Shown one piece after another: positions 1-64,000 of a stretch of 64,000 bases of DNA (position 1 is its first letter; every line of letters starts with the position of its first letter). Where the stretch lies: the NCBI GenBank assembly GCA_035651995.1, contig DASRER010000002.1, forward strand, positions 186,001 to 250,000, in the 5' to 3' direction. The translations under genes were made by a program, and so were the position numbers. The DNA comes from Terriglobales bacterium. GTDB lineage: Bacteria; Acidobacteriota; Terriglobia; Terriglobales; Acidobacteriaceae. A model generated the notes under the pieces. That model worked only from the letters and a program-made list of their open reading frames with translations, had not been told where the DNA came from and made no database searches.

Positions 1-329
1 CGCTCTGCCCGGTCCACCAGTTCGTGCGCATTGGCGCGCACGCCTACATCGGCGGCGGCACGGTGATCACGCAGGACGTGCTGCCGTTCTCTCTCACCAG
101 CGCCTCGCGGAACAACCGCGCCTATGGCGTGAACACCGTTGGCCTGGAACGCCGTGGGTTTTCCGCCGATCGCGTGAAGAAGATCCGCCACGCCTTCCGC
201 GTGCTGCTCAACTCGAAGCTCAACATCGCCGACGCCCTCGAGAAGCTCAAGTCTGGGCCCGATGCCGGCGACGACGTTGCCAGGCTGCTGCGCTTCATCG
301 AGACCTCCGAGCGCGGGATCATCAAGTGA
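1..329 (+). CDS. lpxA: LpxA, UDP-N-acetylglucosamine acyltransferase (3' part only)
   Basis: The first step of lipid A synthesis: LpxA transfers a 3-hydroxyacyl chain from ACP to the 3-OH of UDP-GlcNAc in the cytoplasm. The window opens inside the gene, and the open frame runs in from base 3. The visible part has the end of the left-handed beta-helix (VHQFVRIGAHAYIGGG) followed by the LpxA C-terminal helical domain with the family signature GVNTVGLERRGF and a closing ERGIIK. The stop codon overlaps the GTG start of lpxI, so the two are probably translationally coupled. The call is secure despite the missing N-terminus. Confidence 0.93.
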   Translation, partial: LCPVHQFVRIGAHAYIGGGTVITQDVLPFSLTSASRNNRAYGVNTVGLERRGFSADRVKKIRHAFRVLLNSKLNIADALEKLKSGPDAGDDVARLLRFIETSERGIIK

Positions 330-1186
330 GCGAGCTGCGCCAGCGCCTGGGCGTGATCGCCGGCAACGGCAGCTTTCCTCTGCTCGTGGTGGACGCCGCC
401 CGCAGCCGCGGCTACGATGTGGTTGTCGCCGCGATCAAGGAAGAAACGTTTCCCGAGATCGAGTCGCGCGGGGCTTCATCGGTTCACTGGATGTCCCTCG
501 GTGAACTCTCGCGTCTGATCGAGACGTTCCAGCGCGAGGGTGTTCACCAGGCCGTCATGGCCGGCCAGGTGAAGCACAAGCAGATTTTTTCCAGCATCAA
601 ACCCGACTGGCGCCTGGCCAAGCTGCTGCTCTCCCTGCGCACGCGCAACACCGACGCGCTGATCGGCGCGGTCGCCAGCGTCCTCGCCGGGGAAGGCATT
701 ACGCTGCTCGACTCCACCGCGTTTCTGGAGCCGCTGCTGGCGCGCCCCGGCGTACTCACTCGCCGCTCTCCGAGCGAGCAGGAGCAGCACAGCATCGCTT
801 ACGGCCGCGGCGTGGCGCGCCACCTGGCCCGCTTCGACATTGGCCAGACCGTGGTCGTGGCCGGCTCCGCCTGCGTCGCCGTCGAAGCCATGGAAGGCAC
901 CGACGCGACCATTCGCCGCGCCGGCGAGATCATGGCCGCGCTCGGCGGCGCCGCATCCACGCTGGAGCGCGCGCTCATTGTGGTCAAAGTGGCAAAGCCC
1001 AACCAGGACATGCGCTTCGACGTCCCGGTCGTCGGCGCTGGGACCATCACCGCCATGCGCGAGGCCGGCGCCGTTTGCCTCGCGCTCGACGCGGGCAAAA
1101 CGCTTCTGCTCGACGGCGACGCCGTCATCGCCGCCGCCGACGCCGCCGGTATCGCCATCACTGCCGACGCGACTCCGCAAGCATGA
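326..1186 (+). CDS. lpxI: LpxI, UDP-2,3-diacylglucosamine pyrophosphatase
   Basis: LpxI hydrolyses UDP-2,3-diacylglucosamine to lipid X and UMP, the step done by LpxH in enterobacteria. The 286-residue protein matches the DUF1009/LpxI length. It has the N-terminal IAGNGSFPLLV start, the central MAGQVKHKQIF stretch near residue 81 and the conserved DMRFDVPVVG block near residues 228-237, which contains the region of the catalytic Asp known in the family. The GTG start at 326 overlaps the lpxA stop; an alternative start would break that coupling. Its end overlaps the next gene by an ATGA. The lpxA-lpxI adjacency supports the function. Confidence 0.93.
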   Translation: MSELRQRLGVIAGNGSFPLLVVDAARSRGYDVVVAAIKEETFPEIESRGASSVHWMSLGELSRLIETFQREGVHQAVMAGQVKHKQIFSSIKPDWRLAKLLLSLRTRNTDALIGAVASVLAGEGITLLDSTAFLEPLLARPGVLTRRSPSEQEQHSIAYGRGVARHLARFDIGQTVVVAGSACVAVEAMEGTDATIRRAGEIMAALGGAASTLERALIVVKVAKPNQDMRFDVPVVGAGTITAMREAGAVCLALDAGKTLLLDGDAVIAAADAAGIAITADATPQA

Positions 1187-2253
1187 GCAACGACTCCAAC
1201 CCGTTGCGCGTTGCTGTGGTCGGCGTGGGCGCCTTCGGACGCAACCATGCGCGCGTGTACCGCGAGCTGGAGCAGGCGGGCGAACCGGTGCGGCTGGCCG
1301 CGCTCGTAGATCGCGATCGCGCCAAGGCCACCGCCCTCGTCGAGCAGCTCGGTGCCGACGCACCCGTCCCGGTGTTCGCCAGCGTTGCCCACCTGCTCGC
1401 CTCGAATGCTCAGATTGCCGCGGCCTCGGTTGCCGTCCCGACCCTAGACCACCACGCCACCGCTATCGAACTGATGAACGCCGGCGTGGACGTGCTCGTC
1501 GAAAAGCCGTTGGCTTCCACGCTCGCCGAAGCCGACTCGCTCATCGCGCTCGCCGCCCGTACAAAACGCATCGCGCAGGTCGGGCACCTCGAGCGCTTCA
1601 ATCCTGCGGTGCAGGCCGCCATCCCGCTGGTGCACACGCCGATGTTCTTCGAGGTGCACCGGCTCAGTGTGTTTTCGCCGCGCGCGCTCGACGTCGACGT
1701 GGTCCTGGACCTTATGATCCACGATCTCGACATCGTCCTCTCGCTCGTGCATTCGCCTTTGCGCGAAGTCCGCGCGGTCGGGATTCCGATCCTTTCCTCG
1801 AAGGTGGACATTGCGAACGCGCGCCTGGAGTTCGAGTCCGGATGCGTGGCGAACTTCACCGCCAGCCGTGTGAGCACCGAGCGCGTGCGCAAGTTGCGGC
1901 TGTTCCAGCCGCACCAGTACGTTTCACTCGACTACTCGCGGCAGGACGTCTTCGCCCTGTCGGTCGAAGCAGCCAAACCCGGCGACCCGCCTCCGGCTGC
2001 CGCCGCGCAGTTTCCGCCCATGCCGCTGCCCGCCGGAATGCGCATCACTCCCTCGCGCCCGGCGATCGCCAGCGAGGAGCCGCTGCACGCCGAGTTGCGG
2101 TCCTTCCTGGAAGCGGTACGCGCGCACCGCCCGCCCGCCGTCACCCTCGAAGACGGCCGTCGCGCCCTCGACGTCGCCTTCCAGATCCTGGCGCAGATTG
2201 CCGAGCACTCCGGCCGCGCCAACCTGGCCGCCATGGCAAGGCCTCAAGGGTAA
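1183..2253 (+). CDS. Gfo/Idh/MocA family NAD(P)-dependent oxidoreductase, lipid A-linked
   Basis: A 356-residue two-domain sugar oxidoreductase. The Rossmann motif GVGAFG is at residues 14-19, EKP (107-109) is the family's catalytic-lysine block, GHLERFNP is at 134-141 and MIHDLD at 178-183. I chose the ATG at 1183 because it overlaps the lpxI stop (ATGA); the frame is open further upstream only inside lpxI. Position after lpxA-lpxI recalls GnnA, the UDP-GlcNAc 3-dehydrogenase that feeds 2,3-diamino lipid A in some bacteria. No GnnB-like transaminase is visible in the window, so the substrate stays an inference. The family assignment is firm. Confidence 0.82.
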   Translation: MSNDSNPLRVAVVGVGAFGRNHARVYRELEQAGEPVRLAALVDRDRAKATALVEQLGADAPVPVFASVAHLLASNAQIAAASVAVPTLDHHATAIELMNAGVDVLVEKPLASTLAEADSLIALAARTKRIAQVGHLERFNPAVQAAIPLVHTPMFFEVHRLSVFSPRALDVDVVLDLMIHDLDIVLSLVHSPLREVRAVGIPILSSKVDIANARLEFESGCVANFTASRVSTERVRKLRLFQPHQYVSLDYSRQDVFALSVEAAKPGDPPPAAAAQFPPMPLPAGMRITPSRPAIASEEPLHAELRSFLEAVRAHRPPAVTLEDGRRALDVAFQILAQIAEHSGRANLAAMARPQG

Positions 2254-2452
2254 TCTCGGCCGCTACCCATGCGTCTAATTTCATTGGCCCTTTCAAGTGC
2301 AATCAGGTGAGCACTTTAAGCCAACAGTGCGGCTCGGGCCCAAGCCCCCGCGCGGCAAATCTAATGAGAGAATAGAAGTGGCTCGTTTGCGGACGCAGTG
2401 CGCCTGTTTCACCGGACGCAAACTTCGGCCGCGCCCAGCGTCTTAAGGCCGG

Positions 2453-3562
2453 ATGTCCATCACCGGAATTACTCCCGTCGCCAGCCCGTCGCCGCCGCAG
2501 GAAGGCGGACGCCGCAGCCCGCTCCGCCGTCACACACCAGCCCCTCCGGACTATACGCCCGAGCTGCTGCTCCAATTGCAAGACGATCTGGCGCGCTCGC
2601 GCATGCGGGAAGCGCTGTGGCTCTCCGTCATTCTGCACCTGATGGTGGTGATGGCGCTGCTGTTCGCGCCGCGCCTGCTGCCCACGCGGTCCGCGATCGT
2701 CCTGGTGACCCCGCGGGAATTGATCAACAACCAGGAACTCACCTATCTCGATCTGCCCAAGGACCAGCAGACACCGCCACCCACGCCGCCTAAGACCGAC
2801 ATCATCTCCGACAAGAACCGCATCGCCACCTCGCACACGCCGCGCCTCAACCGCGAGGAGCTGAAGCGCATTCTCGACAGTGCGCGTCCCGGCGCGCCCG
2901 GCGCGGGCGTGAGCGCGCCGCCCTCGCAGCCGGCGCCGCAGGTCGCGCAAGGCGGCGGCCAGCAGGCGCAGCCCCAGCAGCAGACCTCCCAGCAGCAGCA
3001 AGGCCGCGGGCCAACGCCCCCGCCGACGAGCCAGACGGCGCAGCTGGAAACGCCGCCCGGCGCAGCTTCGCCCGGCGGCGGCGCATTCCGCAGCGGAGGA
3101 CTCTCACCCGGGTCACTCATCGACCAGGCTGCTCGCGCCGCGGCCGCCAATCGTGGCGCTGGCGGCGTCGGCGGAGACTTTGGCGTCGGCTCGCCAACGC
3201 AGGGACAGGTGCTGGGCAACATGGAAGTGCTCAGCGACACCATGGGCGTGGACTTCGGCCCTTACCTCTCGCGCGTGCTCCACGACGTCCGGCAGAACTG
3301 GTACCTGCTGATTCCGGAAGTCGCCCGCGCGCCCATGATGAAGAAGGGCAAGGTCTCGATTGAATTCGCCATCACGAAGAACGGGCAGGTCGCCGGCATG
3401 CGCCTCATCGCACCGAGCGGCGACGCCTCGCTCGATCGCGCCGCCTGGGGCGGAATCACCGGCTCGAATCCTTTCCAGCCTTTGCCCACCGAATTCCGCG
3501 GCGACTACCTCGCGCTCCGCTTCCACTTCTTCTACAACCCGGATAGGAACGATCTGCGGTAA
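2453..3562 (+). CDS. TonB-family protein (energy transducer-like)
   Basis: A 369-residue protein with a basic cytoplasmic N-terminus, one membrane segment at about residues 54-75, a long Pro/Gln/Gly-rich periplasmic linker (about 100-245), and a C-terminal TonB-like domain of about 100 residues starting near VDFGPYLSRVLHDVRQNW. TonB proteins pass proton-motive energy from ExbB-ExbD to outer-membrane receptors; no exbB or exbD is nearby. The C-terminus matches the TonB_C pattern (GxVxIEFAITKNGQVAG, SLDRAAWGGI). About 200 bases without a gene separate it from the lipid A genes, so it probably has its own promoter, which I could not pin down. Confidence 0.78.
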   Translation: MSITGITPVASPSPPQEGGRRSPLRRHTPAPPDYTPELLLQLQDDLARSRMREALWLSVILHLMVVMALLFAPRLLPTRSAIVLVTPRELINNQELTYLDLPKDQQTPPPTPPKTDIISDKNRIATSHTPRLNREELKRILDSARPGAPGAGVSAPPSQPAPQVAQGGGQQAQPQQQTSQQQQGRGPTPPPTSQTAQLETPPGAASPGGGAFRSGGLSPGSLIDQAARAAAANRGAGGVGGDFGVGSPTQGQVLGNMEVLSDTMGVDFGPYLSRVLHDVRQNWYLLIPEVARAPMMKKGKVSIEFAITKNGQVAGMRLIAPSGDASLDRAAWGGITGSNPFQPLPTEFRGDYLALRFHFFYNPDRNDLR

Positions 3563-3588
3563 CGGCAGTTGTCAGTTCCCAGGTGTCG

Positions 3589-3675
3589 GTTGCCAGTTGA
3601 GTTCACAGTTCACAGCTCGAATCCCTTATCGGAAAATTTCTTGTGAGCGGCAGCGTACGGCCCTCAACTGGCAAC
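3589..3675. repeat. Intergenic inverted repeat of the TGGCAACTG type
   Basis: GTTGCCAGTTGAG at 3589-3601 is exactly complementary to CTCAACTGGCAAC at 3663-3675. More imperfect copies of the same words (CAACTGACAAC, GGCAACCGGCAACTG) follow up to 3698. It fills the gap between two convergent genes and touches the stop of the winged-helix gene. Such CAGTTGTCAGTTGCC words recur between genes in acidobacterial genomes (from memory). It could act as a bidirectional terminator, but there is no T-run. Confidence 0.6.
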
Positions 3676-3698
3676 TGACAACTGGCAACCGGCAACTG

Positions 3699-4502
3699 CT
3701 AGTACGCCATCCTCACCAGCGTCCTTTGACCAAACGGCAGGTAGAGAAGTGCCGCTGCGGCGGCGAATGCCAGGCCAAGGCCGATCCGGTCGGCCAGCAG
3801 GAACGGTGTGAGCGCCCACAACTCGTCCGCCACCAGCAGCGCGGGGAAGAGTTTCTCAAACTTGCGGGCGAAGGACCGGTAGTCGAACGCCACCGCGAAA
3901 AGCTGGAAGAAGCGCAGCGGAATGCCGGCGGACGCCACCACCATCACCGCCACCGCCAGCGCGAAGGCCTGCCGCGGTACGGCCTTGGCGATCTCGCGCT
4001 CAACGCCGGCCACATGGCTCAGCGCCGCCACGTACAGCGCCAGGTACATGATCTGCGCCAGCACAAACAGCGACCGCACCAGCGCCCGTTGTGGACGCGG
4101 AAGTTCGTCGGCCACTTCGCCGCCGGCGGCGGTCGGTTGCGTGGCGCCCTCCGCGCCCGCCGCCGTGACCGGCGCGATGAACCGGTAGCCGCGACGCGCC
4201 AGTGTTTCGATAAAGCGGGGATTCGTGCCCGAATCGCCCAGCGCTCCGCGCAGTTTGTTGATGGCCGTGTTCAGGCCGTGATCGAAATCGACGAAAGTGT
4301 CCTGCGGCCAAAGCGCTTCGCGCAGTTCTTCCCGCGTCACCACCACCCCTGGGCGATCCAGCAGGATCGCCAGCACCTGGAACGGCTGCCCTTGCAGGCG
4401 CACCTTTGCGCCGTTGCGCCGAAGCTCGCCTGACCGCAGGTCGGCTTCGAAGATGCCGAAGCGCAGCAACGACGGGCCAGGCTTGGAATCGGAAGCGGAC
4501 AC
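3699..4502 (-). CDS. Winged-helix (CadC/ToxR-like) DNA-binding protein with membrane domain
   Basis: Residues 15-110 form an OmpR/PhoB-type winged helix: LRFGIFEADLRSGELRRNG, the recognition-helix region LREALWP and the wing FIETLARRGYRF. The remaining 150 residues hold about four hydrophobic segments (near 142-162, 172-192, 213-230, 238-256). Fusion of this DNA-binding domain to a membrane region is common in acidobacteria, where these proteins are thought to be membrane-bound or one-component regulators. The target is unknown. It converges on the TonB-like gene and is divergent from the miaA unit, so control of either is possible but not shown. Confidence 0.75.
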   Translation of the reverse strand: MSASDSKPGPSLLRFGIFEADLRSGELRRNGAKVRLQGQPFQVLAILLDRPGVVVTREELREALWPQDTFVDFDHGLNTAINKLRGALGDSGTNPRFIETLARRGYRFIAPVTAAGAEGATQPTAAGGEVADELPRPQRALVRSLFVLAQIMYLALYVAALSHVAGVEREIAKAVPRQAFALAVAVMVVASAGIPLRFFQLFAVAFDYRSFARKFEKLFPALLVADELWALTPFLLADRIGLGLAFAAAAALLYLPFGQRTLVRMAY

Positions 4503-4543
4503 TCGTCAGTAGTTTACGTCAGCAGATTCACTACAATGCCGCC

Positions 4544-4651
4544 ATGCGGCCCACCCGCGAACTCGCCGTCGGAATGCTCCTCATCGCGCTGCTGACGCTG
4601 GTGTTCATTGTTGCTCGCTACGGCCGTGTCCTGCCCTGGGCGGCGCGCTGA
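4544..4651 (+). CDS. 35-residue single-span membrane peptide upstream of miaA
   Basis: An ATG at 4544 opens a 35-codon frame encoding a basic N-terminus, a strongly hydrophobic segment (VGMLLIALLTLVFIVA) and a short basic tail. Its TGA shares bases with the miaA ATG (TGATG), the arrangement expected for translational coupling. Nothing else fits this gap, and the hydropathy is what a real small membrane protein would show. No homologue is recognised and the function is unknown. The alternative is a leader peptide or a chance frame. Confidence 0.5.
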   Translation: MRPTRELAVGMLLIALLTLVFIVARYGRVLPWAAR

Positions 4652-5592
4652 TGTCTTCGGCTCACAGCGATCCCTTGCTGGTCGCGCTGCTCGGACCGAC
4701 CGCCAGCGGCAAGACGGCGCTCTCGCTCACCCTCGCCGAACGCTTCAACGGCGAAATCCTGAACTGCGATTCGGTCGCCGTTTACCGCGAATTCGATCTG
4801 GGCACCGCCAAGCCGTCGGCAGAAGAGCGTAGCCGCGTTCCACATCACCTGCTCGATGTCCTCGCGCCTACCGAATACTTCACTGCCGGCGACTACGCCC
4901 GTCGGGCGCGTGCGGTACTCTCGGAAATTCGCGAACGCAAACGACTGCCCATCGTTGTCGGCGGCGCCGGCCTGTATCTGCGCGCGTTACTCGATGGCCT
5001 CTTTGCCGGGCCGCCGCGTTCGGAAGAGTTGCGCGCGCGTCTCCGCGATCGGGCCGCCGGAAAAGGGTCCGCGTACCTGCACCGTGTCCTCACGCGCCTC
5101 GATCGCGCCGCCGCCGGGCGCATCCATCCGAACGACGAGGCCAAGCTCATCCGCGCCATCGAAGTCTGCCTCGCCGCGCGGCAGGCGATGAGCGACCTGT
5201 GGAAGCGGGGCCGCGACCCGCTGCGGGGCTTTCGCATTCTGCGCGTCGGCCTCGATCCCGACCGCGCCCAGCTCTACGACCGCATTAACCACCGCGCTGA
5301 AGCCATGTTCCAAGGCGGCCTGGTGGAAGAAACGCGGCAGCTGCTCGATCGCTATGGCGCTGCTGCAACACCGCTCGCCTCGCTGGGCTATGCTCAAGCC
5401 GTGCAGCTTCTGCGCGGCGAACTCGACCGGAAGTCGGCCGTCGCGGCCACCGCGCAGGGACATCGCAACTACGCCAAGCGCCAGATAACATGGTTTCGCC
5501 GCGAGCCCGAGGTCGCCTGGCTGCGCGGCTTTGGCGACGATCCCGCCATCCAGCGCGCCGCCGCCGAGATAATCGAAAAGGCTCGCCGCTAG
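4651..5592 (+). CDS. miaA: MiaA, tRNA dimethylallyltransferase
   Basis: MiaA transfers the dimethylallyl group to N6 of A37 in tRNAs reading UNN codons. The 313-residue length is typical. The P-loop GPTASGKT is at residues 15-22, NCDSVAVYREFDLGTAKPS follows (substrate and catalytic region), VVGGAGLYLRALLDGL is the DMAPP-side block and RNYAKRQITWFRRE is the C-terminal tRNA-contact signature. The ATG at 4651 overlaps the stop of a small membrane peptide. A GH3 hydrolase follows 23 bases later. The call is secure. Confidence 0.96.
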   Translation: MSSAHSDPLLVALLGPTASGKTALSLTLAERFNGEILNCDSVAVYREFDLGTAKPSAEERSRVPHHLLDVLAPTEYFTAGDYARRARAVLSEIRERKRLPIVVGGAGLYLRALLDGLFAGPPRSEELRARLRDRAAGKGSAYLHRVLTRLDRAAAGRIHPNDEAKLIRAIEVCLAARQAMSDLWKRGRDPLRGFRILRVGLDPDRAQLYDRINHRAEAMFQGGLVEETRQLLDRYGAAATPLASLGYAQAVQLLRGELDRKSAVAATAQGHRNYAKRQITWFRREPEVAWLRGFGDDPAIQRAAAEIIEKARR

Positions 5593-5615
5593 TGCCCGTC
5601 CGACGCCGCTTTGAT

Positions 5616-7550
5616 ATGTTTGCTGGTATGGTGCGCCGCTTCGCCCTCGTCTTTCTGCTCTTCTCCCTCGTTTTCACCGCCGCCGCCCCCGCCAAAGACC
5701 GCTTCCAGGCGCCTGGCGCCGTGCACCTCGATCGCGACGGCGAAAAGTGGGTGGAGAAAACGCTGAAGCACCTCTCGCTCGAGCAGAAAGTCGGCCAGAT
5801 GATCGTCATCTCCGCCGAAGCGGAGTTCATGAACCCGGCCAGCGCTGAGGCAGTCAAACTGCGCGACCAGATCCGCAAATATCATCTCGGCGGAATTGTG
5901 CTGACCGTCAAATACCAGGACGGCTTCCTCTACCGCAATCAGCCCTACGAAGCCGCCGCCTGGACCAACGCCTTGCAGCGCGACGCGGAGCTGCCGCTGA
6001 TCTTCGCCGCCGACTTCGAGCGCGGCCTCTCCATGCGCTTGCAGGGCGCAACCACGTGGCCGCACGCCATGGCTTTCGGCGCCGACGGCAAAGTTGCCGA
6101 CGCCGAAGCGTTCGGGCGCATCGTCGCGCTGGAGTCGCGCGCCATCGGCGTCCACTGGAACTTTTTCCCCGTCGCCGACGTGAACTCCAATCCCGACAAT
6201 CCCATCATCAACACGCGTTCCTTCGGCGAAGATCCGCAGCAGGTTTCGGCGATGGTGGCCGCGTACATTCGCGGCTCGCGCGCCGGCGGAATGCTCACCA
6301 CCGCCAAGCACTTCCCCGGACACGGCGACACCGCCACCGACTCGCACCTCGCGCTCGCCATCGTCCCCGGCGACCGCCAGCGGCTCGAATCGGTCGAGCT
6401 GCCGCCGTTCCGTGACGCGATCGCCGCCGGCGTCGATTCGATCATGGTCGCGCACGTCACCGTGCCCGCTCTCGATTCCGACGCGAACCGTGTAGCGACC
6501 ACGTCGCCCGCCGTGGTCACCGATCTGCTCAAGCAGCAGCTCGGCTTCCACGGGCTGGTGGTCACCGACGCGCTCGATATGCGCGGTCTCACCCGCCACT
6601 ACGCCGGCCCCGGCGGCGTGGACAACGGCCGCGCCGCGGTCGAGGCGGTGAAGGCCGGCAACGACGTGGTGCTGCATCCGGGCAACGTCGGCGCGGCCTT
6701 CGATGCGCTCGTCGCCGCTGTGCGCTCCGGCGAGATTCCCATGGCGCGGATCGATGAAGCCGTGCGCAAGATTCTCCGCGCCAAGGCCTCGGTTGGTCTG
6801 CATCGCGCACGTTTCGTCGACCTGAATGCGCTGGCAACCTCGATCGCGCGTCCGGAAAACATCGCCGCCGCCCAGCAGGTGGCCGACGATGCCGTCACCC
6901 TGGTGCGCGACAATGGCCGCGTTCTCCCCTTGAAAAAGACCGGAACCGCGGCCCCACGACCCGCGTATGGAGAAGTAAGAGAGCCGGGGACACGTACGTT
7001 CGCCTTGGTCCTCACCGATGATGTCCGTTCCGAGCAGGGCCGCGTCCTGGCGCACGAACTGAAGGCGCGCGTGCCTGATGCCGCGATCATGCAGTCCGAT
7101 CCGCGGCTGGCGCCGTTGATGGCGCCGCAGATCATCGCCGCTGCCGACCGTGCCGAGAGCGTGATCGTGGCGGCTTACATCACACCGGTGTCGGGCAAGG
7201 TGGTGAAGGTGAACGGCGGGTACGAAAACAGCGTCTCGCTCGATCCGGCCGTGGCCGCGCTGCTGCACGACCTGCTGCGCCGCAACGCCGCGAAGACGGC
7301 GATGATCGCCGTCGGCAGCCCATATCTGGGCCGCAGTTTCCCGGAAGTACAAACGTACTTGTGCACGTTTTCGAATTCCACGGTTTCAGAACTCAGCGCC
7401 GTGAAGGCGCTGTTCGGAGAGATCAACATTCGTGGGCATCTTCCCGTCACCATTCCCGACTTTGCCGCGCGTGGCATGGGCATTGAACGCGCCGCGCTGT
7501 CGGCCTCAGGAGCTTCGCATGACGTTGCCGGCAACAATTCGACCCGCTAA
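5616..7550 (+). CDS. Secreted glycoside hydrolase family 3 (NagZ-like beta-N-acetylhexosaminidase)
   Basis: A 644-residue protein with a signal peptide (VRRFALVFLLFSLVFTAAAPA), a GH3 N-terminal TIM-barrel domain and a second domain of about 270 residues. The NagZ-type motif KHFPGHGD lies at residues 231-238, and the nucleophile Asp is expected in VVTDALDM, at about residue 318. This motif marks the subgroup cleaving beta-N-acetylhexosaminides, for example in peptidoglycan recycling, but the signal peptide puts the enzyme outside the cytoplasm. ATGs at 5616 and 5628 are both possible starts. The end overlaps the following lipoprotein gene by 32 bases. Confidence 0.87.
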   Translation: MFAGMVRRFALVFLLFSLVFTAAAPAKDRFQAPGAVHLDRDGEKWVEKTLKHLSLEQKVGQMIVISAEAEFMNPASAEAVKLRDQIRKYHLGGIVLTVKYQDGFLYRNQPYEAAAWTNALQRDAELPLIFAADFERGLSMRLQGATTWPHAMAFGADGKVADAEAFGRIVALESRAIGVHWNFFPVADVNSNPDNPIINTRSFGEDPQQVSAMVAAYIRGSRAGGMLTTAKHFPGHGDTATDSHLALAIVPGDRQRLESVELPPFRDAIAAGVDSIMVAHVTVPALDSDANRVATTSPAVVTDLLKQQLGFHGLVVTDALDMRGLTRHYAGPGGVDNGRAAVEAVKAGNDVVLHPGNVGAAFDALVAAVRSGEIPMARIDEAVRKILRAKASVGLHRARFVDLNALATSIARPENIAAAQQVADDAVTLVRDNGRVLPLKKTGTAAPRPAYGEVREPGTRTFALVLTDDVRSEQGRVLAHELKARVPDAAIMQSDPRLAPLMAPQIIAAADRAESVIVAAYITPVSGKVVKVNGGYENSVSLDPAVAALLHDLLRRNAAKTAMIAVGSPYLGRSFPEVQTYLCTFSNSTVSELSAVKALFGEINIRGHLPVTIPDFAARGMGIERAALSASGASHDVAGNNSTR

Positions 7551-8097
7551 ACCAGCCGCCTCCGTTCTTCTGCTCGCAGCCGCCTTGGTCGCTGCGGGCT
7601 GCAGCATCAACAAGAGTGAGAACGGCTCCGGCAAGAACGTGGAGCTGAAGACGCCCCTGGGCGCCATGCACGTCACCACGGAAATCGATCCCAAGGACAT
7701 CGGTATCCCGCTCTATCCTGGCGCTCGGCGCAAAGCCGACGACAATGACAAGGACCAGAGCAGCGCCAACGTGAACATCTCCAGCCCGCTGTTCGGCGTG
7801 AAGGTGCTGGCCGCCAAGTTCGAGACCGACGATCCTCCCGACAAGGTCCTTGCTTTTTACCGCGACAAGCTCAAGACCTGGGGCAGCGTGGTGGAGTGTG
7901 AGGGTGCCGCCGGCGATGTCAGCGTCCATACCGGCGCAGGCGACCTCGACTGCAAGGGCGACAAGCACGGCGGCAGCACCGAGCTGAAAGTCGGCACCAG
8001 GGAGCGCCAGCACGTGGTTTCCGTGAAGCCCGCAGGACACGGCAGCGAGTTCGCGCTCGTCTACGTGCAGACCCGCGGCAAGAACGACAGCATGTGA
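7519..8097 (+). CDS. Predicted lipoprotein, function unknown
   Basis: A 192-residue protein. I start it at the ATG at 7519, which has CAGGAG just upstream and gives a clean lipoprotein signal: hydrophobic VLLLAAALV then the lipobox AAGC with Cys28. The frame is open further upstream, but there it only overlaps the GH3 gene. The mature part has the phrase IPLYPGARRK and a later FYRDKLKTWG, seen in acidobacterial secreted proteins of unknown role. Overlap with the upstream hydrolase suggests co-expression. No enzyme motif is visible. Confidence 0.75.
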   Translation: MTLPATIRPAKPAASVLLLAAALVAAGCSINKSENGSGKNVELKTPLGAMHVTTEIDPKDIGIPLYPGARRKADDNDKDQSSANVNISSPLFGVKVLAAKFETDDPPDKVLAFYRDKLKTWGSVVECEGAAGDVSVHTGAGDLDCKGDKHGGSTELKVGTRERQHVVSVKPAGHGSEFALVYVQTRGKNDSM

Positions 8098-8139
8098 AGT
8101 TGCGGCCTGCGCGCTCCCTGCTGTAGCTTGAACTTGCGG

Positions 8140-8769
8140 ATGGAGCACGCCTGTTATCAGTGCGGGGCCGCGGTGCAGGACGGCGCGCGCGCCTGCTCCG
8201 CTTGCGGCGCTCCCCAGATTCGCGTCGCCGGCGGCGACCCCGAATCGTCGCCTTCCCGGAACGAACTTCGCCCGGCCCTCCTCGCGCGTTCGCGCATCGA
8301 CTGGCGCCACGGGCTTCCCGCCGCCGCCACCGCCGGCATCGGCGCCGGAATCCTCTCCGCGCTGCCGTTGCTCAGCCGCGGGTTCTTCATCTGGATGCTC
8401 GCCGGTGGCGCCGTCGCCGTATTGCTGTATCGCCGGCGCTCCTCGGCGCCTCTGATCACCGGCGGCATGGGCGCGCGGCTCGGGGTGGTGTCCGGCCTGT
8501 TCGGCTTCGGCAGCTTCGCCGTGCTGCTCTCCGTGTTCCTTCTCGGACGCAGCAGCGAGATGCGCGAACTGCTGCGTCGCATGCTGGAAGAGGCCGCCTC
8601 GCGCAATCCCGATCCGCAGGCCCAGCAGATCGCCCAGCGCATGATGACGCCCGAAGGTCTCGCGGTGCTGGTCACGCTCACGCTGGCGCTTTTTTGCGTT
8701 GCATTCCTCGTGTTGGGAAGCCTGGGCGGCGCGCTCGGCGCTTCCATGGGGCCGCGCGAACCCCGCTAA
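8140..8769 (+). CDS. Zinc-ribbon membrane protein
   Basis: A 209-residue protein. Cys5/Cys8 and Cys19/Cys22 (CYQCG and CSACGAP) form an N-terminal zinc ribbon of the type common on bacterial membrane proteins. A linker is followed by four hydrophobic segments (about residues 60-80, 84-100, 112-135, 175-200). I use the ATG at 8140; a TTG four codons earlier is also in frame. The function is unknown. It sits 78 bases ahead of pyrR with no sign of shared function. Confidence 0.68.
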   Translation: MEHACYQCGAAVQDGARACSACGAPQIRVAGGDPESSPSRNELRPALLARSRIDWRHGLPAAATAGIGAGILSALPLLSRGFFIWMLAGGAVAVLLYRRRSSAPLITGGMGARLGVVSGLFGFGSFAVLLSVFLLGRSSEMRELLRRMLEEAASRNPDPQAQQIAQRMMTPEGLAVLVTLTLALFCVAFLVLGSLGGALGASMGPREPR

Positions 8770-8847
8770 ACACGCCCTCTCGGGCCAGCCTGCGCACGCG
8801 ACTCCGCAGCTTGCCCGGCCCGGCTGCGCCCGCGTATCATCCTGTGA

Positions 8848-9423
8848 ATGTCTGCTATCACCTCAGCCCGCCCGTCGAACCTGCGCGAAAAATCGCAGCT
8901 CATGTCGAGCTCTGAAATTGAGCGCACGCTGGTGCGCCTCGCCCACGAAATCGTGGAAAAGAACGGCGGCACCGATCGGCTCGGGCTCATCGGTATCCGC
9001 CGCCGCGGCGTGCCGCTGGCGCAGCGACTGGCCAAACTGATCGAGATGATTGAGAAGAAGCCGGTCCCGACCGGCACCCTCGACATCACCCTCTACCGCG
9101 ACGACCTTTCGACCGTCGGCGCCAAGCCGGTCGTGCAGAAGGGCGAGGTCGGCTTTGAAGTCACCGACATGAACGTCATCCTGTGCGATGACGTGCTCTA
9201 CACCGGGCGCACCGTCCGCGCCGCGCTTGACGCGCTCTTCGACCACGGCCGCCCGCGCCGCGTGCAGCTCTGCGTGCTCATCGATCGCGGACATCGCGAG
9301 CTGCCCATCGAGGCGGCCTTCATCGGCCGCAAAGTGCAGACCTCGGACCGCGAGATCATCGAGGTCAAGTTTCACGAGGTGGATGGCGCCGAGAAAGTTC
9401 TTCTCGTCGAGCGCACCGACTGA
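8848..9423 (+). CDS. pyrR: PyrR, pyrimidine operon regulator / uracil phosphoribosyltransferase
   Basis: PyrR-family protein of 191 residues with the PRPP-binding block VILCDDVLYTGRTVRAAL at residues 110-127, and DITLYRDDLSTVG in the uracil/flexible-hood region. In Gram-positive bacteria it binds pyr mRNA and also makes UMP. Being first in a pyrR-pyrB-pyrC set, it probably controls that operon. I could not recognise a conserved PyrR-binding loop in the 78 bases upstream, though a GC-rich hairpin is possible there. A later Met near residue 19 is an alternative start. Confidence 0.93.
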   Translation: MSAITSARPSNLREKSQLMSSSEIERTLVRLAHEIVEKNGGTDRLGLIGIRRRGVPLAQRLAKLIEMIEKKPVPTGTLDITLYRDDLSTVGAKPVVQKGEVGFEVTDMNVILCDDVLYTGRTVRAALDALFDHGRPRRVQLCVLIDRGHRELPIEAAFIGRKVQTSDREIIEVKFHEVDGAEKVLLVERTD

Positions 9424-9431
9424 TCTCGCCA

Positions 9432-10337
9432 ATGAAAGCAAGCCCGTCGCTGCTGGGAATCGAGCCGCTCGACGCGCGCCAGATCACTTCCCTGCTGCGC
9501 TCCGCGCGCCGCATGGCCCGCGGCCGCCCGCGCCCGGTCCTTCGCGGCCGCCACATCGTCCTGCTCTTCTACGAGGCCTCCACGCGGACACGCGTGTCCT
9601 TCGAGCTCGCCGCGCAGTCGCTCGGCGCAACCACGTACCTGGTGCACGCCACCGCCTCCAGTATCGAGAAGGGCGAGACCCTGCTCGACACTGGCCGCAC
9701 GTTGCGCGCTATCGGCGCCGACGCCATCGTCATCCGCCATCCCTCGTCCGGTGCGCCGCACCTGCTCGCGAAACATCTCGACATTCCCATCATCAACGCG
9801 GGCGACGGCATGCACGAACACCCGTCGCAGGCGCTGCTCGACGCCTATACCATTCTCGAGCGCAAGAAGCGCATCGAAGGTTTGCGCGTCGCCGTGGTCG
9901 GCGACATCTTCCACAGCCGCGTCGCCCGCTCCGACATTCACCTGCTCTCGCGCTTCGGCGCCCGCCTCACGCTCTGCGGCCCGCCCGACCTGGTGCCTGA
10001 TGTTGCCGTCACGCTTGCGCCCGGCCTGCGCGTCACCCGCTCCATCACCGAGGCGCTCACCGGCGCCGACATCGTTATGCTGCTGCGCGTGCAGAAAGAG
10101 CGTTTTGCCGGGACGGAACTGCGTCCCGAGAGCTACGCGGCCGAATATCAGCTCACGCCCGAGCGCCTGCGCCTCGCCAAGCGCGATGCCATCGTGATGC
10201 ACCCCGGCCCCATGATTCGCGGCATGGAAGTGGACGACGCCGTAGCTGACAGCACGCAGGCCGTCATCCTCGACCAGGTGCGCAACGGCGTCGCCGTCCG
10301 CCGGGCAATCCTCGCGCACGTTCTGGGGGCCGCATGA
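9432..10337 (+). CDS. pyrB: PyrB, aspartate carbamoyltransferase catalytic subunit
   Basis: Second step of UMP synthesis: carbamoyl phosphate plus aspartate gives carbamoyl aspartate. The 301-residue length is standard. The carbamoyl-phosphate loop STRTR is at residues 50-54, HPSQALLD at 130-137 (most homologues have HPTQALLD) and MHPGPMIRGMEVDD near the C-terminus. No PyrI regulatory subunit is nearby. The gene starts 8 bases after pyrR and ends in an ATGA overlap with pyrC, consistent with a single transcript. Confidence 0.95.
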   Translation: MKASPSLLGIEPLDARQITSLLRSARRMARGRPRPVLRGRHIVLLFYEASTRTRVSFELAAQSLGATTYLVHATASSIEKGETLLDTGRTLRAIGADAIVIRHPSSGAPHLLAKHLDIPIINAGDGMHEHPSQALLDAYTILERKKRIEGLRVAVVGDIFHSRVARSDIHLLSRFGARLTLCGPPDLVPDVAVTLAPGLRVTRSITEALTGADIVMLLRVQKERFAGTELRPESYAAEYQLTPERLRLAKRDAIVMHPGPMIRGMEVDDAVADSTQAVILDQVRNGVAVRRAILAHVLGAA

Positions 10338-11668
10338 GTGCGCAGAAGAACAACTCACCGCGGATGAACGCGGATGACCGCGGATCAAGTCATTCCGTTC
10401 TGATTCGTGGTGGGCGCCTGATTGATCCTGCTGCAGGCGTTGACGGCGAGCGCGACGTACTGCTGCGGGATGGCCGCGTTGCCGAGGTCGCCGCGCCCGG
10501 CACGCTCAAAGACCCCGACGAAGTCTTCGACGCGCGCGGCCTAATCGTTGCGCCCGGTTTCGTTGACCTGCACGTCCACCTGCGCGAGCCAGGTCAGTTC
10601 CACAAGGAAACGATCGCGACGGGCACAGCGGCGGCGGCCGCGGGCGGATTCACCTCCGTCTGCGCCATGCCGAACACGAACCCGGTGAACGATTTGCCTG
10701 CGATCACGCGCTGGATGCGGCAGCCCGAGCGCGGCGCCATCGTCAACGTCTTTCCCATCGCTGCCGCGACGTTCGGCAGCGCCGGCGAACGCCTCACCGA
10801 CTTCGCGGCTCTTCGCCAGGAAGGCGCAGTGGCGTTCACCGACGATGGCAAACCGGTGCTCGATCCGCAGCTCATGCGCGAGGCGTTGCGCCAGGCCGCG
10901 GCGCTGGGCGTGCCCATCGTGCAGCACGCCGAAGACACGCGCATGACCGCCGGCTGCCACATGCACGCCGGCCCGACATCGTTCCGCCTCGGCCTGCGCG
11001 GCATGCGTTTTGAAGCCGAGTCGGGAATCGTGGAGCGCGACATTGATCTGGCGCGCGAAACCAAGGCGCACCTGCATGTGGCGCATCTCTCGACCGCCGC
11101 CGCGCTCGATGCCGTCCGCCGCGCGCGCAGCCTTGGGGTGCGTGTCACTTGCGAAGTCGCGCCGCACCACTTCACCCTCACCGACACCGACGTCGGCGAG
11201 TACGACACCAATCGCAAGATGAACCCGCCGCTGCGCTCCTCCGCCGATCGCGACGCGCTCCTGGCGGGCTTGGCTGACGGCACGGTGGACGCCATCGCCA
11301 CCGACCACGCACCGCACGCCGCCTTCGAGAAAAACGCCGAGTTCGATCGCGCGCCCTTCGGCATCATCGGCCTGGAAACCGCACTGCCGCTCGCGATCGG
11401 CGAATTGCACCTCAAACGCCGCCTGCCGCTCACGCGCATTGTCGAGCTGCTGTCGTCGAATCCGGCCCGCATCGTCGAGCTGACAGGCCGCGGCACGCTC
11501 GCGCCCGGCTCAATTGCCGATGTGACGATCTTCGATCCGAAGAAGAAGTGGGCCTACGACGTAGCGCGCTCGCGCTCCAAGTCGCGCAACTCGCCGTTTG
11601 ATGGATGGAAGATGACCGGCCAGGTGGTCATGACCGTAGTAAGTGGAAAAGTAGTTTTTCGCGGCTAG
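10334..11668 (+). CDS. pyrC: PyrC, dihydroorotase (class I)
   Basis: Cyclises carbamoyl aspartate to dihydroorotate. This is the long class I form (444 residues) with the zinc site DLHVHLREPG at 78-87, MPNTNPVND, VAPHHFTLTD and ATDHAPH. The ATG at 10334 overlaps the pyrB stop (ATGA). The first 20 residues (KNNSPRMNADDRGSSHS) are atypical: the DNA there carries the dispersed word GCGGATGAACGCGGATGACC, and homology-like sequence begins only at VLIRGGRLIDP. The extension may be harmless, or the true start may lie downstream. Convergent 4-base overlap with the next gene. Confidence 0.94.
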   Translation: MSAQKNNSPRMNADDRGSSHSVLIRGGRLIDPAAGVDGERDVLLRDGRVAEVAAPGTLKDPDEVFDARGLIVAPGFVDLHVHLREPGQFHKETIATGTAAAAAGGFTSVCAMPNTNPVNDLPAITRWMRQPERGAIVNVFPIAAATFGSAGERLTDFAALRQEGAVAFTDDGKPVLDPQLMREALRQAAALGVPIVQHAEDTRMTAGCHMHAGPTSFRLGLRGMRFEAESGIVERDIDLARETKAHLHVAHLSTAAALDAVRRARSLGVRVTCEVAPHHFTLTDTDVGEYDTNRKMNPPLRSSADRDALLAGLADGTVDAIATDHAPHAAFEKNAEFDRAPFGIIGLETALPLAIGELHLKRRLPLTRIVELLSSNPARIVELTGRGTLAPGSIADVTIFDPKKKWAYDVARSRSKSRNSPFDGWKMTGQVVMTVVSGKVVFRG

Positions 11669-12180
11669 TTGCAGACAGGTCCTAGCTGCGCGGCGTCGAG
11701 GGGCAGGTGATACGTTTCTGTTCGAAACGACGCGTCGAGGGATGGATCGCCTCCATTCCATATCCCGGGAATAACCAGGTCGATCCGTTCCGGCTTTGTA
11801 CTGATGTGAGCGCTTGCTTTCGTGTTCTGCTTCAGCCGGAGTCTTGGTCTACCAGACTCGTACGCAATCACAAATACGCGATCGGTCGTGCCTCCACCGG
11901 TCTCGACAATCGCAATTTTGTCTCGCACGAGCGACTGCACAACGAAATCTTGTCCCGTATCAATCACTAGCGCGCGAGCGCTGGGCGCTGACGAAAGAGC
12001 CACTAGCTGTAATCCGCCGCTGCCGATGCATCGCCTCACTTCAATGCGGGCTCTTCGACCGTTAGGGCCACATCCGTTCACGCCGCCGCTGAGAACGGCA
12101 ACGCTCTTCTCACAGGGGGTTAATGCCTGTGCGAATGAGCCGAGTGTCGTGATTAACGTGATCAGAATCGCAGCTCTCAC
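11665..12180 (-). CDS. Secreted protein of unknown function
   Basis: A 171-residue protein with an N-terminal signal peptide (RAAILITLITTLGSFAQA) and three Cys in the mature part near the start plus one at the very end, so disulphides are possible. No domain is recognised. The start (12180) overlaps the end of kbl by four bases, so it could be the last gene of the tdh-kbl unit. Its base composition and codon use are slightly less GC-biased than its neighbours, which may mean recent acquisition. Confidence 0.55.
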   Translation of the reverse strand: MRAAILITLITTLGSFAQALTPCEKSVAVLSGGVNGCGPNGRRARIEVRRCIGSGGLQLVALSSAPSARALVIDTGQDFVVQSLVRDKIAIVETGGGTTDRVFVIAYESGRPRLRLKQNTKASAHISTKPERIDLVIPGIWNGGDPSLDASFRTETYHLPLDAAQLGPVCN

Positions 12181-13394
12181 TGCACAATCCCCAGCCGCCG
12201 TGCCACTCGCCGCATGATCTCCAGCGCCTGCGCCAGCTCTTCGCGGGTGTGCGTTGCGGTGACGATCGTGCGGATGCGCGCTTTGCCTTCAGGAACCGTG
12301 GGGAACGCAATCCCCGTCGCCATAACGCCTTCTTTGAACAGCTCGCGGCTGAACTTCATCGCCAAGCGCCCTTCGCCGACGATGACCGGCGTGATCGGCG
12401 TCTCGCTCGCCGGCGTATTCACGCCGCCGATGTTGAATCCTGCGTTGCCCAGTTCCTTCTTGAAGTAGCGCGTGTTCTCCCAGAGTTGTTCAATCCGCTC
12501 CGGTTCGTTTTCCAAAACATCGAAAGCTGCAATGCACGTCGCCGCCACGCTCGGCGGATGCGACGTGGAAAACAGGAACGGCCGCGCCCGGTGATACAGG
12601 AAGTCAATCAGATCACGCGAGCCGCAAACGTATCCGCCCAGCGACCCAATCGCCTTCGACAGCGTGCCCACCTGCACGTCCACGCGTCCATGCACGTGGA
12701 AGTGGTCAATCGTGCCGCGACCGTTGCGGCCGAGCACGCCTGACGCGTGCGCGTCATCTACCATCATGATCGCGCCGTATTTCTCGGCCAGATCGCAGAG
12801 CGCGGGCAGCGGGCCGATGTCGCCGTCCATGGAGAAGACGCCGTCGGTGATCAGCAGCTTCCGCCCCGGCTGGTCTTTCACCGACGCAAGCTGCTCCTCG
12901 GCGTGCGCCACATCTTTGTGACGAAACACCAGGATCTTCGCCCGCGAGAGCCGCGCGCCGTCAATGATCGACGCGTGGTTCAGCTCGTCGGAGATGATGA
13001 AGTCTTCCTTGCCCAGGATCGCCGACACCGTCCCCGCATTCGCCGTGAAGCCCGACTGAAAGACCACGCACGCCTCCACGTTCTTGAAGCGCGCAATCTT
13101 CTCCTCCAGTTCCATGTGGATCTTCATCGTGCCGGCAATCGTCCGTACCGCGCCCGACCCGACGCCGTACTTGCGCGTCGCCTCCAGCGCAGCCTCGCGC
13201 AGCTTGGGATGCGTCGTAAGCCCGAGGTAATTGTTCGACGCAAGATTGATGACCTCTTTCCCGTCGAAGCGTGTGACCGGCTTCTGCTCGTCATCGAGCA
13301 CGCGGAGATTGAAGTGTGTTCCCTTCTTCTTCAGATCATCAATCTGGTCGGTGAGATAACCGAGTGGATTGGCGCGAGTGGTTGCGGTGGGCAT
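12177..13394 (-). CDS. kbl: Kbl, 2-amino-3-ketobutyrate CoA ligase (glycine C-acetyltransferase)
   Basis: PLP enzyme of the alpha-oxoamine synthase family that splits 2-amino-3-oxobutyrate with CoA into glycine and acetyl-CoA, the second step of threonine breakdown. Using the ATG at 13394 it has 405 residues. LASNNYLGL, DDAHASGVLG (about 213-222) and the PLP lysine in GTLSKAIGSLGG (about Lys247) are all present. The related biotin enzyme BioF is unlikely, because tdh lies 30 bases upstream in the same direction. In-frame upstream codons to 13418 are probably untranslated. Confidence 0.94.
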   Translation of the reverse strand: MPTATTRANPLGYLTDQIDDLKKKGTHFNLRVLDDEQKPVTRFDGKEVINLASNNYLGLTTHPKLREAALEATRKYGVGSGAVRTIAGTMKIHMELEEKIARFKNVEACVVFQSGFTANAGTVSAILGKEDFIISDELNHASIIDGARLSRAKILVFRHKDVAHAEEQLASVKDQPGRKLLITDGVFSMDGDIGPLPALCDLAEKYGAIMMVDDAHASGVLGRNGRGTIDHFHVHGRVDVQVGTLSKAIGSLGGYVCGSRDLIDFLYHRARPFLFSTSHPPSVAATCIAAFDVLENEPERIEQLWENTRYFKKELGNAGFNIGGVNTPASETPITPVIVGEGRLAMKFSRELFKEGVMATGIAFPTVPEGKARIRTIVTATHTREELAQALEIMRRVARRLGIVQ

Positions 13395-13424
13395 GATCGG
13401 ACAAGTGTAAAGCAGCAAAAAAGT

Positions 13425-14477
13425 CTACTTCACGCCATTGGGATACACCAGAATCTTGCTCGCCTCGCCGGTTTGCAGCCGTTGCATTGCCGCGCCGAAA
13501 TCCTTCATCGCCACGCGATCGGTGATCACCGGATGCATGTCGAGTTTGCCGGCCTTGAGCAGCGCCGTCATCTGGTACCAGGTCTGGTACATGCGTCGGC
13601 CGTTGATGCCTTGGATCGTGATGCCCTTGAAGATGATGTCTTCGGAAAAATTCAGCGAGATGGGACGCGAGGTGAGCCCAAGCAGCGAGACGCGGCCGCC
13701 GCGGCGGACCACGTCGAAAGCTGTTCGGATCGCGTCCGGATGCCCGGCCATCTCCAGCACCACGTCGGCGCCGGCGCCCCCGGTTACGTCCAGCACGGCC
13801 GACTTCACGTCGTCCTTCGCGGGATCGAGCACGTAGTCGGCCTTCATCTGCTTGGCGATCTTGCGGCGGTGCTCGTTCACCTCGACGGCAATCACCGTGG
13901 TCGCGCCCACCGCGCGCGCCACTGCGATGGAAAACAACCCGATCGGTCCCGCGCCGGTGATGACCACGCTCCGCGCGGCGATCTCCCCTGCCAGCACCGC
14001 GTGCACCGCGTTCCCGAGCGGATCGAGGATCGAGGCGTACTCCGGCGGAATTGCTGGATCAAGCTTCCATATATTCGACTCGGGAATCGCTACGTACTCG
14101 GCGAACGCGCCATTGGCGTCCACGCCAATGATCTTCACGTTCTGGCAGATGTGCGCTTCGCCGATTCGGCATTGCACGCACTTGCCGCACGCCACGTGCA
14201 TCTCGGCGGAAACGAAGTCGCCCGCTTTGACCGTGGTGACTTCACGCCCCACGGCCGCTACCGTGCCGCAAAACTCATGACCCGGAATGAGCGGCGGATG
14301 GATGCGCCGCTGCGCCCAGGAATCCCAGTTATAGATGTGCAGATCGGTGCCGCAGATGGAGGCGACGTTGACCTTGACCAGCACTTCGCCCGGACCGATC
14401 TCCGGCACCGGGACCTGGCGAACTTCGGCGCCGGGCGCCGCTTCCGGCTTGACGACCGCGAGCATGGTTGCAGCCAT
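13425..14477 (-). CDS. tdh: Tdh, L-threonine 3-dehydrogenase
   Basis: Zinc-dependent medium-chain dehydrogenase oxidising threonine to 2-amino-3-ketobutyrate. Key residues seen: SICGTDLHIYNWD with the catalytic Cys (about 42), GHEFCGTVAAVG (His about 67), the structural zinc cysteines in CGKCVQCRIGEAHIC, and a Rossmann GAGPIGLFSIAVA. The ATG at 14477 gives 350 residues, close to the usual length; 14513 and 14468 are other in-frame starts. It forms the classic tdh-kbl operon. Confidence 0.94.
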   Translation of the reverse strand: MAATMLAVVKPEAAPGAEVRQVPVPEIGPGEVLVKVNVASICGTDLHIYNWDSWAQRRIHPPLIPGHEFCGTVAAVGREVTTVKAGDFVSAEMHVACGKCVQCRIGEAHICQNVKIIGVDANGAFAEYVAIPESNIWKLDPAIPPEYASILDPLGNAVHAVLAGEIAARSVVITGAGPIGLFSIAVARAVGATTVIAVEVNEHRRKIAKQMKADYVLDPAKDDVKSAVLDVTGGAGADVVLEMAGHPDAIRTAFDVVRRGGRVSLLGLTSRPISLNFSEDIIFKGITIQGINGRRMYQTWYQMTALLKAGKLDMHPVITDRVAMKDFGAAMQRLQTGEASKILVYPNGVK

Positions 14478-14532
14478 GATGAATGGATGCGCCGGTGGGC
14501 GCGGCGCAAACACGTGATTCTAGCACCCGGAG

Positions 14533-15080
14533 TTATTCCTGCCGTTTGCGGCGCTCGAGCTCGGCTGCGCGACCCGCCTGCTCTGACATGCCGCGCGGAA
14601 TGCTCAGCGACTTCCACTCCGCGCCGCGTGCGTGCTTGGCGAGCAGCACGATTTGTCCGACGTGGTACGCGTAGTGCGCCACCTGGCGGTTGATGGCCTG
14701 CAACACCGTGTGCTCCTGTCCGCGGATTGTGACCACGCGGCCCAGGTCATCCGGCTTCAGCGACTCAATCGCGCTGAACACCACCGTCCAGCTCTCCTCC
14801 CACACGCGCATCAGCTCGGCACGCGTCGCTCCCGTGTCCATTTCGAACTCGGTATCGCGCTTTCGCCACGGCTTTCGCCGTCGCTCGTTAAAAAGTCGGT
14901 AAAGCGCGAGCGCATATTGCCGGTGATGTGCTTCATCACGACCGCGATGCTGTTCGCCTCGGGATCGAGTTGCGAGAACAGCTCCGCGTCGCTCACCTGC
15001 GCAATCGCGCCCTCGGCCAGCCGCTTGTGTCCGCGCAGGCTGCGCCGCGCTTCGTCCAGATAAGCGGCGCCGACGTCCAT
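14533..15080 (-). pseudogene. DinB-superfamily (DUF1572-like) gene split by a one-base frameshift
   Basis: The ATG at 15080 with AGGAG upstream opens a protein (MDVGAAYLDEARRSL...) that keeps family sequence up to FTDFLTSDGE near 14872 and then goes out of frame. The other half continues in the -1 frame (PWRKRDTEFEMDTGATRAEL...) to 14533. Adding one A in the GAAAGCC run near 14872-14876 restores a single 182-residue DUF1572/DinB four-helix protein with the conserved block VAHYAYHVGQIV. This is either a true inactivating deletion or a sequencing error in a short A-run. Family function is unknown (putative metal-dependent hydrolase or thiol transferase fold). Confidence 0.8.
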
Positions 15081-15156
15081 CGTGTCTCCTCGTGTCGATT
15101 GCGGCGGCCTAATCCACCGACCGTTGAACTGCAAAACCGGCCGCCGGCGTTTTTTT

Positions 15157-15191
15157 AATTCGGCAATTCCGCACTTCGGCAATTCGGCAAT
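15157..15191. repeat. Short tandem AATTCGGCAATTC-type intergenic repeat
   Basis: The words AATTCGGCAATTC, CTTCGGC and AATTCGGCAAT follow each other in the gap between hyuB and the DinB-like gene. TTCGGCAA occurs three times with small changes. This looks like a low-complexity dispersed intergenic repeat, not a binding site. Upstream is a run of seven T. Confidence 0.5.
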
Positions 15192-15210
15192 CGTGTTCAG
15201 GCGCCCTTCT

Positions 15211-16827
15211 TCAACGCCTAGCGGGCCTGCGTCGGCTTGTCGCGCTTCCCCATCCGCCGCCGCCTGGCGATTCGATGCGGACCCTCTCACCGGGTCGCAA
15301 ATGTACGCTCGCTTTTCCCGCCAGCAGTTCACGCGAGCCCCCGTTGCGAATGATTTCCGTTCTTCCCGCGGCTCCGTCTTCGCCGCCCGCCAGACCCCAC
15401 GGACCGCGCTCCCGCCGCTCGGAGAGCAGAGTGACCTCGGCGTTGGTCAGTACTTCCACCTCGCGCACAATGCCGTCGCCGCCGCGATACCGCCCGGCGC
15501 CTCCCGAACCGCGTCGTAGTGCATAGCGCGTAATGCGAAACGGATACGCGTACTCCAGCGCCTCCGCCGGCGTGTTCAGCGAGTTGGTCATGTGCACGTG
15601 GATGCCGGAGACGCCGTGCTTTGTCGGCCGCGCACCCATGCCGCCGGCAATCGTCTCGTAATAAGCGAACGGCTCGGCGGTGCGCGGATCGGTGCCGCCA
15701 ATCGTCAGGTTGTTCATCGTCCCCGATGCCGCTGCTGGAATTCGCTGCGGCAACGCCTGCGCCAGAGCCCGCAGCAGCACGTCCACAATGCGCTGCGACG
15801 TCTCCACGTTCCCCCCCGCCACCGCGGCTGGCGGACGCGAATTCACGATCGTGCCCGCCGGCGCCATCACTTCAATCGGCCGCATCAGACCCGCCGTTGC
15901 GGGCACGTCATCGGTCAGCAGGCAGCGAAACACGTAGAAGCACGCCGACCACGTGATCGCTTCCACTGCATTTACGCTGCCTGCGACCTGGGTATCGCTT
16001 CCAGAAAAGTCCACCGTCGCCATCGGGCGGCCCCGCGCGGCCTTCGCGAACGTAATGCTTACAGCTATTCGCACCGGCCCAGCCCCCTGGCCGTCATCGT
16101 CGAGGAAGTCTTCCGCCGAAAATGTTCCATGTGGAACACTTTGCAGGAACGCGCGCATCATCTCTTCCGAGTACGCCAGCAGATCGGCGGCGGCGCGATG
16201 CACGCGCGCCAGCGAGTAGCGCGCGCAAAGGTCCCGTAGCCGCTCGGCGCCGGTGTGGCAGGCCGCCAGTTGCGCCGCCAGGTCGCCTTCGCGCTCGCCC
16301 GGCGTGCGCACATTGTTCAGGATGAGCGCGAGAACATCCCGCTGCATCTCGCCGCGCCGCATCAGCTTCACCGGCGGAATCCGCACGCCTTCCTGGTAAA
16401 TCTCGCGGCAGGTTCCCATCGAGCCCGCGTACGTGCCGCCCACGTCCGCGTGGTGCGCGCGCGACGCGACAAAAAACGCCGCCCGCGCTCCGCGCCGCTT
16501 CTCGACAAACACCGGCGCCACCAGCGTGATGTCGGGCAGGTGCGTGCCGCCGCGAAATGGATCGTTGAGGATAGCGACATCGCCCGGCTGCAAAGTCAGC
16601 TCGTCAATCGCCGCCCGCACCGACATCGGCATCGAGCCCAGGTGCACGGGCATGTGGTCGCCCATCGCGATCACGTTGGCGCCCGCGTCGAACACGGCGC
16701 AGGAGTAGTCGCGGCGTTCCTTAATATTGGGCGAGAAGGCGGTGCGGCGGAGCGCGGCGCCCATCTCCTCCGCGATGGAGTGGAACAGGTTCTTGAAGAC
16801 TTCCAGCTCGATCGGATCGCGTGCCAT
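15211..16827 (-). CDS. hyuB: HyuB-like hydantoinase B / oxoprolinase subunit
   Basis: A 538-residue protein of the hydantoinase B / 5-oxoprolinase family: N-terminal DPIELEVFKNLFHSIAEEMG, GDVAILNDPFRGGTHLPD near residue 86, SRAHHADVGG and the C-terminal SPGGGGWG. These are ATP-dependent amide hydrolases that usually work with a HyuA partner. No hyuA is beside it here, which is odd: the gene stands alone between the DinB-like remnant and the divergent MerR gene. The natural substrate cannot be told from sequence. Confidence 0.88.
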   Translation of the reverse strand: MARDPIELEVFKNLFHSIAEEMGAALRRTAFSPNIKERRDYSCAVFDAGANVIAMGDHMPVHLGSMPMSVRAAIDELTLQPGDVAILNDPFRGGTHLPDITLVAPVFVEKRRGARAAFFVASRAHHADVGGTYAGSMGTCREIYQEGVRIPPVKLMRRGEMQRDVLALILNNVRTPGEREGDLAAQLAACHTGAERLRDLCARYSLARVHRAAADLLAYSEEMMRAFLQSVPHGTFSAEDFLDDDGQGAGPVRIAVSITFAKAARGRPMATVDFSGSDTQVAGSVNAVEAITWSACFYVFRCLLTDDVPATAGLMRPIEVMAPAGTIVNSRPPAAVAGGNVETSQRIVDVLLRALAQALPQRIPAAASGTMNNLTIGGTDPRTAEPFAYYETIAGGMGARPTKHGVSGIHVHMTNSLNTPAEALEYAYPFRITRYALRRGSGGAGRYRGGDGIVREVEVLTNAEVTLLSERRERGPWGLAGGEDGAAGRTEIIRNGGSRELLAGKASVHLRPGERVRIESPGGGGWGSATSRRRPARR

Positions 16828-16967
16828 ACGGGAATCGCCTGCAAGTCTACGCGCTTGCCGAGGCGATGCGCGAGCGGCACCTTCTTGGACGGGCCCTGGC
16901 CCTCACGCAAACTGCTTATTGACGCTGACGATGAGCCGCCGTAGTATCGCGCCACCAACTTGGCCGC

Positions 16968-17390
16968 ATGAGTACCCACGCGAAACCGAAGCCGCAGCGT
17001 AAAGCGAAGAGATCGAAAGAGCGCAGCCAGGATGACATACTGATTCCGGATAAGCTCTACTTTCGCATCGGCGAAGTGGCCGGGCTTTGCCGTCTGCCGG
17101 CCTACGTCCTGCGCTTCTGGGAGACCGAGTTCCCGCAGCTGAAGCCGGTCAAGAGCAGCACCGGTCAGCGCATGTATCGGCGGCGCGACGTGGAAAGCGT
17201 TGTCCGCATCAAGCAGCTCCTCTACGACCAGGGTTTCACCATCGCCGGTGCGCGCCAGCGCCTGCGCGACGAAGCCAAGCCGGCGCGCGACCAGTCGCCG
17301 CTGCCCTTCCCGCAGAAGTCAACCGTCGAACTGAAAAAGGTGCGCCAGGGGCTGCAGGAGATACTCGGTATCCTCTCTGCACGGCGCTGA
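16968..17390 (+). CDS. MerR-family transcriptional regulator
   Basis: A 140-residue protein. Residues 31-50 ([20 protein letters not shown]) are the MerR helix-turn-helix, followed by the wing [13 protein letters not shown] and [19 protein letters not shown]. There is no Cys-rich or drug-binding C-terminal domain: after about residue 105 only a short helix remains ([17 protein letters not shown]). It is a short MerR of the kind often found near tRNA genes in acidobacteria (from memory). The effector and target are unknown. A basic N-terminal extension of about 20 residues precedes the domain. Confidence 0.85.
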
Positions 17391-17481
17391 CGCCGTTCAA
17401 ACCAGGTTTCGTCGAGGCCCGGCGGGCCTCGCGCACGCGCCCTTTGCCGGTGCTAAACTGCGCCAATGCCGGGAAAGAAGC

Positions 17482-17661
17482 GCAACAGGTCCAGCCGCTA
17501 TCAAGGATTCAGCGAAGAAATCTGCCAGACTCATCACGGGAGCGAAGGAAATCTACTATCCCGGCAGGCCGCACGGTCTGACGGCCACGCAACAGGACGA
17601 AGTCAACGCCGACCCGCTGGAATTCGTGAGCTCGGTTCAAAAAGGTCGCAGCGCAGCCTGA
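17482..17661 (+). pseudogene. C-terminal remnant of an alpha/beta-hydrolase
   Basis: In the frame ending with the TGA at 17659-17661 the sequence reads ARLITGAKEIYYPGRPHGLT, then ATQQDEVNADPLEFV. This matches the C-terminal end of haloperoxidase-like alpha/beta-hydrolases, where the catalytic His sits in PHGLT. No start codon or the rest of the domain (Ser elbow, acid residue) is present upstream, so it is a decayed fragment. A longer frame from the ATG at 17466 is open through the region in another frame but is not protein-like. Confidence 0.5.
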
Positions 17662-17683
17662 ATCAACAATCAACTGAGAAAAC

Positions 17684-17760
17684 TGGTCGGGACGGGCAGA
17701 TTTGAACTGCCGACCCCTCGCACCCCAAGCGAGTGCTCTACCAGGCTGAGCCACGTCCCG
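17684..17760 (-). tRNA. tRNA-Pro (TGG)
   Basis: A 77-base cloverleaf on the minus strand. The acceptor CGGGACG (5' end at 17760) pairs with CGTCCCG, then A and an encoded CCA at 17686-17684. The D arm contains GGCTCAGCCTGGTAGAGC, the anticodon arm TCGCTTGGGGTGCGA gives anticodon TGG, and the T arm is GGCAGTTCAAATCTGCC. It is complete and standard. A hydrolase remnant lies next to its 3' end, as often seen where elements once inserted at tRNA genes. Confidence 0.95.
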
Positions 17761-17978
17761 ACTGGATGATCGCCGCGAGGACCGCGGCGGGGGTTGACCC
17801 ACCAATTCTACAACATCGCGTCCATGGCCCACGGGCGCCACCTTCCAAAATCGGGATTCCTCGCTCCACCGAAAAAAATCCGGGCTGACACGCAACCTTG
17901 CCGCCACGTACGTGTTGCAGAGCATCAGAGTCAGCAAGTCGGCCTGGTCCGCGCGGGTTCCGCTGTCCCGGAGAATGC

Positions 17979-19184
17979 ATGCTCGCAGGGCTTTTGTTGG
18001 CAGTGGCGGCGCTCGGTATCCTCACGTCCACCGTTTACCTCGCCCTAGTGCTGGTAGGCGCGCTGCGCTTCCGCCGTAGTGCCGTTGTCGCGCCGCAATT
18101 CACCGAACCACTGCCCGGCGCAACCGTGCTGAAGCCGTTGCATGGCATGGAGCCGGGCCTGCGCGAGAACCTGGAAAGTTTCTTCCGCCAGGACTACCCC
18201 ACCTTCCAGATCGTTTTCGGCGTTCGTCACGCCGACGATCCCGCGCTCGACGTCGTCCGTGAGTTGAGGGAGCAATATCCCCGGGTGCCAGTCCAGATCA
18301 CCGTTTCAGGCGACCCCACCTGGCCGAATGCAAAAGTCCAAAACCTGCACTCCATGATGGCGGCGGCCGACCATCCGCTGCTGGTCATCAGCGACAGCGA
18401 CGTGCGTGTTTCGCACTCGTACCTGCGCGAGGTCACGCGCCCGCTCCTCGACCCCAAGATCGGCATGGTGACGTGCCTGTACCGCGGGGTGAACACGGGC
18501 GGGTTCTGGTCGCGGCTGGAAGCCATGGGCATGTCGACCGAACTCACTTCCGGCGTGCTGGTGGCCGACCTGCTGGAAGGCACCAAGTTCGCGCTTGGTC
18601 CAACCATGGCCACGCGACGCGAAGTGCTGGCCGCCGTGGGTGGGTTCGCGGCACTCGCCGACTACCTGGCCGACGACTACGTTCTGGGCAACCGCGTTCA
18701 TGCGGTTGGCTATCACGTAGTGCTCTCGCGCCACATCATCGAGCACATGGTGATCAATCGCGCCATGCCTTCGTCGTTGCAGCACCAGGTGCGATGGGCC
18801 AAGAGCACGCGCCGCTCGCGCCCCAAGGGACACATTGGCAGCGGGCTCACGTTCTCCGTTCCCTTCGGGCTGTTGGGCCTGATTGGCGGCTTCGCTTCCG
18901 GAAACTTGGGGTTGGGCGCCGCGCTGCTCGTTGCGGGCGTGCTCAACCGGATCGTGCAGTCACTCGCCGTGGGCTGGGGCGTGGTGCGCGACCGCGATTC
19001 GCTGACCGGCGCGGCGCTCTACCCGCTGCGCGACCTGCTCGGCTTCATGTGCTGGGCGGCCAGCTTCCTGGGCGGACGCCGTACATCGTGGCGTGGCGAT
19101 AACTACGTCCTGCAGAACGACGGGCGCATGGTCCGCGAGTCCGCGCTGGCTGGCGCCGCCGGATCGCAGCAGAGCGCCGCCTAG
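17979..19184 (+). CDS. HpnI-like family 2/21 membrane glycosyltransferase
   Basis: A 401-residue glycosyltransferase with an N-terminal membrane helix (LLLAVAALGILTSTVYLALVL), a GT-A domain with LKPLHGMEPGL, a DSD metal site at 139-141, a downstream ADDYVLG and QHQVRW, and C-terminal membrane segments. The order matches ceramide glucosyltransferase-like proteins and HpnI, which adds GlcNAc to hopanoids. No hopanoid gene lies nearby, so the acceptor is uncertain. The start at 17979 has GGAG upstream; the frame is open earlier but without a site. It overlaps the next gene convergently by four bases. Confidence 0.78.
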   Translation: MLAGLLLAVAALGILTSTVYLALVLVGALRFRRSAVVAPQFTEPLPGATVLKPLHGMEPGLRENLESFFRQDYPTFQIVFGVRHADDPALDVVRELREQYPRVPVQITVSGDPTWPNAKVQNLHSMMAAADHPLLVISDSDVRVSHSYLREVTRPLLDPKIGMVTCLYRGVNTGGFWSRLEAMGMSTELTSGVLVADLLEGTKFALGPTMATRREVLAAVGGFAALADYLADDYVLGNRVHAVGYHVVLSRHIIEHMVINRAMPSSLQHQVRWAKSTRRSRPKGHIGSGLTFSVPFGLLGLIGGFASGNLGLGAALLVAGVLNRIVQSLAVGWGVVRDRDSLTGAALYPLRDLLGFMCWAASFLGGRRTSWRGDNYVLQNDGRMVRESALAGAAGSQQSAA

Positions 19185-20977
19185 CGCTCGCGGTTGCTGT
19201 ACACCCGCTTCCCCGAACTCTCCGCAATCAGAAAACGCGGCCCGAGCGCGAGACGGTCTGCGTCTTCCCGGCGCTCGCGCGAGACAAACAGGAAAAGCCG
19301 CGTTCCGCCACTCCATTCACGAGCAAGCTGCGCATCGTCCCAAAAGACAGGCGGCGCGTCCGGAAACCGCGAGCCGTATTCGAGGCTGGTGGTGCGGCCG
19401 TTCACCAGCCACGCTGGTCGCTGAAGGTAAAACGTGAGCGACGAGCCGTAAGAGAAATCGCCGTAAATGACCAATCTGTCGTCCGGCCGGATGAGCGGCT
19501 GCACGGCCTGCGCGAGAGGGCGCGAGGAGAGATACGGCTCGAAGCGCGCCAGCGCCAGGTGCGCCGCCACCAGCAGTACGGCCATGCCGCCGGCCAGTGC
19601 CCAGGTGGCCGCGCGCGGGCGATGTTTGAATCGCAGCAGCAGCGACGCAACCGGCGCAATCAGCAGCGCAAGCGCCGCCAGCGCGGCGGGCAGCCGCAGC
19701 GCGGCGAACGCGCCTCCGGTCAGGTCGAAGAAGTGCGACATCGAGAGCGTGTAATTTCCCACGCCGCGTTCTACCAGCGCCGCGCCGATGTCGGGCACGA
19801 ATGGCAGGTGCCGCGACTGCCACAATCCGGCAGTGAGCGCGATCGCAGCTGCCGCGCCGATCAGCGCAATCACCGCCGTCGAACCGACCAGCAATTTGCG
19901 TCGCGCGGGTTCCTGTTCCGCCCGCGCCACGGCGTCGGCAATCAGGATGAGCAATGGCAGGTAGGCGGGAAGCGTGTAGTACTCCTGGTTGGTCGAAAGC
20001 GAGAAGAAGACCAGGACCAGCGCGGTCAGCAACCAGCACATCAATCGCGTGCGCCAGGCAAAGTCATGCGGTCCGCCGCGCTCGCGGCGAAAAAGCGCCG
20101 CCGCGAACATGCTCCAGGGAAACAGCCATGCCAGGTGCAGTCCCCAGTAGGCCAGCGCCGGCAGCTTGTTGTAGTCGCGCGGATAGCGCTTCCCCAGGAA
20201 TCGGAGAAAGTGCTCGTTGACGAAGTAGAACCAGAAAAACCCTGGATTGCGAACTCCAGCCAGCAGATGCCACGGCGCCGCGATGGCGACGAGCAGCGCG
20301 GCGCCGCTGAGCAGCCGGAATTCGCGCCAGCGCCGCCAGTCGCTTGTCCACAACAAGTACCCGAAGGCCGTTCCGCCGATGAAGACCAGCGCAACCAGCC
20401 CCTTGCTCAGCACTGCCAGCGCGCATGCGGCATAGCCGGCGTACCAGCGCCAGGCGGATCGCTCCTCCAGCGCGGTCATGAAGAAGTACAGTGCGGCCGC
20501 GATGAGCAGCGCCAGCAGGACATCGGGAATGAGGATCCGGGTGAACAGGAACACGCCGGTCGAGGTGAGGACGAACAACGCGGCGTACTCGGCTGCGCGG
20601 TCGCCAAACGCGCGGCGGCTCCACTTCCATGCGAGGAGAGCAAGCAACAGCACGCTCAGCGCCACCGGCAGGCGAGCAGCGACAGCCGAAACGCCAAAAA
20701 CTCTGAAGCTGCCGGCCACGAGCCAGTACATGAGCGGCGCTTTTTCCAGGTAGCGGATGCCGTTCACGTGCAGCGTGACGTAGTCGCCGGCAGCGGCCAT
20801 TTCGCGCGCGGCCTCCGCGTGGGTGGCGTCGGCGTCGTCGAGCAGCGCGGGCGAGAACAGCGAGCCGATGTAGACCGCGGCAAACACCGCCAGCAGCAGC
20901 ATCCACGTCGCCCGGGCAGACGCGGCCCCGCGCGCCGGCGTCTGGTGAGTTGCGGGGGAAGCAGTCGAAGGGATCAA
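19181..20977 (-). CDS. ArnT-like (GT83) membrane glycosyltransferase
   Basis: A 598-residue protein with about 12 membrane helices. The first periplasmic loop has LLDDADATHAEAAREM, the GT-C acidic motif, followed by LEKAPLMYW and the TRILIPDVLLAL helix. ArnT-type enzymes move a sugar from a polyprenyl carrier to lipid A or another periplasmic acceptor; here the sugar and acceptor are unknown. The C-terminal 120 residues are soluble. It overlaps the GT39-like gene upstream by four bases, so the two form an operon. Confidence 0.8.
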   Translation of the reverse strand: MIPSTASPATHQTPARGAASARATWMLLLAVFAAVYIGSLFSPALLDDADATHAEAAREMAAAGDYVTLHVNGIRYLEKAPLMYWLVAGSFRVFGVSAVAARLPVALSVLLLALLAWKWSRRAFGDRAAEYAALFVLTSTGVFLFTRILIPDVLLALLIAAALYFFMTALEERSAWRWYAGYAACALAVLSKGLVALVFIGGTAFGYLLWTSDWRRWREFRLLSGAALLVAIAAPWHLLAGVRNPGFFWFYFVNEHFLRFLGKRYPRDYNKLPALAYWGLHLAWLFPWSMFAAALFRRERGGPHDFAWRTRLMCWLLTALVLVFFSLSTNQEYYTLPAYLPLLILIADAVARAEQEPARRKLLVGSTAVIALIGAAAAIALTAGLWQSRHLPFVPDIGAALVERGVGNYTLSMSHFFDLTGGAFAALRLPAALAALALLIAPVASLLLRFKHRPRAATWALAGGMAVLLVAAHLALARFEPYLSSRPLAQAVQPLIRPDDRLVIYGDFSYGSSLTFYLQRPAWLVNGRTTSLEYGSRFPDAPPVFWDDAQLAREWSGGTRLFLFVSRERREDADRLALGPRFLIAESSGKRVYSNRER

Positions 20978-22269
20978 GCGGAGCGACGCCTGCTATGCGT
21001 GATCCATGATTGTACTCGCGCCGCCACCACGCTCGCGAAAAACGCGGCAAGCAACAACATCACCGGCTCAACCGGGTGGCGATAGCGCGCCTGCGGATAG
21101 GTGATGTAATACGGCGCGGGATAAAGCACGATCCACACCAGCAGCCCCGCTCCGGGCCGCCGCCGCACCAGGGCGAGGAGCAGGCCGCCGGCGGCGAGTA
21201 CGGACAGGAACGCAAATTGCAGCGGCGTCCACGGGGCCGTGTCGTACGCGTAGGTGAGCGAGGCGCCGTCCCAGAACGCAAGGAAGCGCGTCCCGCACAG
21301 CGATACAAATTCGCCCGGATACTCGCGGATAAATTCCATCGCCGCGCGCCGGTGCTCTTCAACGAACTTCATCTCCCCCAGTTGGCGATAGCGCTCCCAC
21401 TGCGCGCGGTTGCGGCTGGGATGCATTCCGCCCCACCCCATGCCGAAGCTGCCGTGATAGTTCCCGAGGTGAAGTTCGAAGCCAAAATTGCTGCGCAGGA
21501 ACACCCACTGCCCAAACACGATGCGATTGCGCGCAAGCCACGGCGCAAACATTGCGCCGGCGAGCAGCATGCTCAAGACCATGTTGCGCAGCAGTTCGCT
21601 GCGCGGTGATGCTCGCCGCCAGATCCACGGCAGTGCGATCGGCAGCAGCGTGACGAGCACCGGGTTAGTGAGCGCGATCGCGCCCCACAGAACTCCATAG
21701 AGCAGCCAGCGCCGGAGCGACGGCGCTTCAGCGAGCCGCAGCGTCATCAACAGCGCCAGCATGACCAGCAGCGCCGAGAGACTCGTCTCCCACACCAGTT
21801 CGGTGGACCACTTCATGAAGTGTGGCGCCGCGCTCCAGAGCAGCGCCGACCACCAGCCGACGCTGGAGCTGAAGGTGCGGCGCCCGAGTTCGTAAACCGG
21901 AAAACAGGTCAGCGCAGCGAACACGCCATTCAGCGCCAGGAGCGCGATGGCCGAGGCGTCGCTGAAGGCGCCAAGCATCTTGAACACGACTGCGCACAGA
22001 TACGGATACGCGGGCGCGATCCACGCCGTGGGGCCGGTGGACCCGGTGAACGGCGAGGCGAAACCTTCGCCGGCGGCCACAGAGCGCGCGATGCTTCCGC
22101 TCTCGAATCCGAAACGGAAGTGGTCCTGGCCGGCCGGGTAGTGATACGTACCGGTGAACAGGATGACGCCCAGGCGCAGCAGCAGCGCGAGCAGCGCAAC
22201 GCAAGGCAGTGAACGGCGGCGCCAGTCCGGCGGGGTTGCTGGTTGCAGTTGCGGCGCGGCGCTGCCCAT
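20974..22269 (-). CDS. GT39-like membrane glycosyltransferase
   Basis: A 431-residue membrane protein of GT-C type with about 10 hydrophobic helices: RSLPCVALLALLLRLGVIL at the N-terminus, a long first loop with QDHFRFGFESGSIARSVAAG, then GPTAWIAPAYPYL. This resembles the PMT/ArnT-like family that uses polyprenyl-linked sugars. A classic DxD/DE pair is not obvious; the QDH in the first loop occupies the place of the acidic motif. It overlaps the ArnT-like gene downstream, so it may act on the same glycan. Substrate unknown. Confidence 0.7.
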   Translation of the reverse strand: MGSAAPQLQPATPPDWRRRSLPCVALLALLLRLGVILFTGTYHYPAGQDHFRFGFESGSIARSVAAGEGFASPFTGSTGPTAWIAPAYPYLCAVVFKMLGAFSDASAIALLALNGVFAALTCFPVYELGRRTFSSSVGWWSALLWSAAPHFMKWSTELVWETSLSALLVMLALLMTLRLAEAPSLRRWLLYGVLWGAIALTNPVLVTLLPIALPWIWRRASPRSELLRNMVLSMLLAGAMFAPWLARNRIVFGQWVFLRSNFGFELHLGNYHGSFGMGWGGMHPSRNRAQWERYRQLGEMKFVEEHRRAAMEFIREYPGEFVSLCGTRFLAFWDGASLTYAYDTAPWTPLQFAFLSVLAAGGLLLALVRRRPGAGLLVWIVLYPAPYYITYPQARYRHPVEPVMLLLAAFFASVVAARVQSWITHSRRRSA

Positions 22270-22379
22270 GGGTGAAGTGGCCGTGACGCCATTTTGTCCG
22301 CGCCTTGCGTCGCCGACAAGGAAATTCCCGCTGGATGACGCGGCGCGAATCGCATACGATACCGCCAGAACCTCTCCTG

Positions 22380-24179
22380 ATGACCTTGACCGCCAGCGGG
22401 CCCCGCACTTCGGCCGTCGAACCTGGTTTGTCCGCTCCGCTCAACGCGCGAATCCTGCTGGCCTTCGTGCTGCTCGCCGCCTTTCTGCCCTACGTGGGCA
22501 CGCTGCGCTACGACTGGGTGTACGACGACGGCGGACAGATCGTCTACAACCCGCTGGTGCAGTCGTGGCGCTTCGCTCCCCGCTACCTGGTGGAGCACAT
22601 GTGGAGCAACCAGATCAACGTTCCGCCGAACTACTACCGGCCAATGTTCCTGCTCTGGTGCCTGCTGAACTACAGCGCCTTCGGGCTGAATCCCATGTGG
22701 TGGCACCTGAGCACTCTGGTGCTGCACCTGCTGAGCACGGCGCTGCTGTTTTACCTCGCGCGGCAACTGCTGCGCGACGACTTTTCCGCAACCATCGCGG
22801 CCCTCATCTTTGGCGTGCACCCGATCCACATCGAAAGCGTGGCGTGGATTTCCGGCGTTACCGATCCGCTGCTGGCGATGTTCTTCTTCGGCGGCTTGCT
22901 CTGCTACTTGAGTTTTCGCGACGGACGGCGCTGGGGCTGGTTGCTGGCGTCCCTGGCGCTGTATTTCTTCGCCATGGGCAGCAAGGAGACCGGCATCGTG
23001 CTGCCGCTGGTGTTGCTGGGATACGAGTGGACGGTTGGCGAGAAGGAACGACGCCGGCGGCGCAGTGTGGCGGTCACGGCGGCGTACGGCGCTGTGGCCG
23101 CCTTGTATCTTGGCCTGCGCTTTCGCGCGTTGAGCACGTTCGGCAACCCCGTCGTGGGACTGCCGTGGCAGTCGTTCCCGCTCACCTGGCCGCTGCTGCT
23201 GTGGTTCTACGTCCGCAAACTCTTCTGGCCCGTCTCGCTCAGCCCGTTTTACGACACGCCTTACGTCACCCGGTTCGACGTGCAACTGTTTCTGCTACCG
23301 GCGCTGGCATTGCTGGCGGCGGCCGCCGCGGGGTGGATGCTGTGGCGGCGGCTGAAAAACTGTGAAGCCGCGAACCCAGACACGCCCTCGGCGTCGCAGG
23401 TCGCGCTTTTCGCCCTGGTGCTGATCGCCGCGCCGCTGCTTCCGGTGATGGACATCGTGAGCCTCGAGCCGCACGAGATTGCGCACGACCGCTATCTCTA
23501 CCTGCCGTCGGCGGGATTCGCGCTGCTGATCGCGATTGCCGTCCAGCGTATTCCAGCGGGCGAGCGGACGCTTTTTGGCCGGCCGGCGACACAGGTCGCA
23601 GCTGCGCTGGCGCTGGCGCTGGCCGGCGCGATTGGCGTGGCGACGCAAAGCGTCTACTGGGCAAACGATCTGCTGCTCTTCTACCGTGCCGTGCGGGTGG
23701 CGCCCGGCAGCATCAGCGCGACCAACAACCTGGCGAACGCACTGCTGGAGCGCAAGTACTACGACGAGGGCATCCGGCTGCACCAGCAGATCCTGCAGCG
23801 CGATCCCAACTACTGGCTTTCCTGGTACAACCTGGGCAACGCGTACACCAAGCTCGGCCGGCTGGAGGAGGCGCAGGAGCACATCTACCGCGCCGCGCAG
23901 CTCAACAACAGCAACCCCAACATGTTCCTGTACCTCGGGCTGTTGCAAATGAGGATGGGCCACTATCGCGAATCCGAGGCCAACATCCGCGAGGCGTTGC
24001 GCATTTGGCCCACCGGCCTTGGCGCGCACAACGTTCTCGGCATGGTGCTGGAGAAGCAGGGCCGCGTCGCCGAGGCGGCGGAGGAATACCGCCGCGAGCT
24101 GGCGCTCGATCCCGACCAGCCGAAAGTGCGCGAGCAATTGGCGGCTGCCGAGCAGCGGCTGAAGGACGCCGCGCGCTGA
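22380..24179 (+). CDS. Tmtc-like membrane protein with C-terminal TPR repeats
   Basis: A 599-residue protein. About 10-11 membrane helices cover residues 25-440, with YDWVYDDGGQIVYNP (acidic pair in loop 1) and FGVHPIHIESVAWISG, the signature shared with eukaryotic Tmtc O-mannosyltransferases and bacterial relatives. Residues from about 450 hold TPR repeats (NNLANALLERKYYDEGI, WYNLGNAYTKLGRLEEA, LGLLQMRMGHYRESE, NVLGMVLEKQGRVAEA). I start at the ATG at 22380. It is divergent from the GT39-like gene. The likely role is glycosylation of exported proteins or glycans; this is family inference. Confidence 0.78.
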   Translation: MTLTASGPRTSAVEPGLSAPLNARILLAFVLLAAFLPYVGTLRYDWVYDDGGQIVYNPLVQSWRFAPRYLVEHMWSNQINVPPNYYRPMFLLWCLLNYSAFGLNPMWWHLSTLVLHLLSTALLFYLARQLLRDDFSATIAALIFGVHPIHIESVAWISGVTDPLLAMFFFGGLLCYLSFRDGRRWGWLLASLALYFFAMGSKETGIVLPLVLLGYEWTVGEKERRRRRSVAVTAAYGAVAALYLGLRFRALSTFGNPVVGLPWQSFPLTWPLLLWFYVRKLFWPVSLSPFYDTPYVTRFDVQLFLLPALALLAAAAAGWMLWRRLKNCEAANPDTPSASQVALFALVLIAAPLLPVMDIVSLEPHEIAHDRYLYLPSAGFALLIAIAVQRIPAGERTLFGRPATQVAAALALALAGAIGVATQSVYWANDLLLFYRAVRVAPGSISATNNLANALLERKYYDEGIRLHQQILQRDPNYWLSWYNLGNAYTKLGRLEEAQEHIYRAAQLNNSNPNMFLYLGLLQMRMGHYRESEANIREALRIWPTGLGAHNVLGMVLEKQGRVAEAAEEYRRELALDPDQPKVREQLAAAEQRLKDAAR

Positions 24180-24618
24180 CCCGCTGCCTCACGGACATAT
24201 ACCCCTCCCGGTCGCTGCCAATGAAATGTTGAGGTTAGCGACCAGGATCCGTCAGCGATCCGTCGATCTAAAGGACTTACGCGTAAGATCCGTTGTCTAA
24301 AGGAGTTAGCGGCGCAAAGTTGTCAAAGAAGAAGGACCCGCGCGTGTGCGCGGGCCTAGTTCAAGGGTAGCAGATTGGGCGGGGAGAATGGGAAGGCGAG
24401 GGCCAAGTTTATTCCTCGTGTTTGGTTTGGTGTGCGGGGAAAGCCGGGCCGTGGGGGCTTGACAGATTTTGACGGCCAGGCGGCTGAAGCCGCTGTTTTG
24501 GAAGGATAGCCACGTGGAAGGTTGTGGCTGGCAGCAGGGCGCCGAGCGTCGCAGGCCCGGTCGTGGGCGACCGGGCCCCGTTTGCGAGCGCGGCGCGGAA
24601 ACGCAGGGAGCTGCGTCT
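24180..24618. other. Gene-free stretch with direct repeats and a hairpin
   Basis: No protein-like frame is seen. It holds two related units at 24257-24283 and 24287-24314 sharing GATCCGT, TCTAAAGGA and TTA(C/G)(C/G)GCG; AAGGGGTTAGCGG at 25783-25795 is a possible third relative. A hairpin lies at 24337-24354, and the word AGGCGGCTGAAGCCGCTG, a self-complementary dispersed motif, lies near 24478. It looks like spacer DNA colonised by small repeats. Confidence 0.55.
24337..24354. terminator. GC-rich hairpin, possible terminator
   Basis: CCCGCGC (24337-24343), loop GTGT, GCGCGGG (24348-24354): a perfect seven-pair stem about 160 bases after the TPR gene. No U-run follows on either strand, so termination is uncertain. 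Confidence 0.35.
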
Positions 24619-25680
24619 CTAGTGGGCCAGGCGCGCAATGGCGGCGTCGAGCACCGGGTCACGACCGGCGGCGAAATCGGCTGCGGAGGCCGCGACCTGA
24701 ATCGCGGGCGCGATTCCCTGGTCTTCGATCACCTGCTTCTCCGCCGTGTAATCAATCCAGCGTGAGACGGTGTACGACCAGCCGCCACCGAGCTGGAACG
24801 TCCCGGGATTTCCCGAGGCCCCCGCGCTGGTGTCGCCCATTACGGTCACGTTGGGCAGCTCGCGCATGGCCGCGATGAAGCTCTCGTTGCTGCTGGCGCA
24901 GCCGCGGCCGATGAGCAGCACCACGGGACGGGTGAACTGGAACGCGCCGCGGGGCGCGATGGTGCGCGACTGGAGCGCGGTGAAGTCGGAGTGCAGCGGG
25001 CCATTGCGGAACTGCACGAACTCGGTGGTGCGCGTCGCATCGGCGAAGCGGCCGGCGAACTGGTAGGCCAGCTGGTCGTCGCCGCCTCCGTTGTTGCGCA
25101 CGTCCACGATCAGCGCGGCGGTGTTGCGGAAATTTTCCATCGCCGCATCCAGGTCTTCAATGTGCACGGTGGTGGTATTCCAGCTCGAGATCTGGATATA
25201 GCCGACGCCGTTGAAGAACCCGAAGCCGAACCTGCCGCCCGGGCCCGGCGTGAAGCTGGCCCGCTCCGCGTATTGCGAGTTGAAAACGCTGGTGTCGAAG
25301 TTGACGGGCTGCGACGGGACGAACGTGCGCACGGTTGCCCCCGTCGGATCAATCAGGGTCACATGCTGGTCGTGAAGCGTGCCGAGCATGTCTTTCACCA
25401 CGGCGACGAGCTGGTCTTCGGTCCGTGCCGCCTGGGCGCGCGCGCGAAACGTGGCGCGCGCCGCGTCCCAGTCAATGTGCTTGTAGTCGAAGTAGGAATA
25501 ATTCTGGTTGAAGGTGCTCCACAGCGCATCGAACTGGCCGGCGAAGTCCGAGGCTGAAACCTGCGCGCTTCCGGCGGTAACCGTGGAGCCGTGGCCGCCT
25601 CCGCATCCCAGCAGCAGCGTGAACGCGAGCACCGCAAGCGCGCACGGCGCAAAATGACGACGTTCGAACATCCTGTCCAT
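24619..25680 (-). CDS. S41-family (CtpA-like) peptidase lipoprotein
   Basis: A 353-residue protein using the ATG at 25680 (25701 and 25671 are also in frame). A lipobox is visible in TLLLGCGGG. An S41 N-terminal helical part (FDALWSTFNQNYSYFDYK) is followed by the S41 protease core: GVGYIQISSW, ALIVDVRNNGGGDD and CASSNESFIAAM, where the second Ser is the expected nucleophile, then GDTSAGASG. A recognisable PDZ domain is lacking. It is a periplasmic or surface protease of unknown substrate, transcribed alone. Confidence 0.8.
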   Translation of the reverse strand: MDRMFERRHFAPCALAVLAFTLLLGCGGGHGSTVTAGSAQVSASDFAGQFDALWSTFNQNYSYFDYKHIDWDAARATFRARAQAARTEDQLVAVVKDMLGTLHDQHVTLIDPTGATVRTFVPSQPVNFDTSVFNSQYAERASFTPGPGGRFGFGFFNGVGYIQISSWNTTTVHIEDLDAAMENFRNTAALIVDVRNNGGGDDQLAYQFAGRFADATRTTEFVQFRNGPLHSDFTALQSRTIAPRGAFQFTRPVVLLIGRGCASSNESFIAAMRELPNVTVMGDTSAGASGNPGTFQLGGGWSYTVSRWIDYTAEKQVIEDQGIAPAIQVAASAADFAAGRDPVLDAAIARLAH

Positions 25681-25852
25681 CTCCTGGCGGCCCGTGCCCA
25701 AGACCCGAACTCGATGGCCAGCTTCCGAAGATAGACATGGGTCCGCGTTAAGTGTTGCGCATTTTCATGAAACGTTTACGAAAAGGGGTTAGCGGTCTGT
25801 GTGGAGGGACGAATCGCCGGACGGCAAATGCCGAACGAGCTGGAAACCGGTG

Positions 25853-28372
25853 TCAGCGGCCACGGCCGCGGCCACGCTGGACCGTGGGCCCGTCTTCGAC
25901 CACCGCGAACTGGAGCTTGCGCTGCACGCGGTCAATGCGGTCGAGCAGCACGCGCACGCGATCGCCCAGCGAGTACGTCTTGCGGCTGCGCTCGCCGATG
26001 ATCTGGCGCGTGTTCTCGCGGAACGTGTAACGGTCGCCGGTGAGGGTCGCCATCGGAACGAGGCCTTCCACGAACAATTCGGTCAGCTCGACGAAGAACC
26101 CGAACTTGGTCACGCTCACGATCAGGCCGTCGAATTGTTCGCCGACGCGGTCCTGCATGAACTTGATCTTCTTCCACTCCATGAGTTCGCGCTCGGCGTC
26201 GTCGGCGCGGCGCTCGGCCTGGCTGGACTCTTCGGCGATGTCGTGCAGTTCGGTCTCGTCGATCGGCCCGCTGAGTTCGGGGCGCGGCCCACGTGCTGGC
26301 GCTGTCCCGCCCAGGCGCTTGGCCTTACTCCAGGGCGACGGCGAGTGCCGGCCGTGCTCGTCTTCGCCGTGCGAGGTGACCGGCACGCCGCGGCCCACCG
26401 GAACGTCGCCGTCGTAGTGTTCCGCTGAATCGCGGAGCACCTGCTTGAGAATGCGGTGCACGATGAGGTCGGGATAACGGCGAATCGGCGAGGTGAAATG
26501 GGTGTAGGCCGGCGCCGCCAGGGCAAAGTGCCCTTCGTTGATCGCGGAGTACCGGGCCTGGCGCAAGGAGCGCAGCATCAGGTAGGAAAGGATCCGCTCC
26601 TCGGGCTTGCCGGCGATCTTCTGCGTCAGCTTCTGATACATGCGTGGCGTGATGTGCACGTCCCTGGGAATCTCGATCGTTTCCGGACGACGTCCGGCGC
26701 CATGACGCGCGCGGCGATCGGCCCGCGGCTGGATGCGCTGGACGGGCAGGGCGCCTATGCCGAGCGAACACCCGAACGCGGCCGCCAGCATCTCGAATTC
26801 GAAAACCCGCCTGGGATCGGGCTTTTCGTGGACGCGGTAGAGCGAGGCGATGCGCTTGGTCTCCAGGTACGAGGCCACGCACTCGTTGGCGGCGAGCATG
26901 AATTCCTCGATCAGCCGGTGGGCGATGTTGCGCTCCGAGCGCGTGATGGCGCGCATCAGGCCGAGCTCGTCGAACTCGATCACCGGCTCGGGCAGGTCGA
27001 AATCGATGGAGCCGCGGCGCACGCGCTTGCGGTTGAGGATGAGCGCGAGATCGCGCATCAACTCGAACGTGGGAGTCAGCGCCGAGTAGCGCTGCCGCAG
27101 TGATTCGTCGCCTTCGAGCACGGCATTCACGTCGGTGTAGGTCATGCGCTCGGCCGAGCGGATGACGCCTTCGCTCAGCTCGAAGCCCAGCACCTCGCCG
27201 CGCGGATCGATTTCCATCACGCAGGAGAGCACCAGGCGGTCCACGTGCGGCCGCAAGCTGCACACGTCGGTGGAGAGTTCGACCGGCAGCATCGGCACCG
27301 CCCGGTCGGGGAAATAGACGGACGTGCCGCGCACGCGCGCTTCCAGGTCCAGCGGAGCAGCGTCACGCACGTAGTGCGCCACGTCGGCAATGTGCACATG
27401 CAGCTCGAAGTTGCCGTTGGGCAGGCGGTGGGCGGTGACGGCGTCGTCGAAGTCGCGCGCGGTCTCGCCGTCAATGGTGACGATGGGAAGGGAGCGGAAG
27501 TCGCGACGGGCGCGCAGCTCGGGCGCGGAAATGATGTCCTCGACCGCCTGCGCTTCTTCCAGAACCTCGGAGGGAAACCGGTGCGGCAGGTGGTACTTGC
27601 GGATGACGATCTCCACGTCAACGCCGAAATCGTCTTCGTAACCGAGGATTTCCACCACGCGCCCGCGCGGACTCTGCGTGGGCGTGGGCCAGTCTGTGAT
27701 TTCGACGTCAACGACCACGCCTTCCAGGTCGGCCCATCGTTCCCGGTTGCCGTCGCGCTTGGGGTCGGCGCTGAAATCGCGCCGGCGCGCTTCCTTGCCG
27801 ATGACGCGATGCTTGCCACCGGCAACCTCAGGCTGCTGGGGCCACTCCCGGCCGGGCGGAATGATGATGTCCTGGGTGATCTTCTCGTCGATCGGCGAAA
27901 CGTAGTTGCCGCGCGAGCCGTGGTGGAAGGTACCCACCACGGTGGCGTGGGCGCGGCCGACAATGCGGACGATGCGCCCTTCGGCCCTGCCGTCGGGGCG
28001 GACCGGGCCCATCTCCACCAGCACGCGGTCGCCATGCATGGCCGATCCCACGGCCGGCGGGGGGATGTAGATGTCGCCGCTGATTTTCTGCTTCATCTCA
28101 GGGGCCTCGGGCACGACGAAGCCGAAGCCGTCGCGATGCATGCTGAGCCGGCCGGCGACCAGGTTTCTTCCGGCTGCGGCGCGCGGCAGGGCGAAGCGGT
28201 CGCGCTCGATCTCGATCAGCTCGCCGCGCTCCACCAGCTTGCGCAGGCGTTCGGCCAGCTCGCGGCGCTCCTGTCCGCCGCCGGCGCGCAGTTCGCGCAC
28301 CAGCTGCTTGAACCCGGCGGTGTGGCGTGGCTGCCGTTCAACGCGTTGCAGAATGGCCTTGTCAGAAATCAT
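25853..28372 (-). CDS. rnr: Ribonuclease R
   Basis: A 3'-5' exoribonuclease of the RNase II/RNB family, here 839 residues. The N-terminal winged helix (LRKLVERGELIEIERDRFALP) is followed by cold-shock domains (GFGFVVPE), the RNB catalytic core with the metal-binding block TIDGETARDFDDAV, HIADVAHYVRDAAPLD and HFTSPIRRYPDLIVHR, and a C-terminal S1 domain (FDGLIVSVTKFGFFVEL) with a short Gly/Arg tail. The start at 28372 gives normal N-terminal homology; the frame stays open 280 bases upstream but without family sequence. Confidence 0.94.
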   Translation of the reverse strand: MISDKAILQRVERQPRHTAGFKQLVRELRAGGGQERRELAERLRKLVERGELIEIERDRFALPRAAAGRNLVAGRLSMHRDGFGFVVPEAPEMKQKISGDIYIPPPAVGSAMHGDRVLVEMGPVRPDGRAEGRIVRIVGRAHATVVGTFHHGSRGNYVSPIDEKITQDIIIPPGREWPQQPEVAGGKHRVIGKEARRRDFSADPKRDGNRERWADLEGVVVDVEITDWPTPTQSPRGRVVEILGYEDDFGVDVEIVIRKYHLPHRFPSEVLEEAQAVEDIISAPELRARRDFRSLPIVTIDGETARDFDDAVTAHRLPNGNFELHVHIADVAHYVRDAAPLDLEARVRGTSVYFPDRAVPMLPVELSTDVCSLRPHVDRLVLSCVMEIDPRGEVLGFELSEGVIRSAERMTYTDVNAVLEGDESLRQRYSALTPTFELMRDLALILNRKRVRRGSIDFDLPEPVIEFDELGLMRAITRSERNIAHRLIEEFMLAANECVASYLETKRIASLYRVHEKPDPRRVFEFEMLAAAFGCSLGIGALPVQRIQPRADRRARHGAGRRPETIEIPRDVHITPRMYQKLTQKIAGKPEERILSYLMLRSLRQARYSAINEGHFALAAPAYTHFTSPIRRYPDLIVHRILKQVLRDSAEHYDGDVPVGRGVPVTSHGEDEHGRHSPSPWSKAKRLGGTAPARGPRPELSGPIDETELHDIAEESSQAERRADDAERELMEWKKIKFMQDRVGEQFDGLIVSVTKFGFFVELTELFVEGLVPMATLTGDRYTFRENTRQIIGERSRKTYSLGDRVRVLLDRIDRVQRKLQFAVVEDGPTVQRGRGRGR

Positions 28373-28657
28373 CGACCGAAGACCGGGGTGAAGTGCCGCA
28401 GTGCAATTGTTACCACCCCCGTATGCTAAGCGCGAATCGTTCCGGCGGTAAGGCCTTCTCCCGATATAAGAAATGCAAACCGCAGAGGAATATTTACCTC
28501 GCCTCCGAGGTAACGCCAGCCGCAAGCAGCCGCGCCGCGAGCACGTTCGGCGCCGCTCCCATGCTGCTGCGGTGAGCATTTCCAGAGGCCCGGGTGAATT
28601 TGGTGGCACACGTGCCTCAGAGTTCCCCGATCCCCCGAACGAAAGGAACACGACGCC

Positions 28658-29203
28658 ATGTGGAAGCCTACCAACTCCCCCGCTGCCCCTCCGTCCACAC
28701 CCAACCCGGAGCCTGCCAAGCCGCAGAGCTCGGCGGCACCCGAACCGACACCCATGCCGGCGCCGCGCAGCGCCGCCAGCTCGCCGCAGGACCAGGCCAC
28801 GATCGGCAAGTCGCTGGTCATCAAGGGTGAGGTAACCGGATCGGAATCGCTTTACATCGACGGACGCGTGGAAGGCTCAATCAACCTCCCCGGCAACCGC
28901 GTCACGGTGGGACGCAACGGCGTGGTCGCGGCCAACATCACCGCGCGGGAAATCGTGGTCATCGGAAAGGTCCGCGGCAACATGATGGCCAGTGACCGGG
29001 TGGACATCCGCAACGAAGGCTCGCTCACCGGCGACGTGGTGGCCCAGCGCATCAGCATCGAAGATGGCGCTTACTTCAAGGGCGGCATCGACATTCGCAA
29101 GCCCGGCCAGAAGGCCAACGGCGAAGTGAAAGACGGGCGTCCCGAGCCGGTCGCCGAACCCGCGGCTGTGCCCGCGGCGGCGGCAGCCTCGGCGCGCGCC
29201 TAG
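28658..29203 (+). CDS. Bactofilin
   Basis: A 181-residue bactofilin (DUF583). A Pro-rich, disordered N-terminus of about 45 residues is followed by a beta-helix core of repeated short strands: IGKSLVIKGEVTGSESLYIDGRVEGSI and VTVGRNGVVAANITAREIVVIGKVRGN, then an Ala/Pro-rich tail. These proteins polymerise without nucleotide and scaffold cell-shape or envelope machines. AAGGAA lies ahead of the ATG. The 285 bases upstream have no gene and probably hold divergent promoters for this gene and rnr. Confidence 0.9.
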   Translation: MWKPTNSPAAPPSTPNPEPAKPQSSAAPEPTPMPAPRSAASSPQDQATIGKSLVIKGEVTGSESLYIDGRVEGSINLPGNRVTVGRNGVVAANITAREIVVIGKVRGNMMASDRVDIRNEGSLTGDVVAQRISIEDGAYFKGGIDIRKPGQKANGEVKDGRPEPVAEPAAVPAAAAASARA

Positions 29204-29291
29204 CTGCCGAACCAGTTTTTCACGACGGCCTGCGCGCTCACGCGGCGCCGGGCCGTCGCTCAACATCCGGCCCTGCGCCGGCGGTGTCGCC

Positions 29292-29498
29292 ATGGTCGAA
29301 CGTCTCTTGCAGTTGCTCTCGGTCACCTGCTCGCATCGCAAGACATCCCAGCCGTTCGCGGCCGCCAGCAGTCTCCGCGCCTCCCGCTCCGATTCCGATT
29401 GGGACGAGCCCACGCCCGCAGGCTCGCATTACGTGGTCTGTCTCGATTGCGGACGGAAGTTTGAGTACGACTGGGAGCGGATGAAGATCGTGCGGTAA
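29292..29498 (+). CDS. Small protein with zinc-binding C-terminal motif
   Basis: A 68-residue protein. It has TCSH near residue 12, a variable Ser-rich middle, and a well-formed end HYVVCLDCGRKFEYDWERMK with a CxxC pair, so a single zinc could be bound by the two Cys and the earlier Cys/His. Proteins ending CLDCGxxFxYDWxxM occur widely in acidobacteria (from memory). Function unknown. It is flanked by short CAGTTCACAG-type repeats downstream (29501-29530). Confidence 0.6.
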   Translation: MVERLLQLLSVTCSHRKTSQPFAAASSLRASRSDSDWDEPTPAGSHYVVCLDCGRKFEYDWERMKIVR

Positions 29499-29561
29499 AG
29501 TCTGCAGTTCACAGTTTACAGTTCACGGTGAAGCCCACAGGGCCTTACCGAGAACTGAGCC

Positions 29562-31199
29562 TTACTTTGGTCTGCGCAGCAGCTCAGCCAGCAGATCCGA
29601 CCTGGTCAGCCACAACCCCGCTGCCACCGCGCCGGCCCATGTGACGGTGATCAGCGCCAGCGACTCGATGTCCCGCAGATGGCTGCCGTTGAGCGGGACG
29701 GCACGCGCCACCATCATCCCCAGCCCTGCCGCCAGCAACGAAGTGGTGAGCGCCTTGACCAGCTTTCCCCAGGGCATCTCGCGCAGGTCCACCAGTTCGC
29801 GGCGATGCAACAGCCAGGCCAGCACCGCCGCCTGCGCCAAAATGCCTATATCGGACGCAACCGCCAGGCCCACCGTGCCCATGGCGCGGTACAAGACGTC
29901 AAATGCGGGCACGGAGATGAACGTGAGCGACGTGGCGGCGATCATCGGCGTCACGGTGTCGCGCGTGGCATAGAAGGCGCGCTGGTAAAGCGTTTGTGCC
30001 GTCCAGAACGCCAGTGAGGCCGAGAACACGGCCAGGTAAACCGCGGCGACTTCCGAATCCACGAAGACGAGCTTGCCGCGGCGCATGACCAGGTCGAAGG
30101 CGGGCAGCGCCGCCGCAACCAGCCACGAGCTGAGCAGGAACGAAGCCGACGCGGCCCGATATACCGCACCGTTGATGCTGGCGGCAAACTCATCGAGGCG
30201 CTTCTCGCTGTAGAGGCGCGAGAAGAAGGTCATGCCCGCCACGCCCACCGCCAGTCCAAGCACGCCGTAGGGAACGTAGAACAGCCGCTTGGCGTAGTTC
30301 AACAGGGTGATCGCGCCGGCTTCGCCCGAAGCGAACCAGCGCATGATCCACTCATCGGCCGTGCCGAGGGAGACGCCGAGCATCAGCGGGATGGCGAGCG
30401 CGATCCACTCGCGGAAGCCAGGCTCGCGCAGGTCGAGCGCGGGCCGATAGCGCATTCCCGCGCGCGAGGCGCCGATCACGTTCATCAGGAACGGCCCGGC
30501 GAACGCGCCCGCCACGGCGCCGACGGCCAAGGACGCAATTCCCAGCCGGGACGACAGCGTGATTCCGCCCAGGATGATCCCCAGCGTGTAAATGATCGGC
30601 GCGACCGCCGGCACCAGGAACAACCGGCGGGTTTGCAGCACGGCCGAAGAGGTCATGCCCACATAGAACAGCAACTGCATGGGCAGCAGGATGCGCGTGA
30701 GCAGCACGCACAACTCCACCTGCTCGGGCATAAACCTGGGAAACATGAGCTGCACCAGCGGCCGCGCCCATATCTCGGCGATCGAGGTCAGCGCCAGGAA
30801 CAGCAACATCATCACGGTGAGAATGACGGAAAAGACACGCTGCGCTTCGGCCTCGCGCTTCTCGGCCAGGTAGCGGCTGTAGATGGGCACGAACGCCGCC
30901 GAAATCGCTCCGCCGGCGAGGACGTAATACAGGTAGTCGGGCAGCTGAAACGCCGCGTAATACACGTCGGTGACAGGATCGGCGCCGAACTTCCAGGCGA
31001 TGTATGCATCGCGCAGGTAGCCGAAGACACGCGAGAGCATTTGCGCGGACACCAGCAGCAGGGTGGCCGAATACGCGCTGTGTTCGTGCGACGGCCGGAG
31101 CTTACCCAGCGCCCGGAACAACAGGTTCGGCGCGGCTTCCACGAGCGGCCCGGACGGCGCGTGGGCCGCTGCGCGAGGGGAATCGGGTGCGGAGGGCAT
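29562..31199 (-). CDS. murJ: MurJ, lipid II flippase
   Basis: A 545-residue MATE/MOP-superfamily membrane protein with about 14 helices, matching MurJ (MviN), which moves lipid II across the membrane for peptidoglycan synthesis. Recognisable blocks: MLSRVFGYLRDAYIAWKFGA at the first helix, DVYYAAFQLPDYLYYVLAGGA, AFVPIYSRYL and RAFYATRDTVTPM. A 40-residue cytoplasmic N-terminal extension is present. It is divergent from the FkbM gene; the starts are only five bases apart, so promoters must overlap coding DNA. Confidence 0.93.
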   Translation of the reverse strand: MPSAPDSPRAAAHAPSGPLVEAAPNLLFRALGKLRPSHEHSAYSATLLLVSAQMLSRVFGYLRDAYIAWKFGADPVTDVYYAAFQLPDYLYYVLAGGAISAAFVPIYSRYLAEKREAEAQRVFSVILTVMMLLFLALTSIAEIWARPLVQLMFPRFMPEQVELCVLLTRILLPMQLLFYVGMTSSAVLQTRRLFLVPAVAPIIYTLGIILGGITLSSRLGIASLAVGAVAGAFAGPFLMNVIGASRAGMRYRPALDLREPGFREWIALAIPLMLGVSLGTADEWIMRWFASGEAGAITLLNYAKRLFYVPYGVLGLAVGVAGMTFFSRLYSEKRLDEFAASINGAVYRAASASFLLSSWLVAAALPAFDLVMRRGKLVFVDSEVAAVYLAVFSASLAFWTAQTLYQRAFYATRDTVTPMIAATSLTFISVPAFDVLYRAMGTVGLAVASDIGILAQAAVLAWLLHRRELVDLREMPWGKLVKALTTSLLAAGLGMMVARAVPLNGSHLRDIESLALITVTWAGAVAAGLWLTRSDLLAELLRRPK

Positions 31200-31204
31200 C
31201 AGCT

Positions 31205-32398
31205 ATGGGCGATTCTATAACGCGTTTAGGCGCGCCCCTGGTTAGCAATCCGGTGCCGCCCGATACCGAAGAAAACCGGCGCTGCGGTATGCTGAGCGAA
31301 CTCGCCGACACCGGAGACAGCTTGGACACGGGAACCGCGGCACACAGCGCGCTGCTGAACGCCCTGCGAGAACTTTCTTCGTGTAAACAGAGCGCGCGCG
31401 CCGTGATCGATTTTTGCCGCGCCCTGGAGGCCAGCGGCGCCTTTCCTGCCGACGCCAACGTCCGCGAAACCATTACCGGCCCCATCATGGACGCCGTGTT
31501 TGCCGGAAGCACGGGCCTGCGCAAGGTGCTCGAATCGGGACTGGTCTACAACTTCGACTACACGTCGAAGATCGCGCGTGACCTGCTGCTGGGCGAAGAC
31601 CATCCCGACCACGTGTTCGAGCCGCAGACGACGCGGCTGCTGCTTCATCTCGCGCGCGGAGCCACGCACGTGCTGATCGGCGGCGCCTACGGCGGCGATC
31701 ATGCGCTGCTGGTCGCGCAGCAGATCGCAGGCAAGGGCGGCATCTGCTACGCCTTCGAACCCAACCCTGAGCAGATCAACACGCTGCGCCGCAACGCCAA
31801 AGCCAATCGGCTGACGAACATTCAATTGATTGAAGCCGGATTGTGGTCTGACGACTGCACCCGGCTGACGCTGGTCGGCGATGACGCGCTGGGCCGCTCC
31901 GAACCGGCGTCGGGCGCGGCGGGATCGGTCTCCGGAATGACCATCAATCGCTTTGGCCGCGAGCACGCGATCAAGAACCTGGACGTGATCATGCTCGACA
32001 TCGAGGGTTCGGAGCTGCAGGCGCTGCGCGGCGCGAGCGATTACCTGCGGCAGCCCCCCGGCACGGCGCCCAGCGTCATCTTCGAAGTGCACCGCCGCTA
32101 CGTCGACTGGAGCAACGGGCTGGACTCGACGCCCGTCGTGCGGCTGCTGCGCGATCACGGCTACCAGGTTTTTGCGATACGCGACTTCCAGTCGAACGTG
32201 GACATGCGTCGCTGCAAGATCGAGCTCGTGCCGCCTCACACCGCTTACCTGGAAGGCCCGCCGCACGGATTCAACATGCTGGCCATCAAGGACAAGCAAC
32301 AGATCGCGGGCGACCTGTTTCGCGTGGTCGAAGGCGTCAGCCCCAAGCTGCTGCGGCATCGCGATCCGGCGCTGCACTATCCGACCGAATGGCGGTAG
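31205..32398 (+). CDS. FkbM-family SAM-dependent methyltransferase
   Basis: A 397-residue protein. The first 100 residues are helical and unassigned. The FkbM domain follows: HVLIGGAYGGDHALLVAQQI (SAM-binding glycine loop), YAFEPNPEQINTLRRNAKAN, MTINRFG, LDVIMLDIEGSELQALRG and IFEVHR. FkbM enzymes O-methylate sugars or natural products. The ATG at 31205 lies just beyond the divergent murJ start; an internal Met at 31289 is an alternative. The substrate is unknown. It is the last chromosomal gene before the integrated element. Confidence 0.82.
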   Translation: MGDSITRLGAPLVSNPVPPDTEENRRCGMLSELADTGDSLDTGTAAHSALLNALRELSSCKQSARAVIDFCRALEASGAFPADANVRETITGPIMDAVFAGSTGLRKVLESGLVYNFDYTSKIARDLLLGEDHPDHVFEPQTTRLLLHLARGATHVLIGGAYGGDHALLVAQQIAGKGGICYAFEPNPEQINTLRRNAKANRLTNIQLIEAGLWSDDCTRLTLVGDDALGRSEPASGAAGSVSGMTINRFGREHAIKNLDVIMLDIEGSELQALRGASDYLRQPPGTAPSVIFEVHRRYVDWSNGLDSTPVVRLLRDHGYQVFAIRDFQSNVDMRRCKIELVPPHTAYLEGPPHGFNMLAIKDKQQIAGDLFRVVEGVSPKLLRHRDPALHYPTEWR

Positions 32399-32621
32399 CT
32401 TGCCCGATCAGCCCGCGTCAGCAACCATGAGACCGCAGGTTTTGGGGCTGGGCCGGAATTCTGAGAACGGCGGCCGGCGGATATGCATAGTGTGGAAACA
32501 CGATGGATTCTAAAATGACGGTTCCCTGAACTGAGAGCGGCCGCGAAAGTCGAACCGCCGTCCCGCATTCGGCCATTCAGTAGCGGTCCAGGGCGCGTAA
32601 GTGATTGGGATTGGTGAGATC

Positions 32622-32715
32622 TGGCGGAGAGGGGGGGATTCGAACCCCCGATAGAGCTTTTAAACCCTATAACGGTTTAGCAAACCGCCGCCTTCAGCCA
32701 CTCGGCCACCTCTCC
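32622..32715 (-). tRNA. tRNA-Ser (GCT)
   Basis: A 94-base cloverleaf with the long variable arm of tRNA-Ser. The acceptor GGAGAGG (5' end at 32715) pairs with CCTCTCC, then G and an encoded CCA. The anticodon arm CGGTTTGCTAAACCG gives anticodon GCT; the T arm is GGGGGTTCGAATCCCCC. Its 5' half, from the anticodon loop to the acceptor, is the att core repeated at 51615-51654. The gene itself is intact, but its upstream flank is now element DNA. Confidence 0.96.
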
Positions 32716-32716
32716 G
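32677..32716. repeat. attL-type core (5' half of tRNA-Ser)
   Basis: TTAGCAAACCGCCGCCTT, then C, then AGCCACTCGGCCACCTCTCCG. It is identical to 51615-51654 except at one base (C here, A there), which falls in the D loop. The repeat begins at the anticodon loop, the usual crossover area for tyrosine integrases that use tRNA genes. Confidence 0.88.
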
Positions 32717-32783
32717 CATCGACTACTAACGCCCTGTTTCCAGCAGCTTACGGGTAATCTGCCGGAAAGTACCTTCGTAATCT

Positions 32784-32804
32784 ACTGCATAATCACTGCA
32801 TGAT
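32784..32804 (+). repeat. Paired ACTGCAT repeat, putative integrase arm site (left)
   Basis: ACTGCAT at 32784 and ACTGCATGAT at 32795, 11 bases apart and in the same orientation, about 70 bases inside the left att core and just before the integrase start. The same pair occurs at 35735 and at 51502, near the right end. Spacing of one helical turn fits an integrase arm-binding site. Confidence 0.6.
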
Positions 32805-32844
32805 GGCATGATTGACCCGCTTGAGAGGCGGGAGGCCATCAGCG

Positions 32845-34035
32845 ATGGGACGCAATCAACGCGGCCAAATTTACGAGGCAGGCGGATCATTCTTCGTCAG
32901 GTACTACGTCACGGAAATTGTACAGGGAAAGACGGAGCGCGTACAGCGTTCGCACCGGCTCCCGTGTGAGAAGGATGCCAAGCATTATCTCGCCCCGATC
33001 CCCGAGCAGCGCCGCAAGGGGCGTAGGAAATATGCGGCCTCTTCCGCGCTCCGCCGCTTGGCGGACGAGTTCATTGCGACGGTCAACGCGCAGACCGCTC
33101 GCGGTCACGTCGCGCAGCGTGACATGACAGTCGTTGAGTTTTGGGATCAGATTTACTGGCCCTTCGCGCAAGAGAATCTCCGCCTCTCCAGCACGAAGGG
33201 ATACGAGAAGATTTGGGAGCAGCACCTCAAGCCGCACTTCGGAACGCGAACGCTGCGCCAATACACAACGGTGATGGGCAGCGAACTGCTCACGGCCCTT
33301 GCGAAAGAATACGGCAGGAACACGATCCAGCACATTCGTTCGTTGGCGAGCGGCATCTTCACGCACGCTGTCAACAAAGGCCGCGTATCAGTGAATCCCT
33401 GGCGCGAAGTGAAGGTGCTCGGCAAGGTGAAGCAGCCCGAGCAAACGCCGCACTATACGCTTTCCGAGATTCAGGAGATTCTCAACGCGCTCGAAAACAA
33501 TCCCGATGGACAGCTAGTGATGGCGCTGACGTTTTTCCTTGGATTGCGGCCCTCAGAGGTGAACGCGCTTCGATGGGAAAACTTCCAGGACGGCAGAGTC
33601 AATATCGAGAAGGGCTTCGTGCGCGGCAGGGTTGATGAACTGAAGACGAAGGCCGCCAAGGCGAGCTTGCCGCTGATTGAACCGGTGATCTCGATCCTGA
33701 AGCGTTGGCACGAACAGTCCGGCTCCCCGTCGAATGGTTGGTTGTTCCCCAAGAAGGGAACGAACGAAATCCCTGCCGGGATCGTAGGCATCACGCGCCG
33801 CGCGATCCTGCCTGCACTCAATGACGCGGGGATCGCCTGGAAGGGTTTGTACGCGGGCCGCCGTGGTGGGGCTACGATGCTCGTTGATCTGACGAAGGGC
33901 CTTGTCGCTGCTCAAGAACTGCTCCGTCACAAGAGCATGACAACGACTGCGCTGTTTTACAAAAAGACCACGCAGAACGCGCTGCCCGAAGGTATGAAGC
34001 TCCTGGAGGCGTCCTACGCTGCGAACGGCAAGTGA
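32845..34035 (+). CDS. int: Tyrosine recombinase (integrase)
   Basis: A 396-residue phage-type integrase. N-terminal arm-binding region (GRNQRGQIYEAGGSFFVRYYV), a SAM-like core-binding domain (about 95-185) and a catalytic domain. Catalytic residues: Arg235 in FFLGLRPSEVNALRW, a Lys near 267, Arg339/340 in GLYAGRRGGATML, His362 in ELLRHKSMTTTALFY and nucleophile Tyr372. The first box II residue, usually His, is replaced by Tyr/Ala. The ATG at 32845 is preferred over the frame opening at 32812. It lies next to the tRNA and reads away from it. Confidence 0.93.
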   Translation: MGRNQRGQIYEAGGSFFVRYYVTEIVQGKTERVQRSHRLPCEKDAKHYLAPIPEQRRKGRRKYAASSALRRLADEFIATVNAQTARGHVAQRDMTVVEFWDQIYWPFAQENLRLSSTKGYEKIWEQHLKPHFGTRTLRQYTTVMGSELLTALAKEYGRNTIQHIRSLASGIFTHAVNKGRVSVNPWREVKVLGKVKQPEQTPHYTLSEIQEILNALENNPDGQLVMALTFFLGLRPSEVNALRWENFQDGRVNIEKGFVRGRVDELKTKAAKASLPLIEPVISILKRWHEQSGSPSNGWLFPKKGTNEIPAGIVGITRRAILPALNDAGIAWKGLYAGRRGGATMLVDLTKGLVAAQELLRHKSMTTTALFYKKTTQNALPEGMKLLEASYAANGK

Positions 34036-34089
34036 GAAGCCGCCCTTTATCGCGCCACAATCGGCGGATCACGAAAGAATATCCTCGGT

Positions 34090-34317
34090 TCAAACACTGC
34101 CAATCGCCCAAACATCGATTTCCCGTGACTTCGATTCTTCCACGTCCTGATAGGCGCGGTTCGTTTGAACGTGAAAGCCGAGCTTTTCCAATATTGTGGC
34201 AACCTCTTGCTCTATGAGATAGCCGGACGCTTTGATGGCGGCCACAATGTCTTCCGCCGTGGGCTGCCCTTTAGCAGTCTGCTGTGGCGGCGTCGGTTGT
34301 GGCGTCGGTTGTGACAT
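34090..34317 (-). CDS. Truncated PD-(D/E)XK-like protein, N-terminal piece
   Basis: A 75-residue protein with GAGGTGA ahead of its ATG. After a Pro/Gln-rich start it reads IKASGYLIEQEVATILEKLGFHVQ, then TNRAYQDVEESKSREIDVWA. This pattern (GYxxEQ, then an acidic EIDV strand) resembles the first half of PD-(D/E)XK nuclease-fold proteins, whose E-x-K motif should follow. It stops three residues later, at GSV, so the second half is missing. The integrase end is 55 bases away. Probably a decayed gene; a short genuine protein cannot be ruled out. Confidence 0.5.
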   Translation of the reverse strand: MSQPTPQPTPPQQTAKGQPTAEDIVAAIKASGYLIEQEVATILEKLGFHVQTNRAYQDVEESKSREIDVWAIGSV

Positions 34318-34329
34318 CGTTCGTCACCT

Positions 34330-34530
34330 CTACGCTGTCGCTCTTGCGGCCTTCTTCTGCTTGGCCCATCTCGCGCGCTGAGCCGCAGCGATCTTTGCTC
34401 GGGCAGCAGCCGACATCGTGCGGCGCTTCCGTCGCCCGTTCCCTACACCTGAGCCTGCCAAAACAGCACGCGCTCTTTGCAGCCGCTCAATCTCCGCGTC
34501 AATCTCGTTGATCATCGCAGTACGATCCAT
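34330..34530 (-). CDS. Small basic protein with SAAARAKIAAAQRARW motif
   Basis: A 66-residue protein from the ATG at 34530, with AGGAGG upstream. A short coiled helix (MINEIDAEIERLQRARAVLAG) is followed by a very basic tail with MSAAARAKIAAAQRARWAKQKK, a motif seen at the end of many small acidobacterial and phage DNA-associated proteins (from memory). It may bind nucleic acid. The palindrome at 34557-34586 sits just upstream and could control it together with the gene at 34090. Confidence 0.6.
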   Translation of the reverse strand: MDRTAMINEIDAEIERLQRARAVLAGSGVGNGRRKRRTMSAAARAKIAAAQRARWAKQKKAARATA

Positions 34531-34556
34531 ACTGTCAGTTCCTCCTGGGTGGAAAT

Positions 34557-34586
34557 GAGTACACAATACTACTCTATTGTGTACTC
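34557..34586. promoter_or_regulatory. Perfect 12-bp inverted repeat, putative operator
   Basis: GAGTACACAATA (34557-34568), a six-base spacer CTACTC, and TATTGTGTACTC (34575-34586). The arms are exactly complementary. The site lies between the minus-strand genes ending at 34530 and a forward promoter at 34605, where a dimeric repressor could act on both. It is AT-rich compared with its surroundings. Confidence 0.6.
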
Positions 34587-34604
34587 TATCTGCCTACTTT
34601 CTTA

Positions 34605-34633
34605 TTGAAGAAGTAAGCCCGCTATGCTAGTAT
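34605..34633 (+). promoter_or_regulatory. Sigma-70-type promoter for the xis-side genes
   Basis: TTGAAG at 34605-34610, a 17-base spacer and TAGTAT at 34628-34633. It would start a transcript near 34640, about 145 bases ahead of the excisionase-like gene, with a small hairpin (CCTGC CGAGA GCAGG) in the leader. It lies next to the palindrome at 34557-34586. Confidence 0.5.
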
Positions 34634-34785
34634 TGCACCCGATCTGAAGTCATTCCTGCCGAGAGCAGGCTGCTTCAGCGGGGCGAATCAACGCAGATGT
34701 TTCGTTGGACGCTTGAGGCTGATCCAGGTGGTGCGGCGCTCGCCGCGTAGGCCGAAATCCACGGCTCCGAAGTGGCAAGAAGCAC

Positions 34786-35064
34786 TTGAGCACAACGCAG
34801 TCGCTACCAGTAGCAAAGCTCCCCTTCCCCGCTCCACAATCCGACATCCTCACCGTTGAAGAGGCTGCGGCCTTCCTGCACATGACCAAGCGTCAGGTCT
34901 GGGAGATGACGCGCACGCGCGGACAGCAGCGTATGCCGATCCCGATCCCGATGATGCGCATCAACGGGAACATCCGATTCCGTCGCAGCAGCCTGGAGCA
35001 GTGGATCGACGAGCTTGAGCAGTACGAGCGCACCGGCAAGCTGCCGTCTCACAAGAAGCAGTAA
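34786..35064 (+). CDS. Excisionase-like helix-turn-helix protein
   Basis: A 92-residue protein with a MerR/HTH_17-type winged helix: ILTVEEAAAFLHMTKRQVWEMT, then IPMMRINGNIRFRRSSLEQWIDEL. This is the common excisionase/DNA-binding domain of integrative elements. The only plausible start in frame is the TTG at 34786; a stop lies at 34720 and no ATG intervenes. A role in excision or in controlling the integrase is expected from position, but other regulators share this fold. Confidence 0.72.
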   Translation: MSTTQSLPVAKLPFPAPQSDILTVEEAAAFLHMTKRQVWEMTRTRGQQRMPIPIPMMRINGNIRFRRSSLEQWIDELEQYERTGKLPSHKKQ

Positions 35065-35185
35065 TCGGGGCTGATTACCTTGGTATTCCATAAAAGAGTT
35101 TGCAGCAAGTTCTGCTTGACGGAGCAGGACGGGCGAGGCAATGATTCACGCGGGCCAGAGAAAAACAAAACTGTGAGGAGGAGAG

Positions 35186-35335
35186 ATGCTGACGGACGAA
35201 CAAATCGCAAGGGTTCGCGCTGCTGTCAAAGAGCAGCTAACTGAGATGGCGGGCAGTGAGGCGACGGCTCAGCAGGTAGATGCTGCCATCCATGAAGCAG
35301 GGCTGCACGCGATTCACGAAGACTTGTTTGAGTAA
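35186..35335 (+). CDS. 49-residue acidic helical protein
   Basis: An ATG at 35186 follows a strong GAGGAGGAG site and opens 49 codons (MLTDEQIARVRAAVKEQ...) ending DLFE. It is predicted all-helical, with no known domain. The next small gene follows after 18 bases. The ribosome-binding site and the clean amphipathic sequence support it; longer frames on the opposite strand here look like shadows. Confidence 0.55.
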   Translation: MLTDEQIARVRAAVKEQLTEMAGSEATAQQVDAAIHEAGLHAIHEDLFE

Positions 35336-35353
35336 AGGACTGGAGGCATTGAA

Positions 35354-35527
35354 ATGATACACAGGACAGGGATCGCAAAGCAATTGGCCCGAGAGCGCAA
35401 AGCGGAACTTCTCCGCGAACGCAGGGCGGAACGTAGAGCACTCGATACCACTAAGGAAATCGCAAACCAGATGGCAAGCGAGCGCCGTGAGGAACATATC
35501 CGCGAACACATGGAAGAGTTAGCGTAA
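35354..35527 (+). CDS. 57-residue charged coiled-coil protein
   Basis: An ATG at 35354 preceded by TGGAGG gives a 57-residue protein almost wholly of charged heptads (QLARERKAELLRERRAERR and so on). A single long helix is likely. It is the last gene before a 500-base non-coding stretch. Function unknown; the opposite strand has open frames that are probably shadows of this repetitive coding. Confidence 0.5.
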   Translation: MIHRTGIAKQLARERKAELLRERRAERRALDTTKEIANQMASERREEHIREHMEELA

Positions 35528-36032
35528 ACGTTACGCTGTGCTGTCCTACTCTATCCAGGCTTAGCCCCCGCCCGCGCGTGATCCTTTCGGTTGTGACCAC
35601 GGATCGGCGGATCGGGTGCGATTCAGGCGCAAGGCAGTAGCGGATCAGGGGCTTACAACGCGCTATTTGGGGCATGGTTGACCTAACCGCCACCTGTCTT
35701 GAAGCCCGCGATTATAGCGGCCCTGCGAAGGGTCACTGCACGATCACTGCATGATCCTGGGGCTTCTGCCTAGAAGAAAGGAGTCTCTAAAAGCATGCTT
35801 CTCAAGGGGATGGCCGGGGACGCCCGGTACCCTATCGCCAGTCAGCGGGCTTGGCGCGGCCTAACGACCCGACACTGAGCCGACACGAAAGGGGGTCACT
35901 TCCCTAGAAACCGTTTATAGGTGAAGGGCCACTTGAAGGTACTGTATCGGGTCATTTCAGGGACTAGATCGCGTACTGAAATTATTCTTGCCAGTGCGAA
36001 CGCTCGGGCGCTCTATACACGTAGAGGAACTC
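35528..36032. other. Gene-free control-like region with internal arm-type repeat
   Basis: About 500 bases with no convincing frame. It contains the third ACTGCAT pair (35735-35755), self-complementary words (CCGCGATTATAGCGG near 35706) and a loose inverted repeat CACTTCCCTA / TAGGTGAAG near 35897-35929. Its position between the integrase-excisionase block and the phage-like block suggests regulation, or the scar of an older element end. Confidence 0.45.
35735..35755 (+). repeat. Paired ACTGCAT repeat, internal copy
   Basis: ACTGCAC at 35735 and ACTGCATGAT at 35746, spaced 11 bases and oriented like the left-end pair at 32784. It lies 3 kb inside the element, in non-coding DNA. Confidence 0.55.
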
Positions 36033-36344
36033 ATGCAGAGAGAGCTACGGCGGATCGCCGACGAAGCCTGGAAGATCGTACTCGATACGCGCAGCACGCG
36101 GATTGAGAAGCTGGAGGCGCTGAAGCTGATCGCAGCCTGCAAGGGCGTCTTGCTCGCCGAGCTTGACGAGCGTTGGCTGACGGTCAAACAGGTGTGCCAG
36201 CTACGGCAGGCGAAGCAGCAGATCGTGGAACGGGTGCTACGCAAGAAGGAACGGCGCAAGCGTGCGAACCGCCGCGCGTACCTGCGTCGGGCGATCCGGG
36301 CAGCAGAGGCACAGCAGGAGGGACACAGTGAGCAAATCCATTGA
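36033..36344 (+). CDS. Phage-type small basic protein, function unknown
   Basis: A 103-residue protein from the ATG at 36033 (AGAGGAAC upstream). It is helical and very basic in its C-terminal half (ERVLRKKERRKRANRRAYLRRAIRAAE), and the N-terminal half reads RIADEAWKIVLDTRSTRIEKLEALKLIAACKG. The last pattern recurs in acidobacterial phage-like proteins of unknown role. It overlaps the next gene by 17 bases. It could be a small terminase-like or DNA-binding protein, but I see no diagnostic motif. Confidence 0.6.
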   Translation: MQRELRRIADEAWKIVLDTRSTRIEKLEALKLIAACKGVLLAELDERWLTVKQVCQLRQAKQQIVERVLRKKERRKRANRRAYLRRAIRAAEAQQEGHSEQIH

Positions 36345-36792
36345 CGAGTTAAAGGCAGAACTCTCCAGTCTGGAGAGCAAGGAACAGAACATAGCAACGG
36401 CCCATGACCCCGGAGACGTTTCGGACGATGATCCGGCGATTGAGGCGTGCATCATTACACCGGACAGCGAGATTGGGCGGCAGTTCCCGTTCTTGGTGAG
36501 GAACCGCGAGCAGGCGAAAGCAGCAATCGTGCGCCAGAGGCGACTCCAGCGGCTATACGCTGTAATCGTCAACGAGTCCGCCCCGATGCCTGAGCGCATA
36601 GCGGCAGCAGCCGTAGTCAAGGCGCAGCTTGCGCCGTGGCATTTCACAGATCGGTATTCACCGGACGAGCTTGTCCGCCGCGTGCGCCCACGCACGGATT
36701 CCCGCCTGGAATACAACCGCGAGGCGGATCGATACGAGCGCCGCCCGCTGGCCGATCCGCCGCAAGAGCCGTTAGACGTGTGGTGCGTCTGA
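36328..36792 (+). CDS. Hypothetical phage-type protein
   Basis: A 154-residue protein starting at GTG 36328, chosen because AGGAGGGA lies directly upstream; the frame is open earlier only within the preceding gene. Acidic N-terminal part with a coiled stretch (SIDELKAELSSLESKEQ), a middle helical part (REQAKAAIVRQRRLQRLYAVIVN), and a basic end. No known domain. It overlaps the preceding gene and converges with the minus-strand gene that ends at 36772. Confidence 0.55.
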   Translation: MSKSIDELKAELSSLESKEQNIATAHDPGDVSDDDPAIEACIITPDSEIGRQFPFLVRNREQAKAAIVRQRRLQRLYAVIVNESAPMPERIAAAAVVKAQLAPWHFTDRYSPDELVRRVRPRTDSRLEYNREADRYERRPLADPPQEPLDVWCV

Positions 36793-37095
36793 ATCCGGTC
36801 GCCGATCTAGCCAGTCGTTTACGGCCCCGCAAAGCAACGTCGCAACCGGTACATCAGATTCCTCGGCGTGCTGCTCGATACGCCGGAACGTAGCAAGCTG
36901 CACGGCGTTTTCTTCCGGCTCGTCGGCAAGGTCAACGACAGCGGCGGAGTTCTCGTACCAAGACTTGCAGAGCGCGTCCATCGCTTGAAACACATGATCC
37001 TTGAAGCCGTATTTCGGAAGCAGGGTGTTAATGATTTCTTCGTGCATCGCTTCAACGCGATATGCGAACGGTAGCTGTGCTGTCTGACTTGCCAT
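36772..37095 (-). CDS. Hypothetical protein, minus-strand gene of the element
   Basis: A 107-residue acidic protein (MASQTAQLPFAYRVEAMHEEI...) from the ATG at 37095 with AGAGAGGCG upstream. It is mostly helical and has no recognised domain. It overlaps the convergent gene by 21 bases at its C-terminus. A possible promoter, TTGTAA-18-TACCAT, lies at 37159-37130. Being on the opposite strand to the phage-like block, it may be expressed in the integrated state. Confidence 0.55.
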   Translation of the reverse strand: MASQTAQLPFAYRVEAMHEEIINTLLPKYGFKDHVFQAMDALCKSWYENSAAVVDLADEPEENAVQLATFRRIEQHAEESDVPVATLLCGAVNDWLDRRPDSDAPHV

Positions 37096-37129
37096 GATGA
37101 TGCGCCTCTCTTTTCTGGGGGAGATGTCG

Positions 37130-37159
37130 ATGGTATGAGAGAGCTAGAAGTAGTTACAA
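37130..37159 (-). promoter_or_regulatory. Possible promoter for the 36772-37095 gene
   Basis: On the minus strand TTGTAA (37159-37154), an 18-base spacer and TACCAT (37135-37130). Both hexamers match four of six consensus positions. The predicted start lies about 30 bases ahead of the ATG. Confidence 0.35.
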
Positions 37160-37388
37160 GCAACTAGTTGATACATTCGACAGAGCGGCGACTGTTGCCA
37201 CTCAGCTATTAACTGACAATCTTTGTGAATTATTCAACGACCTACTACCAGAACGCCAAGATGATCTGCGCCGAGGCCCCGTCGCCGTGGCGCGCGGTTC
37301 ACGTTCGAGTGGGTGCCGAGAGAAGTGAATACGGAATGTGACAGGTTGTCCAAACTACATCTGTCAAATAGTTGAAAACAAAGCACCC

Positions 37389-37415
37389 GCTTGGAGGCCA
37401 GTGTGTCCTCCAAGC
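37389..37415 (-). terminator. Hairpin with T-rich tail on the minus strand
   Basis: GCTTGGAGG (37389-37397) and CCTCCAAGC (37407-37415) form a perfect nine-pair stem with a nine-base loop. Read on the minus strand it is followed, after a short GC stretch, by TTTGTTTTC, so it could end transcripts of the minus-strand gene at 37479-37706. Confidence 0.5.
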
Positions 37416-37478
37416 TGAAGCAGCAGAATCAGCAGGTTACATACATCTGTGCCAATCTGGCAAATTCCCTGTTTGGTT

Positions 37479-37706
37479 CTAGCTGCCGTAGTACGTGATG
37501 AATTTATCTATGCTCTCAACGAACGCCTCGCCTCGCTGAACGGAGAGCGCGCGAAACGCGCGGACGTACCACATACGGACTTCATCCAATGGCTTTCCGG
37601 CGAGCCACATCTGAAGCGCCTCTGCCAGCAGGTTTGCGTCTTCCTGGGCTGCCAAGGTTGCAGGCCAGACAGTATGCGACCGTGAAGCCACGGACGCCGG
37701 AGTCAA
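37479..37706 (-). CDS. Small minus-strand gene beside the divergent promoters, start uncertain
   Basis: The protein-like part reads AAQEDANLLAEALQMWLAGK, then PLDEVRMWYVRAFRALSVQRGEAF, and ends FITYYGS. It can start at TTG 37706 (AAGGCG upstream), giving 75 residues. A good promoter on the same strand (37810-37782), however, points to the ATG at 37767, which opens another frame (MKEPLEPDWQLLCVTAQKASL, the start pattern of a common acidobacterial small protein) ending at 37582. The two frames overlap for about 125 bases. A frameshift or dual coding is possible. It is a candidate control gene by position. Confidence 0.4.
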   Translation of the reverse strand: MTPASVASRSHTVWPATLAAQEDANLLAEALQMWLAGKPLDEVRMWYVRAFRALSVQRGEAFVESIDKFITYYGS

Positions 37707-37781
37707 GGCTCGCCTTCTGAGCGGTGACGCAGAGCAGTTGCCAGTCGGGTTCGAGCGGCTCTTTCATTCTTGGGGTGTGGC

Positions 37782-37810
37782 AACCTATCGGGTCTGGGAA
37801 GTTATGTCAA
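37782..37810 (-). promoter_or_regulatory. Leftward promoter of a divergent pair
   Basis: On the minus strand TTGACA (37810-37805), exactly 17 bases, then TAGGTT (37787-37782). Transcription would start near 37775, only about eight bases before the ATG at 37767, giving a nearly leaderless message. Confidence 0.55.
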
Positions 37811-37820
37811 TGATCGTCTC

Positions 37821-37849
37821 TGGACAAACTTGAGGTTCTGTAGTAGAAT
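37821..37849 (+). promoter_or_regulatory. Rightward promoter of a divergent pair (replication operon)
   Basis: TGGACA (37821-37826), 17 bases, TAGAAT (37844-37849): five of six matches in each hexamer. The -35 boxes of this and the leftward promoter are separated by 10 bases. It would drive the replication gene at 38066 with a leader of about 210 bases. Confidence 0.6.
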
Positions 37850-37938
37850 AGTGGCCTTCGTTGAAGTTGCTGCGGCAGGGTTGTGACGCCGCCTTGTGGT
37901 TGGAAAGAGGCTCTCCCGCTTCTGTTGTCTGTGCCGAC

Positions 37939-37953
37939 GCTGTGAATCACAGC
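37939..37953. promoter_or_regulatory. Short palindrome in the replication-gene leader
   Basis: GCTGTGAATCACAGC, six-base arms around AAT, about 85 bases downstream of the rightward promoter. It may be an operator or a small RNA hairpin. No second copy was noticed. Confidence 0.35.
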
Positions 37954-38065
37954 CGCTTCGACACAATGCCCCTCCCATAAAACATTTTTAGATCGTCCGC
38001 TCGTTATCGTGCGGGCGCAGCACACATTTGCGGCCCGGTTTCATCGGTCGCAGGAAAGGATTTAG

Positions 38066-38950
38066 ATGAAGAGCACTCCGCCCACCACAAAATGCTTCGC
38101 TCATTACCACATGACCGCGAAGGAGTACGGCTTCTGGGACGTTTGCCGTTCACTCTCGCACGAAACCGGCATCCTCTACTTCAATGGGCGTGGGATCGCG
38201 TCCCGTTTCAAGGGAATGCAGAAGACCACAGCCTACGAATTAGCTGACTCCCTCTCACAGTCAGGTTGGTTCAAACTGCTGAAGGACTCTGCGCGGCGCA
38301 GCGATGGCATGTTCTCGCCGCGACAATACCAGGTTCTCAGTCACGCGGAGTGGGCTGCTGAACACCCTGATCAATGCGATCAACCTGTCCGCTCGGACGG
38401 ACTGGATAACGATTCACCTGTCCGCTCGGCAGACTATCCAGTCCGCTCGGCAGACCAGCCTGTCCGCTCGGGCGGACATAATCTGATAGAAACCCTATCT
38501 GATAGAAACCCACCTGATAGAAAACCTGACTACCAAGCGCCTGTCCGCTCGGGCGGACTGGAGGGCTTTGTCGAACGATTCTCTAAACGCCGAAGACCGG
38601 AGGCCAGCGCGAAAGCGGCAGCGCCAAAGCTAACGGCGCAACCTGTCCGGGATAGCGGACAGGGAGAACGCGATACGCAGCGCGAAGCCGAGCGGCTCGC
38701 AACCGCGATTGCAAACACGCTGGGGCTTGCGCATCCCGAAACACGCGCGTCATGGAACGCGGGCGTCAAGGCGCTACTAGACAAAGGGCACCCGCCCGAG
38801 CTTGTGCAGTCGGTCGCAGAGTACGCGCACGCGGAATTTGGCCCTGTCACCATGACCGTGGAAAAAGCGGCGGGCTTTGTTCAGCATTTCGACGGCATCG
38901 CGGAACACATGCGGCGGAAGCGGCAGCAGGAAGGAGCGATGAACCAATGA
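38066..38950 (+). CDS. Phage-type replication initiator-like protein with internal iterons
   Basis: A 294-residue protein. Residues 10-100 look like a winged helix of the helix-turn-helix/replication type (MTAKEYGFWDVCRSLSHETG, then GIASRFKGMQKTTAYELADSLSQSGWFKLL). A middle section holds repeated PVRSxG/PVRSAD units, encoded by DNA iterons, and the C-terminus is helical (WNAGVKALLDKGHPPELVQSVAEYA). The layout resembles lambda O: DNA-binding N-terminus, origin inside the gene, C-terminal helicase-loader contact. AGGAAAGGA precedes the ATG. The next gene overlaps by four bases. I infer initiation of element replication. Confidence 0.68.
   Translation: MKSTPPTTKCFAHYHMTAKEYGFWDVCRSLSHETGILYFNGRGIASRFKGMQKTTAYELADSLSQSGWFKLLKDSARRSDGMFSPRQYQVLSHAEWAAEHPDQCDQPVRSDGLDNDSPVRSADYPVRSADQPVRSGGHNLIETLSDRNPPDRKPDYQAPVRSGGLEGFVERFSKRRRPEASAKAAAPKLTAQPVRDSGQGERDTQREAERLATAIANTLGLAHPETRASWNAGVKALLDKGHPPELVQSVAEYAHAEFGPVTMTVEKAAGFVQHFDGIAEHMRRKRQQEGAMNQ
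38384..38663. repeat. Iteron-like array inside the replication gene, putative origin
   Basis: Five copies of CCTGTCCGCTCGG(A/G/C)(C/A)GGAC-type units, at 38384-38402, 38417-38434, 38438-38455, 38459-38477 and 38540-38558. Most carry the palindrome GTCCGC...GCGGAC or a close form. Between the fourth and fifth are three AT-richer repeats, CTGATAGAAACC at 38483, 38499 and 38514 (the last with one extra A). A related palindrome, CCTGTCC-8-GGACAGG, lies at 38642-38663. Iterons next to an AT-rich tract inside an initiator gene are the hallmark of lambdoid origins. Confidence 0.7.
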
Positions 38951-39213
38951 GCTTGATTCAGCGGATCGAGAACATAATTCGGCTGTGGCAATTGATTCTG
39001 CCCGACATCCCCAAGCCGCAAGCGGTTTGGGTGAGCAGGTGGTGCAGCTATCCGGATTCGGCAATTGAGAAAGGCATCGTGAGAGCGAGCAAGAAATTTG
39101 CGCCCAATCGAACCGGCTCTGTCATTCCTGATCCCGAGTTGGTTTACCAGTACGTGTGCGGCGTAGCCCGCCACGAATCGAAAGGGGAACAAAATGCAAC
39201 GCGGACTAATTGA
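38947..39213 (+). CDS. Small protein following the replication gene
   Basis: An 88-residue protein, MSLIQRIENIIRLWQLILPD..., whose ATG overlaps the stop of the replication gene (ATGA). The piece IPKPQAVWVSRWCSYPDSAIEKGIVRASKK is of a kind found beside phage replication genes, where a helicase loader is expected, but no ATPase or loader motif is present. Its coupling to the initiator suggests a replication partner. Its end overlaps the next gene by 20 bases. Confidence 0.55.
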   Translation: MSLIQRIENIIRLWQLILPDIPKPQAVWVSRWCSYPDSAIEKGIVRASKKFAPNRTGSVIPDPELVYQYVCGVARHESKGEQNATRTN

Positions 39214-39436
39214 GCTTATCTGGCAACAGCAGTTCGGCGAACTTCCTGACGAACGTTTTCTGAGCCTCTTCAGCACCACGTTCAATACCGATGATGACGA
39301 GCGGCGCTTTTCTTGGCTGCTTATGCAATCGAGCGGACGGCATTTTGATACCGAAGATGCGCGGGCCGCTTGGATCGCTGACGGCACCTGGAGAGCCGAG
39401 CTTGAAGGCGACTCCACGCTGCCGCCGTGGAAGTAG
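39194..39436 (+). CDS. Hypothetical small protein
   Basis: An 80-residue acidic, aromatic-rich protein (LIELIWQQQFGELPDERFLSL...) with AAAGGGGAAC ahead of the ATG. It contains several Trp and ends STLPPWK. No domain is recognised. It overlaps the upstream gene and lies 25 bases before the next, so it is part of the same rightward operon. Confidence 0.5.
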   Translation: MQRGLIELIWQQQFGELPDERFLSLFSTTFNTDDDERRFSWLLMQSSGRHFDTEDARAAWIADGTWRAELEGDSTLPPWK

Positions 39437-39461
39437 CAGCACAACTCTCAAACAGGAGCGA

Positions 39462-40115
39462 ATGCAGAGTGAAGATCGCGCGAAGTCGCAAACGATAGCC
39501 GAAATCGAAAGCGATGCGAACACACAGGATCGGCAACGAACAAACGAGCAGTTCTATCAACAGAATTACGGCAGGCTCTTAGACTCCTGCCTTGAATCCG
39601 GCAGCCTGTTCATTCAGGACGCAGAGCGGCTGATCCAGAATCTTGCCGCTCACCTTCCACGATTCACCGGCAGCACGGATGAAGAGTTCATCGCGTGGGC
39701 CAGTGACATTCTGCGGCCCGCTGCTGAACGGCTTTCCGCCTTCTACGCCTTGCGAACTCCCCAAAACGAGCGAGGAGTCCGCAACGGCATTCGCTCCGTG
39801 CTGAAGCGTGCCAGCGATTTAGGACTGAAAGGCACGGGCAAACTGAGCGGCGATACAGAACGCGAAATCGAGGAAGCAGCTTGGTTCAAGGTGTTCGAAG
39901 GGCTTGACGCTTGGATCAAACCCGGCAGGGCAAAGCTCACAACGCGCCTCTACGCGCAAGGGCGATCCCTCGCTCTCGGCTGGAGAACCTCGTCCCTGCG
40001 TCACCGTGACCGGCACCCTGACGTTGATGTTGAACGCTGCGGTGCGGACGCTTGGGGCAGTCTGCACATTGATCCCCAAGCGGAAGACGACAGCAGGCAT
40101 TTGGGAACAGACTGA
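39462..40115 (+). CDS. Hypothetical protein of the replication operon
   Basis: A 217-residue protein from the ATG at 39462, chosen for AGGAGCGA just upstream; the open frame extends earlier through the preceding gene. It is helical throughout, with RNGIRSVLKRASDLGLKGTG, AWFKVFEGLDAWIKPGRAKLTTRLY and ALGWRTSSLRHRDRH. The latter half faintly recalls sigma region 2-like or other RNA-polymerase-associated helices, but I would not assign it. The end is polar and acidic. Confidence 0.55.
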   Translation: MQSEDRAKSQTIAEIESDANTQDRQRTNEQFYQQNYGRLLDSCLESGSLFIQDAERLIQNLAAHLPRFTGSTDEEFIAWASDILRPAAERLSAFYALRTPQNERGVRNGIRSVLKRASDLGLKGTGKLSGDTEREIEEAAWFKVFEGLDAWIKPGRAKLTTRLYAQGRSLALGWRTSSLRHRDRHPDVDVERCGADAWGSLHIDPQAEDDSRHLGTD

Positions 40116-40196
40116 GGAATGTCGCGTAAAAAAAGCTCCGGCAAATGACGTTCTGGTGCTCTTAACCACTAGGAGCCAAATTCAGAACGGAGGATC

Positions 40197-40484
40197 GTGG
40201 AAGCTACTACAAACTGTTTTACAGAACTGAGCCTGAAACGAAGCCGCGCCAAGCTGCTCTGCCCGGACGGGCATGGCGTGAAACGGGTAACTAGCGTGGC
40301 GGATGGCCTAGCGCGCCTTTCCTGCGGCTGTACGCGCGGTGAGACGCTGCCCGCGAAGGGCGTTAGCTTAGAGAACCTCTCGCGCTTTGCCGCGAAGAAG
40401 GATCAGGCGCTCGCGCGACGGCTGTTCCCCGCTGTTTGGGATGACGAAACGACAACGCAGCGTGAATGGTACGAGGCTGCATGA
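40197..40484 (+). CDS. Small Cys-containing protein
   Basis: A 95-residue protein starting at GTG 40197 behind a clear GGAGG. It has CPDGHGVKR and SCGCTRGE, a possible zinc-binding Cys/His set, then a helical tail (SLENLSRFAAKKDQALARRLF). No family known to me. Its stop overlaps the ATG of the next gene (ATGA), typical of dense phage gene packing. Confidence 0.5.
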   Translation: MEATTNCFTELSLKRSRAKLLCPDGHGVKRVTSVADGLARLSCGCTRGETLPAKGVSLENLSRFAAKKDQALARRLFPAVWDDETTTQREWYEAA

Positions 40485-40789
40485 CCGAGTTCAGAACGCG
40501 CCACGTCGGGCTGAGTGCCTTCTTGCGGTACTGCTTGGGAAGTGATGCACACCTCGGAACGCTCGCGCTTGAGCGTGGTTTCGAGTTTGTTTTTTCTGAT
40601 AACGGGAAGTGTCGCACGTTGGCTGATCAGTTCTTCAGCGCGGAAGGCGCAGCAGTGACCGACGCGAGGCAACTCCTGGAGTGTGTCAGGGAAATGCGCA
40701 TATCGACCGGAAAAGCGAAAGAACAGGGATGTTGGGATCGCGCCACAGATTTTCAGGAGGAGCATTGTTCGTTGGACATGAAGACCTAA
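40481..40789 (+). CDS. Hypothetical small protein
   Basis: A 102-residue protein, MTEFRTRHVGLSAFLRYCLG..., with its ATG overlapping the previous stop. It starts like a strand-turn-helix domain and ends with a Cys/His-containing tail. It overlaps the next frame for about 25 bases. No homology is recognised; support comes from the coupled start and codon pattern. Confidence 0.45.
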   Translation: MTEFRTRHVGLSAFLRYCLGSDAHLGTLALERGFEFVFSDNGKCRTLADQFFSAEGAAVTDARQLLECVREMRISTGKAKEQGCWDRATDFQEEHCSLDMKT

Positions 40790-41046
40790 CCGGACAGGTG
40801 ATCTGTGGCCTGCGCGTGCTGCGCATTGTCCGCCGTTCGCCCGAGCTTGCGTACTCAGTCGAATGCACGAATCCAGGATGCCAAGCGCAGATGACAGTTT
40901 CACATCGACACTTGCAGACGGGAGCCGCTCGCTGTCTTCGCGGGATCGCCTGCGACCGAGCGCGGCCTGAACCGGTAAGCACAGAGCCGAAGCGCCCAGA
41001 GCTTGATCCGAACCGGCTGACAGTACCGGGCCGCGTTCCGTGGTAG
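40765..41046 (+). CDS. Small zinc-finger-like protein
   Basis: A 93-residue protein if it starts at TTG 40765, which has CAGGAGG six bases upstream. It contains YSVECTNPGCQAQMTVSHRHL, then GAARCLRGIACDRARP, a likely Cys/His zinc site as in transposon- or phage-encoded DNA-binding proteins. The frame is open from 40681, so a longer version is possible. Function unknown. Confidence 0.45.
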   Translation: MFVGHEDLTGQVICGLRVLRIVRRSPELAYSVECTNPGCQAQMTVSHRHLQTGAARCLRGIACDRARPEPVSTEPKRPELDPNRLTVPGRVPW

Positions 41047-41056
41047 GGAGGATGAG

Positions 41057-41698
41057 TTGTTAGAACGAGACCGAATTTCGTTGCGAAAACATCGCGCAGA
41101 AATCGCGGCGCAAGAAGAGGCGGCCCGAATCGAGCGAGAGCGCCCGGTGCGCGAGGCTGAGACTGCGTTACAGCAGTCGGCAACTGAACTCGGCAAGCTC
41201 ACGCGCGAAATGATCCAGAGCGGCAAAGACTCTGACTTTCAACTGCCCGCATCGGTTGCTGGCCGGGGAATGGATTATGAAGAGGCGAGGAAATTTAACG
41301 GCTCAGAGATGCGCGCTTTCATTGCGAGCGAGCCTAGCTTTTTCGACTGCCCCGAGAACCGGGAAGCACTGATTGACTACTTGCTGCGGCAGGATTGCGT
41401 TATCGCGGATGCAGCGACTTACCAAGCGGCGTTTCTGCGACTGCGCGAATACGGCTTGCTAGAAGAGCGTCCCGAGCCGGAGCCGATTCAGGAACCGCCA
41501 AAGCCGCAGCCGGTCGCAGAGCCGACGCCAGAGGTTTTCAAGGGAGTTGATCCAGCTACCGGACTGGAGCGCGAGTTCTCGCGGCGCGAGGTTCAGAGAA
41601 TGGATTCGCTTACCTACCGCAAAGCTTTTGGCCTGTACGGCGAGAACGGGCCAACAGAAACGCTACGTGCAAGCTTGCTGGGCAACAGGCTGCCATGA
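41057..41698 (+). CDS. Hypothetical phage-type protein with coiled-coil start
   Basis: A 213-residue protein from TTG 41057 (GGGAGG upstream). A charged coiled coil (ISLRKHRAEIAAQEEAARIERER) is followed by a folded domain with ALIDYLLRQDCVIADAATYQAAFLRLREYGLLEE, a Pro/Glu linker and a C-terminal piece FSRREVQRMDSLTYRKAFG. The last pattern resembles short segments in phage scaffolding or portal-associated proteins, but not clearly enough to name. It is coupled to the next gene by ATGA. Confidence 0.55.
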   Translation: MLERDRISLRKHRAEIAAQEEAARIERERPVREAETALQQSATELGKLTREMIQSGKDSDFQLPASVAGRGMDYEEARKFNGSEMRAFIASEPSFFDCPENREALIDYLLRQDCVIADAATYQAAFLRLREYGLLEERPEPEPIQEPPKPQPVAEPTPEVFKGVDPATGLEREFSRREVQRMDSLTYRKAFGLYGENGPTETLRASLLGNRLP

Positions 41699-41871
41699 CC
41701 GCAACGACACACGATCAACAGATGGCCCGATTTATCGAGCAGTACCGCTCATCTGTTGAGGAAGACGCAAACGATCTGAACGAAATCGAGCGGCTGAGAG
41801 CCGCCATCGAAGAAGGACAGCGACAGATCGCTGCGTTAGAACGCGAGATTGAAGAGCGATCAGCACGATAG
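41695..41871 (+). CDS. 58-residue coiled-coil protein
   Basis: The ATG at 41695 overlaps the previous stop. The 58 residues are almost entirely a coiled coil (LNEIERLRAAIEEGQRQIAA and so on). Similar small coiled-coil genes sit near virion genes in phages. It is followed by a hairpin at 41908-41946. The coupling and the coil pattern are the only evidence. Confidence 0.5.
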   Translation: MTATTHDQQMARFIEQYRSSVEEDANDLNEIERLRAAIEEGQRQIAALEREIEERSAR

Positions 41872-41907
41872 TTGCGCTGAGGGATTCCGCTGCCGTCTGG
41901 CAACAAC

Positions 41908-41946
41908 GCGGAGCGCGGGCAGCGGGATCACCATGTCACGCTCCGC
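41908..41946. terminator. GCGGAGCG/CGCTCCGC hairpin before the virion-like genes
   Basis: GCGGAGCG (41908-41915) pairs exactly with CGCTCCGC (41939-41946) around a 23-base loop, in the gap between two genes. There is no U-run. It is the first of three large-loop hairpins in this part of the element. Confidence 0.4.
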
Positions 41947-41963
41947 AAGACTTTAGGAAATCT

Positions 41964-42188
41964 ATGGTTCAGAAATTCATCAACAAATTGCAGTACAGAG
42001 CGGAGCGCGTCGTTGTGTGGGCACTCCGGCGCTGCCTGACCGGCTATTCCGCTGTTGTGGCGTGCGAAGTCGCCCGAATCAACGCCGAGCACCGTCAATT
42101 ACGTGCGGAAGCTCAGTTCGTTGCCGCAGATCATTGGCGTCATTTGAATGAGCTACACGCTCGCCTGACCGCACTGGAGAAAAGATAA
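41964..42188 (+). CDS. Small helical protein upstream of virion-like genes
   Basis: A 74-residue protein with a basic, amphipathic N-terminal helix (FINKLQYRAERVVVWALRRC) and a coiled C-terminal part (HWRHLNELHARLTALEKR). AGGAAAT precedes the ATG. Its stop overlaps the ATG of the following MCGAS protein by one base. It could be a membrane-associated or chaperone-like partner of the next protein; no homologue is recognised. Confidence 0.5.
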   Translation: MVQKFINKLQYRAERVVVWALRRCLTGYSAVVACEVARINAEHRQLRAEAQFVAADHWRHLNELHARLTALEKR

Positions 42189-42853
42189 TGTGCGGCGCAT
42201 CCGGTGAGCAGAAGAGCATGTATCAAAGGCAGTCGCAGTTTTATGACTTGGCGACTGATCAGATGAAGCAAGTATTCGGCGACTCTTCCGCCGTGTTTGC
42301 CGATCTGCGGGATACGTTTAGGCCTATTGTGGCCGCTGGCCCGAATCAACGCGGCTTCTCGGACGAAGAGCGAGGTTCGCTCAATACGCAGGCCACTGAA
42401 GGCACAAGCAAGATTTACGAGCACGCCTCCAAGGCCCTCAACGAGGGACTGGCAGCGCGCGGCGGTGGCAATGCGTTCATCCCGAGCGGCGCTGACGAAC
42501 AGTTGCGGCAGGAACTCGCCAGTTCAGCGGCGGAGAACGAAGCGAACCAAAAACTCCGGATCGTGCAGGCCGATTACGACACCGGGCGCGACAACTATTT
42601 CCGCGCTGCGACCGGCCTAGCCGGTGCGCCGAGTGTCTTCAATCCGGCCATTGGGTTTACAAACGCGGCGACAAGCGCCGGTTCAGCCGCAGCCGACACA
42701 GCGAACCAAATCACCCAAGCGAATAATTCTTGGGTAGGCGCGGTGACTGGCGCACTCGGCGGTATCGCGGGCGCGGCTGTTACAGGCGGATTTGGAAAAT
42801 CTAAACCGTCCGGCCCTGCTCCTGCTCCAAGCAGCGGCGGCACATGGATGTAA
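42188..42853 (+). CDS. Phage virion-like protein (MCGAS type)
   Basis: A 221-residue protein beginning MCGASGEQKSMYQRQS, with a helical body (LRDTFRPIVAAGPNQRGFSDEERGSL, ALNEGLAARGGGNAFIPSGADEQLRQELAS), an Ala/Gly-rich segment FTNAATSAGSAAADTANQI and a glycine/alanine hydrophobic stretch (WVGAVTGALGGIAGAAVTGG) before a Pro/Ser tail. Short MCG-starting proteins of this kind lie near internal or ejection proteins in podovirus-like genomes (from memory). I therefore infer a minor virion or DNA-ejection role, alongside the two large proteins that follow. Confidence 0.55.
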   Translation: MCGASGEQKSMYQRQSQFYDLATDQMKQVFGDSSAVFADLRDTFRPIVAAGPNQRGFSDEERGSLNTQATEGTSKIYEHASKALNEGLAARGGGNAFIPSGADEQLRQELASSAAENEANQKLRIVQADYDTGRDNYFRAATGLAGAPSVFNPAIGFTNAATSAGSAAADTANQITQANNSWVGAVTGALGGIAGAAVTGGFGKSKPSGPAPAPSSGGTWM

Positions 42854-42881
42854 AGGTGTACTAGAGGGCGCACTCCCAACC

Positions 42882-42934
42882 GCGTCTCGGCTCGCGCCCG
42901 CCGCTGTTGCTGCGGAACATTAGGGCCGAGACGC
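42882..42934 (+). terminator. Hairpin with T-rich tail after the MCGAS gene
   Basis: GCGTCTCGGC (42882-42891) pairs with GCCGAGACGC (42925-42934) over a 33-base loop. ATTTGTCTTTCATTTC follows, so it is terminator-like for the upstream gene set. Confidence 0.5.
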
Positions 42935-42963
42935 ATTTGTCTTTCATTTCTGGCGCAACCTAT

Positions 42964-43012
42964 GACGGCGAGCCGCGCCAGCGGGTTCTGCCCCGAATCC
43001 AGGCTCGCCGTC
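42964..43012 (+). terminator. Second hairpin with T-rich tail, just before the 742-residue gene
   Basis: GACGGCGAGCC (42964-42974) pairs with GGCTCGCCGTC (43002-43012); TTTCTTTG follows, then GAGGAATC and the ATG at 43028. The tail overlaps the ribosome-binding region, so the hairpin may control expression of the next gene as well as ending transcripts. Confidence 0.5.
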
Positions 43013-43027
43013 TTTCTTTGAGGAATC

Positions 43028-45256
43028 ATGCTCTACGCCAACCCAGATGATGATCTGAACGCACAATCGCAAGCGGACGTACCGAGTACGCCCGCGCCGC
43101 AGCAGACTGCCGCACAGCCGGTAACGCTACAGAATCCCGGCCCTAATCAGGCTCCTGTTCAAGTGGCACAGCAGCCGAAGATCGTCCGCAATCCAGGCGT
43201 ACCGGCACAAGCTCAAGATGCAAACGCGCCTGATCCTGCCGTGCAGCGAGCGCAGCAGAAGGGTACCTTCATTCGCACGCTTGCAGAATCACTAGCAGGT
43301 GGGCCGCGCTTTCAGACGGTCATCAATCCGAGCACCGGAGAGACGCGGCATGATCGCATTCCCCTTTCGCGCGGCGAGATCGGCATGGCAATCGCGCTGG
43401 AGGCGATCAGCGGCGGCTTGGCTGGCCTGAGCGCACGCGGGCCGAACGCTACGGGGCAAGCTGGCCTGCTCGGGCTGCAACAGGGACAGAAGATCAAGGC
43501 CGAGCGCCAGCAGCAACAGCAAGAGCAAGACGAACAGGCGAATAAGGATTTCGTTCGCAGGGCCGCCGTTGCTGAAGCGAACTTGCGAATGCTGAACAAC
43601 GCCGTTCAGGTTGGACGGTTGCAGCGCGAAGATCACGATTCGATGGTGAGCGCCTACGCGGATCAGCTTCAGGACTTCAAGGACAACTCGCCGAATGTAA
43701 TCAAAGCGACTGGCCTTTCCGAAGACGAAGCAAAAGATGTACAGAAATGGCCGCTCGCTGACTTCCTTCGCATCCCTGATGGCACGGTGCCGCGCCTTGG
43801 CCCTGACGGGCAGCAGATCAAGAGCAACGGCGTCCCGCAGTGGGATAACACGTATGCGCTCGTTGATAAGAACGCGAAGGCATCACTCACCAATGCGGAC
43901 GGTCAGCCCGCACAGTGGGTAAAAGATGCGGTCGCATGGAATCTGCCGGGATACCAGCAGTCCATTCTCACAGGATTGGGAGCCGGTTCTCAGGTGTCAG
44001 CGGCAACAGCCGGAAGAGCGCAGCATCAAGTTGTGATGCTGAACGCACTGCAAAGCGAGTTGAACTCCTTCGCGGCGTCGTTCGGAAAAGACAAGGGCGG
44101 CAAGCCGGTAATGTCTCCGGTTGATCTGAAGGCGGCTCTGCAATCCGATCCGCGCTTGCTTACAGCAGTGCAGTCCTTCCAACGAGCAGCGGGTGCGAGC
44201 ACACAGCCGGATCGTCAGATTGACGCGATGCGGCAAGACCCGAAGACCGCGCCGTATGCGGCCCAGATCATCAACCTGTTTGGGGCTGACAACCTGGAGA
44301 AATTCAAGAGCGCACGCGAAGCCCGCGAAGCTGCCGAGAAGACCCGCGCTGAAGCACAGGCACGCGCGGACGTTGATATTGAAAAAGAGACGAAGCTCGG
44401 GCCAATCCGTACAGCGAACGAGCTTGATAAAGAAAAGAAGCTCATCCCGGTTCGGGCTGCGACCGCTGGCGCGGAAGCGAAAGCACGCGCTGAGGCGACG
44501 GCTACGGCTCCGAAGAACGAAGACGGCAGTTGGAACATGAGCAGTGTTCCTGTTCAGCTTGTCGAGGGCACGATTGATCCTTCTCAGCTTTCCAAACGTA
44601 GTCAGCAGTACAACCAAGTCATCGAAGCCGCGAATGCGTATTCGCTCCAGAGGTACGGCAAAGCATTCGATCTGGCACAGGCACAGAGCGATTACCGTTT
44701 CGCCTCGAACCCGAGCACGCAAAACACACTGCGATACCTGAACTCCCTAACAGGTGCAGACAATCGCTCCGGTAACTTGGGCGCGTTGGTTTCGCTGTCA
44801 AACAAAATCAACCGGACGAGCTTCCCCGCGCTGAACGACGCGGCTGCATGGGCACGGCTGCAAACCGGCGATCCGCAGATGGCTTCCTATCACGCTGCTG
44901 TTACGGAAGTGGCCGATCAGATTGCGAAGATTCTCCAAGGGGGAGGCAGCGGTTCAGGCACGTCAGACGCGAAGCTGAAACAGGCTGCTGAACTCTTCGA
45001 CAAAGGCTTTAACAAAGATCAGATCACGGGCGTAAGCGATACGCTGCGCACGCTGCTGGCAAACCGCAAAACGGAACTGATCGGCGACAACCGATATCTG
45101 CGTAAGCAGTTTGGGCAACCCAATTCGGCTGCTCCGGCCCTTCAGCAAGGCTTTGTGCGCTTCCAGGACTCGCAGGGCGGGCTTCACGATATTCCGCAAG
45201 CGAACCTCCCAGCGGCTCGGCAGCGCGATCCCGGCTTGCGCGTGGTTCAGCAGTAA
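43028..45256 (+). CDS. Large virion-like (internal/ejection-type) protein
   Basis: A 742-residue protein. The N-terminus is Pro/Gln/Ala-rich and disordered (1-75), then MAIALEAISGGLAGLSARG, a Gln/Glu coiled coil near 155-175, several Ala-rich helical blocks with a strong coiled coil near 425-495 (REAREAAEKTRAEAQARADV), and a C-terminal helical part. Length, low complexity and coiled coils resemble internal virion or pilot proteins of short-tailed phages; no lysozyme, transglycosylase or nuclease motif was found. GAGGAATC precedes the ATG. Role inferred, not shown. Confidence 0.55.
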   Translation: MLYANPDDDLNAQSQADVPSTPAPQQTAAQPVTLQNPGPNQAPVQVAQQPKIVRNPGVPAQAQDANAPDPAVQRAQQKGTFIRTLAESLAGGPRFQTVINPSTGETRHDRIPLSRGEIGMAIALEAISGGLAGLSARGPNATGQAGLLGLQQGQKIKAERQQQQQEQDEQANKDFVRRAAVAEANLRMLNNAVQVGRLQREDHDSMVSAYADQLQDFKDNSPNVIKATGLSEDEAKDVQKWPLADFLRIPDGTVPRLGPDGQQIKSNGVPQWDNTYALVDKNAKASLTNADGQPAQWVKDAVAWNLPGYQQSILTGLGAGSQVSAATAGRAQHQVVMLNALQSELNSFAASFGKDKGGKPVMSPVDLKAALQSDPRLLTAVQSFQRAAGASTQPDRQIDAMRQDPKTAPYAAQIINLFGADNLEKFKSAREAREAAEKTRAEAQARADVDIEKETKLGPIRTANELDKEKKLIPVRAATAGAEAKARAEATATAPKNEDGSWNMSSVPVQLVEGTIDPSQLSKRSQQYNQVIEAANAYSLQRYGKAFDLAQAQSDYRFASNPSTQNTLRYLNSLTGADNRSGNLGALVSLSNKINRTSFPALNDAAAWARLQTGDPQMASYHAAVTEVADQIAKILQGGGSGSGTSDAKLKQAAELFDKGFNKDQITGVSDTLRTLLANRKTELIGDNRYLRKQFGQPNSAAPALQQGFVRFQDSQGGLHDIPQANLPAARQRDPGLRVVQQ

Positions 45257-45265
45257 AGGACATCC

Positions 45266-47017
45266 ATGAGCACCAATTCACCTTTGAACTTTGACGATCT
45301 AGGCGCGAAACAGGTGTCTGTTGCACCAGCAACGGGCAGCTTGGATTTTTCCGATCTAGGCGCAAAGACGATTTCACCGGCTCCGCCTCCCACCGCACCA
45401 AACGCTCAGCCGCATTCCTTCACTGAAGACGTGGCACAGGGCTTTGGTGCGGCAGCCGGTGAGACGTTGATCAACGCGGGCAAGCTCGGCAGCAAGATTC
45501 CAGGCGTGTCCTATGTCGCTGAAAAGATCGGCGACGTTGCGGGCCTGCCCAAGCTCGCTCCCGGTACCGATCCCTACGCGGTTGTTGAACAGCGCACTGC
45601 TCCCGCGCGGGCCGCTGCGCTCAGCACAACTGCGGGGAAGATCGGCTACGGCCTGGAAGGACTCGCCGAGTTCATTGCAGGTGACGAAGCCCTCAAGGGC
45701 TTGAGCTATGGCGAAAGGCTGTTGAAGACAGCGCAGATCGCCAAGTTCCTTGAGAAGTCTCCACGCCTCGCAAAGGCCGTTGAAATCGGAATGAACGTTT
45801 TACGCACCGGTACTGTTGGCGGGACGCAGGGACTCGCTCACGGCGAATCACCGGGCGAGGCTGCTGCGACCGGAGCCGTTGCGGGTGGAACCGGTGCGGC
45901 ATTTGAGTTAGCGGCAGAAGGCGCGAAGGCACTTGCTCCCACAATCAAGAAGATTGCGGGCGAAGCGATCCCCGTCCGCGCATCCCAGGAATCGAAACTG
46001 GCGAGCGCGGCTGAGAGCGTCTCACGCGAAGCCCCGTTGCAACGGTTCGATGTCGAACAGACACAGCCCGCCGCACGCAGAGCAGTCGGCAATGTCGCAA
46101 CAGACGTAAAGAATACGGCTGCGCAGAAGATCGGCAGCGACACAGGCGATTTCAGGCAGGCCGTCAAGGAACTCGGTAACGGCAAGTCATTCGCCGATCT
46201 GCCCACAGGCGAGCAGAGCAAGATTCTCGCTCGCGCTCAGGAATTGAAGACCGCACGCAACGGACTGTCGGCTGCTTCCAAGGCTGCCGACTTCGGAGAA
46301 GCGGCGGATCAGATGCGAGCGCAAGCGAAGCCGATTTACGAAAAGCTGGACGAACTCACCAAAGATCAGGAAATGACATTCTCTGATCTTCAGCGAGCCG
46401 AGCGATCCGCTTTCAACAAAGGCGATTACGAAGCCGCAACGAAGGCACAGCGAGCACAAGAGAAAATCTTCGACGCCAACAAAGATCAGTTCTCCGATCC
46501 GGACGCTTACACGAACGCGCGGAAGGCATGGCGACAGGCATCAGCTTTGGACAAAATCCATGACACGATCACATCGAAGGGCGTCATGGAATCCACGCCG
46601 AACGATCTGATCCAGCGCGGTACGTCTGACCCGCGATACATCAAGGGCAAGCAATTCGCAGACACCGTTCTGTACTTGCGGGATACCGGCCTGCTCAAAG
46701 ACGCGGGCCTGACTCCGCAGCACGTTCAGAACCTCCAGGACATCGCGGCGATACTGCGGAGCGGCGGAGAGGTTCAGAAAGCCAATCAGGTTGCGAAGGC
46801 TTTCAAACTCGCCAAGATCGCAGTTGGCGGGCCAGCAACAGCGGGCGCGGGTTGGGGAGCATCAGCCGTGCTCGGCAAGATTCTGACTGATCCGAAAGCG
46901 GCGGCACTGGCCGCGAAGACGCTTCAGGCGGGCGCGAAGGCTGCTCCGGCTGCTGTGTCACAAGGCGCGCGGGCGATCTTCAATGCCTCCAGGGATTCGC
47001 TCGGCGGGCAGCAGTAA
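45266..47017 (+). CDS. Large virion-like protein with N-terminal FxDLGAK repeats
   Basis: A 583-residue protein. Its N-terminus has two repeats, LNFDDLGAKQ and LDFSDLGAKT, separated by about 15 residues, a layout seen at the start of some phage internal proteins. Next come Ala/Gly-rich amphipathic or membrane-active stretches (GMNVLRTGTVGGTQGLAHGE; GAVAGGTGAAFELAAEGAKAL), coiled coils (about 290-420) and another Ala/Gly hydrophobic stretch near the end (KIAVGGPATAGAGWGASAV). It starts nine bases after the preceding gene's stop. I infer a DNA-ejection or internal protein; no enzymatic motif is visible. Confidence 0.55.
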   Translation: MSTNSPLNFDDLGAKQVSVAPATGSLDFSDLGAKTISPAPPPTAPNAQPHSFTEDVAQGFGAAAGETLINAGKLGSKIPGVSYVAEKIGDVAGLPKLAPGTDPYAVVEQRTAPARAAALSTTAGKIGYGLEGLAEFIAGDEALKGLSYGERLLKTAQIAKFLEKSPRLAKAVEIGMNVLRTGTVGGTQGLAHGESPGEAAATGAVAGGTGAAFELAAEGAKALAPTIKKIAGEAIPVRASQESKLASAAESVSREAPLQRFDVEQTQPAARRAVGNVATDVKNTAAQKIGSDTGDFRQAVKELGNGKSFADLPTGEQSKILARAQELKTARNGLSAASKAADFGEAADQMRAQAKPIYEKLDELTKDQEMTFSDLQRAERSAFNKGDYEAATKAQRAQEKIFDANKDQFSDPDAYTNARKAWRQASALDKIHDTITSKGVMESTPNDLIQRGTSDPRYIKGKQFADTVLYLRDTGLLKDAGLTPQHVQNLQDIAAILRSGGEVQKANQVAKAFKLAKIAVGGPATAGAGWGASAVLGKILTDPKAAALAAKTLQAGAKAAPAAVSQGARAIFNASRDSLGGQQ

Positions 47018-47027
47018 AGGAACACAC

Positions 47028-47324
47028 ATGACAAAGACACTATTCCCAAATGACCAGACGAGATTGACGGTGGTTTACAGCATCACGCAGGCTGACGGGA
47101 AAAAGATCGCCTGGATTGACCACGGTTACGTAATCGAGTGGAACGGCTCAGAGATTTCGGCTGCTACGGAGTTGAAAGGTAGGAATCAGCCTCGTGATCA
47201 CTTCGCTTCGTTCAATTACGTTGTTCAGGGAACAACCGGGATCGCGGCGACGGCGAGTATCAATTCGTGCGATTACACGGATGACGCGCGCTTTGCCGAG
47301 CTTGTGCAGGACATGATCGGCTAA
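47028..47324 (+). CDS. Hypothetical small beta-rich protein
   Basis: A 98-residue protein from the ATG at 47028 (AAAGGAAC upstream), ten bases after the preceding gene. It is beta-rich (RLTVVYSITQADGKKIAWIDHGYVIEW) with a single Cys near the end. It has no known family. It is the last gene of the rightward virion-like set; a small GACTC/GAGTC hairpin separates it from the convergent gene. Confidence 0.5.
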   Translation: MTKTLFPNDQTRLTVVYSITQADGKKIAWIDHGYVIEWNGSEISAATELKGRNQPRDHFASFNYVVQGTTGIAATASINSCDYTDDARFAELVQDMIG

Positions 47325-47343
47325 ATGGGGACTCGGCGAGTCG

Positions 47344-48516
47344 TCACTGTTTGCGGCCAACAAGAATTGTGATTGACACCTTGTCTGGGTTAACACCGAT
47401 TTCGATCCCATTGCCGAGCGAGAACGCCTCGTCGATATACGTGCATCTCAGTCCCGCGGCTTCCGCCGCAGCCTTGAAGGTCTTGCCAGTTTCACTATTC
47501 CACTGATCTGAATAGCAGAGAATCCCGTGTACTGGACGGATGCGCATGTTGGCAGCCGTGCGCGGCCACTGCGCAGCCTTCGCTACACGAAATAATTGAT
47601 CAATGAGTTCCTCAGCATCCTCGCTGATACCAGCCGGGAAAATCTTCAATGCGCCCGGAAAAGGTGCGATGGCCGCTGCAAAAGCGGGGAGGTTCGATTC
47701 ATTTAGCGTGCGATCCGGCGGAGCCTCGTTAATTGTTGCGGAGTTGTTGTCGCCGATCTGGGCGATGTTATTCCTCCCACTTTGAGCAATGGTAGGTAGT
47801 GCGGCCTGTCGCACAGCCCGCGGTTTGGGCGATTGTCCTTCTGAAGAAGTGAGCGAACTTTGGTCGCCGAGTCGCCAGTGTTCACCCATCTGTCCGAGCC
47901 GGTGGTTAACCCAATCCTTAGGAAGCGGCTCAGCGCCGGTTGACATTCCTAGGCTCGCATCATGTGTCCTGATGTATTCGTTTCTCAGTTGAGAGAGAAT
48001 AATTTGTCGTCGCTTCGCTTCCTCCGGGGTTGGCCCGATCACGGGGTGTTGAACGGTTGCAGTGACTTGAGCAGCGATCCCAACATGAGCGAGACTGGTA
48101 TCCTCCTTGGGAAGTGTCATCTCTTTTACTCGTTCTGCGAGCCGGTCGATTGTCGCCCTGTTCTGAATGAGCGATTGACGAATATCCTGCTCGTGCGTCG
48201 GTAAGAACGTCGATCCTGCGGCGACGCCTGCCGCGATTGCAATTCCAAACGTCCAAATCTTGCTCCTTGCGCCAAATCGAGCTATGCGCTCGCCAGGAGC
48301 GATAATCGAGTCCCGTCGCGCTATGAGCACATAGACGGCCATTAACAACAATAGGCAGAAAACGCCCAAGGCGACGGTGCGAGCAATGGCAGGCGAAGTA
48401 CCCGATGCGTGGGCGTTTTCAACGAAGCGGGACAGAGCTAGAAGGATCGCTCCCGAGACAACGTCGCAGAGAATCTGTTCAGCACGGTTACGAAGACGGT
48501 CGGAAACTCTAGCCAT
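47344..48516 (-). CDS. Membrane protein of unknown function, cargo region
   Basis: A 390-residue protein. Three hydrophobic segments lie at about residues 15-32, 43-64 and 85-105, then a soluble part begins with a helix (LIQNRATIDRLAERVKEM). Near 250 it has IAQSGRNNIAQIGDNNSAT, an NNxAxIG-type repeat like those of curli-related proteins, and ends in an alpha/beta domain (FKAAAEAAGLRCTYIDEAF). It does not match any defence family I know. It is on the opposite strand from the virion-like genes, as expected for cargo expressed in the integrated state. Confidence 0.6.
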   Translation of the reverse strand: MARVSDRLRNRAEQILCDVVSGAILLALSRFVENAHASGTSPAIARTVALGVFCLLLLMAVYVLIARRDSIIAPGERIARFGARSKIWTFGIAIAAGVAAGSTFLPTHEQDIRQSLIQNRATIDRLAERVKEMTLPKEDTSLAHVGIAAQVTATVQHPVIGPTPEEAKRRQIILSQLRNEYIRTHDASLGMSTGAEPLPKDWVNHRLGQMGEHWRLGDQSSLTSSEGQSPKPRAVRQAALPTIAQSGRNNIAQIGDNNSATINEAPPDRTLNESNLPAFAAAIAPFPGALKIFPAGISEDAEELIDQLFRVAKAAQWPRTAANMRIRPVHGILCYSDQWNSETGKTFKAAAEAAGLRCTYIDEAFSLGNGIEIGVNPDKVSITILVGRKQ

Positions 48517-48762
48517 TGCTGTTCTTCAATGCTGCCGCTTTCGTTTGAACTGAAGATGGCAACACCGCATCGATTTTGCACATAACGCGCTCCTACCACT
48601 GGACAGCCGCCGCGATCAGCGATTCGGTACGCGGCGAGCTCTTTGAGTCGAACAGGTCTTCGGCGATCTTTGCCAGCAACCCGATTCCGGCCCTTCGTCC
48701 ATTCAGGCATCCTAGTACTTTCGCCTTGTGTTCGCCAGATAGCCGGTGCTACTCTCCCCTTC

Positions 48763-49233
48763 ATGCCTCACTTGTTCATCGGTTTCAGCGGGATCGCCTC
48801 TGGCGTTGGAATATTCATCATTGTGTGGCTGGTCGTGTGCTCAAGAACGGCTCAGTTTACCGCGTTCGCGTTTGACGCTCCAGGTGAGAACGGCAGATTC
48901 GAAAAACTGCTCCCCGTGTATCTGCGTGTCGCTGAGGTGATCATTGGTCTGGCGGCTGGATCGATTGTGCTTCTTATAGGATCATCCGCTTTCCGCACAG
49001 GTGGTCAGTTGCCTTGGTTCTTTGCCTCCCCGCTGTTTCTACTCGCTTTCAGCATCATCTACGGAATCTTGTTCATGGTCTTTGTGATCTTTGATTACGA
49101 AGCATATAGGCATCATCCAGATTCTCAATCCTACACCCGACTCAAGTACACCAAGAATCAAGCTTTGGGTTTCTCGGGCCTTTTCTGTTTCTGCGTTGGA
49201 TACGCCTGGTTGATTATTACAGTCACCAGGTAA
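48763..49233 (+). CDS. Four-helix membrane protein, cargo region
   Basis: A 156-residue protein from the ATG at 48763, with about four hydrophobic segments (ASGVGIFIIVWLVVC; VIIGLAAGSIVLLIGSSAF; FFASPLFLLAFSIIYGIL; LGFSGLFCFCVGYAWLII). No clear ribosome-binding site precedes the ATG, and the frame is open from 48643, so the start is uncertain. It is divergent from the 390-residue membrane protein, with 246 bases between. Function unknown; two membrane proteins side by side suggest a functional pair. Confidence 0.5.
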   Translation: MPHLFIGFSGIASGVGIFIIVWLVVCSRTAQFTAFAFDAPGENGRFEKLLPVYLRVAEVIIGLAAGSIVLLIGSSAFRTGGQLPWFFASPLFLLAFSIIYGILFMVFVIFDYEAYRHHPDSQSYTRLKYTKNQALGFSGLFCFCVGYAWLIITVTR

Positions 49234-49374
49234 AGGCTTCTTCCTAACATTTACCTTTGGAGGCAGTGAGCATTTGCGAGCCAAGGTGCGGCCCAATGCC
49301 CAGTGTCCTTGCGGGAGCGGATTGAAGAGGCATCTCGATCACGTCGGGTGACAACATCCAACGAAAACAAAGTG

Positions 49375-49986
49375 CTATCGGCATCCCTTCCGTTCCCACT
49401 CGTCTTTCGCCTTCGCGTCCGCTGTCGTTTGCCATTGCATGTTGAACGGCGAGTCCGCCCCGCCACACGCCAACGCAATCCTGTGATCAATGACGTAACC
49501 GGGACAAGGCCCGGAACTCCTGCCGGTCGAGGGGCATGGATGTAAATGTTTGAAAGCGTCCTTCGCCGCTTCGCTTCGCTTTTCGCGTCCGCGCGAATCA
49601 TGGCTAGAAAGTGAGGTGCTACGCCGATGCGTTGACGTTGCCCCTACCGGCCCGATCCTGGAAGGTGCTACGCTGCGCGTTCGGGGCGCGGCGTAATGTG
49701 TACGCGGCGTGCTGGATCGCCTTGGAGTAGTACCCGGAAGGCTGCGCGTGTGAGAGTGGACAACCGTTCCGTTGCGCCGCGTATACGTTCCTACGTGTAC
49801 AGGCTTCCTCGTGCTGGAGCGACTGCTATAGCTGCGGCTGGAGTACGACCGGCTGGAATGCGCGCGGTAACTACGGCTTGAATAACCGCGAGAAGAGGAA
49901 CGGGAGCGACCGCCGCGTCCCCGTCCAAAAAGAGGCAGGGCGATCAGCAGCGCGCAAAGGAAGGTGACGATAAACCGCCGCGCCAT
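49375..49986 (-). CDS. Secreted HNH-type endonuclease-like protein
   Basis: A 203-residue protein with a signal peptide (FIVTFLCALLIALPLFG), a long Ser/Arg/Tyr-rich linker containing tandem SSRSY units (about 28-60), and a C-terminal HNH-like domain (about 148-203): CPGYVIDHRIALACGGADSPFNMQWQT. The conserved DH and N positions of the HNH fold are present, but the usual second metal-binding His is unclear. Possible roles: an exported nuclease acting on incoming or environmental DNA, or a toxin. GGAGA lies ahead of the ATG. Confidence 0.65.
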   Translation of the reverse strand: MARRFIVTFLCALLIALPLFGRGRGGRSRSSSRGYSSRSYRAHSSRSYSSRSYSSRSSTRKPVHVGTYTRRNGTVVHSHTRSLPGTTPRRSSTPRTHYAAPRTRSVAPSRIGPVGATSTHRRSTSLSSHDSRGREKRSEAAKDAFKHLHPCPSTGRSSGPCPGYVIDHRIALACGGADSPFNMQWQTTADAKAKDEWERKGCR

Positions 49987-50141
49987 GTGCTCTCCAAACG
50001 CGAAAGCCTAACACCGGAGCACTCGCTACCCAAGAGTAAATACCCTTGAGCGCGCCCAAACGTGGTCGTCATTCCGTTGACACTATCAATGGCCTCAAGT
50101 AGGCTCCGCGAAGACTATTTCACTTCAGAGGCCGAGCAGTT

Positions 50142-50630
50142 ATGTTCTGCAATAAGTGTGGAACAGACTTGCCTGACGATTCGCAGTTCTGTCGAAAGTG
50201 CGGCAAACCGCAGAACGCTGTCGCTATGCAGGCTGGAATTGGAGCCGCTCCCGCTCCTGCCCGTGAGGCGGAGAAGACGTTCTACCAGGGGAACGGGGTA
50301 ACCGTAACCAGCACTCGTTTCATCGTTCCGGGGCAGACATACGCAATGGCGAGCGTGACGAGTGTACGGTTCGAACGGATTCCGCCCAAGAGAGGAGCGC
50401 CGATCCTAATCACGATAATCGGATTCCTCGTCCTCATGTTCCCAGAAGGACGTTGGTTCGGGGTTACGCTCTTGGTATTCGGTATTCTCTGGCTTCTCCT
50501 GTTGAAGACCAATTGTGCAGTTGCGCTTAGCAGCGCGTCAGGCGAAGTGCGCGCAATCAAGAGCACGGATTCAGACTTCATTACGGGCATCGTGGATGCG
50601 CTCAACGATGCCATTGTGTATCGCCGCTAA
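50142..50630 (+). CDS. Zinc-ribbon protein with DUF6232-like membrane domain
   Basis: A 162-residue protein. Two CxxC pairs (CNKCGTDLPDDSQFCRKCG) form an N-terminal zinc ribbon. The rest has the order of the DUF6232 family: a short beta part (TFYQGNGVTVTSTRFIV and VTSVRFERIPPKRG), two hydrophobic segments (ILITIIGFLVLMF; FGVTLLVFGILWLLLL), then AVALSSASGEVRAIKSTD. Function unknown. It lies alone in the cargo region, with AGAGG ahead of the ATG. Confidence 0.65.
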   Translation: MFCNKCGTDLPDDSQFCRKCGKPQNAVAMQAGIGAAPAPAREAEKTFYQGNGVTVTSTRFIVPGQTYAMASVTSVRFERIPPKRGAPILITIIGFLVLMFPEGRWFGVTLLVFGILWLLLLKTNCAVALSSASGEVRAIKSTDSDFITGIVDALNDAIVYRR

Positions 50631-50703
50631 TCTCTGATTGATGGCGGCCCGACACGCGCATCTTTTACGTGCTACATGGTGGTGGTCGTTACAGGAGCGA
50701 TGA

Positions 50704-51264
50704 ATGCCCGAATCCCTCGTTTATGAATGCGCTCCCCCTCCGTTTATTGCTCCGCCCGGAACGACTCCTCATACCGAGCAATTTGGGTCATTACTGCTGA
50801 AGGAATCGTACATTGAAGGAGACACACACCCGTACCGGCTGAGGATGGAAGCCCAACCATCCACGAAGGAGGAGGCACAACGCATCCACCATGAGGCATT
50901 GGATTTGGCAACCAACCTCGACAGGGTATGGGCTTACGTGGCAGGCGAACCGTTGTTTGCGAAACGGTTGATCTTGCGGCGAGCAGACGCGCCGGGAAAA
51001 ACCGATACGCAACGTGAAGGCGCGCTATCGGCAGATGTGCGGAGCGAGTTACGCCAGTCGCTACATTGGCTATACGACATCGCAAACAATCGCCTTGAAG
51101 TCAGGCATGTGGTATCAAAAGGCAAGAGCGGCTCAGCCGGTACACTCCTGCCGAAGCTAACTGCGGCGGAACGCCGCGACTTCTTGCACGATGCAGACCT
51201 CGTGATTCGGGGCGTGGTGGAGCGGGAAATCGGAGTTCCAGCCGCAATTGTGCGAACGAGGTAA
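50704..51264 (+). CDS. Hypothetical protein, cargo region
   Basis: A 186-residue soluble protein from the ATG at 50704, behind CAGGAGCG. It has a mixed alpha/beta pattern with no known domain; Trp/His-rich patch LHWLYDIANNRLEVRHV and a C-terminal basic helix. It is followed after 37 bases by a small gene on the same strand. No signal peptide or membrane segment is seen. Confidence 0.55.
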   Translation: MPESLVYECAPPPFIAPPGTTPHTEQFGSLLLKESYIEGDTHPYRLRMEAQPSTKEEAQRIHHEALDLATNLDRVWAYVAGEPLFAKRLILRRADAPGKTDTQREGALSADVRSELRQSLHWLYDIANNRLEVRHVVSKGKSGSAGTLLPKLTAAERRDFLHDADLVIRGVVEREIGVPAAIVRTR

Positions 51265-51301
51265 TGGCTAAAAAAAAAAGAGCGGAGAAAGCTGAAGAGG
51301 A

Positions 51302-51487
51302 ATGAGCATTACGAAGATCGAACAGATTTCAGGCGAGCTGAGCGCGACGGTATTCGCAGAGATCAGACTCGCTCCCGGCACGGCTGTGGAAGATGGCACC
51401 TACACATTGCGGTACAGCTTCGACGGGCAGCAATCAGCGACCGCCGTTCGAATCAAATTCGGACACTTGCTTGCAGCACACGGGTAG
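51302..51487 (+). CDS. 61-residue hypothetical protein at the element's right end
   Basis: A small beta-rich protein (MSITKIEQISGELSATVFAEI...) with GAAGAGGA just ahead of the ATG. It is probably co-transcribed with the 186-residue gene. It is the last gene before the right-end ACTGCAT pair and att core. Function unknown. Confidence 0.5.
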   Translation: MSITKIEQISGELSATVFAEIRLAPGTAVEDGTYTLRYSFDGQQSATAVRIKFGHLLAAHG

Positions 51488-51501
51488 CAGTGTCCAAATT
51501 C

Positions 51502-51523
51502 ACTGCATATTCCACTGCATGAT
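51502..51523 (+). repeat. Paired ACTGCAT repeat, putative integrase arm site (right)
   Basis: ACTGCAT at 51502 and ACTGCATGAT at 51514, 12 bases apart, about 90 bases inside the right att core and in the same orientation as the left-end pair. It is consistent with arm-type sites on both sides of the core in the circular form. Confidence 0.6.
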
Positions 51524-51614
51524 GTTAGCCGAGTGTGGCTGATTCGACGTTATGGAGGGGATTCGAGCCGCGCTAACGCTTTGATAAGACGTGGAGCCGC
51601 TGAGGGCCTGCCGA

Positions 51615-51654
<40 letters not shown>

Positions 51655-51674
51655 GCGGGACGGGCACTGCTTCC

Positions 51675-51703
51675 AGCCTAACTTACCAGCGCTCGGGTGA
51701 CAA
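51675..51703 (-). promoter_or_regulatory. Stranded ancestral promoter of tRNA-Ser
   Basis: On the minus strand TTGTCA (51703-51698), 17 bases, TAGGCT (51680-51675), placing a start about 14 bases ahead of the tRNA 5' end as it would have been before integration. It now reads into the att remnant and the element's right end. Spacing and position are those of a normal tRNA promoter. Confidence 0.55.
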
Positions 51704-51812
51704 CTCTCCGCCTGAGCCGCCAGTCTTGTGAAGCTGTGTTTCATGCCGGCCGCGCGAATGTGCCGGGACTATTGTCCGTGTCCTGGAGCTGTGGAGGACG
51801 CTTCCTGCTTGG

Positions 51813-52061
51813 CTACATCGTCGGGCCGTAATAACCGCGCCGGGGACCGTAACGATAAGAATAGCGCTGGCCGTAGCGCCGTCCGAACAGGCCGTAGCGG
51901 CCCCAGGAGCGGAAGCGTTCGCGGCGGAGTTCACGGCGATATTGCCGTTCGGCGCGTATGCGCGCGCGGTACTCGGCGGAGCGGCAGGAGCGGGCGAAGG
52001 CGCTGCCCAGCGGCAGCGCGACGATGACGGCGAGCAGAAGCAGCAACCAGACTTTTTTCAT
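51813..52061 (-). CDS. Small secreted Arg/Tyr-rich protein
   Basis: An 82-residue protein from the ATG at 52061, with GGGGGA upstream. A strong signal peptide (KVWLLLLLAVIVALPLGSAFA) is followed by a very basic, Arg/Tyr/Gly-rich mature part (YRARIRAERQYRRELRRERF, then GRYGLFGRRYG repeats). This looks like an exported cell-envelope-binding or structural protein; no family is recognised. The frame is open upstream to 52127, but that part has no signal-like character. Confidence 0.6.
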   Translation of the reverse strand: MKKVWLLLLLAVIVALPLGSAFARSCRSAEYRARIRAERQYRRELRRERFRSWGRYGLFGRRYGQRYSYRYGPRRGYYGPTM

Positions 52062-52206
52062 TTGTCCCCCTCGGACTTTTTCCCTCGGACCCAGGTTGCG
52101 TTCACCCGAACTGCGGGCGTGTCGCACACCAATAGACGGATGTGCCGCACTGAGGTTAGTAACGCGAACCTGGCCGCCGCGGTTCCGGGAATGTGAGCGA
52201 TCGCCC

Positions 52207-53853
52207 TTATTTTGGCACCAGCCCCGGCAGCCAGTAGGCGTATGCCATCACGATGGCGCCCACGATCGCGGCCAGCGCGATCGAGTGCCAGACGACGAAG
52301 CGGAAGATCAGGCCTTCGTTGCCCACCTGGTTGGTCGCTGCCGTGGCGACCACGATGGACTGCGCGTCCACCATCTTGCCCATCACGCCGCCGGCGCTGT
52401 TGGCGGCGCACATCAGGACGGGGCTCAGGCGAAGTTGCTCGGCGGTGATTCTCTGCAATCCGCCGAACAAAGCGTTCGACGAGGTGTCGCTGCCGGTCAG
52501 CGCCACGCCCAGCCAGCCCAGATATGTCCCGAAGAACGGAAACAGCCATCCGGTGCGCGTGAACGCGAGGCCGAGGACGGCGTCCATGCCGGAGTATCGG
52601 GTGACGAAACCGAGGCCGAGCATAAATGAGATGGCCAGCACGGCGAAGCGCATGCGCACCAGCGTCCGCCAGAAGATGCGCGCCATCGCCTTCGGCCCCA
52701 GGCCCAGCAGCACGCCGGAGAGGATCGCCGAAAGGAAGCAGCTCGTGCCCGTCGCCGACAGCCAGTTGAAGTCGTACTTGGCGTGCTCGGGCGCGGGCCG
52801 GGCGACCACGGGCTGGGCACGCAGCACCGCATCGTGCAGCAGCGGCACGTCCCAGCCGCCGCGCGCGAATGCCGGCGTAGTGGCCTTGTTCAGCGCCGTC
52901 TTGATGTTCGGCAGCCCCCACAGCAGGACGACGACGGAGAGGATGGCGAACGGCATCCAGGCGCGCGCAATCCGCGCCGCTGTGTGGCATTGCGTTGCCG
53001 CGGCAGCTTCAGGCGGCTCGTCGGCAAACCGGCAAATCCGCATTGGCTGCCAGAAGCGCAGGAAGATCAGCGTGGCCACCAGCGACACCACGCCCGAAGT
53101 GATGTCCACCAGGTTGCCGTCCATGTAGTTCGACCAGAAGAACTGCGTGGCCGCGAACGACGCGCCGACGACCACGATGGCCGGCATCACTTCCCAGGTC
53201 TCGCGCCAGCTCACCATGGAGCGCACCAGCCAGAGCGGAATCAGCAGCGCCGTGAGCGGCAGGATGCGTCCGATCATGGCGTTCAACTGCGGTTCGGGCA
53301 GCGCGCTCACCACCGCCAGCGTGTGCACCGGCGTGCCGATGGCGCCGAATGCCACCGGCGCGGTGTTCGCGATCAGGTTCAGCGCGGCTGCGTGGAACGG
53401 CTTGAACCCGAGCCCGATCATGAACGCTCCGGCAATTGCCACCGGCGCGCCGAATCCCGCGGCGCCCTCGATGAAGGCACCGAAGCAGAACGCCACCAGC
53501 AGCAGTTGCAGCCGGCGATCGCCGGTGATGGCGGCCACCGACTGCTTCATGATCTCGAACTGTCCGGTCTCGACCGAGATGTCGTACAGAAAAACCGCCG
53601 CCACCACGATCCAGGCGATTTTCAAAAGTCCGAAGGCGACCCCGTAGGCGAAGCTCACCACCGCCAGCGTGGCCGGCATGTGGAACGCAAGGACCGCGGC
53701 GACAATTGCCGTCACCGCGCCTGCCAGCGCGCAGCGATGCGGGCTCACGCGAAATCCGGCGAGCAATCCCAGCAGCACCAGGATGGGCAGCGCCGCGACG
53801 AGTGTCGAGAGCCACCAGTGGCCCAGCGGGTCGTAGATTTGCGTCCACGTCAT
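52207..53853 (-). CDS. lctP: L-lactate permease (LctP/LldP family)
   Basis: A 548-residue, about 12-helix transporter that takes up L-lactate (and glycolate) with protons. Family blocks seen: TGDRRLQLLLVAFCFGAFIEGAAGFGAPVAIAGAFMIGLGF, LNLIANTAPVAFGAIGTPVH, and the C-terminal WLGVALTGSDTSSNALFGGLQ followed by AANSAGGVMGKMVDAQSI. The long central hydrophilic loop (about 280-330) is normal. No lactate dehydrogenase gene is next to it. Confidence 0.92.
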   Translation of the reverse strand: MTWTQIYDPLGHWWLSTLVAALPILVLLGLLAGFRVSPHRCALAGAVTAIVAAVLAFHMPATLAVVSFAYGVAFGLLKIAWIVVAAVFLYDISVETGQFEIMKQSVAAITGDRRLQLLLVAFCFGAFIEGAAGFGAPVAIAGAFMIGLGFKPFHAAALNLIANTAPVAFGAIGTPVHTLAVVSALPEPQLNAMIGRILPLTALLIPLWLVRSMVSWRETWEVMPAIVVVGASFAATQFFWSNYMDGNLVDITSGVVSLVATLIFLRFWQPMRICRFADEPPEAAAATQCHTAARIARAWMPFAILSVVVLLWGLPNIKTALNKATTPAFARGGWDVPLLHDAVLRAQPVVARPAPEHAKYDFNWLSATGTSCFLSAILSGVLLGLGPKAMARIFWRTLVRMRFAVLAISFMLGLGFVTRYSGMDAVLGLAFTRTGWLFPFFGTYLGWLGVALTGSDTSSNALFGGLQRITAEQLRLSPVLMCAANSAGGVMGKMVDAQSIVVATAATNQVGNEGLIFRFVVWHSIALAAIVGAIVMAYAYWLPGLVPK

Positions 53854-53923
53854 GCGCGGGAAGGTGTGCGTTTGTAAGTTGTAGGAGCGGCAATGTCAAG
53901 AAACTGACCCGAGGGAGCCCCAC

Positions 53924-53944
53924 TCAAGCCGTCTTTTGGCTTGA
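53924..53944. other. Small hairpin in the lctP-ada intergenic region
   Basis: TCAAGCC, loop GTCTTTT, GGCTTGA, between the divergent lctP and ada starts. It could be an operator or a leader hairpin; too short to say. Confidence 0.3.
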
Positions 53945-54052
53945 ATGGGCTTTGCCGCCACTTTCCATTTCCCCGCTTTGACGCCACAATTCGGATAGCA
54001 GGCTTTTTCAGGCGAGGCTAGTGTGATGGCAGCGAAAAGGAGAACCGAGACC

Positions 54053-55156
54053 ATGAGCACAGCCAACACCATCGCCTTCCCCGCCGACAGCCTGTGGCGC
54101 GCCGTGATGGAGCGCGACCACAACTTCGACCGCCGCTTCGTGTACGCGGTGCACTCCACCGGAGTGTTCTGCCGGCCGTCGTGCCCCTCGCGGCGTCCGC
54201 GTCGCGAGCAGGTCAGCTTCTATAACGACGCGCCCTCGGCCGCCGGCGCCGGGTACCGGCCGTGCCTGCGCTGCCATCCGGCGGCCGCCGAACCTCAGGC
54301 TGAGGCGCAGTTGCGCCGCGTCTGCGACTACATTGACGCGCACATTGACTCGCCCTTCCGCCTGGCCGACGCCGCCCGCGCCGCGCGCCTCAGCTCCGCC
54401 CAGGCGCAGCGGGCGTTCATGCGGTTGCTTGGAATTACTCCCCGCGCTTTCGCCGACGCGCGCCGCGTGGCGCTGCTCAAGCGCCGGCTGCGCAACGGGA
54501 GCGACGTGACCAGCGCCGTCTACGACGCCGGCTACGGCTCCAGCAGCCGCGTCTATGAGCGCGCCAGCAGCCACTTCGGCATGACGCCCGCCACCTATCG
54601 CGCCGGCGGACGCGGCGAGCAGATCAGCTTCGCCATCGCCGACTGCGCGCTGGGAAAACTGCTTGTGGCGGCAACGGCGCGCGGCGTCTGCGCGGTCCGC
54701 CTCGGCGACTCCGAAGCGGAACTTGCCGGCGGGCTGAAAGAAGAATTTCCCGCCGCCACGCTCGACGCCGGCAATCGCCGGCTGAGAGCCTGGGTACAGC
54801 AGGTGCTGGTGACGCTGGATGGTGAAGCCCCCGCCGCCGAGCTGCCGCTTGATCTGCGCGGGACCGCGTTTCAGTGGAAGGTGTGGAACGCGTTGCGGCA
54901 GATTCCCGCCGGCGAAACTCGCACCTACGCCGATATCGCCCGCTCGATCGGGAGCCCCGGCGCGGTTCGGGCCGTGGGATCGGCGTGCGGCGCAAATCCT
55001 GTCGCCCTGGTCGTGCCCTGCCATCGCGCCGTCCGCAGCGATGGCGGTCTCGGCGGCTACCGCTGGGGACTCGAGCGCAAGCGCAAGCTCCTTGCCGGCG
55101 AGCACGCACGCCGCTCGAATCCGCCGGCGGAGAAGGCTCGGCGGGCGGCTCGCTGA
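54053..55156 (+). CDS. ada: Ada, bifunctional DNA alkylation-repair protein and regulator
   Basis: A 367-residue three-part protein. The N-terminal Ada domain takes methyl groups from phosphotriesters: FCRPSC with Cys40 and Cys44, and the zinc pair in RPCLRC (Cys71, Cys74). An AraC-type helix-turn-helix follows (about 85-185; RLADAARAARLSSAQAQRAF and AVYDAGYGSSSRVYERASS), then the O6-methylguanine methyltransferase domain with the active-site PCHR (Cys323) and GTAFQWKVWNALRQIPAGET. The start at 54053 gives standard length. It probably regulates itself; no Ada box was recognised upstream. Confidence 0.94.
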   Translation: MSTANTIAFPADSLWRAVMERDHNFDRRFVYAVHSTGVFCRPSCPSRRPRREQVSFYNDAPSAAGAGYRPCLRCHPAAAEPQAEAQLRRVCDYIDAHIDSPFRLADAARAARLSSAQAQRAFMRLLGITPRAFADARRVALLKRRLRNGSDVTSAVYDAGYGSSSRVYERASSHFGMTPATYRAGGRGEQISFAIADCALGKLLVAATARGVCAVRLGDSEAELAGGLKEEFPAATLDAGNRRLRAWVQQVLVTLDGEAPAAELPLDLRGTAFQWKVWNALRQIPAGETRTYADIARSIGSPGAVRAVGSACGANPVALVVPCHRAVRSDGGLGGYRWGLERKRKLLAGEHARRSNPPAEKARRAAR

Positions 55157-55162
55157 GCCCGG

Positions 55163-56638
55163 TCAGTTCTGCGGAACGATCACCGGCGGCAGATGCGGCA
55201 GATCGCGAGGGAAGTTCGCCAGCGCGTATCCCAGGACCGCCATGACGGCGGCGTTTTCCGCCAGCTCGCGCGGCACAACTTTGTCTAACGTGTCGGCGGG
55301 CGTGTGGTGGTAGTGGAAATAGGCGCGGCCGTCCTGGATGGGGCTGAAGGTCGGCACGCCGGCGGCCGCGAGGCGTGAAATGTCGGCGCCGGTATCGTCG
55401 CTGACGCGCGCAATCGTGGCGCCGATGGGTTCCAGCGCCTTGGCGATCCAGGCCAGGTCCGGCAGGTCTTCGGTACGCACGCGCGCGTTGAACCCCGCCG
55501 GATGTCCGGCGCCGCTGTCGCTCTCGATGGCGGCGAAGAGCGAACCCATCTCCGCCAGATACTCCTTGGCGTAGCCACGCCCGCCGGCGCCGCCGTTTTC
55601 TTCGTTGATCCAGGCAATTACGCGCAGCGTGCGCTTTGGCCGCAAATGAAGCTGCGTCAGGATGTGCGCCGCTTCCATCGCCACCGCCACGCCGACGCCG
55701 TCATCCATTGCGCCGGTGCCCAAATCCCACGAATCCAGGTGGCCGGAGACGATCACCACCTGCTCCGGGTGCTCCGTGCCCTTCAGGTCGGCGATCACGT
55801 TGTAGCTGGGCTCATCGGGCAATGTTTGCGGTGTGAGCAGTAGATGCATGCGAACGCGGCCATCGGCTGCGAGCGCAGCGATCATCTCCGCGTCTTCGGC
55901 GGTGACCGCTGCGGCGGGAATTTTCGCCACGTCCTTCTGATAGTTGAGCGCGCCGGTGTGCGGCAGGCGGAAGTCGGCGCTGCCCACCGAACGCACCAGC
56001 GCCGCCACTGCTCCCAGCTTCGCAGCGGCGCTCGCGCCCTCGCCGCGATATCTCACCGCCTGGCTGTACGCCGGGAACGACAGTCCCTGCTCGGCCATGC
56101 GCTTGTCGTACTTCTCATTGAACAGGACGATCTTGCCTGCCACCTGCTGCGCGCCGAGCGCATCCAGTTCGTCGAAGTTGTTGACCACTACGACGTCGGC
56201 AGTCAGGCCATCGGCAGGCGTCGAAACGCTCCCGCCCAGCGCGGTGAGCACCACTTTCTGCGACGTCCCCGGAACCTGGCCGGGGTACTCCACCAGCGAC
56301 GCGCTCTCGGCTCCGCGCACCCAGTGCGGCACCATCACGCGCTGGAGCCGGACATCAAGGCCGAGTTGGCGCAACTCGCCGGCCACGTACTCCACCGCCG
56401 CCGCCGCCTGCGGCGATCCGCTCAGCCGCGGGCCAATGCTGTTGGTCAGGTGCGCAAGCTCGCGCCAGGCGTAGTCGCTGGCCAGCGCCGCGTTGCGGAT
56501 GTCGTTGAGCTCGGCCATGGTGGCCGGCGGAAACGGGTTGGGCGTTTGCGATGCGCGACGCTGCGCGAACGCGAGCGGCGAGGCAAGCAGACCCACGGAG
56601 ATGAAAGCAGCGCACAACCAAGCATGAATGCGGATCAT
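55163..56638 (-). CDS. Secreted M28-family metallopeptidase with PA domain
   Basis: A 491-residue protein from the ATG at 56638. Signal peptide IHAWLCAAFISVGLLASPLAFA; an inserted PA domain (about 130-260); and the M28 zinc site HLDSWDLGTGAMDDGVGVAVAMEA, INEENGGAGGRGY, IESDSG and YFHYHHTPADTLDK, matching the carboxypeptidase Q/glutamate carboxypeptidase-like group. It is an exported di-zinc aminopeptidase or dipeptidase. It is divergent from hemE, with starts 56 bases apart. The frame continues upstream but without a better start. Confidence 0.88.
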   Translation of the reverse strand: MIRIHAWLCAAFISVGLLASPLAFAQRRASQTPNPFPPATMAELNDIRNAALASDYAWRELAHLTNSIGPRLSGSPQAAAAVEYVAGELRQLGLDVRLQRVMVPHWVRGAESASLVEYPGQVPGTSQKVVLTALGGSVSTPADGLTADVVVVNNFDELDALGAQQVAGKIVLFNEKYDKRMAEQGLSFPAYSQAVRYRGEGASAAAKLGAVAALVRSVGSADFRLPHTGALNYQKDVAKIPAAAVTAEDAEMIAALAADGRVRMHLLLTPQTLPDEPSYNVIADLKGTEHPEQVVIVSGHLDSWDLGTGAMDDGVGVAVAMEAAHILTQLHLRPKRTLRVIAWINEENGGAGGRGYAKEYLAEMGSLFAAIESDSGAGHPAGFNARVRTEDLPDLAWIAKALEPIGATIARVSDDTGADISRLAAAGVPTFSPIQDGRAYFHYHHTPADTLDKVVPRELAENAAVMAVLGYALANFPRDLPHLPPVIVPQN

Positions 56639-56693
56639 GAGCAGAGTTCCCGGAACCGATACTAACATCGGCAAAAGTGCTACATTCAACCCA

Positions 56694-57743
56694 ATGTCGG
56701 CACCCGAGTCGCGATTTGTCCGCGCCGTGCGCGGCGAGCCGGTAGACGCCACGCCCGTGTGGTTCATGCGGCAGGCGGGGCGCTACATGCCGGAGTATCG
56801 CGCCGTGCGCAAGCGCCATTCGCTGCTGGAAATCTGCAAGGACCCGGCGCTGGCGGCGGAAGTGACCATCACCGCCGCGGAAAAACTCGGCGTGGACGCG
56901 GCCATCATCTTTGCGGACCTTTTGCTGCCCCTCGAGGTGATGGGCCTGCCGTTTCACTTCGCCGCCGGCGAAGGACCGGTGATCGAGCGTCCCCTGCGCA
57001 CCGCTGGAGATGTTTCCGCGCTGCGCACCGACCGCGTCGCCGAACTAGGCTATGTGGCCGAGGCTGTAAAGCGCGTGGCAGGGCACTTCGGCCCCAAGCT
57101 TCCCGTGATCGGCTTCTGCGGCGCGCCGTTTACACTCGCCAGCTACATGATCGAGGGCGGCGGATCGCGCCACTACGTCGAAACCAAGAAGCTCCTGTAC
57201 TCCGACCCGCAGGTCTGGGACGAACTCATGAGCAAGCTGGTCGTGGTGCTCAGCGCCTACGCGACAGAGCAGGCGCGCGCCGGCGCCGACGTTCTGCAAG
57301 TTTTTGACAGCTGGGTCGGCTGCCTCAGCCCCGACGACTACCGCCGCTACGTGCTGCCGCACACGCGGGCGCTGGTGCGAACGCTGCAAGCCGCCGCGCC
57401 GGTGATCTACTTCGGCACCGAGACAACCGCGCTTCTTGCCGACATGCGCCAGAGCGGCGCCGACGTGATCGGCCTCGACTGGCGCGTTCCCCTCGACGAA
57501 GGTTGGGCGGCGCTGGGGGACGGCGTGGGCGTGCAGGGCAACCTCGATCCAGTGGCGCTGTTTGCCGATTGGAAAGAGCTGCGGCGCCGCGCCGAAGACG
57601 TGCTGCGCCGCGCCGCCGGCCGTCCCGGACACATCTTCAATCTTGGGCACGGAATTCTGCCGGAGACGCCGGAAGAAAACGTGCGCGCGCTGGCCGAATT
57701 CGTTCGCGAACACTCCGCGCGCCCGGCCGCGCAGGCCCGCTGA
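56694..57743 (+). CDS. hemE: HemE, uroporphyrinogen III decarboxylase
   Basis: Converts uroporphyrinogen III to coproporphyrinogen III. The 349-residue length is standard, with PVWFMRQAGRYMPEYR at residues 21-36, IIFADLLLPLEVMG, GFCGAPFTLASYMIEGGGS and NLGHGILPETPEENV. The ATG at 56694 lacks a strong ribosome-binding site. The stop codon overlaps the hemH ATG by one base, and hemH overlaps the oxidase gene, so the three form a coupled haem operon. Confidence 0.95.
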   Translation: MSAPESRFVRAVRGEPVDATPVWFMRQAGRYMPEYRAVRKRHSLLEICKDPALAAEVTITAAEKLGVDAAIIFADLLLPLEVMGLPFHFAAGEGPVIERPLRTAGDVSALRTDRVAELGYVAEAVKRVAGHFGPKLPVIGFCGAPFTLASYMIEGGGSRHYVETKKLLYSDPQVWDELMSKLVVVLSAYATEQARAGADVLQVFDSWVGCLSPDDYRRYVLPHTRALVRTLQAAAPVIYFGTETTALLADMRQSGADVIGLDWRVPLDEGWAALGDGVGVQGNLDPVALFADWKELRRRAEDVLRRAAGRPGHIFNLGHGILPETPEENVRALAEFVREHSARPAAQAR

Positions 57744-58708
57744 TGAAGACCGCCATCCTGTTGCTCGCGCATGGTTCGCCGGACTCGACCGCCGGCATGG
57801 CCGGCTTCCTGCGTAACGTCACCGGCGGGCGCCCGGTCAGCGATGAAACCGTGAAGGAGCTGGAGCATCGCTACGACCTGATCGGCCACTCGCCGCTCAC
57901 CGAGATCACGTATCGCCAGGCGCAGGCGGTGGCGCGCCAGCTCGACCTGGCGGTGTACGTCGGCATGCGCAACTGGCATCCGTACATTCCCGATGTCGTG
58001 CGGCAGATGGAAGCCGACGGCGTGGATGCCGCGGCTGCCATCTGCATGGCGCCGCAGAACTCGCGCGCCAGCGTTGGCCTGTACCGGCGCGTGCTCATGG
58101 GCGACGACGCCGCCGCTCCTGGGCGCACGCATCCGCCGATCGGCGCGCCGCCGCGCTTTCGCGTGCACACTGTCGAGAGCTGGCACGACCATCCGCTGCT
58201 GATTCGCGCCTTCGCGGAAAAACTTTCCGCCGGATGGGAGCGCGCGCGCGCCGAGGCAGGCGCCCAGCTGCCGGTCATCTTCACGGCGCACAGCGTCCCG
58301 GAGCGGACCATCAGTGAAGGCGACCCGTACGAGCAACAGGCGCGCGAAACCGCGAAGCTGGTGGCCGGCGAAGCCGGCATCGGCGAGAGCTGGCGCTTCG
58401 CCTTTCAGAGCCAGGGCAGGGCCGGAGGACCGTGGCTCGGGCCCACGGTCGAGGAAACAATTCTCGCGCTGAAAAAAGAAGGCTACTCGGGCGTCTTCAT
58501 CCAGCCCATCGGATTCCTCAGCGACCACATCGAGGTGCTTTACGACGTGGACATCGCCTTCCGCCAACACGCCGAAAAGCAGGGCATGCGTTTGTGGCGC
58601 GCCGAATCGCTGAACGGCTCGCGCCTGCTCACCGCCGCGCTGGTGGACCTGGCGCGCAGGGCGCTGACGCACTTCGGCGCGGCGCAGTCGCAGGGCGCGC
58701 GCCGATGA
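57743..58708 (+). CDS. hemH: HemH-type ferrochelatase
   Basis: A 321-residue ferrochelatase inserting iron into a porphyrin. It has LLLAHGSPD at the start, the metal-site His183 in FTAHSVPERT, SQGRAGGPWLGPTVE and GFLSDHIEVLYDVD with the conserved Glu. It is probably soluble, with no 2Fe-2S tail. Because it sits with a HemY-type oxidase and no hemN/hemF is here, it may work on coproporphyrin (then CpfC) or protoporphyrin; sequence alone does not decide. Confidence 0.92.
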   Translation: MKTAILLLAHGSPDSTAGMAGFLRNVTGGRPVSDETVKELEHRYDLIGHSPLTEITYRQAQAVARQLDLAVYVGMRNWHPYIPDVVRQMEADGVDAAAAICMAPQNSRASVGLYRRVLMGDDAAAPGRTHPPIGAPPRFRVHTVESWHDHPLLIRAFAEKLSAGWERARAEAGAQLPVIFTAHSVPERTISEGDPYEQQARETAKLVAGEAGIGESWRFAFQSQGRAGGPWLGPTVEETILALKKEGYSGVFIQPIGFLSDHIEVLYDVDIAFRQHAEKQGMRLWRAESLNGSRLLTAALVDLARRALTHFGAAQSQGARR

Positions 58709-60153
58709 AGCGCATCGCCATCGTCGGCGGCGGCATCGCCGGTTTGAGTGCGGCATGGCGCGCCGAGCAATTGAGGCGGCAGCAGCCGGACCAGTTCAGC
58801 TACGCCCTGTTCGAACGCGCGAACCGCCTGGGCGGCGTGATTCGGACCGAGCACGTTGACGATTGCGTCGTCGAAGCGGGCCCCGACTCGTTCCTCACCG
58901 AAAAGCCCGCCGCCGCTGAGCTCTGCCGCGAACTCGGCATCGCCGGCGAACTCATCGGCTCGAACGACGCCACGCGCAAAACGTTCATCGTGGTCCGCGG
59001 CCGGCTGGCGCCGATGCCCGATGGATTGCAATTCATTGCGCCGACGCGCTTGCTGCCCACGGCCATGTCGCCGCTGTTCTCGCCTTCGACCAAGCTGCGC
59101 TTTGCGCGCGAATACTTCTCGGGACGGGCGAATTCAGCTTCCGTTGCAGACGAATCCGTCGCCGACCTGGTGCGCCGCCACTTCGGCCAGCAAGTTGTCG
59201 ACCGGCTCGCCGATCCGCTGCTCGCGGGCATTTATGGCGGCAGGGCCGACCGCCTGAGCGCTCGCGCCGTCCTGCCGCGCATGGTGGAGATGGAGGCCCG
59301 CTCGGGCAGCCTGATTCGCGGCATGCTCGCCGCGCGCAACAAGATGCAAACGGCATCCGGCGCTCGGGCACGCCCGCTGTTCACCACGCTGCGCGGCGGC
59401 ATGCAGCAGATGACGGACGCGATCGCCGCTCGCCTGGATCCGCGCGCGGTCCACGCGGGAACCGAAGTGGCATCGCTCTCGCGCGAGGGCGATGCCTGGC
59501 GTCTCGGACCACCGGCACGCGCCGAGCGCTTCGACGGAATTGTTCTTGCCCTGCCGGCCCACGCCGCCGCGGAGCTGTTGCGAGCCGCGCATCCGGAGCT
59601 GGCGCGAGAGCTGGCGGCCATCCCCCACACCTCTTCGCTGACGGTGGCGCTGGCGTACGACGCTTCTGCTTTCTCCACGCCGCTCGCCGGGTTCGGGTTC
59701 CTCGTGCCGCGGATGGAAAGCCGCGCGCTGCTGGCGTGCACGTATGTGCACAACAAATTTCCTCATCGCGCGCCCGCCGGACGCGTCCTGCTGCGTTGCT
59801 TCATCGGCGGCGAGCGCGCCGACGAGATGATGAATTGGGACAGCGAGCGAATTGTCGCCGCCGCGCGCGATGAACTGCGCGGCATTCTCGGCGTTACCGC
59901 GCGGCCGCGATCTGCCCGTGTCTTCCGTTGGCCGCGCGCCATGGCCCAATACGAGGTTGGACACCTGGAGCGGGTGGGGCGCATCGGGCGGATGCGACGC
60001 GAGCTTCCGGGTCTGGCGCTGGCTGGGAACTACCTGCGCGGCATCGGCGTACCTGATTGCATACAGAGCGGCGCCGCCGCGCTTGCCGAGATTGCACAGG
60101 CCGTCAGCGGAACCGCCCAGACAGCGCAACCCCGCCCCGAGGCGCGGGTTTAG
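58705..60153 (+). CDS. hemY: HemY-type (proto/copro)porphyrinogen oxidase
   Basis: A 482-residue FAD flavoprotein of the HemY/CgoX family: FAD Rossmann motif IAIVGGGIAGLSAAW at the N-terminus, ERANRLGGVIRTE, EAGPDSFLTEKPAA and the C-terminal LALAGNYLRGIGVPDCIQSG. It oxidises protoporphyrinogen or coproporphyrinogen with oxygen. The start overlaps hemH (ATGA). The symbol hemY follows the family; cgoX would apply if the coproporphyrin route is used. Confidence 0.9.
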   Translation: MKRIAIVGGGIAGLSAAWRAEQLRRQQPDQFSYALFERANRLGGVIRTEHVDDCVVEAGPDSFLTEKPAAAELCRELGIAGELIGSNDATRKTFIVVRGRLAPMPDGLQFIAPTRLLPTAMSPLFSPSTKLRFAREYFSGRANSASVADESVADLVRRHFGQQVVDRLADPLLAGIYGGRADRLSARAVLPRMVEMEARSGSLIRGMLAARNKMQTASGARARPLFTTLRGGMQQMTDAIAARLDPRAVHAGTEVASLSREGDAWRLGPPARAERFDGIVLALPAHAAAELLRAAHPELARELAAIPHTSSLTVALAYDASAFSTPLAGFGFLVPRMESRALLACTYVHNKFPHRAPAGRVLLRCFIGGERADEMMNWDSERIVAAARDELRGILGVTARPRSARVFRWPRAMAQYEVGHLERVGRIGRMRRELPGLALAGNYLRGIGVPDCIQSGAAALAEIAQAVSGTAQTAQPRPEARV

Positions 60154-60180
60154 TCAGACGGGCCGTTGTCAGGAGCACTT

Positions 60181-60924
60181 ATGAAGATCCGTGTCGCTGC
60201 CGTTCTCGCCATTCTCGCGGCGTTCGCCCTCGCTCTCCGCCTCGCCGCCGACAGTCCCAAGCCCGCGCAGGACATGCAGGGCATGGAGCACAGCGCCCTG
60301 CAGATGTCCGGACACATGGAGATGAGCGCGCACATGCGTCTCACTTCGTTGCGCGCCAAGCAGCCGGGCGACGACGAGCGCGCCGCACAGGTGGTTGCAG
60401 CAGCCCGCCGCGCCAGCGAGCGCTATCGCGACTACAAGACCGCTCTCGCCGACGGCTTCCAGATCTTCCTGCCCAACGTTCCGCAGCCGATGTATCACTT
60501 CACCAACTATCGCTACGCCATCGAAGCGGCGTTCGCCTTCAACCCTGAGCATCCCACGTCGCTGCTTTATGAAAAGCAGTCCAACGGCGGCTACAAGCTG
60601 ATCGGCGTGATGTATACCGCGCGCAAGGCCGCGACCGAAGCCGACCTCGACCAGCGCATCCCGCTCAGCATCGCGCAGTGGCACGCCCACACCAACTACT
60701 GCAAGCCGCCCGACAGCGAGCGCGCCGACGTGCTGAAGCCCAATGCGCGCTTCGGCCTGCGCGGAACTATCACCACCAGGGAGGAATGCGAGAAAGCCGG
60801 CGGCACCTTCATGCCGCAGGTCTTCGGCTGGATGGTGCACGTCTATCCCGATGAGAAGGACGCCGCCGCCATCTGGTCGGTCGAGCGCCAGATGGAACAC
60901 GGCGACCACGACCACATGCACTGA
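60181..60924 (+). CDS. Secreted protein with His/Met-rich ends, unknown function
   Basis: A 247-residue protein from the ATG at 60181 (CAGGAGC upstream). Signal peptide KIRVAAVLAILAAFALALRLAA. The mature N-terminus is rich in Met and His (QDMQGMEHSALQMSGHMEMSA), and the end is HGDHDHMH, both suited to copper or other metal binding. The centre has PMYHFTNYRYAIEAAFAFNPEHPTSLLYEK and QWHAHTNYCKPP, a pattern of acidobacterial exported proteins. It lies 27 bases after hemY, perhaps the same transcript. A metal-linked role is inference. Confidence 0.65.
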   Translation: MKIRVAAVLAILAAFALALRLAADSPKPAQDMQGMEHSALQMSGHMEMSAHMRLTSLRAKQPGDDERAAQVVAAARRASERYRDYKTALADGFQIFLPNVPQPMYHFTNYRYAIEAAFAFNPEHPTSLLYEKQSNGGYKLIGVMYTARKAATEADLDQRIPLSIAQWHAHTNYCKPPDSERADVLKPNARFGLRGTITTREECEKAGGTFMPQVFGWMVHVYPDEKDAAAIWSVERQMEHGDHDHMH

Positions 60925-60928
60925 GTGC

Positions 60929-63523
60929 TTACGGGCGGCTGAGGACGGTCTTCTCCGGATCGATCAGCAGCTTACGCGCGCCCGCCGGGGCCGTGAAGCG
61001 GAAACTCGTCTCGCCCGCGTCGGCAAAAACGCGGCCCAGATAGGTTGGCTTGCCGCTTCCTGCCGCCGCCGCGTAGATCGGCACGCTGGTGATCAGCCAT
61101 TCAGGCGCTTCTTTTTGCAGCAGCTTGCCGGTCACCACGGTTGATTCGCCACGCGGTGTGAACTTCACGTCGTCCACTTCGAAGCGCGGGATCGCGGCGC
61201 CTTCCACCCACCCCTGGAAAAACCAGTCCAGCGACTTGCGGCCTTCGTACTGCGCCGGCTCGGGCAACACGGCTTCGAGCGCCTTCTGCACATCCTCATT
61301 GGAAATCGTCTTGTAGCGAAAGTCGGTGACCAGCGAGCGCATGGCACGGAAAAACGGCTCATCGCCGTCAACGCGCTGCTCCACGCGCGCGCCGCGCGGG
61401 CCGCGGCGTGGACGCTCAGCCGCGGTGTCGCGCAGCATCTCGCGCAGCATGTGCAGCAGCCAGGTGCCGCGGCCATAGGTCACGGTCTCGTAGCCATCAG
61501 GAAATTTCGATGACGACAGCCGCGCACCCAGCGTGACCGGCCCGGCCTCGCGATTTTCGCGGCCCGTGTCCTTGCGCAGCAGGTTCTGCCGGTAGTGCTC
61601 CATGACGTTGCGGAACGCCGCCGGGTTCTGCTGTTCGATCATGAGCAGCGCCGCGTAGTTGGCCAGCGCCTCGGAGAGCCACTGGTCGCGGTACGTGCGC
61701 CATCCGATCTGGTCGCCGAACCACTGGTGTCCGATCTCGTGCGCTGGCATGAGCTGCTCGTACATGATTGTGCCGAAGTCGCCCAGCGAGCGGTGCATGC
61801 GCTCCTCGCGCGTGAGGAAAACGTAGCTGGAGAGAAACACCAGGCCCGGCCAGCCCTGGCTCACCGCGCCCGGCAGTTGCGTGAGCGACAGGCTGCTGTA
61901 TGGAAACGGCCCCAGGCGGCGCGACAGCCAATCGACCGTGCGCGCCGCGCTATCGGCCACGTTCTGCGCCTGACGGGAAGGATCGGGCGGCGTTTCCGGC
62001 AGGGGCACCGGCTGAGGCAGCCGCGGATTTCGCGGCGGAGGGGGCAGCAGCGGCGCCTGCGGCCCGCTGGCACGCGCCGCCGCCGAGCGCTCCACCGTCT
62101 GCGTCACATAAGTGGTCACGCCCACCTCGCCCGCCTTCGCCTGCGCCCGCTCGTACTGCCCGAGATTGAAGCCGGCGACCGGAATCGGATGCTCGGTCGC
62201 ATACCGCGCCACCTGCTCGCCTTCCACCGTCTCCTGCGACATTCGCTTTCCGGTGGCCACCAGCGTCCAGTTCTGCGGATAGCGGAACTCCAGGTCGTAA
62301 TCGGCCATCTGGAACCCGCGATTGGGATACCAGATGCCGCGCGCGCCCACGTACAGCAGTCCGCTGCCGGCTTCGCTCATCACCGCTCCGCTGTACCGGA
62401 ACCTGAGCTGCATCGCGGCGCCTGCGGGCGCTGCCCGCGGCAGGACCACGGCGATCAGGTCATTGCCGCGGCGTTCGAGCTGCGTTCCCTTCAGCGCCTC
62501 GTTCTGGATGATCTCGGCGGGCTCCTCCACCGTGCTTCCCGGATAGCGCACGGTCGCGGTCGTGACCTGCAGGAAGCGCGACAGCTCAAAGGCAAACATC
62601 CGGCGTCCGCTGCGCGGCGCTTCCACCGTGAGCCGCGCGTCGCCTTCCAGTTCGTGCGGCGGCTGCACCCGCGCACGGATCACGTACTTGCTGACCCGCA
62701 ACGGCTCTTCCGGGCCGGCTGCCGGGTCAGGCGCCGCTCCCCGCCGGTTCAGCCGCTGGCCGGGACCCGATGCAAACGACGTCCACAGGTCGTAGAAGAC
62801 ACCTGCATCGCTCTGGGCCACCTGGCCGACCCACACGTCCTCCGGCAGGCGCCCGTCGAAGTACAGATCGAAGGTCCCGAACGCGGTTCCGCCCACGCGC
62901 ACGTGCAGGGTGCGGTCGTCGCTTGCGTCGGCCGAGCGCTCGGCGGTCAAGGTGTCGAGCAGGCGCAGCGCGTCGGCGTCGGCAAGGTTCTGCGCCACCG
63001 TGTCCCACTTCTGGATGAACTCCTGCGGGTTCTCGGCCGTGCGCATGTCGGGCAAGAGTTGCTCGAAGGTGTCGTCGTTGAAGCGCAGGTAGGCCGAGGT
63101 GAACTTCTGCTCCAGGATGGCGGCGCCGGTGAACAGCGCCAGCGACGCGCGGTCCACGCGCGTCGGCGGCGACACCAGCACTTCGCCTTCGCCGGCGAAG
63201 AACGCGCCAGTAACGCGTCCTTCGATGGTCTTGGTGAAGGCGATCATGCCGTCGGCGAAGGTGACGTGCAGGGCGCGGCGGTCGATGGAGACGTCGCGCA
63301 CACGGTACACCCGCGCCGGATCGAGCCCGACGGCGCGCAACTGCCGGTAGAGGGCCGGAGCGCGCCCTTCCGGAGGCGGCGTCGGCGCCTGCGCAAGCGC
63401 CGGCGCGGCCGCGGCCAGCAGCGCCACGCACATCCCCGTACATGGCCGCAGGACTTTGGCAAGCGTTTTTTTCGTACGCGTTTCTTTGGCGCGCGTTTCT
63501 TTGGTAACCCCTGGGCCCTGCAT
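60929..63523 (-). CDS. Secreted M1-family (gluzincin) metallopeptidase
   Basis: An 864-residue protein. The zinc-binding HEIGH at residues 595-599 is followed 18 residues later by Glu618 in SEALANY: the HEXXH-18-E gluzincin pattern of M1 aminopeptidases; the substrate GxMEN motif is not obvious. Residues 45-260 form an unassigned extra domain, and a Pro-rich loop lies near 500. A signal peptide (MCVALLAAAAPALAQA) is preceded by a basic N-terminus KETRAKETRTKKTLAK, encoded by two GCGTTTCTTTGG units; a later Met31 start is possible. Confidence 0.82.
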   Translation of the reverse strand: MQGPGVTKETRAKETRTKKTLAKVLRPCTGMCVALLAAAAPALAQAPTPPPEGRAPALYRQLRAVGLDPARVYRVRDVSIDRRALHVTFADGMIAFTKTIEGRVTGAFFAGEGEVLVSPPTRVDRASLALFTGAAILEQKFTSAYLRFNDDTFEQLLPDMRTAENPQEFIQKWDTVAQNLADADALRLLDTLTAERSADASDDRTLHVRVGGTAFGTFDLYFDGRLPEDVWVGQVAQSDAGVFYDLWTSFASGPGQRLNRRGAAPDPAAGPEEPLRVSKYVIRARVQPPHELEGDARLTVEAPRSGRRMFAFELSRFLQVTTATVRYPGSTVEEPAEIIQNEALKGTQLERRGNDLIAVVLPRAAPAGAAMQLRFRYSGAVMSEAGSGLLYVGARGIWYPNRGFQMADYDLEFRYPQNWTLVATGKRMSQETVEGEQVARYATEHPIPVAGFNLGQYERAQAKAGEVGVTTYVTQTVERSAAARASGPQAPLLPPPPRNPRLPQPVPLPETPPDPSRQAQNVADSAARTVDWLSRRLGPFPYSSLSLTQLPGAVSQGWPGLVFLSSYVFLTREERMHRSLGDFGTIMYEQLMPAHEIGHQWFGDQIGWRTYRDQWLSEALANYAALLMIEQQNPAAFRNVMEHYRQNLLRKDTGRENREAGPVTLGARLSSSKFPDGYETVTYGRGTWLLHMLREMLRDTAAERPRRGPRGARVEQRVDGDEPFFRAMRSLVTDFRYKTISNEDVQKALEAVLPEPAQYEGRKSLDWFFQGWVEGAAIPRFEVDDVKFTPRGESTVVTGKLLQKEAPEWLITSVPIYAAAAGSGKPTYLGRVFADAGETSFRFTAPAGARKLLIDPEKTVLSRP

Positions 63524-63546
63524 GGATGCTGCTAGAATGCGCCCTC

Positions 63547-64000
63547 GTGCGGCGTTCTGTCATCTTGGCGGTGCTGGTGCTCTGGGCGTGTTCGTCCCCA
63601 GCTGAAACCATCCGCCTGAAGAACGGCCGCGTGATCTACGCCGACCGTGTGAGCGAAAAAGACGGCCGCGTCAGCTACGAAGTCGGCGACAACACCTTCA
63701 CGATTCCCAAAAACCTGGTGGAGCGCATTGACACCGGCGGGCAAGCGCCGGTTCCATCGGCACACCGCGCCGATGACGCTCGCCCCGCCGCCGACGACAT
63801 TCCCATCGTCAATCTCGACGCCCCCGGTGCGCAGGAGATCAGCGCGCGTGTCATCCAGAACGGCCGGGTGGATGAAGACGCGCTCGCTTCAATCGAAGCG
63901 CAGCGTAACGTTCCCGTAAGCGCGCTCGCCTATGACATTGCCGGGCTGCAAGCGCAGACCAGCGGCGATAACGCGCGCGCCGCCGGCTTCTTCCGCCACG
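63547..64000 (+). CDS. Secreted protein, TPR-peptidase-type N-terminus (3' end beyond window)
   Basis: GTG 63547 opens a frame that runs off the end of the window (151 codons visible). Signal peptide RRSVILAVLVLWACSSPA, then IRLKNGRVIYADRV and YEVGDNTFTIPKNLVERID, an SH3-like pattern found at the start of acidobacterial secreted proteins that continue into TPR repeats and a peptidase-MA-like domain (from memory). The visible remainder is acidic and low in motifs, ending as a helical repeat seems to begin (ALAYDIAGLQAQTSGDNARAAGFF). The start lies 24 bases from the divergent M1 gene start. Confidence 0.65.
   Translation, partial: MRRSVILAVLVLWACSSPAETIRLKNGRVIYADRVSEKDGRVSYEVGDNTFTIPKNLVERIDTGGQAPVPSAHRADDARPAADDIPIVNLDAPGAQEISARVIQNGRVDEDALASIEAQRNVPVSALAYDIAGLQAQTSGDNARAAGFFRH

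Follow-up and report, generated by a model that had tools for sequence, protein, structure and literature searches.

The phage satellites described in the literature consulted influence the induction of the helper, the size of the capsid and packaging, and some bring their own capsids (PMC11389934, PMC10690885, PMC10803314, PMC5644958, PMC6893505). SaPI1 encodes an alternative scaffold, CpmB, whose C-terminal coat-binding part is common to the scaffold of the helper 80alpha (PMC5644958), and in P4 capsid size is redirected by an own protein, Sid (PMC6893505). The cfPICI bring their own capsids (PMC11389934) and the Mulch and Flayer satellites their encapsidation machinery (PMC10690885); PICMI are small satellites of virulent phages, have reduced gene content and do not remodel capsids (PMC10803314). 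The literature searched yielded no account of a satellite with its own internal or ejection-type virion proteins, and no paper joining 'phage satellite' and 'Acidobacteri'.

Gene content and relatives of the integrated element

The window, i.e., the whole stretch of 64,000 nucleotides analysed here (Terriglobales bacterium, contig DASRER010000002.1), contains a sharply bounded element of 18,938 bp from repeat to repeat, with a GC content of 0.53-0.61 (1-kb windows) as opposed to mostly 0.64-0.70 outside. The integration site is a tRNA-Ser(GCT) gene on the reverse strand (32622-32715, ARAGORN), at the end of which the first copy of a 40-bp direct attachment repeat is found (32677-32716); the distal copy (51615-51654) is identical in 39 of 40 positions. 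A tyrosine integrase gene (32812-34035, forward strand; Pfam Phage_integrase, 1.8e-8) adjoins the tRNA and has homologues in the related elements of genomes G036, G305, G618, G313 and G225. An integrated element with its own integrase and att sites is thereby present, as is generally required of a satellite.

The backbone genes, all on the forward strand, include o176 (36262-36792; homologues in G036, G578, G618 and G313) and o274 (39291-40115), both of unknown function, o153 (38752-39213), of which the second half is conserved, and o107 (40466-40789). Homologues of o153 and o274 are found in G036, G578, G618, G313 and G225, and those of o107 in the same elements except G036. A putative replication-module protein (38066-38950, forward strand), whose role is inferred from its place, has no Pfam match in the window copy and matches, at 34%, a 327-aa protein that occupies the corresponding place in G578. 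The product of o121 (40681-41046, forward strand), equally without a Pfam match, contains a Cys-rich zinc-finger-like domain, the Cys pattern being judged by eye; o121 and the following gene are fused in four other elements. That gene, o213 (41057-41698, forward strand), encodes a hallmark protein and putative alternative scaffold. Next come a 74-aa small ORF without any homologue found (41964-42188, forward strand), the cassette described below, a 113-aa ORF (46983-47324, forward strand) for which no homologue was found in viral loci, and the right-end cargo (47344-51487), made up of ORFs of 390, 196 and 203 aa, a zinc-ribbon/DUF6232 ORF (50142-50630) and ORFs of 186 and 61 aa, none of which matched phage ORFs. 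Two proteins considered as possible small terminases, of 118 and 176 aa, had no viral match.

Six complete elements with att repeats, all from one bacterial family and with differing cargo, fall within 17.5-18.9 kb (18,938, 18,793, 17,938, 17,542, 18,061 and 18,834 bp from repeat to repeat); no att repeat was found in G578, the long proteins of which look fibre-like by eye. A largely colinear backbone is common to the window and five other elements; by BLASTP, integrase, resolvase and MCGAS protein are nearly all that links the G305 element to that of G036. The first-pass annotation had proposed a search of acidobacterial genomes for the order of integrase, replication genes and virion cassette, and this set, without head or tail genes, does recur in G036 and G305 at other tRNA genes. 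The same layout is found in G618, at another tRNA gene, where the MCGAS gene is missing and the other two genes of the cassette are present. In the window, integrase and cassette lie at opposite ends of the element; the relatives are arranged otherwise. Since G225 and G313 lack the cassette and hold other genes, with the att-to-att size still in range, and the cassette is incomplete in G618, membership of the family does not depend on it.

Late podovirus gene homologues without recognisable head, tail and packaging genes

The cassette consists of three forward-strand genes, all of them open as first annotated: 42188-42853 (221 aa, the MCGAS protein), 43028-45256 (742 aa) and 45266-47017 (583 aa). 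At the GC content of the element, the chance that reading frames of 742 and 583 codons stay open is about 2e-12 and 6e-10, respectively. A named counterpart is Tunturi_3 (PP885686), an isolated acidobacterial podovirus of Tunturiibacter with a genome of 97.6 kb, in which genes for terminase, portal, major head protein and tail are annotated. The MCGAS protein is a homologue of its gp23 (47%) and the 742-aa protein of its gp24 (9e-22 and 7e-14), which the record annotates as 'lytic tail fiber protein'. For the 583-aa protein, the phage records gave no match, Tunturi_3 gp25 included; its homologues are found in the related viral contigs, with tblastn matches of up to 1.3e-16 in 13 of 36 viral loci and 14 viral ORFs matched by the family profile. 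The homology of the three genes thus follows the podovirus late order, i.e., gp23, gp24, and then the third gene of the related contigs, and gp22-gp23-gp24 of Tunturi_3 match three neighbouring genes of G036. When the window was compared with 1,600 phage ORFs at 1e-3, matches were limited to the three cassette proteins. Between G036 and G618 the third cassette proteins are similar to one another, but neither matches a phage ORF at 1e-3, and the match to that of the window reaches only 0.001 (G036).

Relatives of the MCGAS protein were found in 36 viral contigs with a four-row alignment as query; the window protein as sole query retrieved nothing from the viral contigs, and the scan of genome contigs gave one locus, the contig of which has the length and range of that of G305. 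The Tunturi_3 structural gene gp19, annotated 'head decoration protein', is present in 35 of the 36 viral contigs (33 by BLAST, two more in the whole record). TerL is found in 23 of the 36 viral records versus none of the three genomes G000, G036 and G305. G619 and G575 were treated as phages, gp19 lying beside the MCGAS gene in their loci L012 and L013; TerL is on the same contigs as the MCGAS gene in G619 and on a different contig in G575.

By sequence comparison, the cassette proteins are homologues of the products of consecutive late podovirus genes, which supports the earlier description of them as virion-like proteins; that they are internal or ejection proteins is inferred from gene order, no fold or HMM link to a proven ejection protein having been found. 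The proposed structure searches gave no significant fold match. PHROGs and Pfam gave nothing convincing for the cassette proteins, and PDB profile searches with the three cassette families and the gp4 family of Tunturi_3 returned weak matches, none of them a phage internal or scaffold protein. AlphaFold models of the 221-aa protein (all helical, pLDDT 69.9) and the 742-aa protein (pLDDT 64.9) are of middling confidence, and Foldseek at an E-value of 0.001 found no match for either in the PDB or for the 221-aa model in BFVD. VIA-align comparisons yield common helical arrangements. Some virion proteins of podoviruses and 'DNA transfer' proteins occur in the weak BFVD list but were not counted as evidence.

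Head, tail and packaging genes were claimed to be absent, and the searches largely uphold this. The 99 ORFs taken from three elements matched no terminase, portal, capsid, tail, holin or endolysin family with Pfam at 1e-3, considering all 20 families matched, nor with PHROGs at 1e-3 among the best 25 of 41 matching families; a small terminase or packaging redirector is likewise missing from these families. When seven elements with 700 ORFs were searched at 0.01 for relatives of 27 Tunturi_3 proteins (gp1-gp28 without gp17), terminase, portal and major capsid remained unmatched. The lack of a complete virion and packaging gene set fulfils another general criterion for a satellite. The claim has to be qualified for o213 (41057-41698): capsid assembly may be represented to some extent after all, because this gene is homologous to a phage gene preceding the capsid gene. 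Its C-terminal domain was aligned to the product of the gene that precedes the one for the major capsid protein by hhalign with 98.8% probability (E 5.6e-17; control comparisons 0.1% and 0.4%), and the phage gp4 profile matched o213 at 1.2e-15 among the 700 ORFs. These matches came from BLAST and profiles; no relative of o213 emerged when the viral contigs were searched by pattern. A weak scaffold-type domain is found in G305 as well. The position upstream of the capsid gene is the usual one for a scaffold, and the label is inferred from position only, no fold or HMM link of o213 or the gp4 family to a proven scaffold protein having been found.

In the MCGAS tree, the window, G036 and G305 do not form one clade (AU p 5e-42 against a single clade). 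In the tree of 742-type proteins, G036 and G618 form a pair with 100/100 support, without phages and across two genera, and G305 is nested in a different phage group. The cassette genes occupy two or three separate tree positions, plus one satellite-only pair; polarity from phage to satellite is an assumption. The MCGAS tree leaves out L021, L027 and L041, which have no closed ORF in the locus, and L015, which is the second segment of the match in L014; of the 36 viral loci, 29 are in the 742-type tree (without L017, L021, L027, L029, L034, L041 and L052). Summed, the second and third proteins of the window, G036 and G618 (1155-1325 aa) are shorter than those of 20 of the 21 phages of their 24-row group. 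Exceptions are the L022 pair, with 1078 aa below every satellite, and G305, which lies above many phages. The comparison covers Tunturi_3 and 24 of the 36 viral loci (omitting L017, L021, L027, L028, L030, L031, L032, L034, L041, L044, L045 and L052). It is preferred to a 12-phage subset (U=0, p 0.002), because the latter was picked after the tree had been seen.

A proposed satellite family and its alternatives

We consider it likely, with a probability of roughly 0.7, that the element belongs to a new acidobacterial family of integrating satellites parasitising Tunturi_3-like podoviruses, the steps of the mechanism being inferred. It looks like a member of such a family because the shell genes are missing and yet three late genes and a relative of a pre-capsid gene are present. 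Upon infection by the helper, the element would excise and replicate. The product of o213 would compete with the helper scaffold to give a smaller head fitting about 18 kb, and the MCGAS, 742-aa and 583-aa proteins would substitute for the internal or ejection core of the helper, from which capsid, portal, terminase and tail would be taken. An own core might be needed either because a small head wants a smaller core or because DNA entry is fitted to the preferred host of the satellite. A scaffold-like action of o213 in redirecting capsid size is probable by analogy with CpmB of SaPI1, its scaffold role again resting on gene position. That small heads formed through a scaffold-derived protein are combined with an own miniature ejection core, and sometimes a tail-fibre anchor, giving control over the cells entered, is a tentative proposal, held at slightly under an even chance. 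Against this stands that no helper pairing was observed and that neither an induced particle nor a packaging signal was identified. The search for co-resident phages did not reveal a partner: Tunturi_3-type TerL is absent from six of the seven element genomes and no Tunturi_3-type helper was found, save for a weak terminase match in G313.

Overlapping with this explanation is the possibility, in itself rather unlikely, that retargeting is the main gain, with the scaffold-like gene serving another purpose. The ejection proteins would then form a host-range kit together with the tail-fibre anchor of G618, a 237-aa protein with a fibre anchor domain that matches Tunturi_3 gp16 (7.8e-12) and gp18 (1.3e-10; annotated tail fibre), and with the G578 proteins judged fibre-like by eye. 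The relation of the cassettes to different phage lineages would suit such a kit, which, however, leaves the fixed size and the scaffold-type gene unexplained if taken alone; moreover, the slot proteins of G578 and G618 have no PHROGs match at 0.05.

Many satellites bear anti-phage systems, as stated in the accessible part of PMC11389934, Argonaute-type defence families match ORFs of three elements (in G305 by eye), and some members of the family do without the cassette. The cassette proteins could poison the DNA ejection of helpers or competitors, or block superinfection, without any role in an own particle; we deem this improbable, a long three-gene set in phage order and the fibre anchor of G618 being better suited to virion incorporation.

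Quite improbable is a decayed prophage, the other choice left by the first-pass annotation, with the elements as Tunturi_3-like remnants from which head, tail and packaging genes were lost and a few late genes left by chance. Split genes (o121/o213 in the window, and also in G225), the loss of the MCGAS gene in G618 and the separate tree places of the cassette copies are what independent decay would give. On the other hand, the window, G036 and G305 all have the block open and in order, G618 has two of its three genes, and the tRNA genes occupied differ. G036 and G618 form a satellite-only pair in their 742-type proteins, and further head or tail matches are limited to the pre-capsid-type gene, the fibre anchor of G618 and, in G036, a homologue of gp22. 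The backbone genes o176, o153, o274 and o107 have no match among the viral ORFs searched. Random decay is unlikely, given that six elements keep within so narrow a size range with differing cargo, that the window and five other elements have a largely colinear backbone in common, and given this tree pattern; recurrence, near-constant size and separate tree positions favour the satellite. That the element is a small virus or transfer agent in its own right, its capsid unrecognised among the unknown genes, is hardly tenable: several backbone proteins belong to no known family among the Pfam families or the best 25 of 41 PHROGs families, but the recognisable virion-type genes of the window element are related to late modules of tailed phages, the capsid and portal of which the element lacks.

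Comparison with known systems

Like SaPI/PICI, the satellite proposed here is an integrating island, and o213 resembles CpmB in that its C-terminal domain is common to a phage pre-capsid gene, a scaffold gene by position only; unlike in SaPI/PICI, no small terminase was identified, internal or ejection-type virion proteins are carried, and the relatives are of podovirus type. P4 would also be comparable as a small helper-dependent element, although Sid forms an external cage and the candidate here is scaffold-like; no P4 markers were seen, psu, sid and delta being absent from the Pfam families and the best 25 of 41 PHROGs families without a one-by-one search. Virion genes are carried by cfPICI and Mulch/Flayer as well, theirs being for capsid or encapsidation, whereas those found here are of a late internal type without a capsid; the major capsid, portal and head genes characteristic of cfPICI were found neither with Pfam, nor among the best 25 of 41 PHROGs families, nor in the Tunturi_3 searches. 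The element differs from PICMI in its size of approximately 18 kb and in having genes of scaffold type and of internal virion type.

In T7, consecutive genes near the end of the structural region encode the ejection proteins gp14, gp15 and gp16, one small, one middle-sized and one large. The cassette also encodes a small, a middle-sized and a large protein, and the small one starts with MC as in T7, but no significant sequence or fold match to the T7 proteins was obtained. Tunturi_3 resembles the elements in gp22-gp23-gp24 and the gp4 family, and differs from them in its larger genome with annotated structural and packaging genes. Tunturi viruses, which are of the right type, have been isolated on cultivable soil bacteria, and a testable system is at hand (PMC11924767). 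If the proposed scheme is true, entry into the next cell would be another step taken over by satellites, the control of which would extend to DNA delivery, beyond capsid size or packaging.

Element architecture and relatives

Two copies of a 40-bp stretch from the end of tRNA-Ser(GCT) (32677-32716 and 51615-51654, 39 of 40 positions identical) delimit the element, which measures 18,938 bp from repeat to repeat and is lower in GC content than its flanks. The open reading frames claimed in the first-pass annotation are indeed present, including the cassette of an MCGAS protein (42188-42853), a 742-amino acid protein (43028-45256) and a 583-amino acid protein (45266-47017); the MCGAS protein is found as a single copy in the genome. 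The integrase (32812-34035) is located at the element end away from the cassette, beside the tRNA gene. A 203-amino acid protein without Pfam match (49375-49986, minus strand) has a start that is Arg/Ser-rich and secreted-looking and an end that appears HNH-like by eye.

Elements of this kind recur in other acidobacterial genomes: G036 and G305 combine an integrase with the cassette and no head or tail genes were found in them; their att repeats (55 and 45 bp, respectively) lie at tRNA-Ala(CGC). The integrases of G036 (C1:1648975-1650150) and G305 (C10:66590-67747) are 78% identical, and beyond them the two elements have few matching proteins; given the shared tRNA site, integration module and element body seem to have been exchanged separately. 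At the left end of the G305 element (C10:50209-53066; L008:10210-13067, minus strand), 490- and 462-amino acid ORFs are found. Families of short prokaryotic Argonautes and of their REase-type partners match members of the ORF set scanned (pAgo_I, 6e-166; Aga_REase, 4e-127) and were assigned to these two ORFs by eye, since the scan names no member. G036 encodes a 925-amino acid cargo protein (C1:1631785-1634562; L006:3786-6563; phrog_14719, 8e-153), which is probably also the source of an HSDR_N match obtained with these ORFs.

A largely colinear gene set is common to the window genome (G000) and five others (G036, G578, G618, G313, and G225). This backbone comprises o176 (36262-36792; not in G225), a gene of replication type, not of one kind in all elements, o153 (38752-39213), o274 (39291-40115), o107 (40466-40789; not in G036), and o121/o213 (40681-41046 and 41057-41698). 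Downstream of o213 lies a variable slot, which holds MCGAS-742-583 in the window, MCGAS-720-435 in G036, 780-468 plus a 237-amino acid fibre-anchor protein without MCGAS in G618, and other genes in G313; it is empty in G225, and G578 instead has two fibre-like proteins ahead of o213. In G036, G305, G618, G313, and G225, the integrase is placed after the slot. Within the family sample, o213 was detected in 6 of 398 genomes, the same six being recovered from a 278-genome order-level sample, and o176 in five of the 398, each among those six.

Repeat-to-repeat lengths are 18,938 (window), 18,793 (G036), 17,938 (G305), 17,542 (G618), 18,061 (G313), and 18,834 bp (G225), with a mean of 18,351 and an SD of 580 bp (n = 6 elements with att repeats); for G578, checked at the single tRNA in its stretch, no repeat was found. 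Absence of the cassette does not go with a shorter element, and this points to a packaging limit.

The cassette and its phage counterparts

Among 50,697 phage records, the sole match of the MCGAS protein is gp23 of Tunturiibacter phage Tunturi_3, an isolated podovirus with a 97.6-kb genome and a head of 76.7 nm (PMC11924767). The 742-amino acid protein matches gp24, named "lytic tail fiber protein" in the Tunturi_3 record, and weakly a Bradyrhizobium phage (1e-4); the 583-amino acid protein is without match in the phage records. Scanning viral contigs with a four-row alignment yielded 36 MCGAS loci. The structural gene gp19, annotated as head decoration, lies within 33 of them; gp12 is present in 23 loci, the tail protein gp13 in 21, the tail fibre gp20 in 21, and gp22 in 18. 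As for the remaining three loci, gp19 occurs elsewhere in the records of L040 and L044; the last, L052, is a contig fragment, and its MCGAS protein and that of L033 are identical. Homologues of the 742-amino acid protein occur in 16 of the 36 loci, and the 583-amino acid protein matches the third gene in 13 by BLAST (best 1.3e-16), its family profile matching 14 viral ORFs. A gp22 homologue is also kept in G036, ahead of the cassette. On the viral contig L022 (10001-11297), two MCGAS-type ORFs stand in tandem and the third cassette protein is unusually short.

The cassette gene order resembles T7 gp14-15-16, and it is from this order that the label of ejection proteins is inferred. That function remains unproven, and neither profile nor PDB nor fold searches gave a significant match to a phage internal or ejection protein.

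The MCGAS tree (40 rows) separates the copies of the three satellites, and their union in a single clade is rejected (AU p 5e-42); L013 is long-branched, and no neighbour of the window copy is well supported. The 742-type tree (34 rows) contains a phage-free pair (100/100) of G036 and G618, two elements from different genera and at different tRNA sites; in this tree G305 falls into a 98/99 group with nine phages, and the window copy is not closely placed. The branches with good support require three label changes in the former tree and two in the latter. We read this as more than one acquisition of the cassette, with inheritance within satellites in one case, the direction not being fixed by the trees. 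The third proteins of G036 and G618, counted as third by place, are 38% identical and have no match at 1e-3 among the phage ORFs; that of G036 matches the 583-amino acid protein weakly (0.001), and that of G305 matches phage L042 with an E of 0.0.

The second and third proteins sum to 1325 (window), 1155 (G036), and 1248 amino acids (G618). In the 24-row group of the 742-type tree containing these three, 20 of 21 phages exceed all three sums, the one below them being L022 (1078). The G305 sum, 1761, is smaller than those of L042, L029, L046, and L038 (1922-2244) and larger than the sums of many phages in the other group. When the 25 phages are taken together, with middle proteins of 496-972 and third proteins of 451-2050 amino acids, a rank test gave p values of 0.017 (sum) and 0.036 (third protein), neither of which is a clean probability, given the relatedness of the rows. 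The shorter proteins are consistent with trimming of the core to suit a small head, but no more than that.

A scaffold-position gene in the backbone

The C-terminal domain of o213 is common to Tunturi_3 gp4, encoded between the portal and the major head gene, and to gp4 relatives. Direct BLAST linked the window protein to L089 (2.5e-8), L087 (3.3e-8), and L088 (1.3e-7), and the G313 counterpart to L017 (3.8e-10). Profile-profile comparison (hhalign) with the gp4 family gave 98.8% (E 5.6e-17, 117 columns), controls giving 0.1% and 0.4%. Searched against 700 element ORFs, a 16-protein gp4 profile recovered the window o213 (1.2e-15), its counterparts in G618, G313, G578, and G225, and a 305-amino acid G305 protein (4.8e-4; hhalign 78.5%); the G036 protein, 38% identical to that of the window, was not listed among these ORFs at E 1.

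Of the 16 gp4 stretches, 14 have a capsid homologue downstream of gp4 on the same strand, at a gap of at most 60 bp in seven and of 0.3-1.8 kb in the rest; none was seen downstream in L084 and L089. The position ahead of the capsid gene is the usual place of the scaffold gene, and on position only the gp4 family would be a scaffold, a function that remains inferred. The family has no named PHROG and no convincing PDB relative.

In the satellites, a Cys-rich domain and a charged stretch precede the gp4-type domain. The Cys-rich and scaffold-type domains occupy two ORFs in the window (40681-41698), the second with a TTG start preceded by GGGAGG; they form one gene in G036, G578, G618, and G313, and the region is split differently in G225.

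Probable satellite nature and comparison with known systems

Between the two readings offered by the first-pass annotation, a decayed prophage and, more boldly, a satellite, the latter is better supported. In a comparison of seven elements with 1,600 ORFs of at least 90 amino acids, taken from Tunturi_3 and the 36 viral loci (cut-off 1e-3), the window matched only in its three cassette proteins and in reverse-strand shadows of the 583 gene. Likewise, gp1-gp28 of Tunturi_3 without gp17 (27 queries) matched, among the 700 element ORFs, only homologues of gp4, gp16/18, gp22, gp23, and gp24. Elements of 17.5-18.9 kb moreover recur, most of them with a shared backbone, and they are unlikely to be products of decay.

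The phylum sample of 396 genomes contains three with the MCGAS protein and the family sample of 398 contains five (window genome counted in each); within the genus of G036 the protein is present in that genome alone (1 of 62). Two of the family-sample genomes, G619 and G575, have gp19 beside an MCGAS gene and encode TerL, for which reason they are taken as phages. G619 carries two MCGAS genes (C124:35189 and C120:26719) with TerL on the same contigs, possibly helper-type prophages. TerL occurs in 23 of the 36 viral records; neither it nor gp19 was found in the genomes G000, G036, and G305, and in G578, G618, G313, and G225 only a weak TerL match was seen, in G313 (1.3e-4), on a contig other than that of the element. 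These searches gave no resident helper. Such an absence is compatible with a helper that is virulent or divergent, the pairing being unproved.

The literature searched, in which most subscription papers and bioRxiv are not covered, gave no account of satellites with ejection or internal virion proteins, nor of satellites in Acidobacteria; an "ejection" passage of PMC6893505 is a reference list entry. PICMI are described as small satellites of virulent phages (PMC10803314), and the Mulch/Flayer satellites as having encapsidation machinery of their own (PMC10690885). The satellite families reviewed include P4, PICI, cfPICI, PLE, PICMI, VEIME, and Tycheposons (PMC11389934). CpmB of SaPI1 yields small capsids and has a C-terminal coat-binding motif in common with the helper scaffold (PMC5644958). 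Next to these systems, the elements described here would represent a novel phage satellite family and variant, their roles in ejection and capsid size being inferred.
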